Shown in pieces: positions 1 through 64,000 of a stretch of 64,000 nucleotides of DNA (position 1 is its first letter; each line of letters opens with the position of its first letter). Source of the DNA: an uncultured Bacteroidales bacterium (GTDB lineage Bacteria; Bacteroidota; Bacteroidia; Bacteroidales; Paludibacteraceae); assembly GCA_902778935.1 (NCBI GenBank), contig CACYZT010000014.1, forward strand, positions 1-64,000, written 5' to 3'. Both the position numbers and the translations under genes were made by a program. The notes beneath the pieces were generated by a model that did no database searches, had not been told where the DNA came from, and was given only the letters and a program-made list of their open reading frames with translations.

Positions 1-67
1 CACCCAAAAAGAAAACAAACAAAACACTAATAACAATCATTATTAACCATTTAAAATCAATTCAATT

Positions 68-703
68 ATGAAAAAGTTTTATTCTTTTATCATCGCTGCT
101 ATGGCAGCTGTAAGTATGAATGCAGAACCCGTTCAGCAAGACATCCCTCTTACTATCGAAAATTGGGGATGGGGCTGGAGTAGTACCGTAGCCAATGTGG
201 ACAATAAACTGGAGGGAACCGTCACCGCCGCCTATGGTGCTATCTCAACTGGTTGGGATCCCGTAATAGACCTCACTTCGTGGGATAAACTGGTAGTTAT
301 AGTTGATAATATTACAGAAGCGGAGCCTGTGTATTGGTACTTGAAGCTTGACCTCCGCGATGAGGCTTTTGTGGATGAAAAGACTACTCCGAATAATCAT
401 ATGACTTTCGAGTTGGCCAAAAGTCATGACCCTGCTACGACGAATTATCTGGTAATCGATTTTATGACCCAAGCTATTCCGGAAGGTTTTAAAAGGGATA
501 AAGTAAGAGTTCTCGCTATTCAAAGCGAAAAAGCATCCTCTTTTGTAGTAAGTCGCGTGTTCCTGGAGAAAGCAGGAGCCACCGCTATCGATAACGTATC
601 CGTACGCAACAACGGCATCCGCTACAATCTCCTAGGCCAACCCGTAGGCGAGGACTACAAAGGTGTTGTGATCCTCAACGGAAAGAAAATGATCGTACGC
701 TAA
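68..703 (+). CDS. Secreted beta-rich protein with T9SS-like C-terminal tail
   Basis: This is a 211-residue exported protein. A signal peptide covers about residues 1-19 (MKKFYSFIIAAMAAVSMNA). The middle is beta-rich and aromatic (WGWGW near residue 35), which suits a carbohydrate-binding or jelly-roll domain, though I cannot name a family. The last 30 residues (NLLGQPVGEDYKGVVILNGK) match the tails of Bacteroidales surface proteins that resemble type IX secretion sorting regions. It ends 6 nt before the SusC ORF, so it is probably part of the same PUL and may be a surface glycan-binding accessory. Its promoter is not visible in the 67 bases upstream. Confidence 0.75.
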   Translation: MKKFYSFIIAAMAAVSMNAEPVQQDIPLTIENWGWGWSSTVANVDNKLEGTVTAAYGAISTGWDPVIDLTSWDKLVVIVDNITEAEPVYWYLKLDLRDEAFVDEKTTPNNHMTFELAKSHDPATTNYLVIDFMTQAIPEGFKRDKVRVLAIQSEKASSFVVSRVFLEKAGATAIDNVSVRNNGIRYNLLGQPVGEDYKGVVILNGKKMIVR

Positions 704-721
704 TCATAAATGTTCAATATC

Positions 722-3700
722 ATGAAAACGTATTTCAGGTATTTGCTTAGCCTTGTAGTTCTCCTCGTGGGAGCTACAGGCTTGGCATTCTCGCAAAACA
801 TTGTTACGGGTACTGTAGAAGATGCAGACGGTCCGCTCATCGGTGCCAGTGTACTCGTGCAAGGAACGACCCGTGGAACAGTTACCGATTTTGACGGTAA
901 ATTCTCCATTGAGGCCAATGTGGGGGATGAGATCGAGTTCTCGTACATGGGCTACACTTCGCAGACACTCAAAGCCACAGCGATTCCTATGCATGTTGTC
1001 ATGTCGGAAAACACCGAGGTGCTCTCTGAAGTGGTGGTGACCGCTATGGGTATCAAGCGTGACCGCAAGGCTTTAGGTTACGAGGTAGGCGAAGTCAAAG
1101 GTGACGAGCTTACCAAAGCGAAGGAGGTTAATGTAGCCAACTCTCTTGCCGGCCGCGTTGCCGGATTGGTAGTATCCGAGACTGCCGGTGGCGCATCGGG
1201 TTCGACACGCGTCGTGTTGCGTGGTGCAACCGAGATGACCGGAAACAACCAGCCGCTCTATGTCATCGACGGTGTCCCGATGGACAACACTTCTTTCGGT
1301 CAAGCAGGCACCGAAGGCGGTTATGACCTCGGTGACGGTATCTCCGCTGTCAACCCGGATGATATCGAGTCGATGTCTGTCCTCAAGGGCCCGGCAGCTG
1401 CTGCTCTGTATGGTAGCCGTGCCAGCCACGGTGTCATCCTTATCACCACGAAAAAAGCCGCTACGGGCGACTCCAAGTGGGGCGTTGAGTACAACGGAAC
1501 GCTCACCTTCGATAGCCAGCTCAGCAAGTGGGATAACGTCCAGCAAGTATATGGTATGGGTTCTGACGGTCAATATAACATAGATGCTGTCAGCAATACC
1601 AATAAGTCTTGGGGACCGAAAGCCGACGGAGGACTTATGCTGCGTTATTATGACGGGCAGGAACATCCCTTCCTTATCATCCCCAATAACACAGCTAATT
1701 TCTTCCAACTCGGTCTGACGGCTAACAATACCGCCGTTATCTCCATGAACACCGGAAAGACCGGCCTCCGTTTCGCCTATTCGGATATGCGTAACCGCGA
1801 CATTCTGCCGAACTCCAACATGAGTCGTAACACCTTGTCGCTACGCGCAAACACATCTCTCGGTCCGGTTGATTTGGACTTCAATGTGAACTATGTGCAT
1901 GAGGACGTCAAGAATCGTCCGGCTCTCGGTGACGATAAGTCCAACGTGGGCAAGAACCTCATGACCCTCGCTACCACATATGACCAGGCTTGGCTCAAGA
2001 ACTATCAGACGGAGAATGGCGAGTATCAGAATTGGAACGGTATGGACCCGTATAACGTGAACCCGTACTGGGATATCTACAAAAACAAGAACCAGTCCTA
2101 CAAACACTTGCTCCGTATGAACGGAAAAATCGTGTATAATATCATTCCGCAATTGAAGATTCAAGCTACTGTAGGTGCCGAAATCAACCGCTTCGAGTTC
2201 TCGGACTTCAAGTATCCGACCACTCCGGGTTATGAGTCCGGTCGTCTGCAGAACAGCTATTTCAACAACCGTATGATTAATGCCGAGTTCCTCGGTATCT
2301 ATACGGACACATGGGGCGATTTCGATTTCACCGCTACAGCCGGTGCTAACGTGTATGATGTGCATAATCAGACCGTCATCAACACCGGTACCGACATGGG
2401 TATCCGCGAGGTAGTGGCGATGTCCAGCTTCGAGGAGCAGTCGGTAGAAGAGGCAACATACAACAAACGTATCGTTTCTGTTTTCGGTTCGGCTAACCTC
2501 GGCTGGCGTCACATGCTGTACTTGGATGCTACCGTTCGTGGTGACAAGTCCTCTACTCTGGCCAGCGGCAAGAACTTGTATGTCTATCCGTCCGTCAGCG
2601 CATCGTGGGTGTTCTCCGAACTGATTAAGACCAACCGCAAAGTGCTGCCGTACGGTAAGTTACGCCTCAGCTGGGCAGAAGTAGGTAGCGACACCGACCC
2701 CTATCAGTTGAGCCTCCGTTATACCAAGTCGCAGTTCGGCTATCCGGGTTACACCATCGGCTATGTATATGGAAACTCCATTCCGAATGCGGACCTTAAA
2801 CCGACACGTACCCGCTCATGGGAAACCGGTTTCGAGACCAAATGGTGCAACCAGCGTATCAGCCTCGATTTTACCTTCTATCATCAGACATCTCGTGACC
2901 AGATTATCGGCATGGCTGTTTCGCCTACCAGCGGTTATGACTATCGCATGATTAATGCCGGTGCTATCCTGAACCAAGGTTTCGAAATTACCTTTGGCGC
3001 ACGTCTCGTGCAAACAAGAGACTTCTCCTGGGATTTGAATATCAACTGGTCGAAGAACAACAACAAGGTGCTTAAACTGACGGAAGGAACGACGGAACTG
3101 GAGTTGGCTAAAGCTACCTGGTGTAATGTCTATGTTGCCGCTCGCGAAGGAGAGGAGTACGGCGCTATTTGCAGTCCGGCTCTGGCACGTAATGCCGATG
3201 GTCGCGTCATCGTGGATGCCACAACGGGTCTGCCGACCTTCACTACCGAGAACAAAGTGCTGGGTAATGCACAGTGGAAATGGACCGGAGGTCTGAGCAC
3301 AACACTGCGTTGGCGTATGTTGAGTCTCTCCGCGCTGTTTGATGTCAAGGTCGGTGCCAGCATCTTCTCGATGTCTGAGCGTTCGTCCTATGAGACAGGA
3401 AAGGCCAAAGAGACCCTCGCAGGTCGTGCCGAGTGGTACGCTTCCGAGGAGGCTCGTAGAGCAGCCGGTGTGACGGACATCAACGCATGGCGGGCAAGTG
3501 GTAACGCAGGCGGTTATATTGTCGATGGTGTTATCGACAATGGCGACGGCACCTATAGCGAGAACACCATCTGTATCAACCCCGAAGACTATTGGATGGA
3601 AGTGTCCCGTAAATCGCCGGAGATGTTCATCTATGACAACTCCTATATCAAGTGCCGTGAGTTGACCCTCAGCCTTGATTTCCCGAAAGAGTGGCTCGAC

Positions 3701-3880
3701 AAGAAGGGTATCGTGAAACACGTAGGCATCAGCTTCGTGGCTCGTAACCCGTTCATCGTGTGGAAGAACATCAAGGATATCGACCCCGATGCACAGTACA
3801 ACACCTCCGGACTTGGTCTTGAGTACGGTTCTCTCCCGAGCCGTCGCAGCTACGGTCTAAATTTCAATATTAAGTTCTAA
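722..3880 (+). CDS. SusC-like TonB-dependent outer-membrane glycan transporter
   Basis: SusC/RagA family outer-membrane porin that imports oligosaccharides with its SusD partner. I place the start at ATG 722, because it begins MKTYFRYLLSLVVLLVGATG, a clean signal peptide; an in-frame ATG at 710 adds four residues. The mature protein begins with a carboxypeptidase-regulatory-like domain (VTGTVEDADGPLIGASV). A TonB-dependent plug follows with the SusC signature SVLKGPAAAALYGSRAS near residue 220, then a long beta-barrel. The length of about 1050 residues is normal for the family. It is followed by SusD, a surface lipoprotein, a symporter and a GH9 enzyme, which points to a beta-glucan substrate (inference). 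Confidence 0.97.
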   Translation: MKTYFRYLLSLVVLLVGATGLAFSQNIVTGTVEDADGPLIGASVLVQGTTRGTVTDFDGKFSIEANVGDEIEFSYMGYTSQTLKATAIPMHVVMSENTEVLSEVVVTAMGIKRDRKALGYEVGEVKGDELTKAKEVNVANSLAGRVAGLVVSETAGGASGSTRVVLRGATEMTGNNQPLYVIDGVPMDNTSFGQAGTEGGYDLGDGISAVNPDDIESMSVLKGPAAAALYGSRASHGVILITTKKAATGDSKWGVEYNGTLTFDSQLSKWDNVQQVYGMGSDGQYNIDAVSNTNKSWGPKADGGLMLRYYDGQEHPFLIIPNNTANFFQLGLTANNTAVISMNTGKTGLRFAYSDMRNRDILPNSNMSRNTLSLRANTSLGPVDLDFNVNYVHEDVKNRPALGDDKSNVGKNLMTLATTYDQAWLKNYQTENGEYQNWNGMDPYNVNPYWDIYKNKNQSYKHLLRMNGKIVYNIIPQLKIQATVGAEINRFEFSDFKYPTTPGYESGRLQNSYFNNRMINAEFLGIYTDTWGDFDFTATAGANVYDVHNQTVINTGTDMGIREVVAMSSFEEQSVEEATYNKRIVSVFGSANLGWRHMLYLDATVRGDKSSTLASGKNLYVYPSVSASWVFSELIKTNRKVLPYGKLRLSWAEVGSDTDPYQLSLRYTKSQFGYPGYTIGYVYGNSIPNADLKPTRTRSWETGFETKWCNQRISLDFTFYHQTSRDQIIGMAVSPTSGYDYRMINAGAILNQGFEITFGARLVQTRDFSWDLNINWSKNNNKVLKLTEGTTELELAKATWCNVYVAAREGEEYGAICSPALARNADGRVIVDATTGLPTFTTENKVLGNAQWKWTGGLSTTLRWRMLSLSALFDVKVGASIFSMSERSSYETGKAKETLAGRAEWYASEEARRAAGVTDINAWRASGNAGGYIVDGVIDNGDGTYSENTICINPEDYWMEVSRKSPEMFIYDNSYIKCRELTLSLDFPKEWLDKKGIVKHVGISFVARNPFIVWKNIKDIDPDAQYNTSGLGLEYGSLPSRRSYGLNFNIKF

Positions 3881-3917
3881 CCTCGTAAAATGAATGAAAA
3901 TAGAAAGGAATAAAGCT

Positions 3918-5600
3918 ATGAAAAAGATATTTTTAATGATGGTATTAGCGGTCTCCTTCGTTTCTTGCTCAGACAAGGTTTACGAGGAAATCAACACCGA
4001 CCCCACCAAAGCATCGCGTGTCAATCCGGCTTCTCAACTATCCTATGCCGAATTGCAGATGTATGGCGATATGAACTATGTGGACGTCTTCCGTCTCTAT
4101 ACATACGCGTTCACACAGCACCTGATGGGCTGCTGGAACACCACTAACTACGGCGGTCAGCATCGTATGGACGACAATGAGATGTCCCGTCCGTGGAATA
4201 ACCTCTATCCGGCAGCCATTCGTAATCTGACGGATGCCATCGACCAGACCAAGGATGACTCCACGCTTGTGAACATCAATGCAGCTTTGCGTATCTTCCG
4301 CGTATATGCAGGCGCGCTCCTTACTGAATACTACGGCGACGTGCCGTTCAGCGAGGCAGGCCTCGGCTATATCACCGGCAAGACGGACCCCAAGTATGAC
4401 TATCAGGAGGAACTCTATCCTTATTTCTTCAAGGAACTGAAAGAAGCTGCTAAGCAGTTTGATATCACAGCTACCGCTATTACCAGCGATCCGATGTTTG
4501 GCGGCAATATCGACAAATGGAGACTGTTTGCCAACTCGCTTCGCCTGCGTTACGCCATGCGTATATCCGACGTACTGCCCGAACTGGCTAAACAGGAGTT
4601 CGCCGCTGCACTCAATGACGGTGTCATGGCGAATATTGACGATGATGCCTGCGTGAAATACATGGAGGTGACCTATAGCTTCGGTCAGGAGTCCTATCGC
4701 GACTTCCGCGGAAACGCTTTGTCCAAATATTTCTACGGCAACGACCCCGCAAACAATCCGTCATATATTTGCCAGACATTCTGGAAACAACTCTATGACA
4801 ACAACGACCCGCGTACTACACGTATTTGCCGCTTCTACATTGATGATTTCCTCGCTATCTCTACCGGCGAAGGACGTATTGACATGACGGACGCTGTGGT
4901 TGCTACGCAGGAAGCCAACCCGGGCAGTAATGTAATCTATCTGATTGCTCCTGGCGAGTTCTCATGGGACAACTGGCCTACCTATCCGGAACTGCCCGGC
5001 AGCGCACTCGCAGAGAAGGTAGCCAGCGTGCAAGCCGCGCATCCCGGCTATAATCCGGGATCCAACCCCCGTTGGCTCATGCCTAAGCTGGCAGTCAACT
5101 TCCTGCAGTCGGATAATCCGGGTATCATCATGACCTATGCCGAGGTATGTTTCCTCCGTGCAGAAGCAGCAGTGCTCGGCTGGACCGGCGACAATGCCAA
5201 GGATATGTATGAGAAGGGCATTCGCGCTTCTATGGATATTCTGGCGAAATACTATAAGTGCGATGTCATCACTGATGCAGAGTATGCAACGTATATCGCA
5301 CAACCGGCCATCGCCTTCGGTGCCGGTCCGGACCAGCAGAAGATGCAGATCAACACGCAGGCGTGGATTCTTCATTTCCACAACCCCGCTGAGGCTTGGT
5401 CTAATGTTCGCCGCTCCGACTATCCCGCTCTCCAACCGCCTACTGGCGCCAAAAACCCGCTCATCGACGGTGCGGAAATACCGGTTCGTCTATGCTATCC
5501 GATTAAGGAAGAGACGTACAGCAAGGAGGCTTATCAGGCTGCCAAGGCCCGCGTTGGTAATTATTCATGGCACGCTCGCTTGTGGTGGGATGTTAAATAA
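3918..5600 (+). CDS. SusD-like surface glycan-binding lipoprotein
   Basis: SusD/RagB family lipoprotein that caps the SusC channel and binds glycan at the cell surface. The start at 3918 (MKKIFLMMVLAVSFVSC) gives a lipobox ending in Cys; an upstream in-frame ATG at 3894 would put nine charged residues ahead of the signal peptide and is unlikely. The mature part opens with the family-typical N-terminal segment (INTDPTKASRVNP), and helical TPR-like stretches contain WNNLYPAAIRNL. The C-terminal aromatic patch ends in WHARLWWDV. It lies 37 nt after SusC and 28 nt before the next lipoprotein. The sequence looks closer to the SusD-like_2 subgroup than to classical SusD. Confidence 0.95.
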   Translation: MKKIFLMMVLAVSFVSCSDKVYEEINTDPTKASRVNPASQLSYAELQMYGDMNYVDVFRLYTYAFTQHLMGCWNTTNYGGQHRMDDNEMSRPWNNLYPAAIRNLTDAIDQTKDDSTLVNINAALRIFRVYAGALLTEYYGDVPFSEAGLGYITGKTDPKYDYQEELYPYFFKELKEAAKQFDITATAITSDPMFGGNIDKWRLFANSLRLRYAMRISDVLPELAKQEFAAALNDGVMANIDDDACVKYMEVTYSFGQESYRDFRGNALSKYFYGNDPANNPSYICQTFWKQLYDNNDPRTTRICRFYIDDFLAISTGEGRIDMTDAVVATQEANPGSNVIYLIAPGEFSWDNWPTYPELPGSALAEKVASVQAAHPGYNPGSNPRWLMPKLAVNFLQSDNPGIIMTYAEVCFLRAEAAVLGWTGDNAKDMYEKGIRASMDILAKYYKCDVITDAEYATYIAQPAIAFGAGPDQQKMQINTQAWILHFHNPAEAWSNVRRSDYPALQPPTGAKNPLIDGAEIPVRLCYPIKEETYSKEAYQAAKARVGNYSWHARLWWDVK

Positions 5601-5628
5601 TGTTTAATATTTAATGTTGTAAGATATT
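5601..5628 (+). repeat. Junction tract, TTTAAT-type, between susD-like stop and next start
   Basis: The bases between the SusD stop and the next ATG are mostly made of repeated TTTAAT/TTAATG motifs. This resembles the tandem tracts seen at other stop-to-start junctions in this window. Confidence 0.4.
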
Positions 5629-6864
5629 ATGAAAACAAAGCTTTTATATATAGCTGCTTTGGCATTAGCGGTCGTTTTCTCAGCCTGCGAAAACAATACT
5701 CCGTATGACACACAGTCTCCGGACGATGCGCCGCTGATTCTCAGGCCCTATAATGAGTCCGGCACCGGTTCGTTCACCTATAATTTGGCGAATCCCGATA
5801 CGCCGCTCTATGACTCTGTCACTGTTACTCCGTCCAAGTACACGACGGTGAACTGGTACATCGACGGTACGTTAGTATTCACCGGTTTAAAGATAGAGCA
5901 GACTTTCCTTACCGGCTCTTACGATCTGCTCATCGAGGCCGTTACACAAGCCGGCAAGCGTACCGAACGTAGAGGTTCTGTCACAGTCCATCCCTGCGAC
6001 ACCGACCCGTATTCAGCTGCTCCCGCTGCCGGTCGCCATTGTGTGCCGGGCAACCCCGCTACACTCGATGGTGCGAACCTCACCAAGGTGGATAAGGTCC
6101 TGCTGACGAAAGATATTTATGGCAAGGAGATCGTACATACTATCGTGCCTGATGCGGGTGCAACCGATGCACAACTGACCATCACCTTGCCTGAGACCCC
6201 GGACGGACTGTACTATGTGCGTTTCATGGACACCGAGGGAAAGCTGTACGGTGCTGAGGATATCAATGTGCACAATGTATCCGTCGTACTGGCAGGTTAT
6301 GAAGAGTTCTCGCCTGGCAAAGAATGGACCATCACCGGCGTCAAGCTGGAGAACGTGGCATCCGTCAAAGTAGACGAGACTGTGGTTACCGAATTGACCG
6401 TGACAGCTACTTCTATCACCTTCACCGCACCTGCAGCTGAAGTAGGCGAGCATACGCTCTCTATCCAGAATGCTGACGGCTCCAGCGTGTACTTCATCAC
6501 CGCCGACGGACTGATGGATGTTGCCAAGACGGTTGTCAGCGCGGAAACCACCATCTGGGAAGGTAGTTGCGTCATCAATTGGGGTGACACGAAAGTGGAA
6601 CTGACAGCGGATATGATGAAGGATGTGCCGGTAGGCGCTACGATATATGTGTACTTCACCGTGCCGGAGGCAGAGTATCATGCTTTGCGCATCACAGACG
6701 ACTGGTGGAGTCATGACCTGCTGTCGCAAGTGGACGGTATGGAAGGCCAGCCGAACCCCTACACCTTCGTTTACGATGAAGCAGGTAAAGCGGCAGTTGA
6801 TCAGACAGGAAAAGCCCTTGTTACCGGTTTCGGATTGGAAATCACCAAAGTTACGTTCAAATAA
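5629..6864 (+). CDS. PUL surface lipoprotein with IPT/TIG-type domains (SusE/F position)
   Basis: A 411-residue lipoprotein (MKTKLLYIAALALAVVFSAC). It sits right after SusD, where surface glycan-binding proteins are usually encoded. The chain is made of Ig-like modules. About residues 125-290 look like two IPT/TIG repeats (PGNPATLDGANLTKVDKVLL and GKEWTITGVKLENVASVKV). The last 120 residues form a separate beta domain with aromatic residues (ITDDWWSHDLL) that could bind glycan. I infer a substrate-capture role at the cell surface. There is no enzymatic motif. Confidence 0.85.
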   Translation: MKTKLLYIAALALAVVFSACENNTPYDTQSPDDAPLILRPYNESGTGSFTYNLANPDTPLYDSVTVTPSKYTTVNWYIDGTLVFTGLKIEQTFLTGSYDLLIEAVTQAGKRTERRGSVTVHPCDTDPYSAAPAAGRHCVPGNPATLDGANLTKVDKVLLTKDIYGKEIVHTIVPDAGATDAQLTITLPETPDGLYYVRFMDTEGKLYGAEDINVHNVSVVLAGYEEFSPGKEWTITGVKLENVASVKVDETVVTELTVTATSITFTAPAAEVGEHTLSIQNADGSSVYFITADGLMDVAKTVVSAETTIWEGSCVINWGDTKVELTADMMKDVPVGATIYVYFTVPEAEYHALRITDDWWSHDLLSQVDGMEGQPNPYTFVYDEAGKAAVDQTGKALVTGFGLEITKVTFK

Positions 6865-6884
6865 ATCGTAATTCGTAAATCACT
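6865..6884 (+). repeat. Junction tract ATCGTAATTCGTAAATC before symporter start
   Basis: The stop codon of the upstream lipoprotein (6862-6864) runs directly into two imperfect copies of an ATCGTAA/TTCGTAA motif, which end at the ATG of the symporter. Same style as the other stop-to-start tracts. Confidence 0.5.
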
Positions 6885-8243
6885 ATGGTTCCTTTACGAG
6901 AAAAAATTGCATACGCTCTGGGTGATGCCGCTTCCGGCGGCATCACCTGGAAGATTATGTCCGTAGCATTCCCGCTGTTCTTCACCCATGTGTTCGGACT
7001 CAGTTTTGCCGATGCGGCAGCGCTGATGTTAGTAGCACGTATCTTCGATGTGTTCACTGATCCGCTTATGGGTTCGATAGCGGACCGCACAAAAACGCGC
7101 TGGGGAACATACCGTCCCTGGCTCATCTTCGGTGCTGTTCCTTTCGGACTGATTTTTGCCTTGCTGCTCTTCACGCCCGACTTGGGACCGACGGGTAAAC
7201 GTGTATGGGCATACACATTCTATCTGCTGATGATGGCGGTCTATACAGCGGTCAACGTGCCCTACGGTTCATTGCTCGGCGTGATGACCACCGATGACAA
7301 CGAGAAGAACCAGTTCTCCGCTTTCCGTATGGTCGGCGCTTATGCGATGGGCTTTATCACGCTCATCATCTTCCCGATTCTGCAGAAGCATATCGGCGGC
7401 ACGGAGCAACACCAGTACGCTGTGTTAGGCGCAGTTTTCGGACTCGTAGCGGCGCTTATGACGCTTACCTGCGGACTAATGACCAAGGAACGCCATCAAC
7501 CCGTTATTGCCGAGAAATTCAGCTTCAAGCAGTTCGCAGACTTGTTCCGCAACAAGCCGTGGGTCTATATGACCTCCATCGCTTTCTGCACGAATTTCTT
7601 CAATGGCTTCCGCTATGCCGTTGTGGGCTACATGTTCACCTATTGTATATGCGGGGAGTTTAGTTTAGGCCGTTTCATCCTCAACTACACGGCGTTCATG
7701 GCGTTTAGTGAAGTGACCTGTATGATTTTCGGCGCACTCAGTCCGGCATTCACGCGGAAAGTGGGCTCCAAACGGATGGCATTCGTATGGGCATCCGTTA
7801 TATGCTGTGTGTTCTCGGTATTGTATTTCTTCATTCCGATGGACGCATCTTACCTCTGGCTCATGGTGCTTGTCTCGATGCTCGCTTCCGTAGGCGCAGG
7901 CTTGTACTCGCCGCTCCTATGGTCGATGTATGCCGATGTGGCGGACTATGCAACCGAGAAGAACGGAACCAGTTCCACGGGTCTTATCTTCTCGTCCGGA
8001 ACGATGGCGCAGAAGTTCGGCGGAGCTATATCAGGCAGTTTGATTGCATTGCTCCTGGGCTACGCAGGTCTGGTGTCAGAAACGGATATGGTAACCGGCG
8101 AGACGATCGTCTCCATCACCAATGAAGAGTCCGTCCGCACTATGGTATGGGCACTTTTCAGCCTCTTTCCTGCAGCTATAGCATGTATCATGGCGTATCT
8201 TGCCTATAAATTCCCATTGAAAAAATCAATATATGAGAAATAG
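6885..8243 (+). CDS. GPH-family (MelB-like) sugar:cation symporter
   Basis: A 452-residue inner-membrane protein with about 12 hydrophobic segments. The N-terminus (PLREKIAYALGDAASGGITW) is the hallmark of the glycoside-pentoside-hexuronide:cation symporter family, followed by the first-loop signature DVFTDPLMGSIADRT. It would take oligosaccharides released in the periplasm into the cytoplasm. Its 3' end overlaps the start of the GH9 gene by 11 nt, so the two are translationally linked. Together with SusCD this gives an outer-membrane to inner-membrane uptake route. The substrate (cellobiose or a related beta-glucoside) is inferred from the GH9 neighbour. Confidence 0.92.
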   Translation: MVPLREKIAYALGDAASGGITWKIMSVAFPLFFTHVFGLSFADAAALMLVARIFDVFTDPLMGSIADRTKTRWGTYRPWLIFGAVPFGLIFALLLFTPDLGPTGKRVWAYTFYLLMMAVYTAVNVPYGSLLGVMTTDDNEKNQFSAFRMVGAYAMGFITLIIFPILQKHIGGTEQHQYAVLGAVFGLVAALMTLTCGLMTKERHQPVIAEKFSFKQFADLFRNKPWVYMTSIAFCTNFFNGFRYAVVGYMFTYCICGEFSLGRFILNYTAFMAFSEVTCMIFGALSPAFTRKVGSKRMAFVWASVICCVFSVLYFFIPMDASYLWLMVLVSMLASVGAGLYSPLLWSMYADVADYATEKNGTSSTGLIFSSGTMAQKFGGAISGSLIALLLGYAGLVSETDMVTGETIVSITNEESVRTMVWALFSLFPAAIACIMAYLAYKFPLKKSIYEK

Positions 8244-10014
8244 TATCATTTTTCTCGCATGTGCTTGTGCCCTTTTCACAGGGTGCAAGCACAATGCGTC
8301 TTCAGACATTCGTCTCAACCAGCTCGGCTTCTCACCGATGCAAGAGATGACGGCCACCATTGTGCTCCCTGATTCAACAGCCGAAGCCAATGCCGTTTTC
8401 ATCCTCAATGAAAATAACGACACCGTCTGGAGCGGAGTGCCTGCCGTCACGATGAAAAATCCTATCTCCGGAAAGTCATGCCAGATAGTTGATTTCTCTG
8501 CCCTCGACACCGTTGGCACCTATACGATGTACTTGAAGGACGGCCAAGGCAAAATCTCAAATGTCAAATTTCAAATCTCAAATAGGCCGTACCGTGAATT
8601 AACACGCTCGGCCTTACGTGCCTACTACCACCAGCGCGCATCAATGGCCACCGAGGAACCCTACGCCGAAGGATATGCACGGCCTGCCGGACACCCCGAT
8701 GACCATGTGCTCGTGCATGCCTCAGCAGCCACGCCGGAGCGACCCGAAGGAACGGTGATATCTTCCCCCGAAGGATGGTACGATGCCGGCGATTATAACA
8801 AGTATATCGTCAATTCCGGCTTCACGATGGGCGTATGGTTCTTGGCGTATGAGTTCAACAAGGCGTATTTCGACACGCTCAAGCTGAATATCCCTGAATC
8901 AATCGTAAATCGTCAATCGTCCAATCGTCAATGTCCTGACATGCTGTCCGAGGCGATGTATAACATCCGCTGGATGATGACGATGCAGGACCTGGACGGA
9001 GGCGTGTATCATAAGCTGACAGAACCCGATTTTGAGGGATTCATTCGACCTGACCAATGCAAAAAACCGCGCTACGTGGTGATGAAGACTACCGCTGCTA
9101 CGCTCGATTTCGCAGCCACGATGGCTATGGCTGCTCGTATCTATGCGCCGTTTGACGAAGCGTTCTGTGCGCAGGCCAAGGAAGCAGCCGTAAAAGCTTA
9201 TCAATGGGCACTCGCTCACCCTGCCGTCTATTACGACCAGCCGAAGATGAATGCGCAGTTCAAACCGGAGATAACAACCGGTGCGTATGATGACTTCGAT
9301 GTGAACGATGAGTTCTATTGGGCGGAGATAGAATTGTATCTGCTTACAGGTGACGAGCAATACAAAGCCAATATCGGAAGCCATGCCCGCAATATAGCCA
9401 ACACCCTTGCCCAAGACGGCAAGTATTATCTTCCGGCAACATGGGGCAATGTGGCTGAACTGGCCTATCTCGATCTCCTCATGCATGGCAAGACCGGTGC
9501 CAACGCCCTGCTGGAGCATCTTAAACCATACATTGACGACGTGGAGACCTCCGTCTTCCGCTCGCCCTATGGTAACCGCGAGTCTGATTTCTTCTGGGGC
9601 TGTAACTCTGAGGGCTGCTGCTGGCGAGGCATCGAGTGCCTATACGCATACCGGCTGACGGGCGAAGAGAAATACCGTATCAATGCCGAGCGATGCCTCA
9701 ATTATATCCTGGGACAAAATGCGACGGGGTACTGCTATGTGACGGGCTTCGGTACCAAACCAACTGCGCACCCGCACCACCGTCTCTCTTATTCGCATCC
9801 CAAAGGCACCTTGCCTGGATTCCTGGCTGGAGGACCGAACCCGGCGCAACAGGACGCACAGACGGACGGCGTCAAATATCCGAAGGATGTACCGGCGGAC
9901 GAGAGTTACCTGGACTACCAGCCCAGTTATGCCTCCAATGAGGTTACTATCAATTGGAATGTCACCCTCTTTGCACTGGCAGCCGGCATTGACGCGCTGG
10001 ATGCTCAGCACTGA
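8233..10014 (+). CDS. GH9 family endoglucanase lipoprotein
   Basis: Glycoside hydrolase family 9 cellulase/beta-glucanase. It has a lipoprotein signal (IIFLACACALFTGC, Cys 18), an N-terminal Ig-like cellulase domain (about residues 25-115, IRLNQLGFSP) and the GH9 (alpha/alpha)6 catalytic domain. The catalytic base motif is visible (GWYDAGDYNK, Asp184 and Asp187), as are the substrate-binding HPHHR region and the C-terminal SNEVTINWN motif with the acid Glu570. Two low-complexity insertions derived from tandem DNA tracts lie in frame: KISNVKFQISN at about 108-118, at the Ig/catalytic linker, and SIVNRQSSNRQ at about 223-233, between catalytic helices. Last gene of the PUL. Confidence 0.96.
   Translation: MRNSIIFLACACALFTGCKHNASSDIRLNQLGFSPMQEMTATIVLPDSTAEANAVFILNENNDTVWSGVPAVTMKNPISGKSCQIVDFSALDTVGTYTMYLKDGQGKISNVKFQISNRPYRELTRSALRAYYHQRASMATEEPYAEGYARPAGHPDDHVLVHASAATPERPEGTVISSPEGWYDAGDYNKYIVNSGFTMGVWFLAYEFNKAYFDTLKLNIPESIVNRQSSNRQCPDMLSEAMYNIRWMMTMQDLDGGVYHKLTEPDFEGFIRPDQCKKPRYVVMKTTAATLDFAATMAMAARIYAPFDEAFCAQAKEAAVKAYQWALAHPAVYYDQPKMNAQFKPEITTGAYDDFDVNDEFYWAEIELYLLTGDEQYKANIGSHARNIANTLAQDGKYYLPATWGNVAELAYLDLLMHGKTGANALLEHLKPYIDDVETSVFRSPYGNRESDFFWGCNSEGCCWRGIECLYAYRLTGEEKYRINAERCLNYILGQNATGYCYVTGFGTKPTAHPHHRLSYSHPKGTLPGFLAGGPNPAQQDAQTDGVKYPKDVPADESYLDYQPSYASNEVTINWNVTLFALAAGIDALDAQH
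8550..8585 (+). repeat. In-frame TCAAAT tandem tract inside GH9 gene
   Basis: Four copies of TCAAAT plus one variable base (TCAAATG, TCAAATT, TCAAATC, TCAAATA). It encodes the linker between the Ig-like and catalytic domains. Confidence 0.75.
8898..8933 (+). repeat. In-frame CAATCGT tandem tract inside GH9 gene
   Basis: Three CAATCGT-type units, one AAATCGT and a terminal CAATGT. It encodes a Ser/Asn/Arg/Gln-rich insertion in the catalytic domain. The same heptamer recurs at 17173-17216 and 28957-28984. Confidence 0.8.
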
Positions 10015-10142
10015 GAATTAGCTCTGAGAACTCCATGCATCATGGTCTTGCTGTTGCATGGTGCGTACAAGTCAGAAGCCAAAGGCCGATAAGGACGATA
10101 GCGCCGTCCGTATAGATGAAAGTCTCCATCGCCCATTAGATA

Positions 10143-10173
10143 AGACGCAGGCTGAAAACCACAGCCTGCGTCT
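10143..10173. terminator. Hairpin terminator between convergent operons
   Basis: Perfect 12-bp inverted repeat AGACGCAGGCTG / CAGCCTGCGTCT with a 7-nt loop. It lies between the 3' ends of the PUL and the convergent DUF5692 gene and probably stops transcription in both directions. The remaining 10015-10231 bases hold no gene I can support. Confidence 0.75.
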
Positions 10174-10231
10174 CTCTATCCCTCGAGTGAGCGAATAATA
10201 CGTTTTTGTTCCTCTTGGGTCATACAGGTAC

Positions 10232-11338
10232 TTATGAGTTAACCACGGCACGAGCCATAGCATCCTTATAGTACTGTTGGTTAACGAAGACATCCTCCTT
10301 ATACGGGTTGATGTTGCGTTTCTTAGCCTGGTACATGATATAACCGAAGGCGATGACGTTGGTCACGAGTGCAAGGGCACTGATAACGAGCATAGCCGTC
10401 GGATTAGCAGCCGTAGCACCTTCTGCAGCCACCGTGGTGTGCGCAACTACTTCGTCACCCAGACCGGAAGCAGCATAGATGGCGTTGATGGTCTCAATAC
10501 CATTGACATACTGCGTCGGCAGAACAGCCCATGAGAAGAATTGTTTGCCGTTGAAGAAAGTCTCTTGGAAGAGCGGGAATACCTGCGCAAACATACACCA
10601 AATGGCCAGGGTGTTAGCACGGTTCTGAATCCAACCGCCACGGTTCCAGCAAACAGCTGCAATCGTCGGAGCGAGCAGCAGAGCGATACCGCAGTACCAG
10701 CTATGCGTCGGCAAGCAGTTGTAGGTATAAGCGAAGTTCCAGATGTCATACACCACGATGAACACCCAAGTCATGTCCGCCCAGATCATGTCCTTCTTGT
10801 CCTTGGAAGGATAGACATTCCACCACGCGGTCATACAGAAGATGTTGAACAAACCGGCAAGTCCGTTGAATACGTTGTGCCATCCGCCATACAACCAAAC
10901 ACCTTCGCTCGACAGCCACCATTTGTTCCAACCGCAGATAGCGGACTCGAAATCCGAGCAGACAGCGATAAGGATGTTGATAGCCACGATGATGAACGGG
11001 AACGGCTTGAACCAGCGCTTAGAACCGATACCCCACTCGTACTTAATCATCATGAAACCGATACAGCCGGTCAGGGCAGCATACAGTTTCGCATAGTGGA
11101 ACCAACCGTTCATGTACACATGCGTCTGGTTGTTCAGCGCCCAGTCCGCACCCATACGTGCACCTACTGCGATGGCAATGAAATAGACCGTCAGTGCCAG
11201 CGGAATGGCAAAGAAAGTGATGGCTCCACCGAGTTTGGTACGACGCGCAAACTCATTCCACAAAATCAGTCCTGCAAGGACCACAAAAAGCATAACCCAT
11301 TGAATCAGAGCGTGCTCTCCATAAACTTGAAAAAACAT
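10232..11338 (-). CDS. Polytopic membrane protein, DUF5692-like
   Basis: A 368-residue integral membrane protein with roughly 9-10 hydrophobic segments and an unusual density of Trp and Tyr. I recall it as resembling the Bacteroides DUF5692 family; no biochemical function is known to me. Conserved-looking charged residues sit within membrane-adjacent stretches (ILWNEFARRT, YVNGIETIN). It is the last gene of the hypB operon, separated from the upstream 92-residue membrane protein by an AT-rich repeat tract of 76 nt. I infer it could be the membrane partner of the Fe-S flavoprotein encoded upstream, but nothing in the sequence proves this. Confidence 0.7.
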   Translation of the reverse strand: MFFQVYGEHALIQWVMLFVVLAGLILWNEFARRTKLGGAITFFAIPLALTVYFIAIAVGARMGADWALNNQTHVYMNGWFHYAKLYAALTGCIGFMMIKYEWGIGSKRWFKPFPFIIVAINILIAVCSDFESAICGWNKWWLSSEGVWLYGGWHNVFNGLAGLFNIFCMTAWWNVYPSKDKKDMIWADMTWVFIVVYDIWNFAYTYNCLPTHSWYCGIALLLAPTIAAVCWNRGGWIQNRANTLAIWCMFAQVFPLFQETFFNGKQFFSWAVLPTQYVNGIETINAIYAASGLGDEVVAHTTVAAEGATAANPTAMLVISALALVTNVIAFGYIMYQAKKRNINPYKEDVFVNQQYYKDAMARAVVNS

Positions 11339-11414
11339 AGATTAGTAATTTTAAAAGATTAAATGATTAATTATAATCGGTATATCGCGTTTGATATGTC
11401 GATATTTCGATCTT
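11339..11414 (-). repeat. Junction tract between 92-residue and DUF5692-like genes
   Basis: On the minus strand the TAA stop runs into repeated CGAAATAT/CGACATAT and GATATACCGAT motifs and then an AT-rich leader ending at the ATG. Similar units occur at 14964-15022 in the same operon. Confidence 0.45.
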
Positions 11415-11693
11415 TTATGCGCTGACCGTTTTGCGCTCCTTGGCATAGCACCAGATAGCCCAAATGGCGGTCACGGCGAGGGACATCGGCAGGCCCACCG
11501 TCAGGAGCTCCATCGGATTCCATGCCAGAAACTCGCCGTTGATGAGATGGTCAACGAGCAACATAATCGTTCCGCCCCAGAGCATCAGTTCCAAGGTCTT
11601 TAAGTTACGTCCGACAAACGTGTCGGTCTGTTTGGTGCAAACACGATAGACAGTCGTCGCTATCGCTTGCGTTAATGGTACTAAGAAACACAT
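11415..11693 (-). CDS. Small two-helix membrane protein in hyp operon
   Basis: A 92-residue protein with two predicted membrane segments (about 33-50, MLWGGTIMLLVDHLI, and 62-82, VGLPMSLAVTAIWAIWCYA) and no recognised domain. It sits between hypA and the DUF5692-like gene, so it is probably co-expressed and might be a small subunit of the same membrane assembly (inference). It starts with ATG at 11693, directly after a repeat tract. Confidence 0.6.
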   Translation of the reverse strand: MCFLVPLTQAIATTVYRVCTKQTDTFVGRNLKTLELMLWGGTIMLLVDHLINGEFLAWNPMELLTVGLPMSLAVTAIWAIWCYAKERKTVSA

Positions 11694-11729
11694 AGTTATT
11701 TACGATTTACAATTTAACAGTTTAACAAT
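11694..11729 (-). repeat. Junction tract of GTTAAATT/GTTAAACT units
   Basis: On the minus strand the TAA stop of hypA is itself part of the first repeat unit (CGTTAAATTGTTAAACTG), followed by AAATTGTAAATCGTAAAT up to a few bases before the next ATG. The tract fills the 36-nt gap. Confidence 0.65.
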
Positions 11730-12083
11730 TTAACGAGATTGTGGCACCACAATCTCCTTTATCTCCACTTCGTTGCCTCGGAGCAGCCATGTCTTCTCGC
11801 TGCCGCAATGCGGACAGGTCTTGCCGTGCGCCACGGTCGGATAGTCCTTGCCGCAACCGTCGCAATGCGTCACGGCAGGGATGGGTTCAATAATCAGTTC
11901 GCAGCCATTAAGCATCTCTTCTTTGTCCGCCGCCCAGCGCCAGCAGTCGGTCAGGTACTCCGGCACGATAGTGCTCACCTCGCCGATGTTCATCACCACC
12001 GATGAGACGTGCGTCACACCGTTCTCTTCTGCGGCTTTCTTGACGTCCCGAATAATATAGAATACGATGCCTAATTCGTGCAT
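11730..12083 (-). CDS. hypA: HypA-like nickel/zinc metallochaperone
   Basis: A 117-residue HypA/HybF family protein. The N-terminal MHE triad needed for nickel binding in the family is present (MHELGIVFYI). The zinc site shows two Cys pairs, CDGCG near residue 74 and CPHCG near residue 92. In characterised systems HypA hands Ni2+ to a [NiFe]-hydrogenase or urease with HypB. Here no hydrogenase structural gene or hypC-F is in the window. It lies 30 nt downstream of the Fe-S flavoprotein gene, and the gap is filled by a repeat element. It could therefore serve another nickel enzyme, or a hydrogenase encoded elsewhere. Confidence 0.9.
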   Translation of the reverse strand: MHELGIVFYIIRDVKKAAEENGVTHVSSVVMNIGEVSTIVPEYLTDCWRWAADKEEMLNGCELIIEPIPAVTHCDGCGKDYPTVAHGKTCPHCGSEKTWLLRGNEVEIKEIVVPQSR

Positions 12084-12086
12084 GGC

Positions 12087-12131
12087 TTTTGTCTTTGAGC
12101 GTCAGCGGTCTTTCTACTTTTTACTAAAAAG
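12087..12131 (-). repeat. Copy of the 24-bp-type element at the flavoprotein/hypA junction
   Basis: This stretch nearly matches a stretch inside hypB (15410-15452): shared core GTCTTTGAGCGYCRGCGGTC followed by TTTCTAC and YTACTAAAA on the + strand. It overlaps the last codons and the TAG stop of the flavoprotein and runs up to a few bases before the hypA start. Confidence 0.75.
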
Positions 12132-14963
12132 TATCTTCCCTGCTCGCTTAATCATATACGGCAATATACCGTCGAACTTATTCTCCGAGGTGCGCATGAT
12201 GCTTGCTTCGGGGTGCTCGCGATGCAGATGGATGGCGTCAAAAGCACACTTGGTGGTGCATATACCGCAACCGATACACCGGTTCTCATCCACTACCGAA
12301 GCGCCGCAACTCAGGCAACGCGCAGTCTCTTTCTTCACCTGCTCTTCGGTCAGCGTACCGTGGTATTCCTCGAATTTCGTCTTCGTCGGCACCACTCCTG
12401 GGTCCTGACGGCTACCATTGTCATATTGCTTTACCACGATATCCTGTTTGTTGAGCTCGATGAAATCTCTATGGTTACGACCGATGGTCATGTGTCCGTG
12501 CTGAACATAGCGATGCAGACTCTCCGCCGCCTCCTTACCGGTTGCGATGGCATCAATGGCGAATTTCGGACCTGTGAACACATCGCCGCCAACGAAGATA
12601 TCGGGCTCTGCCGTTTGGAGCGTCAGCTTGTCCGCTATCGGATATACACCGCGGAAGAACTCCACTTTGGTGTCCTTCAGCAGGTCCTTCAGCACCACGG
12701 TCTGACCGATGGCGAAGATAACCATATCCGCCTCCAGCGTAATCGTCTCATTCTCATCGAACTTCGGCGCAAAGCGGTGTTGCTCGTCAAATACCGACAC
12801 GCACTTCTTGAAGGTAATACCCGTAACCTTTAACCCGTCACCTGTAACCTCTTTCGGTCCCCAACCGGGATTCAGAACCACGCCGTCTTCGCGTGCTTCC
12901 ATGCGTTCCTCGAGCGAAGCAGGCATGATATCTTCCGTCTCCAGCGAGAGCATCGTCACTTCGCTTGCCCCGCTACGTTTGGCCACACGCGCCGCATCGA
13001 TAGCTACGTTTCCGCCGCCTACGACCACCACTCTTTTATCTTTGATTTTTTTCTGCCCGCAATTCGCCTCATGCAGGAAATCGATGGCGGTTGTCGTGCC
13101 TTCTAAGTCCTCTCCCGGGATACCCGGCAGACGGCCACCCTGGCAACCGATCGCTACGTAGAATCCTTTGTAACCCTGCTCGCGCAATTGGGCAATCGTG
13201 ATGTCCTTACCCACTTCCACGCCGCATTGGATATCTACGCCTATCTCGCGCATGATATCTATCTCAGCATCAATCACAGCCTTGTCCAGTTTGTACGACG
13301 GGATGCCGTAGCGCAGCATACCGCCGGGTTTCTCATTGCGCTCAAATACGGTCGGTTTATAGCCCATCGTCGCCAGATAATACGCGCAACTCAGACCGCT
13401 CGGACCGCCACCGATGATGGCTATCTTCTCCTCCCATCGGTCTTGCACGTTGGAGCATATATTCACCTCCGGCACAAAGCGCGTCTCGGCATGCAGGTCT
13501 TTCTCCGCAATGAATTTCTTCACGGCATCGATAGCCACCGCGCGGTCTATCGTACCACGCGTACAAGCGTCCTCGCAACGGCGGTTACATATACGTCCGC
13601 ACACCGCTGGGAACGGGTTCTCGCGTTTGATGAGTTCAAGCGCCTCGGTGTACTTGCCTTCTGCCGCTTTCTTGAGATAACCCTGCACGGCGATATGTGC
13701 CGGACAAGCGGTCTTACAAGGCGCGGTACCGGTCGGATAGCAGTTGATGCGGTTCTTATCGCGATAGTCCTCTGTCCATTTGTCTTCACCCCATTTGGTT
13801 GCGTCCGGCAACTCCTGCTTCGGGTAAGTCTGAGGTCCGCTCTTCGTGCATAGTTTCTGACCAAGCTTAACCGCTCCCGCCGGACAGTACTCTACGCACC
13901 GACCGCACGCCACGCAGTTCTTCGGGTCCACTTCCGCTACGTACGCGCTGCGCGACATATTAGGTGTGTTAAACAACTGCGACGTACGCAAAGCATTGCA
14001 AATCTTCACGTTGCAGTTGCATATGGCGAAAATCTTTCCCTCGCCGTCGATATTCGTCACCTGGTGAACGAAACCGTGGTCTTCGGCTTTCTTAAGAATA
14101 GCCATCGCCTCATCGTAGGTGATGTCGTGGCCTCGTCCTGTCTCGCGCAGGTAGTCCGCCATGTCGCCCACGCCGATACACCAGTCGCGATAGTCATCCG
14201 CGCAGCCTTCATCCAGTTTCTTACGGCCGTAGCGGCACGAACAAATACCTACGCCGATATGTCCTTCGTATTTCTTGAGCCAATAGGAGATATGCTCGAT
14301 ATCGATGCTTTGGTTCTCCATCGAGATGGCTTTCTCTACAGGAATGACGTGCATACCGATACCCGAACCGCCCATCGGAACCATCGGGGTAATCTTCTCC
14401 AGCGGCAGGAAGGTCATTCGTTCGAAGAACATCGCCAACTCCGGATGACGGTCCATCAGCTCGGTATTCATATTCGTATATTCGGCACTACCCGGCACGA
14501 ACATCGGCACCCAATACTCGCGCTCTTCACGCGTGAAATGGGACCTCTCTTTGTCCATTGTCCATTGTCCATTGTCCTTCTTCGGATATTTATCCCCGTA
14601 GTCGTATTCCAGCATACCGAAATACGCCAGTTTGTCCAGCAGTTCATCGAAACTCTTATCGTCCGGCGTGTAGTGTTTCTCCGCGTTCATCGCGTGTAAC
14701 TGCGCGTACGTGTGGTGCTTGCGTACCTTAAAGAAATTACCGGGCAGCATGTCCAGCAGCAGGTCCAGCGACGCTTCACGCGTCACAGCGTCCATCTCGT
14801 CCTCAAAGATGCACGCCAAACCCCAATACTCCGGGGCATCGGTCGTCATCTTGATTTTACCGGGTACACGGTCCGTCACATGACGAACGAACTTCAACAA
14901 TTTCGGATTCGGATTCTTGTCCCCTTTGTGCTTCGGGACAAACTTGTCTGACATTTTTGGCAT
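12114..14963 (-). CDS. 949-residue Fe-S flavoprotein, GltD-type NAD(P)H oxidoreductase with extra domains
   Basis: Multidomain FAD oxidoreductase. Residues 1-340 form a Cys-containing domain of unknown family (GICSCRYG near 240, AICNCNVKIC near 314). A 4Fe-4S ferredoxin motif CVACGRCVEYC lies at 350-360. A GltD/NfnB-like core follows: a Cys-rich Fe-S region (C408 to C467), FAD site GGGPSG at about 518 and NAD(P) site GGGNVA near 660. A C-terminal ferredoxin motif CIGCGICTTKC is near 905. This is close to the glutamate-synthase small subunit and NADH-dependent ferredoxin:NADP reductase plan, with no glutamate synthase large subunit beside it. It sits between hypB and hypA. An in-frame tract (14551-14579) adds KDNGQWTMDKE at about residue 129. 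I infer electron transfer between NAD(P)H and ferredoxin or a membrane partner. Confidence 0.85.
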   Translation of the reverse strand: MPKMSDKFVPKHKGDKNPNPKLLKFVRHVTDRVPGKIKMTTDAPEYWGLACIFEDEMDAVTREASLDLLLDMLPGNFFKVRKHHTYAQLHAMNAEKHYTPDDKSFDELLDKLAYFGMLEYDYGDKYPKKDNGQWTMDKERSHFTREEREYWVPMFVPGSAEYTNMNTELMDRHPELAMFFERMTFLPLEKITPMVPMGGSGIGMHVIPVEKAISMENQSIDIEHISYWLKKYEGHIGVGICSCRYGRKKLDEGCADDYRDWCIGVGDMADYLRETGRGHDITYDEAMAILKKAEDHGFVHQVTNIDGEGKIFAICNCNVKICNALRTSQLFNTPNMSRSAYVAEVDPKNCVACGRCVEYCPAGAVKLGQKLCTKSGPQTYPKQELPDATKWGEDKWTEDYRDKNRINCYPTGTAPCKTACPAHIAVQGYLKKAAEGKYTEALELIKRENPFPAVCGRICNRRCEDACTRGTIDRAVAIDAVKKFIAEKDLHAETRFVPEVNICSNVQDRWEEKIAIIGGGPSGLSCAYYLATMGYKPTVFERNEKPGGMLRYGIPSYKLDKAVIDAEIDIMREIGVDIQCGVEVGKDITIAQLREQGYKGFYVAIGCQGGRLPGIPGEDLEGTTTAIDFLHEANCGQKKIKDKRVVVVGGGNVAIDAARVAKRSGASEVTMLSLETEDIMPASLEERMEAREDGVVLNPGWGPKEVTGDGLKVTGITFKKCVSVFDEQHRFAPKFDENETITLEADMVIFAIGQTVVLKDLLKDTKVEFFRGVYPIADKLTLQTAEPDIFVGGDVFTGPKFAIDAIATGKEAAESLHRYVQHGHMTIGRNHRDFIELNKQDIVVKQYDNGSRQDPGVVPTKTKFEEYHGTLTEEQVKKETARCLSCGASVVDENRCIGCGICTTKCAFDAIHLHREHPEASIMRTSENKFDGILPYMIKRAGKILFSKK
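14551..14579 (-). repeat. In-frame GTCCATT tandem tract inside Fe-S flavoprotein gene
   Basis: Three GTCCATT units plus a partial GTCCTT on the + strand. It encodes the surface-like stretch DNGQWTMDKE. Confidence 0.75.
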
Positions 14964-15022
14964 GGTATTTACGATTTGTTTGATTTTTCTGTATTTCGAT
15001 ATATCGGTATTTCAATATTTCG
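14964..15022 (-). repeat. Junction tract of CGAAATAT-type units between hypB and flavoprotein
   Basis: On the minus strand the TAA stop of hypB is followed by repeated CGAAATATTGAAATACCGAT and CGAAATAC motifs, then an A-rich leader to the ATG. Confidence 0.6.
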
Positions 15023-15778
15023 TTATTTTGCTTTCCAATTCTTAACTTCCTTCAGCAGCCACTCTGCGAAAGCCTCCACACCTTCGCCTGTCTTCGCGCA
15101 GATAGGAATGACCGTGGCTTTCGGGTTGCGCATATGGATATATTCTTTGCATTTCTCAAGGTCGAAATCAAAGTACGGCATCACGTCAATCTTATTGATG
15201 ACCACTACGTCGCAAACGCTGAACATCAGCGGATATTTAAGCGGCTTGTCATGTCCTTCCGGCACGGATAGTATCATGGCGTTCTTCACCGCGCCGGTAT
15301 CGAACTCCGCCGGACACACCAGATTCCCCACGTTCTCCAATATCACCAAGTCCGGCTGGCTTTCTTCTTTGAGCAAAGCGGTCTTTTGTCTTTGAGCGCC
15401 AGCGGTCATTTGTCTTTGAGCGCCGGCGGTCTTTCTACTTTCTACTAAAAGGGCTTGCAATCCCTGCTTCGTCATCTCCGCATCAAGATGACACATACCG
15501 CCGGTATGCAACTGAATAGACTCCACACCGGTGGCGTCTTTTATCTTGACGGCATCCACATCGCTGTCGATATCGGCTTCCATAACCGCAATACGGATTT
15601 TGTCCTTCAGGCGGTTGATAGTCTGGATAAGGGTGGTCGTCTTGCCGCTTCCGGGCGCAGACATCAGATTTAGAAGAAAAACTCCGCGTTCTTTTAATTC
15701 GCCGCGCAACGCGTCTGCATCGCGGTCATTGGCTTCAAAAACGCTCTTTTTGAGCTCAATTACTTTGACTTCGTCCAT
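15023..15778 (-). CDS. hypB: HypB-like nickel-insertion GTPase
   Basis: A 251-residue SIMIBI GTPase of the HypB family. The P-loop is GSGKTTT (43-49), the G-domain metal site GGMCHLDA (Cys96, His97) is intact, and NKID is the base-recognition motif. The N-terminal CxxCGC high-affinity nickel motif of E. coli HypB is absent, as in many HypB proteins. A low-complexity insert (TAGAQRQMTAGAQRQ at about 117-131) is encoded by a 24-bp tandem DNA unit. It is the first gene of the operon and has a well-formed promoter at 15819-15849. GTP hydrolysis would drive nickel delivery with HypA. Confidence 0.93.
   Translation of the reverse strand: MDEVKVIELKKSVFEANDRDADALRGELKERGVFLLNLMSAPGSGKTTTLIQTINRLKDKIRIAVMEADIDSDVDAVKIKDATGVESIQLHTGGMCHLDAEMTKQGLQALLVESRKTAGAQRQMTAGAQRQKTALLKEESQPDLVILENVGNLVCPAEFDTGAVKNAMILSVPEGHDKPLKYPLMFSVCDVVVINKIDVMPYFDFDLEKCKEYIHMRNPKATVIPICAKTGEGVEAFAEWLLKEVKNWKAK
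15378..15452 (-). repeat. 24-bp tandem repeat in frame inside hypB
   Basis: Two and a half copies of a 24-bp unit (GCGGTC, WTTTGT, CTTTGAGCGCC) at 15378-15401, 15402-15425 and 15426 onward. The right end matches the junction element at 12087-12131. Confidence 0.85.
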
Positions 15779-15818
15779 TAAAATGTTGTGTTTTTCGGTT
15801 TTATTCGATTTACGCTAC

Positions 15819-15849
15819 AAAGGTACAACAAATTTTGCACATATGCAAG
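15819..15849 (-). promoter_or_regulatory. Promoter of hypB operon
   Basis: On the minus strand, TTG, 20 nt, TACCTTTG: the Bacteroidetes -33/-7 pattern, about 40 nt upstream of the hypB ATG. Confidence 0.85.
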
Positions 15850-15950
15850 TGTTCGGGTATTTTTTCGCAAAAAAATATAAGCAAGTGTTCGGGTATTTTT
15901 CGCAAAAAGTAGAAGCAAGTGTTCGGGTATTTTCTCGCAAAAAGTAGAAT
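15846..15950. repeat. Three 34-36 bp direct repeats abutting hypB promoter
   Basis: Units start at 15846, 15882 and 15916, each with the core GCAAGTGTTCGGGTATTTT followed by CGCAAAAA. The first copy overlaps the -33 element of the hypB promoter. The regular spacing just upstream of a promoter suggests regulator binding sites, though they may be just another tandem tract. Confidence 0.8.
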
Positions 15951-16328
15951 TCATTCTATTATTTTATTACGTACGGAGATGGCTTTGGGTGTTTGCATAA
16001 TCTACGCACCAATCGGACTCATCTCGGTATTCGAGTGGGTGATTAGTGGGTTGTTAGTGTGTTGTTAGTGGGTGATTAGGCTTACGTCAGACTGACTTCT
16101 TGCCCAAAACCTGCCAGAATGGCAGAAATAAATAAATCTATAAATAACACTACAAAAACTATGCCCGGAGCGTTCTCCCGACGGAACGGGAGCAGCGGCA
16201 TCCGCCTAAAAGGGTATACATATTATTCACTACAAAAATCGTGTCGCAGGCTATACACGCTCAGTAGGAGCTAACAACCCCATAACCCATAACCCATCAG
16301 AAAAATCGCACCAAAAATGCAATTTTTC
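15951..16328. other. Intergenic region with low-complexity tracts, no gene seen
   Basis: I find no supportable gene here. It contains GTGGGTGATTAG/GTTAGT repeats (16035-16080), a small inverted repeat CTCCCG/CGGGAG near 16175-16192, and two copies of CATAACC near 16280. Confidence 0.5.
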
Positions 16329-16359
16329 TTGCATATGTCAAACTTTTGTTGTACCTTTG
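16329..16359 (+). promoter_or_regulatory. Promoter of lipoprotein/radical SAM pair
   Basis: TTG, 20 nt, TACCTTTG (TTGCATATG form), 27 nt before the ATG at 16386. Confidence 0.85.
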
Positions 16360-16385
16360 CAGCCGAATTAGGACTTGAGATAGTG

Positions 16386-16676
16386 ATGAAGAAGAATTTT
16401 TTACTTCGTGTCAATGTGCTGTTAGGCGTCATCAGCCTCTGGCTCGCCGGCTGTCACAGCAGTAAAGCAACGGTCAAAGAGGAACCGCGCCACCCGCGCC
16501 TTAAATATGGTACGCCCGAGGTGCGCGCTATGTATGGCGTCATGATGCCCGATGAACCCGTGGACACCCTTGCTGCGCCGGCAGACACCGTTGTGATGGA
16601 GCAGCCCAAAGCACCGCAGCGTCCTCCGCAGATCATGGTCAAGTACGGCGTACCGCCTGTGCGCAACAACCAATGA
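16386..16676 (+). CDS. Putative radical SAM-associated lipoprotein
   Basis: A 96-residue lipoprotein. I set the start at ATG 16386 because the promoter -7 box ends at 16359, so the longer frame starting at 16317 cannot be real. The signal peptide ends with the lipobox LAGC (Cys 23). The mature part carries three Tyr-Gly motifs (KYGTPEV, MYGVMMP and, near the C-terminus, VKYGVPPV). It overlaps the radical SAM gene by 4 nt. This matches my recollection of the rSAM/lipoprotein pair in Bacteroidetes (TIGR04134 lipoprotein with TIGR04133 enzyme). The conserved YGxP repeats are the likely modification or recognition sites (inference). Confidence 0.8.
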   Translation: MKKNFLLRVNVLLGVISLWLAGCHSSKATVKEEPRHPRLKYGTPEVRAMYGVMMPDEPVDTLAAPADTVVMEQPKAPQRPPQIMVKYGVPPVRNNQ

Positions 16677-17773
16677 GGCTGCGGCTACAAATAGCACTGT
16701 GGCTCGAGAGCCTGAGGAGGCGTAATCTGAAGACACTACACCCTCTGCGCCAGCTCTTCTGGGAATCGACATTACGATGTAATGTTCATTGTCTCCATTG
16801 TGGCAGCGATTGTGTGGCGTCCGTAGAGACGCCCGACATGCCGGCAGAGGATTTTCTCCATGTCCTGGATACGGAAATAACTCCACACGTCAACCCCAAC
16901 GAAGTGCTCATCATCATCTCCGGCGGTGAACCCCTCATGCGTAAGGACCTGGCTGAGGTCGGCAGAGCACTCATGCAACGCGGTTATCCCTGGGGCATGG
17001 TTACCAACGGACTGGCGTTGACGGCGAGTCGTTTCCGCGAACTGACGGACGCCGGACTGCGTTCGCTCACCATCTCCTGCGACGGACTCGAAGACGACCA
17101 TGTTTGGCTTCGCCAGCATCCACTCGCTTTCGAAGGTGCGACACGGGCCATACACCTCATCGCTGACTATAACAGCCAATCGTCCAATCGTCAATCGTCC
17201 AATCGTCCAATCGTCTGGGATGTCGTCACCTGCGCCAACCGGCGTAACATCGACCATCTGCCCGCTATCCGCGATATGCTATGGAGTTTGGGTGTTCGCG
17301 ACTGGCGCGTGTTCGGCATCGACCCGATGGGGCGGGCTGCCTCCAATCCCGAGTTGCTGCTTGATGACAACCAGTTCCGCTACCTGATGGATTTCATTGC
17401 CGCTGAACGCGAAGCGGGACGTCATGTCTCTTATTCCTGCGAAGGCTACCTCGGAACCTACGAAGGTCGCGTCCGTGACCATCTCTACCAGTGCGCCGCA
17501 GGTATCAGCGTGGCGTCCATCCTCATCGACGGCTCTATCTCTGCCTGCACCTCCATCCGCGGCAAATACTATCAAGGGAACATCTATCGGGATTCGTTCT
17601 GGGAGGTGTGGGAAAATGGCTTCAAGCCCTACCGCGACCGCTCTTGGATGCGGGACATCGAACCATGCAAGGACTGCAAGGTTTTCTCTTTCTGCGAAGG
17701 AAACGGTATGCACCTCCGCCGCGAAGACGGCTCTCTCATGCTCTGCCATCTGCAACGCATAGGGCAGAAGTAG
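16673..17773 (+). CDS. Radical SAM/SPASM enzyme of rSAM-lipoprotein system
   Basis: A 366-residue radical SAM enzyme. The [4Fe-4S] SAM-cluster motif is CNVHCLHC (Cys36, Cys40, Cys43), followed by the GGEP motif (about residue 84) that binds SAM. A C-terminal SPASM domain holds further Cys residues (YQCAAG, ISACTS, CKDCKVFSFC, LMLC) for auxiliary clusters. The family fits TIGR04133 as I remember it, predicted to modify the co-encoded lipoprotein; the chemistry is not known to me. An in-frame CAATCGT tract encodes SQSSNRQSSNRP at about 168-179. The start overlaps the lipoprotein stop (ATGA-type), so the two proteins should be made together. Confidence 0.9.
   Translation: MRLRLQIALWLESLRRRNLKTLHPLRQLFWESTLRCNVHCLHCGSDCVASVETPDMPAEDFLHVLDTEITPHVNPNEVLIIISGGEPLMRKDLAEVGRALMQRGYPWGMVTNGLALTASRFRELTDAGLRSLTISCDGLEDDHVWLRQHPLAFEGATRAIHLIADYNSQSSNRQSSNRPIVWDVVTCANRRNIDHLPAIRDMLWSLGVRDWRVFGIDPMGRAASNPELLLDDNQFRYLMDFIAAEREAGRHVSYSCEGYLGTYEGRVRDHLYQCAAGISVASILIDGSISACTSIRGKYYQGNIYRDSFWEVWENGFKPYRDRSWMRDIEPCKDCKVFSFCEGNGMHLRREDGSLMLCHLQRIGQK
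17173..17216 (+). repeat. In-frame CAATCGT tandem tract inside radical SAM gene
   Basis: Five copies of CAATCGT, most spaced by an extra C. It encodes a Ser/Gln/Asn/Arg-rich insertion between core strands of the enzyme. Same heptamer as in the GH9 gene and at 28957-28984. Confidence 0.85.
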
Positions 17774-17899
17774 AGACGCTATGAATGGCTTGCTCCGGTT
17801 CTAAACCGGTCTTAAAAATCGTACATTTTGCAATCTCAATTTAGCAACACCTTTTAAGGTGGGGCTTAATAATCGTATATCTTTTCGTAACGAAGGGTA

Positions 17900-17930
17900 T
17901 TGTAGCATTGACAAATTAGCAGTAATTTTG
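17900..17930 (+). promoter_or_regulatory. Promoter of giant surface protein gene
   Basis: TTG, 20 nt, TAATTTTG, 64 nt upstream of the ATG at 17995. Confidence 0.75.
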
Positions 17931-17994
17931 CAGCCGATTAAAAATGCGTCTTTTGGGAAGCAAAAAACAGGAATAATTTAATAAAATTCTTAAT

Positions 17995-20900
17995 ATGAGT
18001 AAATTTTTACATCGTGTATTAGTTTTGTTTGCGACGGCAGTGATGCCGTTGACTATGTTGGGACAGTACCAGTTGCCCGACCCGGGCTTTGAGGACTGGT
18101 CAGGAACAGCTTTTGACGGCCAAGTCCAGAACAAGTACTGGCATGCATCTAACGTGGAGCAGTCTGCGCTGGGAATGTCGTTCAAGTTTAACTTTGCCCA
18201 CAAGGAAACGGGCCGTAACGGCGGTTCGTGTATCATGGCTCAGGACCAGACGGTCGGTGCGGCAGGTATTACAGAGACCAGCCCGAGTTACTACTCCCTG
18301 GGTTACGGATGGCAGTACCTCGAGGGTCTGCAGACCGGTACGGCTACTGCCGGAACGAAAGGCGGATATGCCTTCACCCATCGTCCCGACTCCATTTCGG
18401 TATGGATTAAACGTACGGGTGCGAACTGGGACAAGGAGGATTTCCATATCCTGTTTTACTCCTGGACCGGTACGGCGAAAGGTAAATCCTATAAGAACAA
18501 AAACGGCGGTTGTACGAACGTGAGCATAGAAGATGAGGAGTCCGATGTGCGCATCGCTCTCGATGGCAACCAGTGTTCGTACCAGACGGCCGGTGGTCAG
18601 GTGGCGGAAGGATGGATTCATGAACGCCGCCAGTACACCAACTGGACCAACGTGCGCATCCCGATTTACTACATGAACGATAACATACCGGCGAAGTGTA
18701 ACGTCATCTTCTCTGCGTCCAACTACCCGAACTACCGCTCTAACAGCGGTCTGTACGAAGGCAACTCGCTCTATGTGGATGATGTGGAACTGATTTATTC
18801 GTCGAAGATACAGAAATTGGTAGTCGGTGGCAAGGAGTGGAAAGGTTTTGACCCGAACAACACCGGTGTGCAGGTCTATTCCGTACCCGAAGGTTCCACC
18901 ACCATTCCGTCCATAGAGGCGTTCCGCGGTATTGGCTCGCTGTCCAATGTGCCGAACCAATCAACAACGAAGACCGTCCATTTCTCCGGTCGTAAACTGA
19001 GCGGCTCGGAGATTACGATTGTGAACGGAACGGTAGGCGGTACGCCGACCAAAATCACCGTTCGTGCAGAGGACGGTTCTTCTACCACGGTGTATAATAT
19101 TCTCTTCCAGGCAGCGAAGAGCAGTAACGCCAAGCTGGCGAGCATCCGTTATACCTATACGGACAAGGATAACCATCCGCAGACCACGACGGTCGCAGGC
19201 TTCAACCCCAGCACCTACAATTACAACGTAGAGTTGCCGTACGGAGCAAAGGGTGTTCCTACCGTTTCTGCTGAGACACAGGAAGACGAGCAGGCGGTTA
19301 TACCGACGCAGGCTTCCTCCGTTCCCGGTCAGGCTTCACTCAAGGTGATAGCAGCGGACGGCACTTCGACAGCCACCTACCGCATTAACTTCAGCATAGG
19401 CCAGTTGGCGGACAATACCCTGGCGGGCATCAAAGTGAACGGTACGCCTATTCCGGGCTTCTCTCCAACGCAGGCCGTTTATAAAGTATCTCTTCCAACG
19501 AGTACCACCACCATGCCGACGGTGCAGGCTGTTTCAGCATACGCGCCGGGTGAGCAGACGATTGTCTATAACGCTCCTTCGGTCATCGACGGAGGTACCT
19601 ATACCATCAGCGTGACCACACCGGGTAACACGGTGCCGAAAGTGTATAAACTGAACTTCAAACTTGAGGCTTCTTCTTATACCTATTTGCAAGACCTGAG
19701 GGTAGTGCGCGATAACATCAATCTGCTGACGAATTTCGAGCCTACGCAGACTACCTATTACTTCAATCTGCCGTTGGGAACAACAGCCTTGCCGGCTATC
19801 AGCTGGACCGCCGGTGATGAGTTTCAGACTATCGCCAAGACCGACCTTGGCGCAGGTGTAGTGGACGGAACGGTGCGTGTGACCGTAACTGCCGGAAACG
19901 GCGACCAGACGGTCTATAAACTCGTCTTTACTACCGAGAAATCCGACCGCTCTACGCTGAACGGAATTACGATTGGCGGCACACCGTTGGACGGCTTCGA
20001 CCCCGATGTGCTGGTGTATAACTACGCCCTGCCGGTGGGAACAACCGTTCTGCCGGAGATAGTAGCTGTACCGGGTGACGAATTCCAGACTATCGCTATC
20101 AACCCCGCGGGTGTGAACGGCAAGACCCGTATTACCGTAACGGCCGGTGATGGAAGTACATCCGTTTATCAGATATCCTTCTCGGTGGAGACATACAGTG
20201 TCAACACGCTCCGTGCTATCTATCTGAACGGCACGCTGATTGACGGCTTTGACCCTAATCAGGATGAGTATTGGGTAAATATGCCGCAAGGAACTGTTGC
20301 TCTGCCGGTGGTAACCTACGAGTTGGAGAACGAACAACTGCAGACAGCGTCCGTACGTGCTTTCTCCGGTCTGAACGGCGATTATAAGATTACCGTTCGT
20401 CCGCAAGGAGGTGCCAGCCGCACGTATATTGTCCATTTTAGCGTCACTACTTCGGGTAATAACCGACTGGAGATGATTTATCTCAACGGCACGCCGCTTG
20501 AGGGCTTCCATCCGGATACGCTGCACTATATTGACTCGCTGCCGGAAGGCGTGAGTGCTATCCCTAATGTGACGTTTGTCAAAGGCGAAGCAACGCAACG
20601 TGTACTGAGTGTGCAGGAAGGCAAGCAGCAGATTATTACCGTGACTGCCGAGAGCGGCGCTAAGCGGGTTTATGTGATTGACTTCGTCGTTCGCGCCTCC
20701 GAGAATGCATTCCTGGAGATGATTTATCTCAATGGCGACTCGCTGGAGGGCTTTGGTAAGCAGACACTCGAATACCATATTCCGCTCCAAACGGCTACTT
20801 GTCCGATTATCACAGTCGATGCCGCTCCCGGACAGCAGGTAACCATTACCGCTCCGTACGCGGCCGGTATCGCGAAAATCAAAGTGCAGCCGGAGTCGGG

Positions 20901-23900
20901 TAGCGCCAATATGTATCTCATTCATTTTGACCAATCCGCACCCACGGCAGTTCAGTTAGCTGCTATCACGGTGAATGGAGTGGCTTTGAGTGATTTCCAA
21001 CCGACCAAACTGCACTACCAATCGCAGTACAGCCTTGAGCTGCCGGATGTACAGGGTGTCGGTCATGACGGACAGACGATACAGGTGCTTTGGAAAGACA
21101 GCGTGGCGTATCTGCATGTGACGGACTCGTTAGGCGCTAAAGCTATGTATGACGTGACCTTCAGCCGTATTCTCTCGACCAATACCCGCCTCGAGGGTAT
21201 CTATGCAGACGGCGTACTCATCAGCGGTTTTGATGCCACGCAACTCAATTATGAGTACAATCTGCCTGCGGGTAGTACCTATCCGGAGGTTAGCTATAAA
21301 GCTGCGGAGCAGGCACAGGTGGTCTTCTTCGGTCAACTGGAAGACGGCAAATGGGGCATCTCGGTGCTTGCAGAGAATGGTTCCACGGCCACTTACACCG
21401 TTCGTTATACCATCGCCAAGTACAGCGACCCGACGCTGCAGAACCTTGAGGTTCAGGGTAAGACCCTTTCCTTCAACCCCAACACCCATACCTATGTCCT
21501 GACGTTAGACGAAGGTGCTCCGCTTCCGTTGGTAACCGTTACGCCGCGTGAGCAGCAGACCGTGGTACAATACAACGAAGACGACCGTCACCAGCGCGTG
21601 ATTGTTTATGCAGAGAGCGGCGATACCGCTTCGTACACGATTACATACAACCGCGTTCTCAGTAGTGATACTCACCTCAAGGACATACTCATAGACGGCG
21701 TGAGCCTGCAGGGCTTCGACCCCGATGTGCTCAGCTATGTGGACTCTATTCCGCTGCGAAGCAAGTTCGTGCCGAATGTCTTCCCTGTAGCAGCTCTGTC
21801 CACACAGACGGTGACGACCTATTTCTCCCGTCCGGACGGTGTGACTCGCATCCATGTAGAAGCGCAGAACGGCGACACTCGCGATTACACGATCGCTTTC
21901 CCGGTTGTCAAATCGAATAACACCCAACTTGGTGACCTCTATCTCGACTCTGAGGAAGCGGAAATCTCTTTCAAACCCAACCAAACGGACTACACCGTTG
22001 AACTGCCGTTCAGCGCCACTTCTTGTCCGAAGATGGTCTATGAGAAAGACGAACAAGAGCAGCGCATTGATGTTATCTCCCGTCCGCTCGGTCAAACGAG
22101 TCAGATTATCGTCACGGCGGAGAACGGCGAGCAACGCATCTATAACATCCTCTTCAAGCGCGAAGTGCTGAACACCAAGAATGTGCTCTCCATGCTTCGT
22201 ATCAAGGAGTTGGACCAGGAGCTGAGCCTCAAGGACAAGACCAAGCGCGTGTTCGATGTAGATATGCCGTTCGGTTCGCGTTCGCTGACCGTTGAGTACG
22301 AGAAGTCCTACAATGAGCAGACCGTGTTCATTCAACCCGGTGGAGTTCATCATCCGACGATTATCACCGTCAAGGCCAATAACGACACCATCGCCGATGA
22401 GGTATACCGCATCATCCCTGAAGTATCCACACAAAACCCAGCTGTATTAGCAAGTCTTTCGGTAAATGACAAGCCGTTGGCAGACTTTGATATGAATAGA
22501 TTCTCATACGTGGTTTTGATTGATACTATACCCATGGTAGCCCCAATTGTGATACCTGAAGGATATAATCATGCCATAGTTACACCTACAATTGTTAATC
22601 ATAAGCATTGGCAAGCGCTTGTAAGCAAAGATGGATTTACTAATACATATGATATATGGTTCTATTATACACATGATGTTGTGCCTAATGCAGACTTTAA
22701 TAATTGGACAACAGCCGCTAATAATGATGCTCCTAAACCAACAGGCTGGAATTGTTTGGCTGACTATTTTACAAGTTCGGATGTCTTGGGTAATGGTGTG
22801 AAACTCTCTTCAGGTACACATACCTTCGGACAAAACGAGGAAGTGGTACAAGTTACAGTTAGCGGTACTAATAGAGCCGTACAACTAAATTCAAAACAAA
22901 GTGCGCACGAAGGCAACATATGGGCGGGAGTCTACGGAGGTGCCCTTGGAGGATATTTACCTGCATGGATTACATTAGGTACTATTTCAGGTACTCTACA
23001 GGAGGCCGGCGGTAGCTCTTTCTATCCACAAGGAGGTATTACCTATAGAAACACTCCCGATATATTGATAGTTCGTGCTAAAACTGGTAGTATCAGTAGT
23101 ACTGGAAACAAGAATAGAATAGTATATCAATTGACAGGTAATGGAAGTAAGGAATTAGAGTTCTCGACGGAGGCAAATACGGACTATAAAGTTTATTCAT
23201 TTAATCTGGCGGAGGCGAATAGTGCTGTTACGGCTCCTACCCAATTGAATATTATTCTTAATTCGTTCTATAAAGAGTCTATGTCAACCAAGACGCAAGG
23301 TAGTGATGCTGATTTAACCATAGATTATTTGCGTTTCTCTTATAATCATGCCTTGACGAGCATGACGGTGGACGGCATCGACGCTACCAAGTCCGGCAAT
23401 GCGTTCACGGCTACCCTGACCGACCCGGAGCGTATTGAGTTGCCGGTTTTGGCATTTACCGGTGAGGTGGCTGACCAGGCGCAGGATGTCGTTTGGTCTG
23501 CGCCAACCAAGGATGCCGACTTCGAGACGCGTAACGCTACCATCCGTAACTGGGCGGAGAACGGTGCCGACTATACCGACTACACGCTATCCGTGAAACG
23601 TCCGTTGGATACGAACAATCAACTGACGAATATCTATCTGGATACCGTTCCGTTGATTGGGTTCTCGGCGGGCAAATATGCCTATACGGTGGCACTGCCT
23701 GCTGCGCGTCGTAATATCCCCGATATCCAGCCGATACCCGGTTCGTCGCTGCAGAGCGTAACAGCCTTGTACAACGACGCTGACTCGACGATGACCATCA
23801 CCGTTACGCCGGAGAAGGGTAGTGCGAAAACCTACACCATCACTTTCTCTACAACCTTGAGCAACGATACCACTTTGGCTAATATCGTAGTTGATGGATT

Positions 23901-26900
23901 GGTTTACGACCCGGAGCAGAAGACCTACGAACTGACGGCGAATACAATGCCGCTTATCTCGTTCGAGAAACGCTCTGACTTGCAAGTCGTGACGCTCAAC
24001 AACGGTGTGATTTCTGTCACCGCAGAGGACGGTGTTTCCACCGGTACTTATACGATTACCTACACGAAACCGGCAGTAGTGCCGAATGGTGTGCTCACCG
24101 AGTTCGAGATGGGCGGTAATATCATCTCCGGTTTCGGCGGTGCCAATATGACGCGCGTAGCTGCCAAACCGACCGAAGCTGTCATCTTCAAGCGTGAACA
24201 GGACAACGATTCAATTGTCTTCGTGCAGAATGAGACGGCGATGGAGTGGTCTGTGCCGGGTGCGACGAAGGTCTATACGTGGACTTACCAGACCGAGTCG
24301 TCTGACAATGCCGACTTGGCGGACATCACCTTGGATGGTATCAGCCTGTCTGATTTTATGCCGGGCGTAACGGATTATGACCTGACGCTTGATTCGATGG
24401 TCATTCTTGAGCCTCTGGCTGCTGAAGAAGCGCAAACGCTCCAAACGACCTGTGTGCCGGTTGTCGGCGGTGTGGACTATACGACGGTGGTTACTGCGGA
24501 GGACGCAACGACCACCAAGACCTATCATCTCCAGGTTCGTCGTCCTGTCGGCCATGACGCTACGCTTGCAGGCATACTGCTTGACAGCGTGATGATTGAC
24601 GGCTTCCGTGCCGACTCGATGAACTATGCGAAAGTGCTGCCGGTTGGAGCCGTTAAGACGGCGCAGCCGAAGATGCCATCCGTGACCTATCTCGCCGGAC
24701 ATCCGGGACAGAAAATCTCGGTGGAACAAGGACAGGTAAATGGAAACCCGACGATTATCACGGTGGAGAGTGAAGACGGTGCGGCTACCAATTACTACTA
24801 TCTGTCCGTAACCGCACAGAAGAGTCACTGCTCGGACCTCACGGGTATCACCGTCAACGGCGAAGCTATCGATTACTTCGAGCCCGGACGTCACTTCTAC
24901 TCTGTCTCCGTAAACACGGAGAATATCGAGGTGGACTATATGACTGACGACCGTTTCCAGACGGTAACGACTACGGTTGAGTCCTCGAAGACCCACCAGT
25001 TCCGTTACACGCTCCATGTGATGGCGGAGGATAGCACCACGTCCGATTACATGGTGGAGATTTATGTAGAGAACCAATCGAGTGATGCCCAACTGGCGAA
25101 TATCAAGCTGGATGGCGAAGACTTCGACCATTTCCTCCATAGTCTCAATCCCGACCTCGTCTTTGACGGCGGTAACAATAACTACGATATCAACCTGCCG
25201 TCCGGTACACCGGTGCTGCCGGAAGTAAGTGCGCAGCTGAAGATGGACGGCCAGCAAGTGGAAATCATCCATAGACCGGATTCCATCCTCCTGGATGTGA
25301 CGGCGGTGGACGGTACGACGCATAACATCTACCATCTCCATTTCCTCAAGCCGATGTCCAAGAATGCGGACCTGAGCATGATTTTCCTTGACGGCGACTC
25401 GCTCAAGGGCTTCGAGCCGACGTACTATTTCTATCAGATCAATATGCCGGAAGGAGTGCATACCATGCCGGAAGTGGCTGCGCAGAAAGGCGAGCCTATG
25501 CAGACTCTCCAGCCGGTGGAGATAGACCTCGACAAACTTCAGGCTACCATTAAGGTACAAGCGGAAGACCCGTCTGTACGCGAGAACACCTACGTAGTCG
25601 TATTCCATATCACGGAGTCCAATGCTGACACGCTGCTCAATATCTACGAGGACGGCCAACCGATGAATGACTTCGAGCCCAGAACGATGTATTACACTAA
25701 GTCGCTGCCTGTCGGTACGCTCGCTTTCCCGGATTTGAGTTGGCAGGAAGTGAACGACCTGCAGACGATTACGATGGACACCATGGAGTTCACGCAGAAC
25801 ACCCTCATCCGTCAAATAAAAGTGACGGCTGAGAGCGGCAAAAAGAATATCTACACCGTTTCTTATACGATTGAGAAATCGTCGGTAGATACGCTGCAGA
25901 TGTTGTTCGTGGACCAGAAACAGCTTCCGGGCTTCAAGGCATCGACAACCGAGTATTTCTATCAACTGACAGCCGCTGAGGCGACCGCGCTGAACGGACA
26001 ACTTCCGGAAGTGGATTATATCAAGGGTGACGAATCGCAGAACGTCATGGTTTCGCAAGTCGTGGATTCGCTCGCAGGTAAGTCGCTTGGGTACAAATCG
26101 CTGGTTACTGTTACTGCTGCGACCGGTAAGACCACGATGTACACTATCCACTATCCCGTGGAGCTCTCTACCGATGCTACGCTCAATATGATTAACGTCG
26201 GTACCAAGCCGCTGGCTAACTACGATGCTGAGCGCTTCATCTACAAGCTCGAGATTGAGATGGAAGCAGCGGTGCCTGTTGTCTCGGTTATCAAGAAAGA
26301 AGAGGCACAGGTCTATGAAATCAATGTGCTGGAAGACACCGTGAAGGTAGTCGTTTGGGCAGAGTCCATCAAGGACAGCGCTGTCTATACTCTGTCCTTC
26401 GAGCGTCTGAAATCGAAAGTGACCGACCTGCGTGATATCATCCTTGTCGGAGCAGACAGCGTACCGTTCCCGACATCCGAGTTCCCGTATCGTCCGGAGA
26501 TATACAGCTATACTGTTAAGTTGCCGTACGACAGGGAGCTGACGCCGAAGGAGCAGTTACCGGATATACGCTTTGAGCTCTATGACCAGGAACAGCAGAC
26601 CGACACAGCTATTCATGTCCTGCCGAACGGAGATATCCAAGTCGATGTGACGGTTACCGCACCGAACGGCGAAGACCAGGCTATCTATTCGATTATCTTC
26701 CAGTTCGTCAAACCTTCTGATGCTATGTTAGCTTCGCTGGGTATCCGCGATGAAGAGTTCGCTGACTTCCGTCCGTCCAAGACCGAGTATGTCTATGCCC
26801 ATCCGTACGGCACGGATTCCACGGCCTTCTTCACGGCTGACGATGTGACCTACGTGCTCAGCGACAGCCTCGCTACTATAGATTCTATCTATATGGACGA

Positions 26901-27591
26901 GAATAACGTCATCAATGTCGTTACCTTGGCGCAAGACGGACGTACGTCGATTACCTATCTCATCTCGCAGATTATTGCGAAAGATGGCGACAATGCGCTC
27001 GCTTGGATTACTGTGAACGGAGATACGCTGCCCGGTTTTGACCCGGAGGAGACATTCTATACCTTCTATGTGTTCGAATCCGACGCACCGACGGTAGATG
27101 CTGCTCCGCGTTCGGAGAATGCAGAGATTGACCTCGGACGTGTGCTCGCGGGTGATACCTGTAGAATCATCTGTACCGCGGCTGATGGTACGGACCGCTA
27201 TTATTACATCTATTTCGCCATCACCTCGATTGACCCGTCTGCTGAGTCCACCGCCGATGATGTGCTTGTCAAACCGCTTGGCGCTTCGCACCAACTGTTC
27301 ATCGCTACTATCCGTCAGGGCGTCTATTTCGCACTCTACGACCAGTACGGTAAGTTGGTTTATCACAAGCCTGTGCCGCCGGCTAACCCGAACGATGTAG
27401 AGATAGTAACGGACCAGAACGGCATTGAGCATGTCAACAATATCTCCAATCTCAGTTCTGGATTGCTGGTAGATGTCATACCCGGCCAAATTTACTACTA
27501 TGCGTTCTATAACGGCGATAAGAACTTCATCCAGATGTTGAAGGGCGCAAGAGCAAAGCGTCTCAAATCCGGCAAGATTATCATCCGCTAA
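17995..27591 (+). CDS. Giant surface protein with ~30 cadherin-like beta-sandwich repeats
   Basis: A 3198-residue secreted protein. After a signal peptide (ending near residue 23, MLGQ) comes a PCMD-like lectin domain (residues 24-270). About 30 repeats of roughly 80 residues follow, each starting with a LxxIxLDGxxLxGF motif and ending in a TVYTIxF-like strand, as in the cadherin-like beta-sandwich family PF12733. I count 15 before and 15 after a second lectin-like segment at about 1560-1783. The last 90 residues have a T9SS-like tail (MLKGARAKRLKSGKIIIR). It has its own promoter and no partner gene. Residues 1480-1783 are encoded by visibly AT-richer DNA than the rest. I infer a very long surface adhesin or glycan-binding fibre. 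No catalytic motif is seen. Confidence 0.9.
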   Translation: MSKFLHRVLVLFATAVMPLTMLGQYQLPDPGFEDWSGTAFDGQVQNKYWHASNVEQSALGMSFKFNFAHKETGRNGGSCIMAQDQTVGAAGITETSPSYYSLGYGWQYLEGLQTGTATAGTKGGYAFTHRPDSISVWIKRTGANWDKEDFHILFYSWTGTAKGKSYKNKNGGCTNVSIEDEESDVRIALDGNQCSYQTAGGQVAEGWIHERRQYTNWTNVRIPIYYMNDNIPAKCNVIFSASNYPNYRSNSGLYEGNSLYVDDVELIYSSKIQKLVVGGKEWKGFDPNNTGVQVYSVPEGSTTIPSIEAFRGIGSLSNVPNQSTTKTVHFSGRKLSGSEITIVNGTVGGTPTKITVRAEDGSSTTVYNILFQAAKSSNAKLASIRYTYTDKDNHPQTTTVAGFNPSTYNYNVELPYGAKGVPTVSAETQEDEQAVIPTQASSVPGQASLKVIAADGTSTATYRINFSIGQLADNTLAGIKVNGTPIPGFSPTQAVYKVSLPTSTTTMPTVQAVSAYAPGEQTIVYNAPSVIDGGTYTISVTTPGNTVPKVYKLNFKLEASSYTYLQDLRVVRDNINLLTNFEPTQTTYYFNLPLGTTALPAISWTAGDEFQTIAKTDLGAGVVDGTVRVTVTAGNGDQTVYKLVFTTEKSDRSTLNGITIGGTPLDGFDPDVLVYNYALPVGTTVLPEIVAVPGDEFQTIAINPAGVNGKTRITVTAGDGSTSVYQISFSVETYSVNTLRAIYLNGTLIDGFDPNQDEYWVNMPQGTVALPVVTYELENEQLQTASVRAFSGLNGDYKITVRPQGGASRTYIVHFSVTTSGNNRLEMIYLNGTPLEGFHPDTLHYIDSLPEGVSAIPNVTFVKGEATQRVLSVQEGKQQIITVTAESGAKRVYVIDFVVRASENAFLEMIYLNGDSLEGFGKQTLEYHIPLQTATCPIITVDAAPGQQVTITAPYAAGIAKIKVQPESGSANMYLIHFDQSAPTAVQLAAITVNGVALSDFQPTKLHYQSQYSLELPDVQGVGHDGQTIQVLWKDSVAYLHVTDSLGAKAMYDVTFSRILSTNTRLEGIYADGVLISGFDATQLNYEYNLPAGSTYPEVSYKAAEQAQVVFFGQLEDGKWGISVLAENGSTATYTVRYTIAKYSDPTLQNLEVQGKTLSFNPNTHTYVLTLDEGAPLPLVTVTPREQQTVVQYNEDDRHQRVIVYAESGDTASYTITYNRVLSSDTHLKDILIDGVSLQGFDPDVLSYVDSIPLRSKFVPNVFPVAALSTQTVTTYFSRPDGVTRIHVEAQNGDTRDYTIAFPVVKSNNTQLGDLYLDSEEAEISFKPNQTDYTVELPFSATSCPKMVYEKDEQEQRIDVISRPLGQTSQIIVTAENGEQRIYNILFKREVLNTKNVLSMLRIKELDQELSLKDKTKRVFDVDMPFGSRSLTVEYEKSYNEQTVFIQPGGVHHPTIITVKANNDTIADEVYRIIPEVSTQNPAVLASLSVNDKPLADFDMNRFSYVVLIDTIPMVAPIVIPEGYNHAIVTPTIVNHKHWQALVSKDGFTNTYDIWFYYTHDVVPNADFNNWTTAANNDAPKPTGWNCLADYFTSSDVLGNGVKLSSGTHTFGQNEEVVQVTVSGTNRAVQLNSKQSAHEGNIWAGVYGGALGGYLPAWITLGTISGTLQEAGGSSFYPQGGITYRNTPDILIVRAKTGSISSTGNKNRIVYQLTGNGSKELEFSTEANTDYKVYSFNLAEANSAVTAPTQLNIILNSFYKESMSTKTQGSDADLTIDYLRFSYNHALTSMTVDGIDATKSGNAFTATLTDPERIELPVLAFTGEVADQAQDVVWSAPTKDADFETRNATIRNWAENGADYTDYTLSVKRPLDTNNQLTNIYLDTVPLIGFSAGKYAYTVALPAARRNIPDIQPIPGSSLQSVTALYNDADSTMTITVTPEKGSAKTYTITFSTTLSNDTTLANIVVDGLVYDPEQKTYELTANTMPLISFEKRSDLQVVTLNNGVISVTAEDGVSTGTYTITYTKPAVVPNGVLTEFEMGGNIISGFGGANMTRVAAKPTEAVIFKREQDNDSIVFVQNETAMEWSVPGATKVYTWTYQTESSDNADLADITLDGISLSDFMPGVTDYDLTLDSMVILEPLAAEEAQTLQTTCVPVVGGVDYTTVVTAEDATTTKTYHLQVRRPVGHDATLAGILLDSVMIDGFRADSMNYAKVLPVGAVKTAQPKMPSVTYLAGHPGQKISVEQGQVNGNPTIITVESEDGAATNYYYLSVTAQKSHCSDLTGITVNGEAIDYFEPGRHFYSVSVNTENIEVDYMTDDRFQTVTTTVESSKTHQFRYTLHVMAEDSTTSDYMVEIYVENQSSDAQLANIKLDGEDFDHFLHSLNPDLVFDGGNNNYDINLPSGTPVLPEVSAQLKMDGQQVEIIHRPDSILLDVTAVDGTTHNIYHLHFLKPMSKNADLSMIFLDGDSLKGFEPTYYFYQINMPEGVHTMPEVAAQKGEPMQTLQPVEIDLDKLQATIKVQAEDPSVRENTYVVVFHITESNADTLLNIYEDGQPMNDFEPRTMYYTKSLPVGTLAFPDLSWQEVNDLQTITMDTMEFTQNTLIRQIKVTAESGKKNIYTVSYTIEKSSVDTLQMLFVDQKQLPGFKASTTEYFYQLTAAEATALNGQLPEVDYIKGDESQNVMVSQVVDSLAGKSLGYKSLVTVTAATGKTTMYTIHYPVELSTDATLNMINVGTKPLANYDAERFIYKLEIEMEAAVPVVSVIKKEEAQVYEINVLEDTVKVVVWAESIKDSAVYTLSFERLKSKVTDLRDIILVGADSVPFPTSEFPYRPEIYSYTVKLPYDRELTPKEQLPDIRFELYDQEQQTDTAIHVLPNGDIQVDVTVTAPNGEDQAIYSIIFQFVKPSDAMLASLGIRDEEFADFRPSKTEYVYAHPYGTDSTAFFTADDVTYVLSDSLATIDSIYMDENNVINVVTLAQDGRTSITYLISQIIAKDGDNALAWITVNGDTLPGFDPEETFYTFYVFESDAPTVDAAPRSENAEIDLGRVLAGDTCRIICTAADGTDRYYYIYFAITSIDPSAESTADDVLVKPLGASHQLFIATIRQGVYFALYDQYGKLVYHKPVPPANPNDVEIVTDQNGIEHVNNISNLSSGLLVDVIPGQIYYYAFYNGDKNFIQMLKGARAKRLKSGKIIIR
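22437..23345 (+). other. AT-rich mosaic segment inside giant surface protein gene
   Basis: By hand count, bases 22621-22680 are 27% G+C and 22681-22740 are 40%, against 53% at 22201-22260. Codon choice changes at the same place. The segment encodes one beta-sandwich repeat and a second lectin-like domain, and the reading frame stays open across both edges. Confidence 0.7.
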
Positions 27592-27672
27592 CCGGTCCCG
27601 ATAGCAAGTAAGGGGCAAGTAAGGGGCAACACCTACTCAAATAGCCAAAGACAAAGCCCGGGCCAAAGACGG

Positions 27673-27698
27673 AAAAATCGCTCAAACGGGCGATTTTT
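27673..27698 (+). terminator. Hairpin terminator after giant surface protein
   Basis: AAAAATCGC / GCGATTTTT arms with an 8-nt middle and a T-rich tail, only about 10 nt before the -33 element of the next promoter. Confidence 0.7.
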
Positions 27699-27708
27699 CT
27701 GTTTTTTC

Positions 27709-27739
27709 TTGCATATATGCAAAATTTTTTGTACCTTTG
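27709..27739 (+). promoter_or_regulatory. Promoter of glycosyltransferase operon
   Basis: TTG, 20 nt, TACCTTTG (TTGCATAT form), 36 nt before the ATG at 27776. Confidence 0.85.
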
Positions 27740-27775
27740 CACGCTGAAACAGAAATGAATTAAATTTAATACCGA

Positions 27776-28957
27776 ATGATTGGTATCTTTAATGATAATT
27801 TCCCGCCTATATTGGACGGTGTTGCTTTAACGGCGCAAAACTATGCGTATTGGCTGCATGAGAAGGGCTACGACGTGCGGGTTATCACGCCTTATGCCCC
27901 GAAAGCGAAGAAGGTAATCAACGCTGCGCCTTATCCTATCAACAGGTTTATTTCTATTCCTATTCCTTTCCGTCATCCGTATCGATATGGTATGCCTTAT
28001 ATCGATGTTCCCTTCATGCGTAACTGGCGGAAGATGAAGTTCGAACTCGTGCATACTCATTGTCCGTTCACTACTGCCGACCTCGCGTACAGCGCTGCGC
28101 AGAGCCAGCATATTCCTCTGGTGGCTACCTTCCACTCCAAGTACCGTCAGGACTTTGAGCACAACGTGAAAAGCAAGTTCATCGTCGATTGCATGGTGCG
28201 TCATATTATCCGGGTCTTCGAGCGTGCGGATGAAGTGTGGATCCCGCAGGCGGCTGTTGAGCCTACGCTCCGCGAGTATGGATTCAAGGGACATGTAGAG
28301 GTGGTCGAGAATGGTAATGACTTCTATACACCGAAGGCGCAAATCGAAATGATGCGAAAGGAAATGCGTGAGGAGTTGGGCTTGACGCCCGATGAGACCA
28401 TGCTCCTTTTCGTCGGACAGCATATATGGGAGAAGAATATCGGATTTATCCTCGATGCACTCGCGTTGATAAAAGAATTGCCATTCCATCTGTTCATGGT
28501 CGGTACGGGTTATGCGGTGCGTGAGATACGACTGAAGATTCGTGCTCTGGGCTTGCAGGACCACGTGACCTTGCTTGGAAACATCCATGACCGCGAGCGT
28601 CTGAAGAAAATCGATGCAGCGGCCGACCTGTTCCTCTTCCCCTCGCTCTACGATAACGCTCCGCTGGTAGTCCGCGAAGCGGCGGCCCTGCATACACCGG
28701 CGCTTATGCTACAAGAATCAACGGCGGCAGAGGTTATCACGCCGGATGTGAACGGATTCTTGACGCCTAATGATGTGCGTGCGTACGCCAATCAGATAGC
28801 CTATCTCATGGAGCATCCGGATATGCTGACGCGCGTGGGTGACAAAGCGTCCAAGACCATCTCCCGTTCCTGGGAGAATGTGATTGAAGAGGTTATCCTC
28901 CGTTACCGCGACATCCAGCAGGCCTATAAACTCAAACATGGTATCATCGTACCATAA
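27776..28957 (+). CDS. GT4-family glycosyltransferase
   Basis: A 393-residue GT-B fold glycosyltransferase. The N-terminal domain begins MIGIFNDNFPPILDGVALTA with a Gly-rich acceptor loop and HTHCPFTTADL. The C-terminal donor domain has the family motif LLFVGQHIWEKN and the GT4 E-x7-E-like region around PLVVREAAALHTPAL, which binds the sugar nucleotide. There is no signal peptide, so it acts on the cytoplasmic face. It is first in an operon with a small EamA-like transporter and an LTA-synthase-like enzyme, which suggests glycolipid or surface-polymer synthesis. Donor and acceptor cannot be read from sequence. Confidence 0.9.
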   Translation: MIGIFNDNFPPILDGVALTAQNYAYWLHEKGYDVRVITPYAPKAKKVINAAPYPINRFISIPIPFRHPYRYGMPYIDVPFMRNWRKMKFELVHTHCPFTTADLAYSAAQSQHIPLVATFHSKYRQDFEHNVKSKFIVDCMVRHIIRVFERADEVWIPQAAVEPTLREYGFKGHVEVVENGNDFYTPKAQIEMMRKEMREELGLTPDETMLLFVGQHIWEKNIGFILDALALIKELPFHLFMVGTGYAVREIRLKIRALGLQDHVTLLGNIHDRERLKKIDAAADLFLFPSLYDNAPLVVREAAALHTPALMLQESTAAEVITPDVNGFLTPNDVRAYANQIAYLMEHPDMLTRVGDKASKTISRSWENVIEEVILRYRDIQQAYKLKHGIIVP

Positions 28958-28987
28958 TCGTCAATCGTCAATCGTCAATCGTCAATG
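28957..28987 (+). repeat. CAATCGT junction tract from glycosyltransferase stop to next start
   Basis: Four perfect CAATCGT units follow the TAA stop (28955-28957), and the ATG of the next gene (28985) lies in the fifth, altered unit (CAATG). Confidence 0.85.
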
Positions 28988-29341
28988 CTTACAATGATTC
29001 TTTTGATGCTGCTCCAGACAGCGATGCTCGCCTTCAGTCAGGTGACCCTCAAACTGGCGATGGAAGGTCTCAGTTGGGAGTGGAGTTGGTCGTTTATATG
29101 GCACCATGTCATCTTGAACGGCTGGTTGATGATCGCTGTGGCTCTGATGATTGGCGCGAACTTGTTTTGGCTGTGGATGTTGCATAAATATCCGTTGTCG
29201 CAGGTCTATCCTTTGACGAGTCTCGGGTTTGTGTTCGGTATGCTGTCCGGATGGCTGATTTTTCATGAGCAGGTAGGGTTTATGCAGTGGTTGGGTGTAT
29301 TCCTCATCATTGCCGGTTGTCTTTGTATCACCAGAGTATGA
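28985..29341 (+). CDS. Small EamA/SMR-type membrane transporter (ArnE-like)
   Basis: A 118-residue protein with four hydrophobic segments, the size of a half-EamA or small multidrug resistance unit. The pattern (FSQVTLKLAMEGLSW, YPLTSLGFVFGMLSGWLIFHE, GVFLIIAGCLCI) resembles the ArnE/ArnF type that flips undecaprenyl-phosphate sugars; such proteins act as dimers. It lies between a GT4 enzyme and an LtaS-like transferase, with which it overlaps by 4 nt. I infer transport of a lipid-linked sugar to the outer leaflet. Confidence 0.75.
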   Translation: MLTMILLMLLQTAMLAFSQVTLKLAMEGLSWEWSWSFIWHHVILNGWLMIAVALMIGANLFWLWMLHKYPLSQVYPLTSLGFVFGMLSGWLIFHEQVGFMQWLGVFLIIAGCLCITRV

Positions 29342-31077
29342 GAGAGCAAATCAAACAGTGGTTAGCGGTAGGTAACAGAGCCGCGTGGGTTATTTTCGGC
29401 TTGTTCACCTTGCTCATTTTCGGTCAGACTTTGCTGTTTGACCATTTTGCGTTTCGCGAACTGGCTTTGCAGCCTTCGGCGCAGAATACGTTAGCTATGC
29501 TGATGAGCAAGCTGGCGGCGTCGATGCTCTTCGCGTCGTTCACTTTCCTTCTGCGCGACAAGCGTTGGCTGATTGCCCTCTCTTTGGTCATCGATACATG
29601 GTTTATTGCCAACCTCATTTATATGCGCAATAACCATATTCTGCTGGATGCTGAGGCATTTAATATGTCCGGCAACCTGCATGGCTATTTTTGGTCCGTA
29701 CTCATCTATATAGAGTGGTGGATTGACCTGCTGTTCTATGGTTTGACAGCGCTCTTCAGCCTCGTCTTTCTCTTTACCAAGCAGAGTAGTCGTTGCTGGC
29801 AGGCATGGCTGGCGATGGTCGCGATATCGGCTGTTTTGTATCTCTCGGCGGAAGGACTTTATGTGAACGAGAAAAAGAAAGTGCAGTCGGAGACCAAGTA
29901 CGACGCTGCGCCGTTTATTCGCGAGCACCGTGAACCCGTTTATGGCACCCATTTCCCGACCACCGTCGCCAATACCTCGGTGCTCTATTCGCCCATTTAT
30001 ATCACGTCCGATTACTATCTGATGATCAATGATATCCAGCCGGAGCGGCCGTTGACGCCGCACGACTATGCCGTCATGGCGCATTTGGATGATGGAGAGG
30101 ACAGCGTGAGTTTGGATGCTCCGCTTATCATCGTCCTGCTGGAGAGTCTGGAGAACTGGGTGCTGACGCCGCAGATTATGCCCAATCTCTATCGCTTGAC
30201 GCAAAACGACCATGTGCTCTACGCCAATCGTATCCATACCCAGATAGTGGGTGCCCCTTCGGCGGACGGACAAATGATTGTCAATACGGGCCTGCTGCCT
30301 ATCAATGCCGGCGGCACTTGTCTGCACTATTCGCACAATACCTATCCTGCGATTATGAAACTGGCGCCGGACAGCGCTATCTGTCTTCTCCCGCACGACA
30401 CCTGTGTGTGGAACCAAACGGAGATGTCGCCCGCCTACGGCTATGACTCGACGATTTGTTACTGCGATATAGACACTATCCTCTTCCGGAAACTCGACAG
30501 CCTAGTGGACCATGGTTATCGCTATATCCAGTGTATCACGCAATCAACGCATGCTCCGTTCGTCAACGAGAAATACTCCCGTCTTCAGTTGCCCAAATCG
30601 ATGCCATGGGTGATGTATAATTTTATTCGCGGCTTCAATGCGCTGGACGACGGCTTGGGCTATTTCATCCGTAAGATAGAGTCCGATCCCCGTTTGCAGA
30701 ACTATACCATCGTCTTCACCGGCGACCATCGTATCCTGCATTATGAGAAGCGTCAACAGATGCAGCGCTATGCGCAGCGTTGGGCAAAGAAGCACAAGGA
30801 TACCCGATACGCCTGGATAACCGACTTGACGCCTCTGGATGACTGTCTGCCGCTCGTTATCTATTCGCCGCGTATCTCGGGCAATCCGCATTATACGGAG
30901 GATGCGTACCAAGCCGATATCTATCCTACCTACCGCACGCTGGTCGGCGCAAAGGACTATCGTTGGCGCGGGTTTGGCATCAATCTGCTGGACAGCACAC
31001 AGAAACGCGCCATCTCTGAAGACGACGCGTTCCCCTTATCTGATAAACTGATTCGAAATAATTATTTCCAGCGGTAA
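29338..31077 (+). CDS. LTA-synthase-like membrane phosphotransferase (sulfatase fold)
   Basis: A 579-residue protein with about five N-terminal membrane helices (to about residue 175) and an extracytoplasmic alkaline-phosphatase/sulfatase-fold domain. Metal and active-site motifs are visible: LLESLENW (Glu about 269), GAPSADGQ (probable Ser nucleophile, about 308), TQSTHAPF and FTGDH. LtaS, MdoB and EptA relatives move phosphoglycerol or phosphoethanolamine onto glycans or lipids. I choose ATG 29338, which overlaps the upstream stop (ATGA), over the in-frame 29287 candidate inside the upstream gene. Its 3' end overlaps the convergent barrel gene by 16 nt. Confidence 0.85.
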   Translation: MREQIKQWLAVGNRAAWVIFGLFTLLIFGQTLLFDHFAFRELALQPSAQNTLAMLMSKLAASMLFASFTFLLRDKRWLIALSLVIDTWFIANLIYMRNNHILLDAEAFNMSGNLHGYFWSVLIYIEWWIDLLFYGLTALFSLVFLFTKQSSRCWQAWLAMVAISAVLYLSAEGLYVNEKKKVQSETKYDAAPFIREHREPVYGTHFPTTVANTSVLYSPIYITSDYYLMINDIQPERPLTPHDYAVMAHLDDGEDSVSLDAPLIIVLLESLENWVLTPQIMPNLYRLTQNDHVLYANRIHTQIVGAPSADGQMIVNTGLLPINAGGTCLHYSHNTYPAIMKLAPDSAICLLPHDTCVWNQTEMSPAYGYDSTICYCDIDTILFRKLDSLVDHGYRYIQCITQSTHAPFVNEKYSRLQLPKSMPWVMYNFIRGFNALDDGLGYFIRKIESDPRLQNYTIVFTGDHRILHYEKRQQMQRYAQRWAKKHKDTRYAWITDLTPLDDCLPLVIYSPRISGNPHYTEDAYQADIYPTYRTLVGAKDYRWRGFGINLLDSTQKRAISEDDAFPLSDKLIRNNYFQR

Positions 31078-31832
31078 CCTAAGCTCAGACTTACGGACTG
31101 CGGGTAAATGAGGGCGTTCGCTATTTCCTGCCCTTTGTTGTTCTTGTAGAATGTCGCGATATCGGACAGACTGACTCGGTACGAGGCATTGATTTGCAGA
31201 CCGAACCGGAACTCATAGCCCACCATCGCGCATATACCGAAGTGGTTGTCGTGCAGTTTGTACAACTCGCTGTAGTCGTGCGTGTCTGTCTTGGGCTTGA
31301 CTGTCGTGGGATCGTCCCAGTTCTTGAATTTGTCCTTGATATTCGAGGCAAAAGTGAAGTGGGTGAAAATACCACCGCCGAACTGCACATAGCCTTTCTC
31401 CATGTTTCCGAACCTGCCTAAGAAATAAACAGGAATCTCCGCTCCGAAGGACCATAGTGTGTTGGTCGTGTCGGTGGAGGAGAAATAGTTCTGCTGCGCC
31501 GTGAAGATTACCTGCGGTTGGATGGAGAAGTGCTTGGTGATGCGGAAATCCATAAATCCTCCTAACTCGCCACCGATACGCATGTACGAACTCATCGTAT
31601 TGTGGTCACGGGTGATGATGAAATTGCTTATGTTAACGCCAGCCAGCACACCGCCGGATACCAGACGAGGCAGATTCTCCTGGTCCAAGGAATCGATGAA
31701 ATGCTCCGTGTCGAATTCTACCAACTTGGCTTTCGCTTCGTCCAGCGACTGCTGTATTTTGGTATCTCGGCTTTGTCCCGCCATATTCAGCGAAAGGACC
31801 GCCATACTCACTATGAATACAATCTTTTTCAT
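31062..31832 (-). CDS. Outer-membrane beta-barrel protein (PorT-like)
   Basis: A 256-residue exported protein (signal MKKIVFIVSMAVLSLNMAG) with alternating amphipathic strands and an aromatic C-terminus (LSLGYRWK) typical of eight-stranded outer-membrane barrels. It resembles the outer membrane beta-barrel/PorT family common in Bacteroidales. The gene follows the DUF5686 protein with 3 nt between stop and start, so the two form an operon. The function is unknown to me; a structural or biogenesis role in the outer membrane is an inference from the partner. Confidence 0.8.
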   Translation of the reverse strand: MKKIVFIVSMAVLSLNMAGQSRDTKIQQSLDEAKAKLVEFDTEHFIDSLDQENLPRLVSGGVLAGVNISNFIITRDHNTMSSYMRIGGELGGFMDFRITKHFSIQPQVIFTAQQNYFSSTDTTNTLWSFGAEIPVYFLGRFGNMEKGYVQFGGGIFTHFTFASNIKDKFKNWDDPTTVKPKTDTHDYSELYKLHDNHFGICAMVGYEFRFGLQINASYRVSLSDIATFYKNNKGQEIANALIYPQSVSLSLGYRWK

Positions 31833-31835
31833 GGC

Positions 31836-34676
31836 TTATAACGAAAATCTAAAGGTAATTTTAACGCCGTTACGGCCCCATGCGCCGATACGACGGCGAC
31901 CATGTATCATAACCGGGTCTCCGTTCTCGTCCACAGCCGGTTGATAGCCTAAGGTTGGACGGTTCGGGTCCACGAGTTCCATCTTCTGAATCAGGTACGG
32001 CAATTCGTAGTCGTTGTACGTCAAGCGGCGCACATAGTCGATGCGGATGAACTTGAATATATTCTCAAATCCCGCCGTCAGCTCCATGTACGGCAACTTG
32101 CCTATCGGTGAACTGGTCCGATAACCGTCCCTTATATATCCGTCGTGGTCGAAGGCGTTATCGACAATACCGTTCTCCCATGGCGTGTGCGGGAAGTCGT
32201 ACAAACCGCCGGTACCTTCCAGATAGGGATTGTTTTTCTTCGTCAGACCGCCATAAACGCCGCTGAACGATACCACGCCGCGCAACTTGAGCTTGTTGAT
32301 GCCCGGAATACGGTTCAATATCCAGCCTTTGAAGAAATAGGTCGCGTAGAGCGCCACATATTCGTCCATCATAAACTCCATCGGCTTCATCTGGTTGAAG
32401 GCGCGTTGGGCGAGGAAGATACTCGTACTGGTCTCCGGTATATACAGTTTGGTGAACGGCGCTTTCTGCCATAACATACCGGTCTGGATACGCAGGTCGA
32501 GGTGACCGAAGGCGGAGAACCAGAACCGTTTGTCGAAGAGGAATTCCGTCCTGTTGTAGAAGAATCCGTCTCCGCCGTTATGGCGGTCGTCCAGATAGCC
32601 TACGTAGTGCGTCAGCTTGAAGGTCGGCGCATCTTTCTCGATGGCAAACGGACTGCGGTTACCCATTCGGTCGATATAGATGCGACTGCCGGGAGAGTAC
32701 TCCAGTTCCACCATTCCCTCATAGTTGCGGTACGAACCGATATTGGTGAACGATTTGTTCCATGTCGAGTCAATCGGGTCCAGCTTCCAGTTCACTTTTT
32801 GGTAATCCAGCACACCTGCCGCCTCGTTGTTGGAGAAATCAAAGGAGGTACGGATGGATAGCTTGTTCTGCCATTCCTTCATATATTCGGCTTTCGCATG
32901 GAATACATATTGGGCGAAAGGCATCGTGGGCGTGCTTGTCGGGATAGACGCTAAGATATGGTCGCGGCGGATGATATTGGTGTTTTGTCCCGGTTCCTCC
33001 ACGTCGTACTGTGCGCTGAATTGGATATGGTGTCGCAGTCCGTCGTACGGCTGTGTCTTGTGCTTGTCGAAAGTATAGACGAGCGTAGCGTTGTATTTCG
33101 GGCGCAGGTCGGTAGTTCCGAACGCTACATACCCGCGGAAGAAAATCTGGTTGTGCAACTGAGCGGTACTCGTTCCGCCTACGCGAATACGAACGCCCTC
33201 GAGCATGTTCCAGCTTACGAAGTTGTATATCGGACCGATATCGAACTTACTCTCGTCCAGGTCTCGCGCAGGAGTCGTAGCCACATATTCGGAGGTGATG
33301 GCATTCACCGTCGCTATCAAACTGGCGATACGCGGGTTAGCCGTCGCTTCATGAACCAAGTCATATACGGAGCTCTCATAGCGTGTGAGCGGTTCCGGAC
33401 GAAGTGTATCCCACGCCGCGGCACCGAACCGCTGAGCCGTCGAGTCGTTCATCTCCACCTCGTCGGCGGTGAGAGCGGAGAACGTCTCGCGAGGAATAGG
33501 TGTTTCCATGTCCCAGTCGGTATAGATCTTCGTCTGACGGGCGAGCATACCTCTTTTGTTGTTCAGCACATAGAATTTCGCGAACGTCGTCGTTCTGTCC
33601 GGCGCCCATAGACCGTTCTCCAACTGTCTGTAACTATGCTCCACCGAATAGTTGCTCACGAAATTGAGGTTGATATCCGGCGGCACGTTGATGGCGTATT
33701 TCTTCAGACGGAACGTGCTGTCATTGACGATATACAGGTGGCCCGTGAAACCGTAACTCTCGGAGTTCACCGGCACAAACGCCAGGTCGATACACGGATA
33801 ACCATCCACCATGATGGTATCCATGATATAGTATTGGTAGAAAGTCACGGCAAGAGTGGAGGAGAGCGGCGATACAAAGCGGTTGAACAGCAGGTTCATG
33901 TTGTTGTCATTGATATCGACGTCCTTGAAGATAGCATTCACGTTCTCCTGGAATGAACCTTGCGATACCAGGTCTTCCACACCGAACACACGTTTCTTGT
34001 CTAATATCTTCTTCTCGCGGTGCGGTTTCTTCTGGTAGTATTCCGAGTTCAGGTGCTCGCGGATGGAGATGGTCACGTTCGGATAAACGCCTGTGGTGTC
34101 AATGTATTTCTGTATGAAACTGAATTGTTTCCAGAACGGCTTTTGCCAATTGACCTTTATGTTATCCAGCGCGAACGACATGCGGGAGTAACTGTGCGCG
34201 GTAAAGAAGTCGGCGGAGTTGACGCAGAACGAGTCCTTGCGGGCAATCACGTTCTTAATCAGCTCAACCGCAGGGTTACCTTTGCGTTTGTAGTCGCGTT
34301 TGCGGTTCTTGGGCGTCACCACGATATCCTGCAGACCGTACACATCCGGCGTCAGCTTCACCTTCACGTTCGTCCGGTTCTGACCCTTACGGAGCGTTAG
34401 CATCTCGGTCTTGTAACCTAACATCTGGAAATTCAGCGTGTTATACCCCGCTGTGTTACTGATGGTGAAGTTACCGTCTATATCCGAAGTGGTACCTATA
34501 TCCGAAGGGATCATACCTTTGTTGGTGGTCGATTTGAGGAAGTAAATCTGCACGAAAGGCAGCGTTTCTCCCGTGTCACCATCCACTACTACGCCCGATA
34601 TACTCGTGCGCACCTCTTGCGCCATCACCGTCCCGGCGAAGCACAGAAATAATACTATGTACCTTAAATATCTCAA
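31836..34676 (-). CDS. DUF5686 and carboxypeptidase-regulatory-like domain protein
   Basis: A 946-residue exported protein. The start is TTG 34676, the only plausible one, giving the signal peptide MRYLRYIVLFLCFAGTVMAQ; no ATG lies upstream in frame before a stop. A carboxypeptidase-regulatory-like beta-sandwich follows (SGVVVDGDTGETLPFVQIYF), then the long DUF5686 region, which resembles a large outer-membrane barrel (C-terminal GVKITFRFSL). The family is widespread in Bacteroidetes and its function is unsettled. The TTG start and its upstream region are part of a TCAAATCT tandem tract. Next gene: a barrel protein 3 nt downstream. Confidence 0.88.
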   Translation of the reverse strand: MRYLRYIVLFLCFAGTVMAQEVRTSISGVVVDGDTGETLPFVQIYFLKSTTNKGMIPSDIGTTSDIDGNFTISNTAGYNTLNFQMLGYKTEMLTLRKGQNRTNVKVKLTPDVYGLQDIVVTPKNRKRDYKRKGNPAVELIKNVIARKDSFCVNSADFFTAHSYSRMSFALDNIKVNWQKPFWKQFSFIQKYIDTTGVYPNVTISIREHLNSEYYQKKPHREKKILDKKRVFGVEDLVSQGSFQENVNAIFKDVDINDNNMNLLFNRFVSPLSSTLAVTFYQYYIMDTIMVDGYPCIDLAFVPVNSESYGFTGHLYIVNDSTFRLKKYAINVPPDINLNFVSNYSVEHSYRQLENGLWAPDRTTTFAKFYVLNNKRGMLARQTKIYTDWDMETPIPRETFSALTADEVEMNDSTAQRFGAAAWDTLRPEPLTRYESSVYDLVHEATANPRIASLIATVNAITSEYVATTPARDLDESKFDIGPIYNFVSWNMLEGVRIRVGGTSTAQLHNQIFFRGYVAFGTTDLRPKYNATLVYTFDKHKTQPYDGLRHHIQFSAQYDVEEPGQNTNIIRRDHILASIPTSTPTMPFAQYVFHAKAEYMKEWQNKLSIRTSFDFSNNEAAGVLDYQKVNWKLDPIDSTWNKSFTNIGSYRNYEGMVELEYSPGSRIYIDRMGNRSPFAIEKDAPTFKLTHYVGYLDDRHNGGDGFFYNRTEFLFDKRFWFSAFGHLDLRIQTGMLWQKAPFTKLYIPETSTSIFLAQRAFNQMKPMEFMMDEYVALYATYFFKGWILNRIPGINKLKLRGVVSFSGVYGGLTKKNNPYLEGTGGLYDFPHTPWENGIVDNAFDHDGYIRDGYRTSSPIGKLPYMELTAGFENIFKFIRIDYVRRLTYNDYELPYLIQKMELVDPNRPTLGYQPAVDENGDPVMIHGRRRIGAWGRNGVKITFRFSL

Positions 34677-34721
34677 ATCTTCAAATCTTCAAATCTTCAA
34701 ATCTTCAAATCTTCAAATCTG
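34671..34721 (-). repeat. TCAAATCT tandem tract between DAHP synthase and DUF5686 gene
   Basis: About six 8-bp units. On the minus strand the TGA stop of the DAHP synthase (34713-34715) is in the first unit and the TTG start of the DUF5686 gene (34674-34676) is in the last. Confidence 0.88.
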
Positions 34722-35792
34722 TTGCCTGAGGCTCTCTTCGTGTATCAACTCCCATACGTTCTTCATAAACTCCTCACTAAGCACGATGCCATCCTTTTTT
34801 AATTCTTCATTTTTAATGGTCAATTTGTTCAGGATTTCCTGATATCTTTGGGGTTGTAAGGGTGCAACGCCGTGTTCTTTTTTCCATTCGCCGATACGTT
34901 TGCTCACATCCATTCGCGCGGCAATGGTAGTCCATAGCCTCTCGTCCAACTCGTCTATCTCTGCTCGTAACCAATTCAGCTCAAGTCTGTCAGCGAAGCG
35001 GTCTGTCAGTGTTAGCGGTCTGTGCTCTGTCAGCGCAGCGGTCAAGTCCTCCGGCCTTATCTGCTGTTTGGCGTCCGAGAGCGCTTCTTCAGGATGGTAA
35101 TGAACCTCTATCATCGCGCCGTCCAAACCTAATTCGTCAACCTTACTGAGCAGCGCCGGCACTTTGGCTGCATCGCCGCTCATGTGACTCGGGTCCAGCA
35201 GCATCGGTATGTCCGGCCGGGCTTTGCGCACCGCGTGAGCCATGCCCCAGCACGGCTGATGGTTGCAGCCTCTGTGAACGGCTATCACCGGCACACCTGT
35301 TTTCTCCAACCGCTCGATATTGCCTAACCATAAACCGCTGTCCGCATTGACGGGGTTCTTGATGAGAATGCCTTTGAGTGGTAACTCAGTCTGTGTTCTG
35401 TCAGGCGAAGCCGATCTGTGTTCTGTCAGGCGAAGCCGGTCTCCTATGGCTTTGCTAATCTCTTGCAAAGCTATAGGATTAGCACTCGTTCGTGCCCCTA
35501 TCCATAGATAATCCATCCCGGCTTCGAGGGCCAACTTCACATGCTCGGGGGTCGCCACTTCGGTCGCTACGTCTATGCCGTAACTCGCTTTCACTTCTTG
35601 CAGCCAGGACAGCGCTTCTTCGCCTACGCCCTGAAATGTGTTCGGACTCGTCCGCGGTTTCCATGCGCCCGCGCGGAAAATAAACGACCGGTCTGCCAGC
35701 ACGTCCTTTATCTGGCGTGCGGTCTCAATCACCTGTTCACGACTCTCCGCCGCGCATGGCCCTACTATGTATAAATGTTGTCTGATGGTAAC
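34713..35792 (-). CDS. DAHP synthase (class I beta/KDPS-like) fused to chorismate mutase; no normal start codon
   Basis: Bifunctional first enzyme of aromatic amino-acid synthesis. The DAHP synthase domain shows FRAGAWKPRTSP, KNPVNADSGLW, HRGCNHQPCWG and DPSHMSGD. A type II chorismate mutase helix bundle follows from about residue 250 (LRAEIDELDERLW, RMDVSKRIGEWK). The essential GPC motif (VGPCAAESREQ) lies upstream of GTG 35732, so the protein must start before that. However, between the TGA at 35793-35795 and GPC there is no ATG, GTG or TTG; the nearest candidate is ATC at 35786-35784. A 64-bp repeat (35786-35849) sits exactly there. The same repeat inside the gene (35379-35442) adds about 20 residues, and a related tract adds residues before the mutase domain. 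Confidence 0.85.
   Translation of the reverse strand, partial: VTIRQHLYIVGPCAAESREQVIETARQIKDVLADRSFIFRAGAWKPRTSPNTFQGVGEEALSWLQEVKASYGIDVATEVATPEHVKLALEAGMDYLWIGARTSANPIALQEISKAIGDRLRLTEHRSASPDRTQTELPLKGILIKNPVNADSGLWLGNIERLEKTGVPVIAVHRGCNHQPCWGMAHAVRKARPDIPMLLDPSHMSGDAAKVPALLSKVDELGLDGAMIEVHYHPEEALSDAKQQIRPEDLTAALTEHRPLTLTDRFADRLELNWLRAEIDELDERLWTTIAARMDVSKRIGEWKKEHGVAPLQPQRYQEILNKLTIKNEELKKDGIVLSEEFMKNVWELIHEESLRQQI
34985..35047 (-). repeat. CTGTCAGCGNAGCGGT-type tract in frame in DAHP synthase/chorismate mutase linker
   Basis: Three imperfect copies of a CTGTCAGYGNNAGCGGT unit. It encodes the inter-domain stretch ALTEHRPLTLTDRFADR. Related to the 24-25 bp units at 35379-35442. Confidence 0.75.
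35379..35442 (-). repeat. 64-bp repeat copy A, in frame inside DAHP synthase
   Basis: Differs from copy B (35786-35849) at one base by my alignment. Each copy holds two 24-25 bp units of the form GTTCTGTCAGGCGAAGCC. Copy A encodes RLRLTEHRSASPDRTQTELP. Confidence 0.9.
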
Positions 35793-35849
35793 TCAGTCTG
35801 TGTTCTGTCAGGCGAAGCCGGTCTGTGTTCTGTCAGGCGAAGCCGGTCT
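35786..35849 (-). repeat. 64-bp repeat copy B, at the 5' end of DAHP synthase
   Basis: Direct repeat of 35379-35442. It spans from the TAG stop of the upstream lipoprotein gene to the last possible start region of the DAHP synthase and carries the in-frame TGA at 35793-35795. Confidence 0.9.
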
Positions 35850-36294
35850 AATACACCAACTGCAAACGGAACACCATGCTCTCGGGGTTCTGCTCCTCGT
35901 AGTAGTAATCGGAGTTCGTCAACTGGATATCCACATAACCGACACCGAAACGGTAGTCGATATGCTGCGTGTAATAGACGGTGTTGATGACGCTGTCGTT
36001 TTCATCTACGATCTCGTCGTACAGATACGTGCTCATCGGCAGTGCCACCTGGTACGCGTCCGCAGTACCGTTGTTGAACTCGCGACTGACGGTGATGGTA
36101 CCGAAGTTATACACGTCGCGGGTGATGTAGGGCACGTTGAACGAGTAGTAGAACTGTTTCGTGTCGCTGTCCCATTTCCAGTCGGGTTGCATAACCACCA
36201 AATCAAAGGTCCGAGCGTGATATTCCTGTTTCTCACAACTCGTCAGAGCCAAAGCCATCAAGGCTACTAAACTGAATACGATTTTCTTTCTCAT
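35848..36294 (-). CDS. Hypothetical lipoprotein
   Basis: A 148-residue lipoprotein (MRKKIVFSLVALMALALTSC). I start at ATG 36294, since its promoter -7 box ends at 36323 and a longer version would extend into it. The mature part is beta-rich with many Tyr (RTFDLVVMQPDWKWD, NSDYYYEEQ) and matches no family I recognise. The gene ends at a TAG created at the edge of a 64-bp repeat. It is probably co-transcribed with the DAHP synthase downstream. Confidence 0.75.
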   Translation of the reverse strand: MRKKIVFSLVALMALALTSCEKQEYHARTFDLVVMQPDWKWDSDTKQFYYSFNVPYITRDVYNFGTITVSREFNNGTADAYQVALPMSTYLYDEIVDENDSVINTVYYTQHIDYRFGVGYVDIQLTNSDYYYEEQNPESMVFRLQLVY

Positions 36295-36322
36295 TTTTAT
36301 ATGTCTGTCCACAAATTGCGTG

Positions 36323-36353
36323 CAAAAGTACTGCTTTTTTTTGATATATGCAA
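36323..36353 (-). promoter_or_regulatory. Promoter of lipoprotein/DAHP synthase unit
   Basis: On the minus strand, TTG, exactly 20 nt, TACTTTTG; 29 nt before the ATG at 36294. Confidence 0.85.
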
Positions 36354-36492
36354 ATTTTTATCGTTTTTTCCTTGTGTATCTCGCAAATTTGTTGACAAAA
36401 GAAAGGAGAATTGTCTGCCGGAGTGGATTTGGGATAAGGCTCAAGTATCGAAAGAGTATCGAAAATGGGCTTACAAGGGGTTTGCTCGCGAC

Positions 36493-36519
36493 AAAAATCG
36501 CTCATTCGGGCGCTTTTTC
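36493..36519 (+). terminator. Terminator-like hairpin upstream of lipoprotein promoter
   Basis: AAAAATCGCTC / GGGCGCTTTTT imperfect hairpin ending in a T-rich tail, 11 nt before a -33 element. Bases 36354-36492 upstream hold no gene I can support. Confidence 0.5.
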
Positions 36520-36529
36520 TGTTTTTTTC

Positions 36530-36560
36530 TTGCACATATCAAAAAAAAACAGTACTTTTG
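36530..36560 (+). promoter_or_regulatory. Promoter of 142-residue lipoprotein gene
   Basis: TTG, 20 nt, TACTTTTG; 48 nt before the ATG at 36608. Confidence 0.8.
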
Positions 36561-36607
36561 CAGCCGGAAATAAGAACAAACAAATTCTATTAATTAAAAT
36601 TAAACGT

Positions 36608-37036
36608 ATGAAAAAGATTTTAGTTGCCGTTATGGCAGTGTGCACCATGGTGCTCGGTTTCACAAGTTGTGAGAAAACAGCAGATGTCAATGTTTATCCT
36701 ATCGCAGGCAAAACGTATCAGGCTACGGACGAAGATGGCTACTCGCGCGTCACGTTCAAGAAGAATTTCGGCGCCGTTATGGAAGTTAAGACGACCATGC
36801 AAGAATCGTACAGCGACCTATACGTATGGGAGATGGCTACCAAGGCCGATCAGGAGGGTAAGCGCGATTTGTACATCAAGTTCGCTAACGGTGCGATGAA
36901 CAAAATAACCGGTGAGGATCTTTCCGGAAAGACGGCTTTCCAAGGTTATTACAACGGAGTGAACTGCTATCTGTACCCGATGTGGCCGGCAGAGATGCCG
37001 GAAGCAGTGCTGGAATACAAACCGCTGTTGCAATAA
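36608..37036 (+). CDS. Hypothetical lipoprotein
   Basis: A 142-residue lipoprotein (MKKILVAVMAVCTMVLGFTSC). I start at 36608, because the promoter lies at 36530-36560 inside a longer open frame. The mature domain looks like a small beta-barrel or lipocalin-like fold (GKTYQATDEDGYSRVTFKKN, LYIKFANGAMNKI), but I cannot assign a family. It has its own promoter and a strong terminator at 37057-37087, so it is monocistronic. An antisense promoter at 37209-37239 points toward its 3' end. Confidence 0.75.
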   Translation: MKKILVAVMAVCTMVLGFTSCEKTADVNVYPIAGKTYQATDEDGYSRVTFKKNFGAVMEVKTTMQESYSDLYVWEMATKADQEGKRDLYIKFANGAMNKITGEDLSGKTAFQGYYNGVNCYLYPMWPAEMPEAVLEYKPLLQ

Positions 37037-37056
37037 ATAGAATGCGTATGACGCAA

Positions 37057-37087
37057 AGCACTTCACTTCGGTGAGGTGCTTTTTTTA
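37057..37087 (+). terminator. Strong intrinsic terminator with TTCG loop
   Basis: AGCACTTCAC / GTGAGGTGCT stem (one G-T wobble), TTCG tetraloop and a run of seven T. It ends the lipoprotein transcript. Confidence 0.9.
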
Positions 37088-37208
37088 TGCCTCTTGTCTC
37101 CGTACTCTCCGCCTCTTTTCCGCGTTCTCTCCAGCAGGTCCCAAAGGGTGCTCAAAGGATGATGAAAGGGTGCTCAAAGGTTGCTTATGCCTTTGTCAAA
37201 ATTTTCTG

Positions 37209-37239
37209 CAAAGATACTACTTTTTTTTGATATATGCAA
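37209..37239 (-). promoter_or_regulatory. Antisense-oriented promoter with no gene downstream
   Basis: On the minus strand, TTG, exactly 20 nt, TATCTTTG, as good as the gene promoters around it. No supportable coding frame follows; the first structure met is the hairpin at 37057-37080. Candidate start of a small RNA. Confidence 0.6.
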
Positions 37240-37294
37240 ATATTTATTCGTTTTTTTTATAATCGTCAATGGCTAAAGCGAAAGCCACAGCCGG

Positions 37295-37320
37295 AAAAAT
37301 CGCTCAATCGGGCGATTTTT
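37295..37320 (+). terminator. Terminator-like hairpin just before YdeI-like gene promoter
   Basis: AAAAATCGC / GCGATTTTT stem with a T-rich tail, 10 nt before the next -33. Nearly the same cassette as at 27673-27739. Confidence 0.6.
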
Positions 37321-37330
37321 TTGTTTTTTC

Positions 37331-37361
37331 TTGCATATTTGCAAAAAAAGTTGTACCTTTG
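37331..37361 (+). promoter_or_regulatory. Promoter of YdeI-like/TonB receptor operon
   Basis: TTG, 20 nt, TACCTTTG (TTGCATAT form), 25 nt before the ATG at 37386. Confidence 0.85.
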
Positions 37362-37385
37362 CACTCCAAAGTGAAAAAGGAGGCG

Positions 37386-37775
37386 ATGGAGATCGTTGAT
37401 TTGTTGGAATATAATGACCGCGCGGAGCTCAGAGCATGGCTTGAACAACATGCGGAGACATGTGCGTGCTGCTGGATAGCCATGTATCGCGGGAAGAACA
37501 AACCGGAAGGTGCTTGTTTGCCGTATATCGATGTGGTGGAAGAGGCTCTGTGTTTCGGTTGGATAGACTCCACGCTCAAACGTCTGCCTGACGGGCGGTT
37601 AGCCCAACGCCTTTCGCCGCGCAGGAAGCGCAGTCATTGGACTGAGTTGAATCGGCAACGCTGCGAAGAATTGGAAAAACGCGGTCTGATGACCGAAGCA
37701 GGAAAAGAGGCGTTGAGAAAGAGTAGAAAGACCGCAGCAAAGCTGCTCAAAGAGAAAAGCCAAAAGAAAAAATAA
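37386..37775 (+). CDS. YdeI/OmpD-associated-like protein
   Basis: A 129-residue cytoplasmic protein. I start at ATG 37386, since the promoter ends at 37361 inside a longer frame. The core (AELRAWLEQHAETCACCWIA, EEALCFGWIDSTLKRL, RLSPRRKRSHWTELNRQR) matches the bacteriocin-protection YdeI/OmpD-associated family as I know it. The C-terminus is a Lys-rich tail. Its stop overlaps the ATG of the TonB receptor by one base. The role is unknown; linkage to an outer-membrane receptor is suggestive only. Confidence 0.8.
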   Translation: MEIVDLLEYNDRAELRAWLEQHAETCACCWIAMYRGKNKPEGACLPYIDVVEEALCFGWIDSTLKRLPDGRLAQRLSPRRKRSHWTELNRQRCEELEKRGLMTEAGKEALRKSRKTAAKLLKEKSQKKK

Positions 37776-40054
37776 TGAGTAAAAATATAAAGGTATTAGT
37801 CTTGGCGCTGCTATGCGCTATGCCGCTGTGGGCACAGGAGGAGTATGACGCCCACCTCATCGGACACGTGCTCGATGAGAAAACAGGCGAACACTTGCCG
37901 TACGTCAATGTGCAAGTGAAAGGAACCAATATAGGTACCGTGACCGATGAGTCAGGGCACTATTTCTTGAAAAACCTGCCGCTCGGCAGACAGATCATCG
38001 TCTTCTCTTATGTAGGATACGAAACGGAAGAGTTACCCGTGAACATTAAGGAAGGTACAACGACGGAGTTAAAGGCTGTTATCCGGGAGACTTCCCAGCA
38101 GCTCAACAGTGTGGTCGTAACCGCCAACCGTTATGCTACCAAACGGCAGGAAGCCGCTACGATTGTCAATGTGTTAGCCCCGCGTATGTTTGAGACAACG
38201 GCTGTCACCTGTGCGGCTGATGTGCTGAGTTTTCAGCCGGGTTTGCGCGTCGATAACACCTGTTCGAACTGCGGCAAGACCGAACTGCGCATCAACGGTT
38301 TGCAAGGTCAATATACCCAAATACTGATGGACAACCGCCCTGTCTTCTCTTCGATGGCGGCCGTCTATGGTCTGGAACAAGTGCCAACGGCGATGATAGA
38401 CCGAATAGAGGTCGTTCGTGGCGGCGGTTCGGCGATGTACGGAGCGAACGCCATAGCCGGCGTGGTGAACGTCATTACCAAAGAGCCCGTTCGGAATTTT
38501 GTGAACATCTCCAACACCAGTCATCTCAACGAACACGCGGGCTATGACATCCATACCGACCTCAACGCCTCTGTGATGAGCGAGAACCGCAAGATAGGCG
38601 CGTACTTGTTTGCTACGCATCGCACGCGCAGCGAATACGACCGTGACAAGGACGGTTTCAGCGAGTTGCCCAAGTTGCGGGCCACGACGGCCGGCACACG
38701 CGTCTTCTTCAAGACCAGCGCCTATAGCAAACTGACCGCCGAATACCATCACACCACCGATTTCCGTCGGGGCGGTAATAATTTTGACCTCGAGCCGCAC
38801 CAGGCGGACATAGCCGAACAACTCCGTCATAACATCGACGCCGGTTCGCTGGCGTTCGACTGGTTCTCGCCGGATAACAAACATTTCGTCTCTGCCTATT
38901 CGGCTATCCAGCATATCGGCCGTGAGAGTTATTTCGGTACAGGCCGGGACACCGCAGCGTACGGCCGCAGTACCGATTTGACGTCTATCACCGGTCTGCA
39001 GTACCGTTTCTCGTATCCCTGCGGACTGGCGAAAGGTGACTTGACGGCGGGTGCTGAATATACGTATAACGGCCTGCACGACCGGATGTTGGGCTATCAT
39101 CGTGACCTCAAGCAAAATGTGCACGTGGCGGGTGTGTATGCCCAGAACGAATGGAAAGGCGAACAATGGAGTGTGCTGGTGGGCGCACGGTTGGAGAAGC
39201 ATAATTTTCTGGCCAAACCGGTCTGCACACCGCGTGCCACCTTCCGTTATACGCCAGTCGAGGGCTTGGTGCTCAGAGCCGGATATAGCAGCGGTTATCG
39301 TGCGCCGCAAGCCTACGACGAGGACCTGCACGTGGCCGCCGTAGGCGGACAGGTGTCGTTCATCACACTCGACCCGAACCTGCGCCCCGAGTATTCGCAC
39401 AGCGCTACGCTCAGTGCCGACTGGTACAAGCAGTTCGGCAAATGGGAAGTGAACTTGACCGCCGAAGGATTCTATACCTATCTGCAGGATATATTTATGC
39501 TTCGCGAGATGGGCAGGGATGCCGAAGGAAATCTGCTCTTTATGCGCACGAACGCGAGTGCCGCGTGGGTGGGAGGAATGAATATAGAAGGAAAAGTGAA
39601 CTACGGTTCGCTCTTCTCCTTCCAGATAGGGTACACCTATCAGCAGAGCCGCTATACCGAAGCGCAACAATGGAGTCCGACCGTCGCGGCTAACAAACGA
39701 ATGTTGCGTACACCGGACCATTACGGATATGTGCTGGTGGATGTCACGCCGGTGAAGGACTTCACTATCTCTGTCAACGGAAAGGCGACCGGCTCCATGC
39801 TCGTTCCGCACCTCGCGGGATACGTAGCTGAAGACGAGGAAGTGGCGGTTCCGTCTTTCTGGGAATTGGGTATCCGGCTGGCTTACGATGTGCATCTGTA
39901 TAAGCACTACTGCCTCGAGATCAGTGGCGGTGTGAAGAATATCCTGGACCAGTTCCAGCGCGACCTTGACAAAGGGGAGTTCCGCGATGCCAGTTATATA
40001 TACGGACCTTCCATGCCCCGAACCTATTTCGTGGGCTTGAGTTTGAAACTGTGA
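37775..40054 (+). CDS. TonB-dependent receptor (non-SusC type)
   Basis: A 759-residue outer-membrane receptor. It has a signal peptide to about residue 21 (MPLWAQ), a carboxypeptidase-regulatory-like domain (LIGHVLDEKTGEHLPYVNV), a plug with CSNCGKTELRINGLQGQYTQ and GGGSAMYGANAIAGVVNVIT, then a 22-strand-type barrel ending in PRTYFVGLSLKL. The Cys pair in the plug is characteristic of this subgroup. It lacks a SusD partner, so the ligand is more likely a metal chelate, haem or vitamin than a glycan. Followed by a small barrel protein and an esterase-like lipoprotein. Confidence 0.92.
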   Translation: MSKNIKVLVLALLCAMPLWAQEEYDAHLIGHVLDEKTGEHLPYVNVQVKGTNIGTVTDESGHYFLKNLPLGRQIIVFSYVGYETEELPVNIKEGTTTELKAVIRETSQQLNSVVVTANRYATKRQEAATIVNVLAPRMFETTAVTCAADVLSFQPGLRVDNTCSNCGKTELRINGLQGQYTQILMDNRPVFSSMAAVYGLEQVPTAMIDRIEVVRGGGSAMYGANAIAGVVNVITKEPVRNFVNISNTSHLNEHAGYDIHTDLNASVMSENRKIGAYLFATHRTRSEYDRDKDGFSELPKLRATTAGTRVFFKTSAYSKLTAEYHHTTDFRRGGNNFDLEPHQADIAEQLRHNIDAGSLAFDWFSPDNKHFVSAYSAIQHIGRESYFGTGRDTAAYGRSTDLTSITGLQYRFSYPCGLAKGDLTAGAEYTYNGLHDRMLGYHRDLKQNVHVAGVYAQNEWKGEQWSVLVGARLEKHNFLAKPVCTPRATFRYTPVEGLVLRAGYSSGYRAPQAYDEDLHVAAVGGQVSFITLDPNLRPEYSHSATLSADWYKQFGKWEVNLTAEGFYTYLQDIFMLREMGRDAEGNLLFMRTNASAAWVGGMNIEGKVNYGSLFSFQIGYTYQQSRYTEAQQWSPTVAANKRMLRTPDHYGYVLVDVTPVKDFTISVNGKATGSMLVPHLAGYVAEDEEVAVPSFWELGIRLAYDVHLYKHYCLEISGGVKNILDQFQRDLDKGEFRDASYIYGPSMPRTYFVGLSLKL

Positions 40055-40103
40055 TGAACCTCATTCTGCTGGCTTATGTGGGGGTAACGAAAATTCAAAA
40101 AAC

Positions 40104-40739
40104 ATGAGAAAAATTTGTATTCTGCTGTTTGTATGCAGTTTGCTGCCTTTGGTCACTCAGGCAGAGACGAAAGAGACCCGTAGTGCGCTCAAACATGAGG
40201 TGCGTATCGGTTACGGCGACCCGATGTTCGAGACGATGCGCTGGAAAGATGAACCCACCAAACTTGGTGTGCCCATGAATGCGCGTCAACACTACCGCTA
40301 TACCGGACATCTCTACGGCGAGTATATGTACCGCGTCAACTCATGGCTCGGCGTGGGCGGTCAAGTCGATTTCGGAGCTACGATGTTTGACTACAACTCC
40401 TATCAGCTCGACAACCGGGGCAACCAGTTCCTTGCGTCCAGCGAGTACCGCTATTTCTACGACGTGTGTATCATGCCCTCCGTGCGTTTCACTTATTTCC
40501 ACCGCGATTGGGTCAACCTCTATTCGGGGCTGCAACTCGGTCCGGGTATCCATGCCGATTACCGCGGACGTTGTGAAGTGGGCGCTGCGTTCGGACTGAC
40601 AGCGCTTGGCGTGTCTGTGGGACGGGACCACTGGTTCGGTACTGCCGAGTTCGGCGGACTGAGTAACATCCAGTCCCTCACCGCCATCTATCTGATTTGG
40701 ACCAAATGGTTTAATATCTCCGTCGGATATAGATTTTAA
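40104..40739 (+). CDS. Outer-membrane beta-barrel protein
   Basis: A 211-residue exported protein (signal peptide MRKICILLFVCSLLPLVTQA). The rest is amphipathic beta-strands with Tyr and Phe (YTGHLYGEYMYRVNSWLGVG), ending in WFNISVGYRF, a typical barrel end. It lies 49 nt after the TonB receptor and is probably co-transcribed. Family not identified. Confidence 0.7.
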   Translation: MRKICILLFVCSLLPLVTQAETKETRSALKHEVRIGYGDPMFETMRWKDEPTKLGVPMNARQHYRYTGHLYGEYMYRVNSWLGVGGQVDFGATMFDYNSYQLDNRGNQFLASSEYRYFYDVCIMPSVRFTYFHRDWVNLYSGLQLGPGIHADYRGRCEVGAAFGLTALGVSVGRDHWFGTAEFGGLSNIQSLTAIYLIWTKWFNISVGYRF

Positions 40740-40777
40740 GGATTTGAAGATTTGAGGATTTGAAGATTATGAAGATT
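40739..40777 (+). repeat. GATTTGAA/GATTATGAA junction tract with duplicated start codons
   Basis: The TAA stop (40737-40739) runs into about three GATTTGAA-type units and two GATTATGAA units. The last units supply in-frame ATGs at 40769 and 40778 and a TTG at 40760. This is the reverse complement of the unit at 34671-34721. Confidence 0.85.
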
Positions 40778-42082
40778 ATGAAACGCAATATATTTTTAGT
40801 TAGCATACTGGTTCTGGCGTTCGTTTCCTGTCAGGTGGACAAGAAAGACTACACTTCGTTTGTCAAGGACGCCGCAGGGTATCATGTGATTAGCGACGGT
40901 GAAGTCAATCTGGACAACCAGTTCCCCGTTTGGGCGGACCAGATGGGTAATGTGCCTTCCGATGTTGATCCGTGTGACCCGGACGGTTATAACCAGGTGG
41001 AAGGCAAATCGACCTTCATGCAGATGTTCTCGCCGTTGATGAACATGATTACGTACGCCACGGTGCACCAGATCGTCGGCACGTATCAGTCGGAGTACAA
41101 AGGTCTGCCGATCATCCTTTCGGGTAACATGTATGTGCCGCGTTCGAAGAAATGCCGTGGTCTGATTATGGCATGCCATTATACCTACGCAGCCCTGAGC
41201 GAGTCGCCTTCGCAAGGGCCGACCCTCTCTGCGCTCTTGGCGACCAAAGGCTATGCAGTCGTGGACGCGGACTTGGTAGGTTTCGGCGTTACCTATCAGA
41301 TGGTACACCCCTATCTCGATAAGTTGGCTACAGGACAAGCCATCGCCGATTTCGGACGCCTGGCAAGACCCTTCCTCGAAGCAAACGGTTATACCTTCGA
41401 AACCGACGATATCTTCCTCTTCGGTTACTCGCAAGGCGGTCATGGCGCGGTGGCTACACAGGAGTTCATCGAGTCGCACCCCGATTATTACGCCGACCTG
41501 CCTTTGACCAAAGTGTTCTGCGGCGGTGGTCCGTATGACCCGAAGGTGACGTACGATGTGGCGAAAGCGACTGATGTTATCGGTTTTCCGGCTGTCGTAC
41601 CGATGTTCCTGCAAGGTACTATCTATGCCAACGACCTCAATGACCCGACGCTCGCTATGCCTATTACCGAAGAAGATTTCCTCTCGGACGAGATGCTCAA
41701 GGATGACCGCTATAAGACATGGCTCAACAGCAAGGCTTATACCATGGACCAGGTCAACCTGCTTATGAAAAATATAGGTTGCGGCAAGTTCTCTACTATC
41801 CTCCGCCCCGAGGCGATGGAGGAGAGCTATCCGCAGAACACTATCCTCTTCGCCAAACTCAAAGAGAACGCCACTACCGATTTCTGCCCTGTCACGCCGA
41901 TGTATATCTTCCACTCCAAGGGCGATGATGTGGTCACGTTTGAGAATGCGGAGATTCTTCAGCGCTCCTTCCGCGAACTCGGCACCGACGAGAGTAAGAT
42001 TGAGTACGATTTCGATGACTACGGTTCGCATCGTTCCGGTCTGCTCAAGTTCCACATGAAAGTGCTCAAAATGCTCAATTAG
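40778..42082 (+). CDS. Alpha/beta-hydrolase lipoprotein (secreted lipase/esterase-like)
   Basis: A lipoprotein (MKRNIFLVSILVLAFVSC) of about 434 residues from the ATG at 40778; repeat-derived in-frame starts lie 9 and 18 nt upstream. The nucleophile elbow is FGYSQGGHG (Ser). The late catalytic residues are likely Asp in FHSKGDDVVTF and His in YGSHRSG. The overall plan resembles secretory lipase/dipeptidyl-peptidase-type hydrolases. The substrate is unknown. It may belong to the same transcription unit as the TonB receptor and barrel protein, which would suggest an ester-linked ligand (inference). Confidence 0.8.
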   Translation: MKRNIFLVSILVLAFVSCQVDKKDYTSFVKDAAGYHVISDGEVNLDNQFPVWADQMGNVPSDVDPCDPDGYNQVEGKSTFMQMFSPLMNMITYATVHQIVGTYQSEYKGLPIILSGNMYVPRSKKCRGLIMACHYTYAALSESPSQGPTLSALLATKGYAVVDADLVGFGVTYQMVHPYLDKLATGQAIADFGRLARPFLEANGYTFETDDIFLFGYSQGGHGAVATQEFIESHPDYYADLPLTKVFCGGGPYDPKVTYDVAKATDVIGFPAVVPMFLQGTIYANDLNDPTLAMPITEEDFLSDEMLKDDRYKTWLNSKAYTMDQVNLLMKNIGCGKFSTILRPEAMEESYPQNTILFAKLKENATTDFCPVTPMYIFHSKGDDVVTFENAEILQRSFRELGTDESKIEYDFDDYGSHRSGLLKFHMKVLKMLN

Positions 42083-42145
42083 TCTTTTCGCCTTCGCCCG
42101 CAAGGCTAAAGATGAACTAAAAAACTGAATAAATAACTCTAAAAT

Positions 42146-42176
42146 TTGCATATATCAGAAAAAAGCAGTACCTTTG
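42146..42176 (+). promoter_or_regulatory. Promoter of 161-residue lipoprotein gene
   Basis: TTG, 20 nt, TACCTTTG; 48 nt before the ATG at 42225. Confidence 0.85.
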
Positions 42177-42224
42177 CAGCGAATTTTATAGAACATTCTA
42201 ATTAACAACTAAAAACATTTGAAA

Positions 42225-42710
42225 ATGAAGAATTATTGGTTTGTACTGCTCGCAGTCCTTATCGGATTTGCAAGCTGTGAGAAATCGAAAGTAGATCAGC
42301 GTGACGCATTCGTTGGTACGTATGAGTATGTTACGGAGGGTGAGATGACTTTTGGCACTTTCGTTCCCGGCATTGACCCGACGCTGCCCCTCGACACCGA
42401 AGGTACCTACAAGATTTCCAAACTCGGCGACAAGGACACCGTCCTCATCTCTGAGGCTATCGACGGAAAATTGGACCCCTTCAAAGCTGTCGTAAAGGGT
42501 AACAAACTTGAGTTCGTACAAGACGAATTCGGTGCCAAGTCGCAAAATTTCGAGGTTGTCTTAACCATCGATAACAAAATCGCTGTCTTGGAGAACGATA
42601 CCCTTTCCTGGGAGGCTGACAATGTGCTGTGCGTAGGTAAATTCCTCGGCATCACGATTGAGGGCGAGGGCTACGTTACTATGAAATCTACCAAGAAAGC
42701 CCTTAAATAA
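42225..42710 (+). CDS. Hypothetical small lipoprotein
   Basis: A 161-residue lipoprotein (MKNYWFVLLAVLIGFASC). I prefer ATG 42225 to the in-frame TTG six bases earlier. The mature part is a likely single beta-barrel domain (DAFVGTYEYVTEGEMTFGTF, GKLDPFKAVVKGNKLEFVQ), similar in size to other lipocalin-like proteins of Bacteroidales, but no family is certain. It has its own promoter; the thioesterase gene follows after 109 nt. Confidence 0.72.
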   Translation: MKNYWFVLLAVLIGFASCEKSKVDQRDAFVGTYEYVTEGEMTFGTFVPGIDPTLPLDTEGTYKISKLGDKDTVLISEAIDGKLDPFKAVVKGNKLEFVQDEFGAKSQNFEVVLTIDNKIAVLENDTLSWEADNVLCVGKFLGITIEGEGYVTMKSTKKALK

Positions 42711-42819
42711 GATTTCGAAAATGTGAATGGGCTGACATTACCCGAGTGAATTGCAGCGAACATTGGTGTCGCTGCATTTCGTTTCGGGCTTTGTTATTCT
42801 CATTAGGTTTGAGAAAGAA

Positions 42820-43614
42820 ATGAACCAATATACGCATCGATATTCGCTTACGGCGGCAGACATGGATACGCGTTATAGAATGACGCCCAACGCCGTGCTG
42901 CTCTATTATCAGGATTGTTGGGCGCGATATATGTCGTGCCTCCATCTCGCGGCGTTTGACATCGTTAAGCACAACCGTCTGTGGATTATTACCGAGTTTA
43001 ACGCTTGGTTCGAAGAGCAGACTGCCCTATGGTCGGAGAATATCGATGTCACCGTTTGGAACAGCGAAGTGACTGCTCTCCGTCTATACGCCGAGTTCCG
43101 CGTGCATCGGTCGGATGGGGTAGAAGTGGCGCATGGTTACGGCTGTTGGACCCTGCTGGATACCGAGACTCATCGCCTCGCGCCAATGACACCGTTCCTG
43201 CCGCAGATACCTGTTCTTCCGGAGATGACCTCCGAGAGCCATAAGAAACGACGCTTCCCTGCCGAAGGCACACCGCTCCAACAGATTGAGCACCGCGTCA
43301 ACCCGATTAACCTCGATTTTAACGGTCACGTCAACAATCGCACCTATCTCTCTATCGCCATGCAATCAGCGGACGAAGCCTTCATGGACGCGTACGCTAT
43401 TCATTGCCTTTCTATTCATTGGCTCAAAGAGACCTTCTTGGGCGACACGCTCTTATGCCGCCTGACCTTGCTGCCCAACGAAACCGACGAACACGTCTAT
43501 CACTATCTCCATTCCATCTCTCGTAACGATGACGAGACCGCCGCGCAGGTCTATTCCGAGTGGCTCCCACGTACCGAGCAGATTGACGTCTCCCTCCGTG
43601 CACCGAGAGATTAA
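42820..43614 (+). CDS. Acyl-ACP thioesterase
   Basis: A 264-residue cytoplasmic enzyme of the bacterial acyl-ACP thioesterase family (double hot-dog fold), which releases fatty acids from acyl carrier protein. The N-terminal hot-dog has AADMDTRYRMTPNAVLLYYQ and the second repeat has NLDFNGHVNNRTYLSIAM, with the conserved Asn and His of the active site (HVNN). The start is ATG 42820 (MNQYTHRYSLT); an upstream frame extends but lacks family sequence. It converges with the AraC gene, with adjacent stop codons. Confidence 0.88.
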   Translation: MNQYTHRYSLTAADMDTRYRMTPNAVLLYYQDCWARYMSCLHLAAFDIVKHNRLWIITEFNAWFEEQTALWSENIDVTVWNSEVTALRLYAEFRVHRSDGVEVAHGYGCWTLLDTETHRLAPMTPFLPQIPVLPEMTSESHKKRRFPAEGTPLQQIEHRVNPINLDFNGHVNNRTYLSIAMQSADEAFMDAYAIHCLSIHWLKETFLGDTLLCRLTLLPNETDEHVYHYLHSISRNDDETAAQVYSEWLPRTEQIDVSLRAPRD

Positions 43615-44520
43615 TCAGGACGCTTGGCCACGCATGTATTCACCGGGAGTGATACCGGTTTTGTTTTTGAACATGCGCGTGAAATGATGCGGGTAATCGA
43701 AGCCGAGCATGTATGCCGTTTCGCTGATGCTACGGCCGCTCATGAGGATATTTTTCGCGATTCGGATGATGTACGATTGTATATATTCCTTGGCGGAAGC
43801 ACCTGTCGCCTGTTTCACCAAATCTCCGAAATAGCCCGCTGAATACGCCATCTCCGAGGCACAATAAGCAACGGTCGGCAAGCCCATCTCGGCTTGCCGG
43901 CTTTCGTAGTAATACTTGTCCAACAAGGCGTGAAAACGCTTCAGTATATCCGGCTCAGAAGCGGTAATCCGTGCATTCTGCCGCCAATAAGCCCGCTGGC
44001 AGTAATCCAAAATCAGCCTAAGATAGCTGACGATAATATTCCGTAGCGCAGAGCTGTCTTTGTGGGCTTTCAGTTCTTCGCGCAGAGCGCTTATAAGCAT
44101 CTCAATCGCGTCCCACTCTTTCGGTTCCAAAGGCAGCGAATCCGTAAAGAAATACGAGAAGAAATTATATTCCGTTATATGTGCTTCCAAGTCCGTTTTG
44201 CTCATCAGTTCCGGTGACCACAGAACTGCCCAGCCGTTCAGAAAGAGCGGATTACCGTCATCCTCTTTACCGCCTATCTGTCCGGGCGCAACGGCAATAA
44301 CCGACCATTCGCTTACCTGTACAGGCCGCACGCCGTACGACAAGTTCTGCGGAAACTCCCGTTGGATAAACAACCCATAAACCCCGTAACTGTTCATACT
44401 TGTCCTAACGCCTTTCTCCAGTTCATCGAAATGAACCACACTAATCAGCGGATGTAGAATTTCCGCCTCCAAATGCCGCGCATACACGTTCGGCTCACGT
44501 ATGTTCAGGACTTTTTTCAT
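43615..44520 (-). CDS. AraC-family transcriptional regulator
   Basis: A 301-residue regulator. The first 190 residues form a cupin-like sensor domain (VYGLFIQREFPQNLSYGVRP). The C-terminal 100 residues hold the double helix-turn-helix (MGLPTVAYCASEMAYSAGYF, then SISETAYMLGFDYPHHFTRM and the conserved GITPGEYM). I start at ATG 44520, since the promoter -7 box lies at 44540-44547. It is divergent from the cyclophilin-like/Fe-ADH/flavoprotein genes and probably controls them. The arrangement recalls YqhC-YqhD of E. coli. Confidence 0.9.
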   Translation of the reverse strand: MKKVLNIREPNVYARHLEAEILHPLISVVHFDELEKGVRTSMNSYGVYGLFIQREFPQNLSYGVRPVQVSEWSVIAVAPGQIGGKEDDGNPLFLNGWAVLWSPELMSKTDLEAHITEYNFFSYFFTDSLPLEPKEWDAIEMLISALREELKAHKDSSALRNIIVSYLRLILDYCQRAYWRQNARITASEPDILKRFHALLDKYYYESRQAEMGLPTVAYCASEMAYSAGYFGDLVKQATGASAKEYIQSYIIRIAKNILMSGRSISETAYMLGFDYPHHFTRMFKNKTGITPGEYMRGQAS

Positions 44521-44539
44521 AACGGCTGTAATTTGGCTG

Positions 44540-44570
44540 CAAAGGTACAAATTTTATACGAAATATGCAA
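44540..44570 (-). promoter_or_regulatory. Promoter of AraC regulator gene
   Basis: On the minus strand, TTG, exactly 20 nt, TACCTTTG; 19 nt before the ATG. Confidence 0.85.
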
Positions 44571-44663
44571 AAATGGCAGCCAAAAAATGATGTTTTTCTG
44601 TGTTTTCTGCAAAAATGGTAGTTATTTGGCAAATTTATGTTATTCTATATCCGCAAAATGCTA

Positions 44664-44671
44664 TACCTTTG
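44664..44671 (+). promoter_or_regulatory. -7 box of cyclophilin-like gene, weak -33
   Basis: TACCTTTG 26 nt before the ATG at 44698. The base triplet 20 nt further up is TAT rather than TTG, so this promoter may need an activator, perhaps the divergent AraC protein. Confidence 0.55.
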
Positions 44672-44697
44672 CACTTGAATTTGAAAAAGGAGATATT

Positions 44698-45231
44698 ATG
44701 AAACGTTTTGTAACACTTGTTTTTGCATTGAGCACAATAACCCTTATGGCGCAAACATCAATTAACGTCATCGTGGGTTCGAAGACTTTTACCGCCACGC
44801 TCGCAGATTCCGAAACCGGCGAAGCCTTTGCCGCCCTTTTGCCCTTAACGATCACGATGAACGAACTGAACGGCAATGAGAAATACCATTACCTGAATTC
44901 GTCTCTCCCCACCGCCGCGTACCAACCCCGCACTATCCATGCCGGCGATCTGATGCTCTACGGCAACAACTGCGTGGTCCTTTTCTACGAGACCTTCAAC
45001 AGCAGTTATTCCTATACCCGTATCGGCGCAATAGACAACCCTTCTGGCCTTGCTTCCGCTCTCGGTTCCGGCGATGTCTCCGTCCGTTTTGAGAATGGAG
45101 GTACCACCGAAAACTTCACCCCAAAGGTACAAGGTGACAAAACACCAAGTACAAAGATTCTCCGTGACGGACAATTGTTCATAAAGCACAATGGAGCGAC
45201 GTACAATGTACAAGGAGTAAAGGTAAAATAG
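44698..45231 (+). CDS. Secreted cyclophilin-like fold protein with T9SS-like tail
   Basis: A 177-residue protein with a signal peptide (MKRFVTLVFALSTITLMAQ) and a cyclophilin-like domain (FTATLADSETGEAFAALLPL, MNELNGNEKYHYL, AGDLMLYGNNCVVLFYETF, YSYTRIGAI). This family is often found next to AraC regulators and redox enzymes in Bacteroidales. The C-terminus (ILRDGQLFIKHNGATYNVQG) resembles T9SS-related tails. It starts at ATG 44698 just after a -7 box. Its activity is unknown; peptidyl-prolyl isomerase activity should not be assumed. Confidence 0.82.
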   Translation: MKRFVTLVFALSTITLMAQTSINVIVGSKTFTATLADSETGEAFAALLPLTITMNELNGNEKYHYLNSSLPTAAYQPRTIHAGDLMLYGNNCVVLFYETFNSSYSYTRIGAIDNPSGLASALGSGDVSVRFENGGTTENFTPKVQGDKTPSTKILRDGQLFIKHNGATYNVQGVKVK

Positions 45232-45251
45232 TACTTTTCTGCCCGTTATGT

Positions 45252-45282
45252 TTGTTTATTTGATAAAAAAGTAGTAACTTTG
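45252..45282 (+). promoter_or_regulatory. Promoter of Fe-ADH operon
   Basis: TTG, 20 nt, TAACTTTG; 54 nt before the ATG at 45337. Confidence 0.8.
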
Positions 45283-45336
45283 CACCGAAAACAAATAATA
45301 TATTCATTAACGCAAATAATTAAACAATAATAAGCT

Positions 45337-46524
45337 ATGCAAAACTTTGATTATCAGACACCGACACGTCTTATTTTTGGTGAGGGCGTAGTAGAGAAAC
45401 TGCAGAAAGTGATGAGCGGTTTCGGCAAGAAAATCCTCCTGACTTACGGCGGAGGCAGTATTAAGAAGATTCCGGCTTTCAGAGGTAAAGCAGGCAGTTT
45501 GTATGATTATGTGCGCGAGGCACTCAAGGACTTTGAGATAGTGGAACTGCCTGGTATTCAGCCGAATCCGAAATATAATCCTTCGGTATTGGAAGGTGTA
45601 CGTCTGTGCAAGGAGCACAAGGTGGATGTGATTCTTTCGGTTGGCGGCGGAAGTGTGTTGGATTGCTCGAAGGCGATCGCTGCTGGCGCTTGTTATGAGG
45701 GCGAGCCGTGGGATTTGATTTCGTACAAAGTGAAAGCGCAGGCAGCTCTGCCGATTGTGGATATTATCACGTTAGCGGCTACTGGAAGTGAGTACGACTG
45801 CGGTGGTGTGATTTCCCGCACGGAGACGAATGACAAGATTGGTTATTTGGATCGGCACTTGTTCCCTGCCGTTTCGTTCTTGGACCCGACATACACGTTC
45901 TCGGTTAGCCGGAAACAGACTGCGGCGGGTATTGCGGACGCGATGAACCACACCATGGAGCAGTATTTTGTGGAGGACGCGACGCTGCTCAATGACGGTT
46001 TCTGCGAGTCGATGTTACGCAGCCTCATGGCGAACGGGCGTAAGTGCATCGAGAATCCGGAGGATTACAAGGCGCGCGCGGAGATGATGCTGGCTTGTAC
46101 GTACGGTTGCAACGGTATTTTGGCGCTCGGTAATAGCGAGAGCGGATGGCCTTGCCACGGAATTGAGCACGCTTTGAGTGCGTATTACGACATTACGCAC
46201 GGCGAGGGTCTGGCGATCATTACGCCGCGTTGGATGAAGCATATTCTGAACGAGCACACCTTGCCGCGGTTCGTTAAATACGGCGTGAATGTGTTCGGTA
46301 TTGACGCTTCGCTGGACGAGTGGACGATTGCCAACAAAGCTATCGAAGCGACGTACGCATTCTTTGAGTCTATCGGCATCCCGATGCACCTGCGCGAAGT
46401 GGGAATTGACGACAGCCGTCTCGACGAAATGGCACATCATATCGCTGTAAATGAGGGGCTTGAGAATGCTTACGCGGCTCTGACTGAAAAAGACATCAAA
46501 GAGATCTTGGTGGCAAGTTTGTAA
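45337..46524 (+). CDS. Iron-containing (BDH/YqhD-type) alcohol dehydrogenase
   Basis: A 395-residue group III alcohol dehydrogenase. It has an NAD(P)-binding N-terminal domain (TYGGGSIKKI, LSVGGGSVLDCSKAIAAG) and a helical metal-binding domain with the ligand set in GIADAMNHTMEQ (Asp, His), CHGIEHALSAYYDITHGEG (two His). It closely resembles butanol dehydrogenase BdhA and YqhD, which reduce a range of aldehydes. It heads an operon with an iron-sulfur flavoprotein, a CMD-cupin protein and an alpha/beta hydrolase. I infer a role in detoxifying reactive carbonyls. Confidence 0.93.
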   Translation: MQNFDYQTPTRLIFGEGVVEKLQKVMSGFGKKILLTYGGGSIKKIPAFRGKAGSLYDYVREALKDFEIVELPGIQPNPKYNPSVLEGVRLCKEHKVDVILSVGGGSVLDCSKAIAAGACYEGEPWDLISYKVKAQAALPIVDIITLAATGSEYDCGGVISRTETNDKIGYLDRHLFPAVSFLDPTYTFSVSRKQTAAGIADAMNHTMEQYFVEDATLLNDGFCESMLRSLMANGRKCIENPEDYKARAEMMLACTYGCNGILALGNSESGWPCHGIEHALSAYYDITHGEGLAIITPRWMKHILNEHTLPRFVKYGVNVFGIDASLDEWTIANKAIEATYAFFESIGIPMHLREVGIDDSRLDEMAHHIAVNEGLENAYAALTEKDIKEILVASL

Positions 46525-46549
46525 GAACAAAACATCACACATCAAACAT

Positions 46550-47065
46550 ATGAACATTCTTATTCTTCAGGCTTCGCCGAGAGCGAAGGGTAACACCGCT
46601 TGGATGGCGGACGAGTACAAGAATGCAGCTGAGGCTGCAGGTCATAACGTGACGCTCGTGAACGTGTCGCACAAACATATCGCCGGCTGTCTGGCGTGCG
46701 AGTACTGCCACGGCAAGGGCAACGGTGCGTGCATCCAGAAAGACGACATGCAGGAACTATATCCGTTGATGGCAGAGGCAGAAGCACTCGTTCTGGCGGC
46801 TCCTATTTATTATTTCACACTTTGCGCGCAGATCCAAGCGCCTATTCAGAGAATGTACTGCGTCAACGCACCGGCTAAGGTAAAGAAGATGGCGTTGCTT
46901 TGTTCGTCTTATTCGCCGGGTGTGTATGATGGTGCAACGGCTGAGTTCCGCGACATCTGCAACTACTGGCATGCCGAGATTATGGGCGTTGTAACCGCCA
47001 AGATCGACGAGCAGAAAACCGATGCTACAAAACAGAAAATCGTTGATTTGGTAGCAAAGTTATGA
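46550..47065 (+). CDS. Iron-sulfur flavoprotein/NADPH-dependent FMN reductase-like
   Basis: A 171-residue flavodoxin-fold protein. The FMN phosphate loop is QASPRAKGNT and the isoalloxazine loop is AAPIYYFTLC. A compact cysteine motif C-x2-C-x2-C-x7-C (CLACEYCHGKGNGAC) is the one that binds a 4Fe-4S cluster in Isf-type iron-sulfur flavoproteins. Such proteins reduce quinones, oxygen or peroxide using ferredoxin or NAD(P)H electrons. It overlaps the next gene by 4 nt. A homologue lies at 63456-63998. Confidence 0.87.
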   Translation: MNILILQASPRAKGNTAWMADEYKNAAEAAGHNVTLVNVSHKHIAGCLACEYCHGKGNGACIQKDDMQELYPLMAEAEALVLAAPIYYFTLCAQIQAPIQRMYCVNAPAKVKKMALLCSSYSPGVYDGATAEFRDICNYWHAEIMGVVTAKIDEQKTDATKQKIVDLVAKL

Positions 47066-48129
47066 GAAAATTTACGATCCTCGCTTTGGCTGTATTGTTA
47101 GTTGCATGCAGTTCAAAGCAACAGACAGAAACAAAAGATATGAACCAACTTTCATTTACAACGGAACAGGCGGCGTGGATGAGTGCTATCGCTTGCGATG
47201 AGGCTAAGGGAGACCTGGTGGCGTTGGAGTCGGCTATTCATAAAGGCTTAGAGGCTGAGTTGACGGTTAGTCAGATCAAGGAAGCACTCTCGCAGTTGTA
47301 TGCATACACGGGTTTTCCGAGAAGTCTGAATGCGCTGGGTGTTTTGCAGCGTGTTATCGGCGACCGTCAGGCGAAAGGCGTGAAAGTTCTTATGGGGGAG
47401 GATGCAAGTCCGCTCAGCGATGACTACGATGCACTTAAAGAAGGTACGCGCGTGCAGACGCAGTTGGTGGGCAAGTCTTTTGATTATGAGTTCGCACCGG
47501 CTACGGATTATTACCTGAAGGCGCACTTGTTCGGGGATATTTTTGCCCGCGATAACTTGACATACGCTGACCGCGAGTTGGTGACCGTTTCTGCGTTGAG
47601 CGGTCTAGAAGGCGTGGAACCGCAACTGAAAGCACACATCGCTGGCGCACGCAATATGGGCGTGAGTGAAGAACATTTGCAAGGCATTGTGGTGGCTCTC
47701 GCGGCAAATGGGCTTCTGTCCGAAGCAGGGCGCTTGGCAGGATTGCTTCAAACGGAATGGCCGCAAGGCAAACCTAATGATGCTTATGCGCAGTATTTCG
47801 TGGGGCAGAGTTTTCTGCAACCGTATTTGGGCGGCGTAGCGAATGTGACGTTTGAGCCGCGTTGCCGCAATAACTGGCATGTTCACCACGGAGCGGTTCA
47901 GGTGCTGATCTGCGTGAGCGGCAAGGGTTGGTATCAGGAGTGGAACAAACCCGCTGTTGCGCTTACTCCGGGAAAGGTGATTGCTATTCCTGAAGGTGTC
48001 AAACACTGGCATGGAGCCGCGGCGGACTCATGGATGCAGCACTTGGCAATCCACACTCAAGAGCAACCGGGTGCGACGAACGAATGGCTCGAACCGGTTA
48101 GCGATGCGCAATACAATTCTTTACAATAA
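47062..48129 (+). CDS. Exported CMD-domain/cupin fusion lipoprotein
   Basis: A 355-residue lipoprotein (FTILALAVLLVAC). Two carboxymuconolactone-decarboxylase-like segments (about 35-120, IKEALSQLYAYTGFPRSLNA, and 150-240, ELVTVSALSGLEG) are followed by a cupin domain (about 260-355) with metal ligands in NNWHVHHGAVQ and VKHWHGA. The CMD parts lack the AhpD-type CxxC, so they are probably not peroxidase active. CMD-cupin fusions occur next to quinone and aldehyde stress genes. Start overlaps the upstream stop; the stop overlaps the next start by one base. Confidence 0.87.
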   Translation: MRKFTILALAVLLVACSSKQQTETKDMNQLSFTTEQAAWMSAIACDEAKGDLVALESAIHKGLEAELTVSQIKEALSQLYAYTGFPRSLNALGVLQRVIGDRQAKGVKVLMGEDASPLSDDYDALKEGTRVQTQLVGKSFDYEFAPATDYYLKAHLFGDIFARDNLTYADRELVTVSALSGLEGVEPQLKAHIAGARNMGVSEEHLQGIVVALAANGLLSEAGRLAGLLQTEWPQGKPNDAYAQYFVGQSFLQPYLGGVANVTFEPRCRNNWHVHHGAVQVLICVSGKGWYQEWNKPAVALTPGKVIAIPEGVKHWHGAAADSWMQHLAIHTQEQPGATNEWLEPVSDAQYNSLQ

Positions 48130-49253
48130 TGAGAAAGTTTTTCACCCTTATGCTTGCAGCCCTCACATTCGCTGCTTGCACAAATTCAAATGAGAAAATG
48201 AGTAAATGTGAAAATAACACATGGGACAAAGTCTTCCCGCTTAGTGAGAAAGTAAACCATAAAAAGGTGAGTTTCCAAAACCAATACGGCTTCACCTTGG
48301 TGGCAGATCTTTACACGCCGAAGGCAAATGACAAATCACAAATCACAAATCACAAATACGCCGCTATCGCGGTGTCCGGTCCTTTCGGTGCAACGAAAGA
48401 GCAGAGTTCGGGTCTGTATGCGATGAAGATGGCGGAGCGCGGGTTTGTGGCTTTGGCTTTTGATCCGTCTTTTACCGGCGAGAGTTCAGGTGAACCGCGT
48501 CGTACGGCGTCGCCGGACATCAATACCGAGGACTTTATGGCGGCGGTGGATTATCTGAGCAAACTGCCCGAAGTGGATGCTGATAGAATAGGTATCATCG
48601 GAATATGCGGATGGGGCGGAATAGCGCTCAATGCAGCTGCAGCAGATACGCGTATCAAAGCGACAGTCGCTTCGACGATGTACGACATGACGCGTGTCTC
48701 CGGTAACGACTACAACGATGCTTTCGACGACGAGCAGTGGCGTCACAGGAATCGCGAGAACCTCTCCCAACAGCGTCTTGCTGACCCGCAAGCCATGGCT
48801 GGCGGTGTGTTAGATACCGTTCCTCCGCAAGCTCCTCGTTTTGTGCACGACTATTACGATTACTACAAGACCCCGCGTGGCTACCATGCGCGTAGCGGTA
48901 ACTCGAATGACGGTTGGCGTGTCATAGGCACGCAGGCTTATGCCAACAGCCGTTTCCTCTATTACATCAACGAGATCCGTTCTGCTGTTCTGATCATGCA
49001 CGGCGAGGATGCGCACAGCCGTTATTTCGGCGAAGCGGCATACCACTACATGGTGGACGGCAAGGCAGACGGCTACAAGACCGTGGTCGCTCCGAATCCG
49101 TGTCCTGAGAACAAGGAACTGCTTATTATCCCCGATGCCTCGCATTGCGACCTCTATGACGGCGGCTATACCGAACCGGCAGGAAAAGGTGAACCCAAGA
49201 ACCTCATTCCATGGGACAAGTTGGCTGAGTTCTTCAATAAGAATTTAAAATAG
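48129..49253 (+). CDS. Exported alpha/beta hydrolase (dienelactone-hydrolase-like) lipoprotein
   Basis: A 374-residue lipoprotein (FFTLMLAALTFAAC) with an alpha/beta-hydrolase fold. The elbow is GICGWGG, so Cys replaces Ser as the nucleophile, as in dienelactone hydrolases. A late His lies in DASHCDLYDGG. An in-frame tract of CAAATCA units (48330-48358) encodes DKSQITNHK in an early loop. Last gene of the Fe-ADH operon. A short remnant of a second copy of its 3' end is at 63348-63424. Confidence 0.87.
   Translation: MRKFFTLMLAALTFAACTNSNEKMSKCENNTWDKVFPLSEKVNHKKVSFQNQYGFTLVADLYTPKANDKSQITNHKYAAIAVSGPFGATKEQSSGLYAMKMAERGFVALAFDPSFTGESSGEPRRTASPDINTEDFMAAVDYLSKLPEVDADRIGIIGICGWGGIALNAAAADTRIKATVASTMYDMTRVSGNDYNDAFDDEQWRHRNRENLSQQRLADPQAMAGGVLDTVPPQAPRFVHDYYDYYKTPRGYHARSGNSNDGWRVIGTQAYANSRFLYYINEIRSAVLIMHGEDAHSRYFGEAAYHYMVDGKADGYKTVVAPNPCPENKELLIIPDASHCDLYDGGYTEPAGKGEPKNLIPWDKLAEFFNKNLK
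48330..48358 (+). repeat. In-frame CAAATCA tandem tract inside hydrolase gene
   Basis: Three to four copies of an 8-bp unit (ACAAATCA form) giving SQITNHK in the protein. Confidence 0.8.
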
Positions 49254-49254
49254 C

Positions 49255-49294
49255 AAAAAAATCCTGCATACATTTGCGTATGTGGGATTTTTTT
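49255..49294 (+). terminator. Terminator overlapping the next promoter
   Basis: The arms AAAAAAATCCTGCATAC / GTATGTGGGATTTTTTT pair with two G-T wobbles. The 6-nt loop region contains the TTG -33 element (49274-49276), and the T-tract forms the promoter spacer. Confidence 0.8.
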
Positions 49295-49304
49295 TGTACC
49301 TTTG
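49274..49304 (+). promoter_or_regulatory. Promoter of membrane AraC-type gene
   Basis: TTG, 20 nt, TACCTTTG. The -7 box ends only 5 nt before the likely GTG start, so the mRNA may be leaderless. Confidence 0.85.
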
Positions 49305-49308
49305 CACC

Positions 49309-49890
49309 GTGATTCAGTTTGTCCGGAAATATGCCTATGTAATCGTGCTTGTATTAATGAGCGCTTTTGCGGCGTATATCACATACCAGTTCTTCGCTAT
49401 CCGGCGCAAGGATGCCATTCTTTCCAGAGAGATTACCGACAGCATCAATTACAGGGCCAAGTACCTGCAACTGAAACGGCAGCCTCAGATGAATGCCGAG
49501 AAAAAAGACAAGGAGACAATACCCGATCTGGCGAAGATGTCGGATGCAGAGCTGTTTGAGTTTCTGCGGGTGGTGATAGTCAATGAGCAGTTGTTCATGG
49601 ATCCTCTCTTTGACCGTAAGCAACTTGTGGACCGTTTCCATCTCACTAAAGAGCGGGTCGGTGCCGCTTTTGCGCAGGGAAGTCACTATGCCTCGCTGCC
49701 GGAGTATGTGAACGAATGTAGGTTGGAGCATGGCGCCATGCTGTTGATTTCGGAGCCGGAGATGACTATTGCCGAGATTGCGAAAACAAGCGGATTCAAC
49801 AGTGATACGGTGTTCATGCGCCGGTTCAAAGAACGCTATACAATTACCCCAACTGAGTTCAGAAAAAAAGAAAACAAAACAACAATATAA
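49309..49890 (+). CDS. Membrane-anchored AraC-type HTH protein
   Basis: About 193 residues. The longest frame starts at 49282, inside the promoter, so I place the start at GTG 49309; GTG 49345 or ATG 49357 are alternatives. It has an N-terminal membrane helix (YAYVIVLVLMSAFAAYITYQ), a charged linker, then a C-terminal AraC-type HTH (YVNECRLEHGAMLLISEPEM, TIAEIAKTSGFNSDTVFMRR, ITPTEF). It lacks the sensory TPR or two-component domains of larger membrane regulators of this kind. It is likely to act on the surface-protein gene 47 nt downstream (inference). Confidence 0.78.
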   Translation: MIQFVRKYAYVIVLVLMSAFAAYITYQFFAIRRKDAILSREITDSINYRAKYLQLKRQPQMNAEKKDKETIPDLAKMSDAELFEFLRVVIVNEQLFMDPLFDRKQLVDRFHLTKERVGAAFAQGSHYASLPEYVNECRLEHGAMLLISEPEMTIAEIAKTSGFNSDTVFMRRFKERYTITPTEFRKKENKTTI

Positions 49891-49937
49891 ATTAACGTAG
49901 CAATAGCTATATATTATTAACTAAAATCATTTAAAGT

Positions 49938-52346
49938 ATGAGAAAACTATTTCTATTTCTCTGTGCCGCAATGATGCTGCCGGCATCGGCACAATGGACG
50001 CCTTGTGACTCCTGTCTCACTCCCCTCGGGACGGATCCACTGGAGTACGAAGAACCCGAAATGATTCGTTCAGCCGATGGAAGTACTCTCTTAGCTTACC
50101 GTACCTTCGGAGTTCAAACAAATCCGGAAACGGGGCAAAAGGGAGACGACAAACAGTTCTACATTTACTTCCAGAAATTGGACAAAGACGGCAACAAGTT
50201 GCTTGGCGATTCCGGCGTTCTTATCTCCTACAAACCGACGTTGACCTCTGCTTACGGTTATGTGAATATAGACACGCTTGCTAACGGCAACGTAGTCTTC
50301 ACAAATGGTGACGTGAGATATGGCAAAGGTCCGGTGACTCCGGGAACCTATTTCCCGAGCGGAATAAGATCGTTTGCCTACTGCTACTCCCAGGATGGAA
50401 AGTCCGTTTGGTCCACGGATGGTGTTGAAATGCCTTATTACGTAATGGACTCGACAGCCACAGCCCGTGTTTATGCGCAGGAGCAAATCACTGTCAGCAG
50501 TGACAAGATTTATTTTGCAGCCCAAATGGAAGAGAAGTTCGTATCGGGTGATACCTCTCATTCCCTTGGCCCGGTTGAGGAACACTATAAGCATTATTTC
50601 GAGATGGTATGTCTGGACTACGAAGGAAATATCCTGGCTCAACGCATAGATTCTGTGCCAGCAGCCTTCAGGTACCATCTTTGTCCGGCTCCTAACGGCG
50701 ATGCGTATTTGGCATATGTGAATGAAAATGACCTCTATTGTACACAGCGTATCGGTTCTGATTTAGAGCGTAAATGGGCGCAGCCGGCCATTATCACTTC
50801 ATATCCTGTTGTTTCTCATGACAGCAGCGTTGTCTATGCTGAAGAACCCCGATATACGGCCATTCTGAACGATAGCAGTTTGGCAGTGGTATGCCGGGCG
50901 TTCAGGTCGATTGGTGGTAGCTCACAGTTGTATTACAACCGCATCAATCCGGACGGTACAGCGCTTCCTGACGGTGTTTTGCTCACCGATACCATCGGTC
51001 AGGTTAGAAATCAGATTTTCTTGATTGAAGGCGACACGCTCACGTTATTCGAGGTTCGTCAGCACCCTGTAAGCAGCAGTCACTCCGAGTTTTATCTTTA
51101 CCTTAATCATATTCTGCTCGACGGAACGTTACTGCATCCCGAGACGCCGTATGGTTATTGGATAAGTGAGGAAACTAACATATACAAGCACTTGATTGGT
51201 GTTTTCCGAAACGGAAATAACTACGAGTTGATCGCAAACATGCAAGATTACAACACCATGCGAGCTCCGAGTTATAGCTATACTATCACTATGGACGGCA
51301 AGAACGTATATCGCAAACCGATTATTAATCCAGACATGTTCCTTTACGAATACGCATTTGTTCCCGATGGAATGAACGCCAATATTATCTTTACAAAGGA
51401 GTCGCTTGGAGCACAGGGTCTTTGGATGGCATGCATTGATGTAACGGATCATACGAACTCTACGCCTGAGACAGGCGAGCTGCCGGGTAGGTTCTCGGTG
51501 AATGCGGATGGCAAGCAAGTTAATTTCTCCAGAGGAAACTTGCAGTATCTGCCCATCCGTCCGACTTTCAACTTTGCTTCCGCACAATGGGAGGCACGTT
51601 TGAATGCGAACACATTTGTGAAATACACCCTCGTCAACTGGATAGACTTGTTCGGTTGGGGCACCGGTGACAATGCGCTCAATTACAGCTCCGACAATGC
51701 TGACTATCCTGCGTTTAACGATTGGGGTGATAACCCGATTTTGAACAGCGGTTACGAGGCCGGTACATGGCGTACGCTAAGCGATGACGAGTGGGATTAT
51801 ATCATCAACGGCCGTCCTGATGCAGCCAGCAAGCGCGGCTACGGAAGCATCGACTTCCGTCCGGCAGACAATGTGTATGGTTATATCCTGCTGCCTGATA
51901 CCTTTGAGGTACCGCAAGGCCTGCAGTTCGACCCGACAGCCGACAATTACAATACCAACTGCTACAAGCCTATTAATTGGGCAAAGATGCAAGATGAAGG
52001 CGCTGTATTCCTCCCGTTGACAGGTTATCGTACAGATACCACCATCAACGAGTACGATTATCTCCACACGCGCGGTGAAAAAGCTCACTACTGGAGCACA
52101 AAGGACCTGAACGACGGCAAGGCTAAAGCATTTAGCATTGACGAAAACGGTCTGACTCTCGAAGCTCGCGATCGCTATCAAGGTCTGTCTGTTCGTCTCG
52201 TCAAGGACGCAGAGGTTGACCCGCAGGGAATCGAGGATATCGTCGCTGACGAGAAGGACAAGACCCGCAAAGTCCTCATCGATGGTGTACTATACATCAT
52301 CCGCGACGGTCGCATCTACAACGCTACCGGCGTAGAAGTAAAATAA
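49938..52346 (+). CDS. Large secreted surface protein with T9SS-like tail
   Basis: An 802-residue exported protein (signal peptide MRKLFLFLCAAMMLPASA). Residues 20-500 are beta-rich and probably propeller-like (repeated SxDxS/GN motifs). From about 515 a domain typical of Bacteroidales surface proteins follows (FSVNADGKQVNFSRGNLQYL, DLFGWGTGDNA, WRTLSDDEWDYIINGR, VFLPLTGYR), which resembles the FISUMP/formylglycine-enzyme-like group. The C-terminus (GVLYIIRDGRIYNATGVEVK) matches T9SS-related tails. No catalytic motif is clear. It follows the membrane AraC gene. Confidence 0.78.
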   Translation: MRKLFLFLCAAMMLPASAQWTPCDSCLTPLGTDPLEYEEPEMIRSADGSTLLAYRTFGVQTNPETGQKGDDKQFYIYFQKLDKDGNKLLGDSGVLISYKPTLTSAYGYVNIDTLANGNVVFTNGDVRYGKGPVTPGTYFPSGIRSFAYCYSQDGKSVWSTDGVEMPYYVMDSTATARVYAQEQITVSSDKIYFAAQMEEKFVSGDTSHSLGPVEEHYKHYFEMVCLDYEGNILAQRIDSVPAAFRYHLCPAPNGDAYLAYVNENDLYCTQRIGSDLERKWAQPAIITSYPVVSHDSSVVYAEEPRYTAILNDSSLAVVCRAFRSIGGSSQLYYNRINPDGTALPDGVLLTDTIGQVRNQIFLIEGDTLTLFEVRQHPVSSSHSEFYLYLNHILLDGTLLHPETPYGYWISEETNIYKHLIGVFRNGNNYELIANMQDYNTMRAPSYSYTITMDGKNVYRKPIINPDMFLYEYAFVPDGMNANIIFTKESLGAQGLWMACIDVTDHTNSTPETGELPGRFSVNADGKQVNFSRGNLQYLPIRPTFNFASAQWEARLNANTFVKYTLVNWIDLFGWGTGDNALNYSSDNADYPAFNDWGDNPILNSGYEAGTWRTLSDDEWDYIINGRPDAASKRGYGSIDFRPADNVYGYILLPDTFEVPQGLQFDPTADNYNTNCYKPINWAKMQDEGAVFLPLTGYRTDTTINEYDYLHTRGEKAHYWSTKDLNDGKAKAFSIDENGLTLEARDRYQGLSVRLVKDAEVDPQGIEDIVADEKDKTRKVLIDGVLYIIRDGRIYNATGVEVK

Positions 52347-52418
52347 CTACAGCCCTCGCATGGACTAACGACCCTTTCCCCTCCCCTTTATGGGGAGGCC
52401 GGGTGGGGCCCAACGACC

Positions 52419-52450
52419 AAGAAAAAGCGCATTTTCGTGCGCTTTTTCTT
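52419..52450 (+). terminator. Intrinsic terminator after surface-protein gene
   Basis: Perfect 13-bp inverted repeat AAGAAAAAGCGCA / TGCGCTTTTTCTT with a 6-nt loop. Confidence 0.88.
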
Positions 52451-52479
52451 ATCCTACGGAACGATTATTGATAATTTTC

Positions 52480-52510
52480 TTGCATATGTCGTAAAAAAAT
52501 AGTACCTTTG
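52480..52510 (+). promoter_or_regulatory. Promoter of 141-residue exported protein
   Basis: TTG, 20 nt, TACCTTTG; 14 nt before the ATG at 52525, so the leader is very short. Confidence 0.85.
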
Positions 52511-52524
52511 CACTCGCTTTTGAG

Positions 52525-52950
52525 ATGAAACGATTTTGGTACATATTGTTGATCTTGGTGAGCATCGGCGTTCAGTGGTTTGAGCCGATGGATAAGCCCA
52601 CTGCGCAGTGGTTTGAGCCGATGGATAAGCCCACTGCGAAGCCGGTTCAAACGTCCGGTTGCGCAGTGCAACCAACCGACCATCACACGCTTGTGGGGAT
52701 ACAAGGCGAACCCTTGACCCTTGCCAACAACGGTTCAAACATAACCGCCTCTGTACCCACTCATTTCAGTGCAAATACCGAGCGCACGCCTTTCGGCAAG
52801 AACAGAACCCGAACGGCTTTCTTGCGCAAAATGATTCATCATTACCAACCTGTTTTTATTGTTTTCCGCGGTCAGGAACGGCTTGAGACAAGTCCTTTCT
52901 GTTCGTCTGCCGGGAGCGTGTTGACTTTCAGCGAAAGAACTGAATATTAA
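52525..52950 (+). CDS. Small exported protein with duplicated 11-residue segment
   Basis: A 141-residue protein of unknown family. A hydrophobic N-terminus (FWYILLILVSIGV) suggests export or one membrane helix. A perfect 33-bp tandem duplication encodes QWFEPMDKPTA twice at about residues 17-38. The rest is polar with few hydrophobic blocks (NRTRTAFLRKMIHHYQPVF). A good promoter supports expression. The gene may be evolving quickly or decaying. The next gene, an exchanger, begins 22 nt downstream. Confidence 0.55.
   Translation: MKRFWYILLILVSIGVQWFEPMDKPTAQWFEPMDKPTAKPVQTSGCAVQPTDHHTLVGIQGEPLTLANNGSNITASVPTHFSANTERTPFGKNRTRTAFLRKMIHHYQPVFIVFRGQERLETSPFCSSAGSVLTFSERTEY
52573..52638 (+). repeat. 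Perfect 33-bp tandem duplication
   Basis: Units 52573-52605 and 52606-52638 are identical and in frame. Confidence 0.95.
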
Positions 52951-52972
52951 CAACACAAATTGAAACAATAAA

Positions 52973-53944
52973 ATGGTATCATCTTATTTATCGAATCCTA
53001 TTTTATTAGGACTTTTCTTGGTTGTTGGTTTAGTGCTTTTGGTCAAAGGCGCAGACTGGCTTGTAGATGGCGCATCCAAACTTGCCAAACGCTTGGGTGT
53101 AACCGACCTTGTCATCGGTCTGACCATCGTGGCGTTTGGTACATCCATGCCGGAGTTCGTGGTGAACATGGTCTCCGTGGCGGATGGCGCAACCGACCTT
53201 GCCATTACCAACATCCTCGGTTCAAATATCATTAACACACTTGTTATCCTTGGGTGCTCTGCGCTTGTATGCCCGCTGGTGGCTCAGCGAAGCACGGTTC
53301 GTCTTGACATCCCGTTGAATATCGTGGCGGGAGTTCTGGTGTTGGTCTTTGTGTTTATCACCTCTCCAATGGAGCCCAAAGGCTTGTCACGCGTAGAAGG
53401 ATTAGTGTTACTGGTTGTTTTCGCTGCTTTCCTTTTCTATACGTTTTACACCGCTAAAGCCGATGCCACGACAACAACCGAATCCACTCCTTTCCCTCTT
53501 TGGAAATGCGTGGTTCTTATTCTGGCTGGGCTTGTCGGCTTGGTCGTTGGAGGAGAAATGATCGTTAAGAGCGCCGTGGCGATTGCACGTTATTGCGGCG
53601 TGGCGGAATCGGTCATCGGTCTGACCATCGTAGCGCTCGGAACCTCTTTGCCGGAACTGGCAACATCCGTCGTGGCTGCATTCAAACACAATAACGACAT
53701 AGCCATCGGCAACGTCGTCGGAAGCAACATCTTCAACGTGTTCTTCATCTTGGGAACAAGTGCAACAATCAAACATCTGCCTGTTTATCCCGGCATCGAG
53801 ATAGATGCCGCGTTGGTAGCCGTCAGCGCGTTAGCCGTTTGGCTTTTGCTTTGCAACAAGAACCGCTCTATCAACCGTTGGGGCGGAGCTCTTCTCCTGG
53901 TAATATACGCCGGTTACCTGACATATAGGCTTTTAACGTATTAA
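52973..53944 (+). CDS. CaCA-family Na+(K+)/Ca2+ exchanger
   Basis: A 323-residue inner-membrane antiporter with about ten helices in two inverted repeats. Each carries an alpha-repeat signature: GTSMPEFVVNMV with SNIINT, and GTSLPELATSVV with GSNIFNVFFILG. The Glu residues bind cations. This is the YrbG/calcium-sodium antiporter type, which exports Ca2+. The 27-residue micro-ORF follows 20 nt downstream. Confidence 0.93.
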   Translation: MVSSYLSNPILLGLFLVVGLVLLVKGADWLVDGASKLAKRLGVTDLVIGLTIVAFGTSMPEFVVNMVSVADGATDLAITNILGSNIINTLVILGCSALVCPLVAQRSTVRLDIPLNIVAGVLVLVFVFITSPMEPKGLSRVEGLVLLVVFAAFLFYTFYTAKADATTTTESTPFPLWKCVVLILAGLVGLVVGGEMIVKSAVAIARYCGVAESVIGLTIVALGTSLPELATSVVAAFKHNNDIAIGNVVGSNIFNVFFILGTSATIKHLPVYPGIEIDAALVAVSALAVWLLLCNKNRSINRWGGALLLVIYAGYLTYRLLTY

Positions 53945-53964
53945 CAATTAAAATTCAATTCATT

Positions 53965-54048
53965 ATGAATAGTACAACAATTATTGTCGGCATCGTATTA
54001 CTTGCCGTCTTTGTAGTGCCGGTTATTTGGCTAAACCACAAAAAGTAA
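53965..54048 (+). CDS. 27-residue single-helix membrane peptide
   Basis: ATG 53965 to TAA 54046-54048 encodes a short peptide with one membrane helix (TIIVGIVLLAVFVVPVIWL) and a basic tail (NHKK). A decent A-rich leader precedes the ATG. The same frame continues after the stop into an acetyltransferase fragment, so it could also be a chance ORF upstream of a pseudogene. If real, it may partner the exchanger. Confidence 0.45.
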   Translation: MNSTTIIVGIVLLAVFVVPVIWLNHKK

Positions 54049-54291
54049 CTGCTTGCGGCTAACGTGCAACTTATCAGCAACAACCACGATCTCCACGACC
54101 GTCAGATACTTATCTGCAAACCGGTACATATCGGTAAGAACGCGTGGATCGGAGCAGGAGCAACTATCCTGCCGGGTGTGACGGTGGGCGAGAATGCAGT
54201 CGTAGCAGCTGCAGCAGTAGTCACCAAAGATGTGCCTGCTAATGCCATCGTTGGCGGCAATCCCGCCAAACTAATCAAGATGATTGAATAA
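54049..54291 (+). pseudogene. 5'-truncated hexapeptide sugar O-acetyltransferase
   Basis: The frame encodes only the last 80 residues or so of a left-handed beta-helix acetyltransferase ([55 protein letters not shown]). The N-terminal half found in the complete genes at 57931 and 58712 is missing, and a stop codon (54046-54048) precedes the first recognisable residues. The GTG at 54064 could start a short product, but a lone C-terminal piece should not be active. It is a decayed copy. Confidence 0.78.
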
Positions 54292-54419
54292 AATGAAATT
54301 GTTCTGATTGTACTTTTATTAGGCTCTTCTCGGGACATGGTCCCGTGATGGTCCTGTTCTTATCCGTATATTTATACGGAACGATTATTGCTAAACAGTA
54401 TATTTATTCGATATACAAC

Positions 54420-55301
54420 TTACTCTTTCTTCTTTCTAAACGCTGCGGGGGATAGTCCTTCGTGGCGTTTGAAGAATGTGCCGAAATGGCTTTGGTTCTG
54501 GAATCCGAGACGGTAGCTTATCTCTAAGACCGAGAGCGAGGAACTGCCTAAAAGCCATTTGGCTTGCGCCATCAGATGGGCGTTGATACAATCTCCGGCA
54601 CTACGTCCCGTGACCTGTTTGACCAGATTCGCCATGTATTTCGGCGACAGACATAGTTCCGACGCATACCACTCAATCGTGTGGTGGGCGTGGCTTTGCT
54701 GTTCCACCAAGATCATAAACCGCCCGACGGTCTCCTCTGCCCGTGTCAAGGTGTGCGTTGGTACAAAAGAGGCATCATACAGACCGTGAATATAGAGAAT
54801 CATCGACCGGACAAGGTCTCGCACTATTTCTCGTTGCGCTTGTATCTGAGGTGTCTGAAGCACCTCGCGCAGCAGGTTGAAATACTGCATCGCGACGTCC
54901 ATTTGGTCTTGTGTCAGCGGAAAAACCGGACGCATATACGCCCAGATATGCGCTTTGTTGGAGAGGTTGAGATGGAGTTCTTCCATAAACTCCCGTGAGC
55001 ACGACACGGCATACTCCACAATGTCTTCGGAAGTGGCGGTTATCTGTAGCAATTGTCCCGGAATAATGGAGGAAAAACCCGGCGCCTCCACCACATGTGG
55101 TTGATGGTTGATGAGCGACTCCATGCGGCCTTGCACATGGATATTGAAGGCGTATATCTCCGTTTGAAACGGAGCATTCAAATGACTAACATCTCCGCGG
55201 GTGACGATCAGTTCCACATCCCGTCCCATTCCGCATATCCGCTCAATATTTTTCACCGGCTCTCTCAAAACCGGCACTTGTTCCAAAGCTTGTACGGTCA
55301 T
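54420..55301 (-). CDS. AraC-family transcriptional regulator
   Basis: A 293-residue regulator with a cupin-type N-terminal domain (IYAFNIHVQGRMESLINHQP) and a C-terminal double HTH (YASELCLSPKYMANLVKQVT, LSVLEISYRLGFQNQSHFGT, GLSPAAFR). It is divergent from the GH53-like gene, whose promoter has a poor -33 and may depend on this activator (inference). ATG 55301 lies 39 nt downstream of its own -7 box. Confidence 0.9.
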   Translation of the reverse strand: MTVQALEQVPVLREPVKNIERICGMGRDVELIVTRGDVSHLNAPFQTEIYAFNIHVQGRMESLINHQPHVVEAPGFSSIIPGQLLQITATSEDIVEYAVSCSREFMEELHLNLSNKAHIWAYMRPVFPLTQDQMDVAMQYFNLLREVLQTPQIQAQREIVRDLVRSMILYIHGLYDASFVPTHTLTRAEETVGRFMILVEQQSHAHHTIEWYASELCLSPKYMANLVKQVTGRSAGDCINAHLMAQAKWLLGSSSLSVLEISYRLGFQNQSHFGTFFKRHEGLSPAAFRKKKE

Positions 55302-55339
55302 AACTATTCATTTATTGGGGTCCCCGATGAATGCGAGCA

Positions 55340-55370
55340 CAAAATTACTGCTTTTTTCTGAATTAGGCAA
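55340..55370 (-). promoter_or_regulatory. Promoter of second AraC gene
   Basis: On the minus strand, TTG, exactly 20 nt, TAATTTTG. Confidence 0.8.
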
Positions 55371-55475
55371 AAAATCGACCCATAAAAACACAATTTTGTT
55401 ATAAAAATGCTCAAATTGTACCGAATAGAACAAATTATGTAGCGAATAGGTCACGCGTATATGCGGGAAAAACAG

Positions 55476-55483
55476 TAATTTTG
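55476..55483 (+). promoter_or_regulatory. -7 box of GH53-like operon, no TTG at -33
   Basis: TAATTTTG, 49 nt before the ATG at 55533. At the 20-nt spacing the triplet is ACG, unlike the other promoters here, so it may need an activator. Confidence 0.5.
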
Positions 55484-55532
55484 CACTTGATTTTAGATTT
55501 GCCCGTAAATTAACCTAAATAAACGAAATTAT

Positions 55533-57278
55533 ATGAGAAAGATTAGTACTATTTTGCTGATGTCGATGATGGCTCTCTGGGCGATTGCGCAGAGTAATTA
55601 TTTCTTCGACATGGACGCGTTGGTAGCGAGCGAAGGTCTATACCTGCCGCAGAACAAACCGAATCCGTTCAACGGTTCGACGGATATTTATCTGGCAGTG
55701 GTGGACAAAGCCGAAGTGAGTCTTGTAGCTGCGGATGTGTATGGCCATATCGAGGCGCAATACCGTGTGGCCTTAGAGCCGGGCGTTCACCGTTTCCGCA
55801 TCACTTTGCGTTCCAAAGGTACGCATGTGTTAGGATTGCATCAGAACGGCAAGAGCCGGTCGATCGTGCTGCTGTGTAACGCAGGTGGGGCAACCAACCG
55901 CATCGAGTACTGTGAGTTTGTGGAACCCATCGATTTGGCGCTTTATGAGCAACTGCTGGATGACGACAAAGACGAGGATTTCGTAGCGTACGGAGCGGTC
56001 AAGAGCGCCATACACAGCAATGCCGCTTATGCGGGAGATTTCCGCGTGGCGCTGTCGCTCAGTCCGTTCACGCTCAATCAGTTCGATGCCGGTTATACCT
56101 TCCAAGTCGGCAACAAGACCGCCACTACTCCGGCGCAGCTGCAGCAGATTTACAAAGACCTCGGTTCGACAGAGATGTACGTCCGTCTGGCTACCAAACG
56201 CCATAAGACCTATAAGCCCGATGGTTCACTGGATAACACGACGGATGGCAAACCAGACGAGAACGCCAATGTCCACACCTTCGACCAAGTGATGCAGACT
56301 TGCCGTGTTGCCGCGAGTCTCAATATCCCGATTAACCCCGAAGTCATGTGCGCGTATATTTATATGGATATGGATGGTACGCAGGCACCGCGGTTCTATA
56401 AAACCGACTACCCCGAACTCTACGCGTCTAACCCGACCTGGGCTGCCATCCTCAAGAACGGCGATGCCAAATGGGAAGAGCTGTCGTTAGAGGATATCTG
56501 CACGGTGTTAGAGATATACGGCGAGTTCGTGGCGGACTCGATTCTTGCTACCGGTTGTACGGTCAACGACTGGAATCTCGGCAACGAAGCCAACTTCGGT
56601 TTTGCAGGTATCGGTATCGGCGTGCCTAATTCGTTTGACCAAAAACTCGCTAACGCAGGTCCGATGAAGCGATATATGTCGTCTCTGTTCAGCCTCTGGT
56701 GGCTCAAAAAACATGTTTGGTGTTACAACGTCAAGCAATACGCAGCCGTCAAACGCGGCATCCTCAAGGCGTATGCGAAAGCCGGAAAAGATGCATCTAA
56801 CGTGCGGTTCTCGACGCATATAGCGACCGTCACGTCCACGCCGCGTGCTACCGCCTCGTTCTTCTCCTACATGGCGGAACACGGCTATGCGGTCGATGTA
56901 GCCGGTATCAGTTACTATCCGTCTGCGCCGGCGATGTCGTTCAACAAGAAGAAAATGCTTACCAAGACCGTGACGCGTATCAACAAGAAATGCGGTGTGC
57001 CGGTGTTTATCGGCGAGTTCTCGTATCCGTCGCAAGACATGGTCGGACCGTTCGCCGGCTGGAACCAGCAACTCGGCAGTTACAAGAAAAACCAGCAGGG
57101 ACAAGCGGATATCTACCGCGACGTCATTGCGTGGGGAAAAGAGCACGGCCTCATTGGTATCCGTTATTGGGCACCCGACTACGAAGGCGAGTGGTATCCG
57201 ATGTCGATGTTCACGTTTGAGAACAAAGTAGGAACGGCAAAGACCATTTTGTTAAACCATAAAGAGATAGTACAATGA
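55533..57278 (+). CDS. GH53-like endo-beta-1,4-galactanase with N-terminal sorting-like domain
   Basis: A 581-residue exported protein (signal MRKISTILLMSMMALWAIAQ). Residues 35-115 look like the FlgD-Ig/T9SS type A sorting fold (LPQNKPNPFNGSTDIYLAVV ... GLHQNGKSRSIVLL), which normally sits at the C-terminus. From about 160 comes a TIM barrel with the likely acid/base Glu352 in NLGNEANFG and nucleophile Glu495 in IGEFSYPS, the GH53 pattern. GH53 cuts galactan side chains of pectin; exact specificity is inferred. It overlaps a barrel gene by 4 nt and is divergent from an AraC regulator. Confidence 0.75.
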   Translation: MRKISTILLMSMMALWAIAQSNYFFDMDALVASEGLYLPQNKPNPFNGSTDIYLAVVDKAEVSLVAADVYGHIEAQYRVALEPGVHRFRITLRSKGTHVLGLHQNGKSRSIVLLCNAGGATNRIEYCEFVEPIDLALYEQLLDDDKDEDFVAYGAVKSAIHSNAAYAGDFRVALSLSPFTLNQFDAGYTFQVGNKTATTPAQLQQIYKDLGSTEMYVRLATKRHKTYKPDGSLDNTTDGKPDENANVHTFDQVMQTCRVAASLNIPINPEVMCAYIYMDMDGTQAPRFYKTDYPELYASNPTWAAILKNGDAKWEELSLEDICTVLEIYGEFVADSILATGCTVNDWNLGNEANFGFAGIGIGVPNSFDQKLANAGPMKRYMSSLFSLWWLKKHVWCYNVKQYAAVKRGILKAYAKAGKDASNVRFSTHIATVTSTPRATASFFSYMAEHGYAVDVAGISYYPSAPAMSFNKKKMLTKTVTRINKKCGVPVFIGEFSYPSQDMVGPFAGWNQQLGSYKKNQQGQADIYRDVIAWGKEHGLIGIRYWAPDYEGEWYPMSMFTFENKVGTAKTILLNHKEIVQ

Positions 57279-57817
57279 AAAAGTCCATCATATTAGTTAT
57301 GGCGCTAATAGTTAGCGCGATGGCTTTCGCAGAACGCGATTACAAGACGCTCAAGGCGCTCAGTTTTGGTGTCGGTCTGCCGTTTGAGATGCGCGATCTG
57401 CCGGGAGCCGGTCTCACGGCGAATATCGGTTACGACTGTGCGTATCCGGTAAACGACCATTTTGCAATGGGTTTCTACCTCACCGGAGGCGGCGGTTTCT
57501 GGGGCGAGTTCAAGAAATACAGCGACATCGATCATTTCCACCCTGTCTTCCGTCTTACCGCTGGTTTGATGATGCAGATAGGTAATCCGCAAAACAAACC
57601 CTGGCTCGTCGGTGTCGCACCCTGTACGGGCTTCGGGTTATACGATATGGACATGGTCTTGCCTGTCGAAGTGCGGTTCGGTAAGTTCATTACCGATCGA
57701 TGGTATATTATGGGCGAGCTGACCTTCCATGTGTCGCTTGCAGGCGAGACCGCGACGCTTGAACCCGCTATCCGAGTGGGTTACAACTTCGGCAGGAAGC
57801 AGAAATCCAACCGCTAA
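57275..57817 (+). CDS. Small outer-membrane barrel protein
   Basis: A 180-residue exported protein (signal MKKSIILVMALIVSAMAFA) with amphipathic beta strands (GLTANIGYDCAYPVNDHFAM, RWYIMGELTFHVSL) and a final IRVGYNFGRK. It is translationally coupled to the GH53-like gene (4-nt overlap), so it probably works with it, perhaps as an outer-membrane anchor or assembly factor. Family not identified. A terminator overlaps the next promoter right after its stop. Confidence 0.72.
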   Translation: MKKSIILVMALIVSAMAFAERDYKTLKALSFGVGLPFEMRDLPGAGLTANIGYDCAYPVNDHFAMGFYLTGGGGFWGEFKKYSDIDHFHPVFRLTAGLMMQIGNPQNKPWLVGVAPCTGFGLYDMDMVLPVEVRFGKFITDRWYIMGELTFHVSLAGETATLEPAIRVGYNFGRKQKSNR

Positions 57818-57824
57818 TCTTTTC

Positions 57825-57864
57825 AAAAAAATCCCACAAAAACTTGCATATGTGGGATTTTTTT
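57825..57864 (+). terminator. Terminator overlapping the next promoter (second case)
   Basis: Perfect arms AAAAAAATCCCACA / TGTGGGATTTTTTT with a 12-nt loop holding the TTG -33 element (57844-57846). It shares a 27-bp identical core with the cassette at 49281-49307. Confidence 0.85.
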
Positions 57865-57874
57865 TGTACCTTTG
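57844..57874 (+). promoter_or_regulatory. Promoter of acetyltransferase gene cluster
   Basis: TTG, 20 nt, TACCTTTG; 56 nt before the ATG at 57931. Confidence 0.85.
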
Positions 57875-57930
57875 CACTCGAAACAAAAAGTTTCATACGA
57901 GATTGTCAAAGCCAAATACACCAAGAAAAA

Positions 57931-58488
57931 ATGATGACAGAATACGAAAAAATGCTTCATAACATGCCGTATGATTATACGGACAAGGAAGTTCAGGCGA
58001 ATATCCTGCGGGCGTATTATGCGATGCGGGACCTCAATCAATGCGGTGCATGGGACATGGACGAGTTACATCGCTGCATCAAAGCCCTCATCCCTGATGC
58101 CCATCCTTCGGTGATTATTTGTCCTCCATTCCATTGCGACCATGGTAACCGAATCAGCATAGGCGAAGGTTCGTTTATCAATTTTAATGGCGTATTCTTG
58201 GATGGTGGAGGTATTACCATCGGCGCTCACACGCTTATCGGGCCCAACTGCCAACTGCTGACACCCGACCATCCGCATGATTATATGGAGCGCCGTCAGA
58301 CCATAGAAACAGGTCTGCCGATACGGATAGGCGATGACTGCTGGCTGGGCGGCGGAGTGATCGTTTGTCCGGGTGTTACTATCGGAAACCGTGTGATTGT
58401 TGGAGCCGGTTCGGTCGTTACGCATGACATCCCTGACGATGTGGTCGTAGCCGGCAATCCTGCCAAGATTATAAACGCAAAGAAATGA
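57931..58488 (+). CDS. Sugar O-acetyltransferase (Maa/LacA type)
   Basis: A 185-residue acetyl-CoA-dependent transferase. An N-terminal helical maltose-acetyltransferase domain (TEYEKMLHNMPYDYTDKEVQ) is followed by the left-handed beta-helix with hexapeptide repeats (ISIGEGSFINFNGVFLDGGG, GAHTLIGPNCQLLTPDHPHD with the catalytic His, VIVCPGVTIGNRV, GNPAKII). A longer frame begins inside the promoter, so ATG 57931 is used. It is followed by a 76-residue protein and another acetyltransferase, all with 4-nt overlaps. Confidence 0.92.
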   Translation: MMTEYEKMLHNMPYDYTDKEVQANILRAYYAMRDLNQCGAWDMDELHRCIKALIPDAHPSVIICPPFHCDHGNRISIGEGSFINFNGVFLDGGGITIGAHTLIGPNCQLLTPDHPHDYMERRQTIETGLPIRIGDDCWLGGGVIVCPGVTIGNRVIVGAGSVVTHDIPDDVVVAGNPAKIINAKK

Positions 58489-58715
58489 AGTCGATTGATA
58501 CTACAAACATGTGCAGTCACCTGCAATGCAAGCTATTTGCTCCTGACGGCGAATATAGCGCTATCCGTGAGCAGATAGAGGGTGACCCGACGCTGACGGC
58601 TGTTGTCCGTTCGCGGCAACTGCATATCTATCGCGACGGGAAGAAGATTCTTGTGCTGGCAGGCAAAAGCGCCCCGAAGATCATTAGGGAAGATAAATTG
58701 ACAGAGTTATTATGA
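58485..58715 (+). CDS. 76-residue protein between two acetyltransferases
   Basis: A small protein that overlaps both neighbouring genes by 4 nt. Sequence features are a few Cys ([11 protein letters not shown]), a basic central strand ([20 protein letters not shown]) and an acidic end. No family is recognised. The tight coupling with two sugar O-acetyltransferases argues that it is real and may be an accessory to acetylation of the same substrate. Confidence 0.6.
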
Positions 58716-59281
58716 TGACAATAGACCAATTTCGTGAACGCATGGCGACGGGCGAGCCGATAACAGGCGGCTCGGACTTGCATAGGAAGTTCCATCAATA
58801 TTCGCAGGAAGCCCTGCGTATTACCGCCGAGATCAACGGCTCGTACCACACGCCCGAAGAACTGAGACGGCTGTTGAGTGAGTTATGGGCGATAGATGTG
58901 CCGGAGTCGTTCGGTATGTTTCCGCCGTTTTATACCGACTGCGGCAAGAACACGCACGTCGGTGAACGGGTGTTCATCAACATGGGCTGTAAGTTCCAAG
59001 ACCAAGGCGGTATCTTCATCGACGACGATGCGCTCATCGGTCATAACGCCACGCTCTGCACGCTCAATCACATCCCCGACCCGGCCCAACGGGCAGGCAT
59101 GACCGCCAAACCCATTCATATCGGCAAAAAAGTGTGGCTTGGTGCGAACGTTACCGTCCTGCAAGGCGTTACCATCGGTGACAATGCCATCGTTGCCGCA
59201 GGAGCCGTGGTGACGAAAGATGTGCCTGCCAATGCCATCGTTGCTGGTGTTCCGGCGAAAGTGATCAAGATGATAGAATAA
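58712..59281 (+). CDS. Sugar O-acetyltransferase
   Basis: A 189-residue hexapeptide acetyltransferase. The N-terminal helical part is [20 protein letters not shown]; the beta-helix has [35 protein letters not shown] (catalytic His) and [20 protein letters not shown], and ends [15 protein letters not shown]. It is a full-length relative of the truncated copy at 54049-54291, with which it shares [12 protein letters not shown]. Last gene of the acetyltransferase cluster. Confidence 0.92.
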
Positions 59282-59360
59282 TCACAATCATCCCTTTTAA
59301 GCCAAAAATCTTATAAATGGCAAATTTATGCAAGTATAATTTGCACATGTATAGAAACAC

Positions 59361-59412
59361 AGAATATAGATAGAAGACAGAAGAAAGATAGAATATAGAA
59401 TAAATATAAAAT
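59361..59412 (+). repeat. AGAATATAGATAGAAGA-type low-complexity tract upstream of nucleotidase
   Basis: Imperfect repeats of AGAATATAG and AGAAGA/AGAAAGAT, just ahead of the nucleotidase start. Same general character as the other junction tracts. Confidence 0.5.
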
Positions 59413-59429
59413 CGACAAAAACATATACA

Positions 59430-60989
59430 ATGAAACAAATTTATTGGATTGTTGCATTGGGTCTCTTCTGCGGCATGACTACATTCACGGCCTGTCAGCC
59501 GAAAGAGGATGTAAAACCCGATGAAAAGAAATCGAGTATTGTGATTCTCTATGAGAACGACGTGCATTGCGCCATAGACGGTTATGCCAAGATAGCAGGA
59601 CTCCGCGATGCTATTTCCGACACAGCCTATGTGGGGCTGACCTCCAGCGGTGATTATCTGATGGGCGGCACTGCCTGAGCGCTTTCAACGGGCAGTTATA
59701 TAGTGGATATCATGCGTACTATGCACTACGATGCTTTGGGTTTGGGTAATCATGAGTTTGACTTTGGAGGACCACGCATGCTGGAATTGCTGAAGGGCTT
59801 TAACGCACCGGTGATATGTGCCAATTTCTTCGACATGCAGGGTAACCGTTTCTTCCCGGCATATACGATACGCGAATACGGGGAACGCAAAATAGCCTTT
59901 GTGGGAGTTCTCACGCCTAAGACTATGGAAGACGAATCCTATTCGTTCTATGACGAGAAAGGCAATCAGCTCTACGACCTCAAGCAATCCGAGTTACCGC
60001 AGTTGGTGCAGCTGGCAGTGGACGAGGTGCGACAAGCCGGTGCCGATTATGTCATTCTGTTGTCGCATTTAGGAGAGAAAGAGTCAGACTCGGATCCGAC
60101 CTCTCATGCCTTGGTAGCGGCAACGACCGGCATTGACATCGTCTTTGACGGTCATACCCATAGCGTGATTCCTTGCGACACGGTGCTCAATGCGGCAGGC
60201 AAACCGGTTTATATCTCGCAGACCGGAACCGCTTTTGCCAACGTGGGCAAACTGCTGATTGATTCAGCCGGCGGCTTCCATGTCGAACTCATCCCTGCGG
60301 AGTCTATTATGTTCAGCAATGCCGTTGTTGCAAGCACTACAGATAGCATTCATCGCTTGCTCGATGCGGAAGTCAACAAGGTGGTCTTCCATTCCGATTA
60401 CAGGCTGGCTATTGATGACGGTAAGGGCACCCGGATGGTGCGCAAAGCGGAGACGAACGCCGGTGACCTGTGCACAGACGCATACCGTTATGTCACCGAG
60501 GCGGACATTGCATTCAACAATGGAGGAGGTATCCGTGCCAATATAGAAGCCGGTGATGTAACTCTCAAGCAGGTGATAGACATGCAACCATTCGACAACC
60601 GCATCGTAACTATTCAGGCAACAGGAGCGCAAATCCTGAATATGCTACAACTATGCACTGCCACTCTTCCTGAAGAAGACGGTGCTTTTCCGCAGGTCTC
60701 GGGAATGCGCTTCACGGTCCGCGTGGCGGACCATACCATCACCTCTGCGGAAGTGTTGCAGCCGGATGGCACTTACAAGCCCATTGACCCGACTGCCACT
60801 TATACCGTAGGTACCACAAATTATTGCGCATACAACGGCGGTTTCTACAATGCTTTCCGTCAGTGCCCTGTAATCAAAGAATACACTACGCTCTGCCGTG
60901 AGACGCTCGCTCCGTATATCCAGGAGGTGCATAACGGCAATGTCCCTGCCCAGTACGCCGCTCCGCAAGGCAGAATAATTATCGAATAG
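59430..60989 (+). pseudogene. 5'-nucleotidase/metallophosphoesterase lipoprotein interrupted by in-frame TGA
   Basis: A single frame runs from ATG 59430 to 60989 except for TGA at 59676-59678 (codon 83). It encodes a lipoprotein (Cys 22) of the UshA/5'-nucleotidase type: metal motifs ENDVHC, GDYLMGG, GNHEFDFG, LLSHLG and DGHTHS, then the C-terminal nucleotide-binding domain (NAGDLCTDAYRYVTEADIAF, GGGIRA). The stop falls in a loop (GGTA-stop-ALSTG) where relatives often have a small residue. One base change, GGA to TGA or TGC/TGT to TGA, explains it. It could be a recent nonsense mutation, a read error or read-through. Confidence 0.88.
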
Positions 60990-61132
60990 AAGCGAACCAC
61001 ACCATCACTACCCGCCGCAACGAAGTCGTCCGCTATGCAGTAGATTTCTTCCGGCAGTTAGGTAGTAGCATGAAATGATAGGAAAAAGCGTGCTATTTTG
61101 AGCATAAAATTATAGAAAAAACGTAGAAACTC
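60990..61132 (+). other. Possible gene remnant downstream of nucleotidase
   Basis: In one frame the bases to about 61078 read like coding sequence (TTRRNEVVRYAVDFFRQLG then stop), with no start of its own. It may be a leftover 3' end of a lost gene. No family assigned. Confidence 0.2.
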
Positions 61133-61163
61133 TTGCATAATTAACAAAAAAAGAGTACCTTTG
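61133..61163 (+). promoter_or_regulatory. Promoter of ATPase gene
   Basis: TTG, 20 nt, TACCTTTG; 76 nt before the ATG at 61240. Confidence 0.85.
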
Positions 61164-61239
61164 CAGCGGATTTCGCTTTCCAAATTGTAAAAAAAAATGA
61201 TTTTGGGAAGTGCGCACACCTCAAAAAGAAACATCACAT

Positions 61240-62433
61240 ATGAAGATTATTGAACGTACAGATTATTTGGAGAGCCTGCAAAATGTGCGCCTCACGCCGG
61301 ACATTAAAGTGATTACGGGTATTCGCCGTGCAGGTAAGTCAGAACTTATCCGTACATACATGGAGTGGCTGAGAAAGAACGACAAGAAAGCTAATATCAT
61401 TTTCATTGACTTTACATCGCTCGCCTCTGAACCATTACAGGAGTATCATGCTCTGCATAACTACATCGAAGAACAATACAAGGCAAAGAAGAATAATTAT
61501 GTGTTCATTGATGAGGTGCAGATGTGCGCCAAATTTGAGTTGGCAATCAATAGTCTTCACGCAATGCAGAAATATGATATTTATATCACAGGCTCCAATG
61601 CTTTTCTGTTAGGCTCTGATTTGGCTACGTTGTTTACCGGGCGTGTTATGAGAACAATGGTTTATCCATTTAGTTTTGCAGAATACCGCACCTATTTCGG
61701 TCCCCAAGAGATACAATCCCAACTGGATCAATATATACAGGACGGAGGACTCGCCGGCTCGTATGTCTATTCGACACAAGCGGAAAAAGTGAGATATGTG
61801 CAGGAGGTGTTCCATACCATCATTGAGCGTGATATCATTCAGCGCTATAAACTGTCGGATGTGTATTTGCTCAATAAGATTGCAGAGTATCTGATGGATA
61901 ATATAGGCAATACTACTTCGTATAGAAGTGTAAGCGGTTTCTTGCAGTCGGAGCAAATAAAGACGAATCATGTTACGGTAGGAAATTACATGGATTTTCT
62001 ATGTCGCACATTCTTGTTCAACCAAGTCAAGCGTTACGATGTCCGGGGTAAAGGGTATTTGCGCATGATTGACAAATACTATCTGGTGGATAGCGGATTC
62101 CGCTATGCGCTGCTCGGCACACGTAACATGGACTACGGGCGTATCTATGAGAATCTGGTGGCTTTGGAATTGTTGCGGCGAGGATATGATATCTATGTCG
62201 GCAAACTGTACCAGAAAGAGATTGATTTTGTGGCGATGCGCGGGAATGAAAAGATATATATTCAGGTGAGCGACAATATCAGTTCCAAAGAAACTTTTGA
62301 GCGCGAGTACTCGCCCCTTTTGCAAATCAAGGATGTGTACCCCAAATTCATCATCGCCCGCACTCGCGTACCGAAATATGATTACCAAGGTATCCAAATC
62401 ATCGATTTGGCAGAGTGGTTGCTTGATAGATGA
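61240..62433 (+). CDS. AAA-type ATPase with DUF4143 domain
   Basis: A 397-residue cytoplasmic ATPase. The Walker A motif is GIRRAGKS (27-34), Walker B is YVFIDEVQ, and a DUF4143 nuclease-like C-terminal region follows (SVSGFLQSEQIKTNHVTVGN, YENLVALELLRRGYDIYVGK, EIDFVAMRG). The latter motif (E...EIDFVA) looks like a PD-(D/E)xK core. This family is abundant and variable in Bacteroidetes and its job is not established. I choose ATG 61240 over GTG 61210. It is a single gene with its own promoter. Confidence 0.88.
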   Translation: MKIIERTDYLESLQNVRLTPDIKVITGIRRAGKSELIRTYMEWLRKNDKKANIIFIDFTSLASEPLQEYHALHNYIEEQYKAKKNNYVFIDEVQMCAKFELAINSLHAMQKYDIYITGSNAFLLGSDLATLFTGRVMRTMVYPFSFAEYRTYFGPQEIQSQLDQYIQDGGLAGSYVYSTQAEKVRYVQEVFHTIIERDIIQRYKLSDVYLLNKIAEYLMDNIGNTTSYRSVSGFLQSEQIKTNHVTVGNYMDFLCRTFLFNQVKRYDVRGKGYLRMIDKYYLVDSGFRYALLGTRNMDYGRIYENLVALELLRRGYDIYVGKLYQKEIDFVAMRGNEKIYIQVSDNISSKETFEREYSPLLQIKDVYPKFIIARTRVPKYDYQGIQIIDLAEWLLDR

Positions 62434-62455
62434 ATAAATGACATATGTAAAGAAC

Positions 62456-62971
62456 ATGAAAAGAACCATCTATTACATATTAGCCTTTGCCCTCTGCTCC
62501 TGTGCGGTACAACGGGCAACGACGAGCGAGGAGTTTGTGAGGGATATACAGAGGGACCTTCCGTTTAAAGTAAGCGGACTGAAGGCGGTTTGCAACCACG
62601 ACAACACCTATTCCTTCCACAGCGACGGATATATCAGTATGCTGCCGGACTACGAGGTGGACAGCGAAGGAGCAAGCATGATCTACCAGACTACGTTTGC
62701 CCCGACCCATTATAAACAGCCGTCCAATGTTATCTGGCGGAACATCGTCATCAACAAGCGGGACAAGCGCGTGCTTTGTATCGACCGTCTCGTCAAGGAC
62801 AACAGGACTTTCGGCTATGTCTATGTGCTGCAATCGGAAACGGCGCGGTACAGCGACTCCGGCACCTTCCATTGGGATGTGAGCAACCCCAAACTGCTGC
62901 TCAATGTGAGCGACGCGATAGAAGGCATGAGTGAACTCTCCGTCGAAACCCTGAACACGTTAACAAAATGA
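62456..62971 (+). CDS. Hypothetical lipoprotein
   Basis: A 171-residue lipoprotein (MKRTIYYILAFALCSC). I prefer ATG 62456 to the ATG at 62438, since it gives a normal signal peptide. The mature domain is mixed alpha/beta with no family I know (YSFHSDGYISMLPDYEVDSE, WRNIVINKRDKRVLCIDRLV). It overlaps the YjbR-like gene by 4 nt. Confidence 0.7.
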   Translation: MKRTIYYILAFALCSCAVQRATTSEEFVRDIQRDLPFKVSGLKAVCNHDNTYSFHSDGYISMLPDYEVDSEGASMIYQTTFAPTHYKQPSNVIWRNIVINKRDKRVLCIDRLVKDNRTFGYVYVLQSETARYSDSGTFHWDVSNPKLLLNVSDAIEGMSELSVETLNTLTK

Positions 62972-63315
62972 ACATCGAGGATTATAGAGACTACTGCCTC
63001 TCGCTGGGCAGCGATGTGGAAGAAAAACTGCCGTTTACGGCGTTCAGGTATGCAGCGGATGTGTTAGTGTTCTATGTCTGCGGACATATGTTCGCGTTTC
63101 TGGACATCGACCATTACGGCATCGTGACGCTCAAATGCCAGCCGGAGCGGATAGACGAACTCAAGGCGCGCTATGACTGTATCGGCAAGCCGTTCAACCT
63201 GCCGTCCAAATACTGGATAGGCGTGGACGCCAACGCCGCCGAAGAGGAACTGCTCAAAGACCTTACCCGCAACTCCTACGAAATCGTCAAAGCCAAATAT
63301 ACCAAAAAGAAATGA
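62968..63315 (+). CDS. MmcQ/YjbR-family protein
   Basis: A 115-residue protein of the MmcQ/YjbR family (double-wing fold, sometimes called DNA-binding). The typical order is visible: IEDYRDYCLSLGSDVEEKLP, FAFLDIDHYGIVTLKCQPER, YWIGVDANAAEEEL, YEIVKAKYTKKK. Start overlaps the upstream lipoprotein stop. The function is unknown. Confidence 0.88.
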   Translation: MNIEDYRDYCLSLGSDVEEKLPFTAFRYAADVLVFYVCGHMFAFLDIDHYGIVTLKCQPERIDELKARYDCIGKPFNLPSKYWIGVDANAAEEELLKDLTRNSYEIVKAKYTKKK

Positions 63316-63347
63316 AAAAGATTCTATATCTGACAGATTTGAACTAC

Positions 63348-63424
63348 ATGGCAAAAGGGCGAACTCAATAACCTCTTCCCCTTGGGACAAGTTAGCGGAG
63401 TTCTTTAATAAGAATCTAAAGTAA
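63348..63424 (+). pseudogene. 3' remnant of an alpha/beta hydrolase gene
   Basis: The last 50-60 bases read SPWDKLAEFFNKNLK then stop, matching the C-terminus of the intact hydrolase at 48129-49253 (IPWDKLAEFFNKNLK). DNA similarity continues upstream to about 63348 with a one-base shift. The rest of the gene is missing. It lies directly ahead of a second iron-sulfur flavoprotein gene. Confidence 0.85.
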
Positions 63425-63458
63425 TATATCTCAAATATCAAATATCCAATATCCAATG
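63425..63458 (+). repeat. CAAATAT/CCAATAT junction tract
   Basis: Four imperfect 7-8 bp units between the hydrolase remnant's TAA and the ATG at 63456, which lies in the last unit (CCAATGT). Confidence 0.8.
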
Positions 63459-63998
63459 TCAAATAAAAAAGTCGTTGTTATTTCTACAAGTCTCCGTGCG
63501 GGATCGAATAGCCACGCGCTGGCGGAGCAGTTTGCGGAAGGCGCAAAGAGTGCGGGGCATGATGTAAAATTGATCTCGCTTCGCGGCAAGGAGATTAAGT
63601 TCTGTATCGGTTGTCTCAAGTGTCAGGAGACAGGCGCTTGCGTGTTCAAGGACGATGTGCCGGCGATCATGGAGAGCGTGCTCAACGCGGATGTCGTTTG
63701 CTGGGCGACACCTATTTATTACTATGAGATGTCAGGCCAGATGAAGACGCTCATCGACCGGATGAACGCCATGTACCCGAAGGACTACCGTTTCCGCGAC
63801 ATCTACCTGCTGACCACGGCTGCTGAAGACGAGGAGTTCACACCCAAACGCGCTGAGAGCGGACTGCAAGGATGGATCGACTGCTACGAGAAATGCTCGC
63901 TAAAAGGGCATTTGTTCTGCGGCGGCGTGAATGACCCGAAGGAGATTTCCGGCAACACCAAACTGCAAGAGGCGTACGAATTAGGCAAAAATATCTGA
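63456..63998 (+). CDS. Iron-sulfur flavoprotein/flavodoxin-family oxidoreductase
   Basis: A 180-residue flavodoxin-fold protein. The FMN phosphate loop is STSLRAGSNS, the compact Fe-S motif is C-x2-C-x2-C-x5-C (CIGCLKCQETGAC), and the second FMN loop is ATPIYYYEMSGQ. It is a homologue of the protein at 46550-47065. Its position after a hydrolase remnant suggests this locus once held a second copy of the redox operon. The ATG sits inside a repeat tract. The gene ends 2 nt before the window edge and is complete. Confidence 0.87.
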   Translation: MSNKKVVVISTSLRAGSNSHALAEQFAEGAKSAGHDVKLISLRGKEIKFCIGCLKCQETGACVFKDDVPAIMESVLNADVVCWATPIYYYEMSGQMKTLIDRMNAMYPKDYRFRDIYLLTTAAEDEEFTPKRAESGLQGWIDCYEKCSLKGHLFCGGVNDPKEISGNTKLQEAYELGKNI

Positions 63999-64000
63999 TA

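Follow-up and report, generated by a model that had tools for sequence, protein, structure and literature searches.

Short tandem arrays with 7- or 8-bp units between and within genes of a Paludibacteraceae genome: genome-specific units and possible spread by block copying

Short tandem arrays with units of 7 or 8 bp were found to be real and common between and within genes of an uncultured Paludibacteraceae bacterium, and they are not a junction device. Each genome owns a dialect of units over many loci, and about an even chance is given to the reading that the arrays form a population spreading by block copying and slippage and filtered by tolerance. The arrays were noticed in a stretch of 64,000 nt (hereafter the window), which sits inside the source genome (2.18 Mb, 41 contigs). 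Scattered bacteria carry heptamer repeats, on whose origin there is no agreement; one reported set has been linked to G-quadruplexes and another to translational regulation. In a clade whose units differ between genomes and change within a few per cent divergence, the origin becomes directly testable. The arrays also suggest how stop-start overlaps open, how start codons are replaced, and by what route low-complexity peptides get into conserved proteins.

According to the original prediction, a short tandem tract fills the gap at eleven gene junctions of the window. A tandem array with a TRF score of at least 40 was detected at seven of the eleven, and the claim did not extend to the rest, where arrays were weak or not detected. 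Six of the seven (junctions 11694, 14964, 28957, 34671, 40739, and 63425) belong to the 7/8-bp class, and the array at 35786 has a 25-bp unit and is of another class. Weak arrays only (score 33) were present at 5601, 6865, and 11339, and near 12087 no tandem array was found by TRF at a score of at least 30. The description of junction 28957 was exact (TAA stop at 28955-28957, array at 28956-28986, ATG at 28985). At 34671, both codons had been placed within the tract, and array 34673-34720 does span the stop of gene 34713-35732 and the TTG start of ORF 31836-34676. The arrays at junctions of the window were as follows.

28956..28986, plus strand: AATCGTC array (4.4 units) filling the junction of the glycosyltransferase and EamA/SMR-like genes, with TAA at its first bases and ATG at its last
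34673..34720, minus strand: TCAAATCT array (gene strand AGATTTGA, 6 units) spanning the stop codon of the gene for DAHP synthase/chorismate mutase and the TTG with which the DUF5686 gene starts
40731..40782, plus strand: AGATTTGA-type array 3′ of the outer-membrane beta-barrel gene 40104-40739
63431..63465, plus strand: TCAAATA array (5 units) reaching into the flavodoxin-like gene, which starts at 63456
11698..11734, minus strand: ATTTAACA/ATTTACA array between the minus-strand genes 11730-12083 and 11415-11693
14991..15028, minus strand: TATTTCGA-type array at the junction of 15023-15778 and 12114-14963
6862..6881, plus strand: weak TAAATCG array (2.9 units, score 33), AATCGT-like, at the 6864/6885 junction
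35796..35849, no strand assigned: 25-bp unit (2.2 copies), a different repeat class, excluded from the 7/8-bp counts

The same class of array was also present inside genes of the window, at seven positions missed in the original prediction.

8552..8583, plus strand: AAATCTC array in the GH9 glycosyl hydrolase gene 8233-10014, at about residues 107-117, between two Pfam matches
8899..8936, plus strand: CAATCGT/CCAATCGT array in the GH9 gene 8233-10014, within the GH9 match
12819..12849, minus strand: ACCTGTA-type array (period 7/14) in the oxidoreductase gene 12114-14963, within Pyr_redox_2
14551..14577, minus strand: TTGTCCA array (3.9 units) in the oxidoreductase gene 12114-14963, outside Pfam matches
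17176..17215, plus strand: CCAATCGT array (5 units) in the radical SAM gene 16673-17773, directly 3′ of the Radical_SAM match
48188..48215, plus strand: AAATGAGA array close to the N-terminal end of the alpha/beta-hydrolase-like gene 48129-49253
48325..48357, plus strand: CAAATCA array (4.7 units) in the alpha/beta-hydrolase-like gene 48129-49253, at the front edge of the Pfam matches

Five of these seven lie outside or at the edge of Pfam matches, and those at 8899 and 12819 lie within one. In phase-variation SSRs, copy number switches gene expression within a population; the genes flanking arrays in the window are of mixed function. The window had no match in Rfam at gathering thresholds. 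One of its open reading frames, at 17995-27591, is 3198 codons long.

Arrays with a period of 6-16 and a score of at least 40 numbered 21 in the window, whereas 20 order-3 Markov simulations averaged 0.95 and gave at most 3; the tracts are more than chance. That the arrays are an assembly artefact is practically excluded. The genomes are mostly metagenome assemblies, in which repeats are prone to mis-assembly, but the arrays lie within the contigs of many separately named assemblies and are mostly 20-50 nt long, which is shorter than usual sequencing reads.

The census was made in a 790-kb sample (36%) of the source genome. Gene calls came from a home-made caller based on a codon model, so that CDS edges are approximate (the choice of start changed once), and array counts vary with the detector (TRF score of 30, 36, or 40, or lag-7/8 scoring; one count was made without duplicates). 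In total, 132 arrays with 7- or 8-bp units were found, of which 61 were in same-strand gaps, 60 in called CDS, 6 in convergent and 4 in divergent gaps, and 1 at an edge. By period, 7 and 8 stood out (61 and 36 arrays in 790 kb), with more arrays at 14-16 and a class at 11; the first 390 kb held 24 period-7 and 18 period-8 arrays, and five order-3 Markov simulations gave none. Array density per base was 9.7 times higher between genes than inside them, and divergent gaps were depleted (4/71 arrays, P=0.003). Tandem 7-bp units at many loci above chance, a preference for same-strand gaps, and scarcity in divergent gaps are the characters of dispersed bacterial heptamer SSRs, and all were observed here. 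The listed arrays had no common sequence outside their units; a mobile element (IS, MITE, or REP) would be expected to bring terminal inverted repeats, a target duplication, or a transposase. A fixed insert size was rejected, as a length mode at 29-35 bp was present in genes and absent between genes. Outside the genus the arrays were rare, with 1.1 per 100 kb in twenty stretches taken from the order's other families versus 12.3 in the source genome. Within it, no period-7/8 array was found in three members (G012, G027, and G028; 32-40 kb sampled), and 20 further genomes had 0-8 short-unit arrays per 20-kb stretch.

Other repeats were recorded separately. Arrays of 11-bp units such as AGCACCCTTTG and TCAATCTCGGA form a class of their own (36 at a score of at least 40 in 790 kb; for example, window 37142-37185 and L014:2237-2285), and 37 of the 46 placed arrays of 11 and 22 bp were outside called genes. 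GC-rich 16- and 25-bp units of the AGACCGCTTCGCTGAC sort occurred in the window (34985-35023 and 35796-35849) and in L006, L009, and L016, partly in called genes. In L151 (8482-9663), gaps of 114-115 nt contained inverted pairs of arrays, GAAGATTT-like on the stop side and AAATCTTC-like on the start side. The commonest 10-mers of the source-genome sample were TACCTTTGC-like and resemble the −7 promoter element of Bacteroidetes.

For arrays inside genes, a usable orthologue was available in 49 of 119 cases. Compared with the best orthologue, the protein with the array was longer by at least 7 residues in 8 cases and by 1-6 residues in 17, equal in 14, and shorter in 10; among the 14 without a length difference, some orthologues carry the array too. 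Clean insertion of a whole array in a gene is therefore the minority. The radical SAM protein with the CCAATCGT array at 17176 was 7-11 residues longer than four of the five orthologues compared. Separately, orthologues of 34713-35732 (L058, L067, L068, L071, L081, and L102) had different 7-bp arrays at the same position near the C-terminal end, which encode K/E-rich stretches such as KLKIKNEKLKI.

Two junctions were followed in relatives. The named relatives sharing the glycosyltransferase were Bacteroidales MAGs; rumen or other gut samples were the source of many, and many bore the label Paludibacteraceae. For the 28957 junction, 48 of 63 entries (62 of 80 relatives plus the window), namely those in which the downstream gene was found, were kept; for the 34671 junction, 66 were searched and 21 of the 59 loci with a downstream-gene hit were kept, in which the upstream neighbour was on the same strand within 400 nt. 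By the lag-7/8 score, the 28957 junction had an array in 6 of 48 loci with five different units, namely CAATCGT (window), ACCAATC (two relatives, 95% identical), ATAATTG, GGATGAAA, and GGTTAYA, and the 42 array-free loci had 2-48 nt to the same anchor. The 34671 junction had an array in 11 of 21 loci by the same score, and the ten array-free loci had at most 11 nt between aligned ends in seven and 30-60 nt in three; L075, which has a TATTCTT array by TRF but whose lag-7/8 score of 8 falls below the threshold, was counted as array-free. The units here included AGATTTGA (window), AGATAAG/AGCTGAG (three relatives), AATTGAG-like (L068 and L072), AAGTTGA, and AAAGATGA, some alike across relatives and some not, and sister genomes of 91-94% DNA identity had three different units by TRF, that of L075 being weak. 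By eye, an ATGA overlap was present at this junction in L065, and a start codon (TTG or ATG) lay within the repeat tract in the window, L072, L074, and L075. Variation in unit number at the same junctions, looked for in relatives, proceeded in whole units: L056 and L084 differed at the 28957 junction by exactly 35 bp, or five units; between L075 and L072 the difference was 21 bp. At about four sites where one relative has the array and another does not, the empty relative already had a few bases that match the unit (by eye). As a separate observation, L089 has a hairpin-like insert of about 36 bp within a GAGAGTT array at the site aligned to L130 17273, and the array is uninterrupted in L130.

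The edges of the tracts had been held to coincide with stop and start codons, and this was tested in the 790-kb sample. Among the 61 arrays in same-strand gaps, the stop was touched within 6 nt either way by 31, the start by 29, and both by 17. Under uniform placement in the same gaps (n = 61), 33 arrays were at or beyond the 6-nt limit of the start versus 31.5 (sd 2.5) expected, and 38 were at or beyond that of the stop versus 31.5 (sd 2.6) expected. The coincidence with start codons is no more than chance and thus what short gaps give, so that the claim fell for starts and kept a slight, weak excess for stops. Targeting of junctions was rejected under this null, apart from the excess at stops; the accompanying suggestion of a generating mechanism is supported by shared unit families, block copies, and fast turnover.

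Whole gaps with an array were longer than array-free gaps (P=9e-5), and after subtraction of the array the median gap was 26 nt (41 junctions) versus 21 nt in array-free gaps (471 junctions; P=0.78). As the gap minus the array resembles an ordinary gap, the arrays are additions and not required spacers. Selection as leaders or spacers for translational coupling, as proposed in the original prediction, or as targets of an RNA-binding regulator, as proposed by MacGregor for TAACTGA, is for us an improbable explanation. It could draw on the frequent inclusion of a stop and/or start codon in the arrays, the slight excess at stops, the depletion between divergent genes, the sense orientation of AATCGT arrays in same-strand gaps (19/23, P=0.003), and the A/G/T-rich gene strand of the 34671 arrays with TGA or TAA in most units (by eye). 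However, AATCTT arrays had no sense bias (6 sense, 9 anti), by which a general orientation rule was rejected; the many array-free orthologous junctions, often with very short gaps, the variation of units at one junction among relatives, and the 60 arrays within CDS likewise argue against selected spacers.

Unit dialects were compared by counting overlapping tandem pair matches, which are not arrays. The source genome had 177 AATCGT pairs (83+94), against 0+1 for the reversed control. Two further members of the genus had 69 and 58, and the pairs were absent from 11 of the 41 genomes of the genus; reversed controls gave 0-3 per genome. AATCTT pairs peaked in G033 (91), with the reversed control above the pattern in G018 (10 vs 1) and G022 (13 vs 1); TTGTCC pairs peaked in G003 (53); and CTGAC pairs numbered 28, 43, and 18 in G065-G067 and 0 in the source genome. 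The units found at the 34671 junction of L072 (GAATTGA) and L074 (TTGAAAG) were each commonest in the genome carrying them there, yet common in sisters: GAATTGA had 69 pairs in G065, 53 and 20 in sisters, and 1 in the source genome, and TTGAAAG had 52 in G066, 17 and 11 in sisters, and 0 in the source genome. The test is accordingly not clean, as GAATTGA pairs number 53 in G066, whose junction has TTGAAAG, and TTGAAAG pairs number 17 in G065; for one junction-unit count, the reversed control is the same repeat in another phase and is uninformative. Within genomes, 9.6% of array pairs shared units versus 4.5% between genomes, with a maximum of 7.0% in 200 label shuffles, and several unit families coexist within one genome.

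Exact strings of at least 23 nt were shared by 88 pairs among 151 of the genome's own arrays, of which the first 14 pairs were listed. Regular strings such as (CAAATCTT)n need no copying to be shared, and the longest string in common (45 nt) extends past the array and resembles a match between related genes; for this reason, irregular strings alone count. Among the pairs listed, exact irregular strings of 30-36 nt occurred at separate loci with different printed flanks, including an irregular 34-mer found within a gene of L009 and again in L010, the 8-nt flanks differing between the two; a 32-mer was common to two loci of G034. In the G033 list of shared strings, one pair (L158 and L060) is a single place entered under two names. 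Successive cores of AATCGT arrays have one or two bases between them, and the spacing alternated between 7 and 8 in 44 of 56 steps versus 27.7 in a global and 37.1 in a within-array shuffle (P=0.006 for the latter). Linker triples common to pairs of AATCGT arrays numbered 11 versus 2.6 expected (P=0.001), and 27 of 42 arrays ended after the same three bases, AAT. The end phase was less sharp elsewhere (AATCTT, 7/16 at one phase; TTGTCC, 7/12; CTGAC, 18/26). Shared irregular strings, linkers, and phase would not be expected from independent slippage at local seeds.

Ordinary slippage at each site, with replication machinery setting steps of 7-8 bp, a genome-specific mutational taste for words, and no copying between sites, is considered unlikely on these grounds and because unit families occur at many loci of one genome and are rare or missing elsewhere. 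Whole-unit changes in length agree with slippage, the 29-35 bp mode in coding sequence fits three units added to one seed, and the 14 equal-length proteins point the same way, though some of their orthologues share the array. A heptamer excess is also reported for many bacteria and has been explained by the footprint of the polymerase (Mrazek 2007, as cited in excerpts of PMC4679880 and PMC4692102). Of the 41 genomes, 40 had a MutS_V match, G025 and G030 giving only weaker or split ones, and loss of mismatch repair therefore does not explain array richness in general. Neither MutS_V loss nor RVT_1 presence tracked array richness when counts were compared. Telomerase-like addition, in which a reverse transcriptase copies RNA-templated units onto broken ends, would make units specific to each genome and fix the end phase. 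The preferred end phase, the genome-specific units, and the one RVT_1 match in the source genome are in its line, but several unit families per genome, RVT_1 matches in only 11 of 41 genomes, and none in the pair-rich G033, G034 (97% complete), and G003 (96%) make it highly improbable.

Under block copying with slippage, new arrays would arise mainly by copying a block of an existing array elsewhere in the genome, through template switching or templated repair probably begun at a few bases of microhomology and presumably without a dedicated enzyme, and array length would then shift by whole units via slippage. Because existing arrays would serve as templates, each genome would drift to its own unit set. 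Most insertions in genes would be lost, and in-frame, stop-free ones would persist in tolerant protein segments; same-strand gaps would be most tolerant, and an array there may come to carry the stop or start codon. Members of the Bacteroidetes naturally lack Shine-Dalgarno sequences, according to excerpts of PMC6847099, and this may make leaders tolerant of array insertions. Copying from donor to recipient is read from patterns, with no single event caught, and growth of some arrays in place from a resident unit (L075 to L072) counts against copying as the sole route. A bolder and rather doubtful reading is that the arrays are self-propagating DNA without a gene of its own, any short array templating new ones elsewhere, with dialects that spread and replace each other; if this is true, gene junctions including stop and start codons are rewritten and in-frame peptides inserted by such DNA.

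The statement that no such family had been described was too strong. The short tandemly repeated repetitive (STRR) heptamers of cyanobacteria, which we take to be a related kind, are tandem heptamers like the arrays here. No description of genome-specific heptamer dialects or of block copying was found in full-text searches on repeats that covered mostly papers outside subscription journals. Heptamer repeats near starts and stops, mostly in same-strand gaps, are described in excerpts of PMC4679880 and PMC4692102. TAACTGA direct repeats occur in Beggiatoaceae, some cyanobacteria, and five Bacteroidetes (MacGregor 2015, PMC4679880, in excerpt), among which Paludibacter propionicigenes carries two sets of such heptamer repeats; TAACTGA itself was not among the units listed for the source-genome sample. 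Like the arrays here, these repeats have 7-bp units, mostly in low copy number, are mostly intergenic and often by start or stop codons with some inside ORFs, and are strain-specific, indels between two close strains being mostly 7-nt steps. Unlike them, the present units change at the same junction and intragenic arrays are about as numerous as those in same-strand gaps; that study, as excerpted, followed one unit across distant groups, whereas here many units differ between genomes of one genus.

The GGGNATC repeats of Xanthomonas and Nostoc (Rehm 2015, PMC4692102, in excerpt) are likewise genome-wide heptamers, mainly between aligned ORFs and scarce between divergent ones, vary in length between relatives, and often lie near stops or starts. 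They are G-rich and quadruplex-forming, whereas the median GC of the arrays here was 0.30 and no GGG is present in the main units AATCGT, AATCTT, and TTGTCC, so that quadruplex formation is an unlikely reason for them. The tandem repeats of Borg elements (Schoelmerich 2023, PMC9879509, in excerpt) resemble the present arrays in being fast-evolving, independently formed, about half in ORFs, and often flanked by partial repeats. Borg units are perfect and in ORFs divisible by three, whereas the units here are imperfect, of 7 or 8 bp, and common to several loci.
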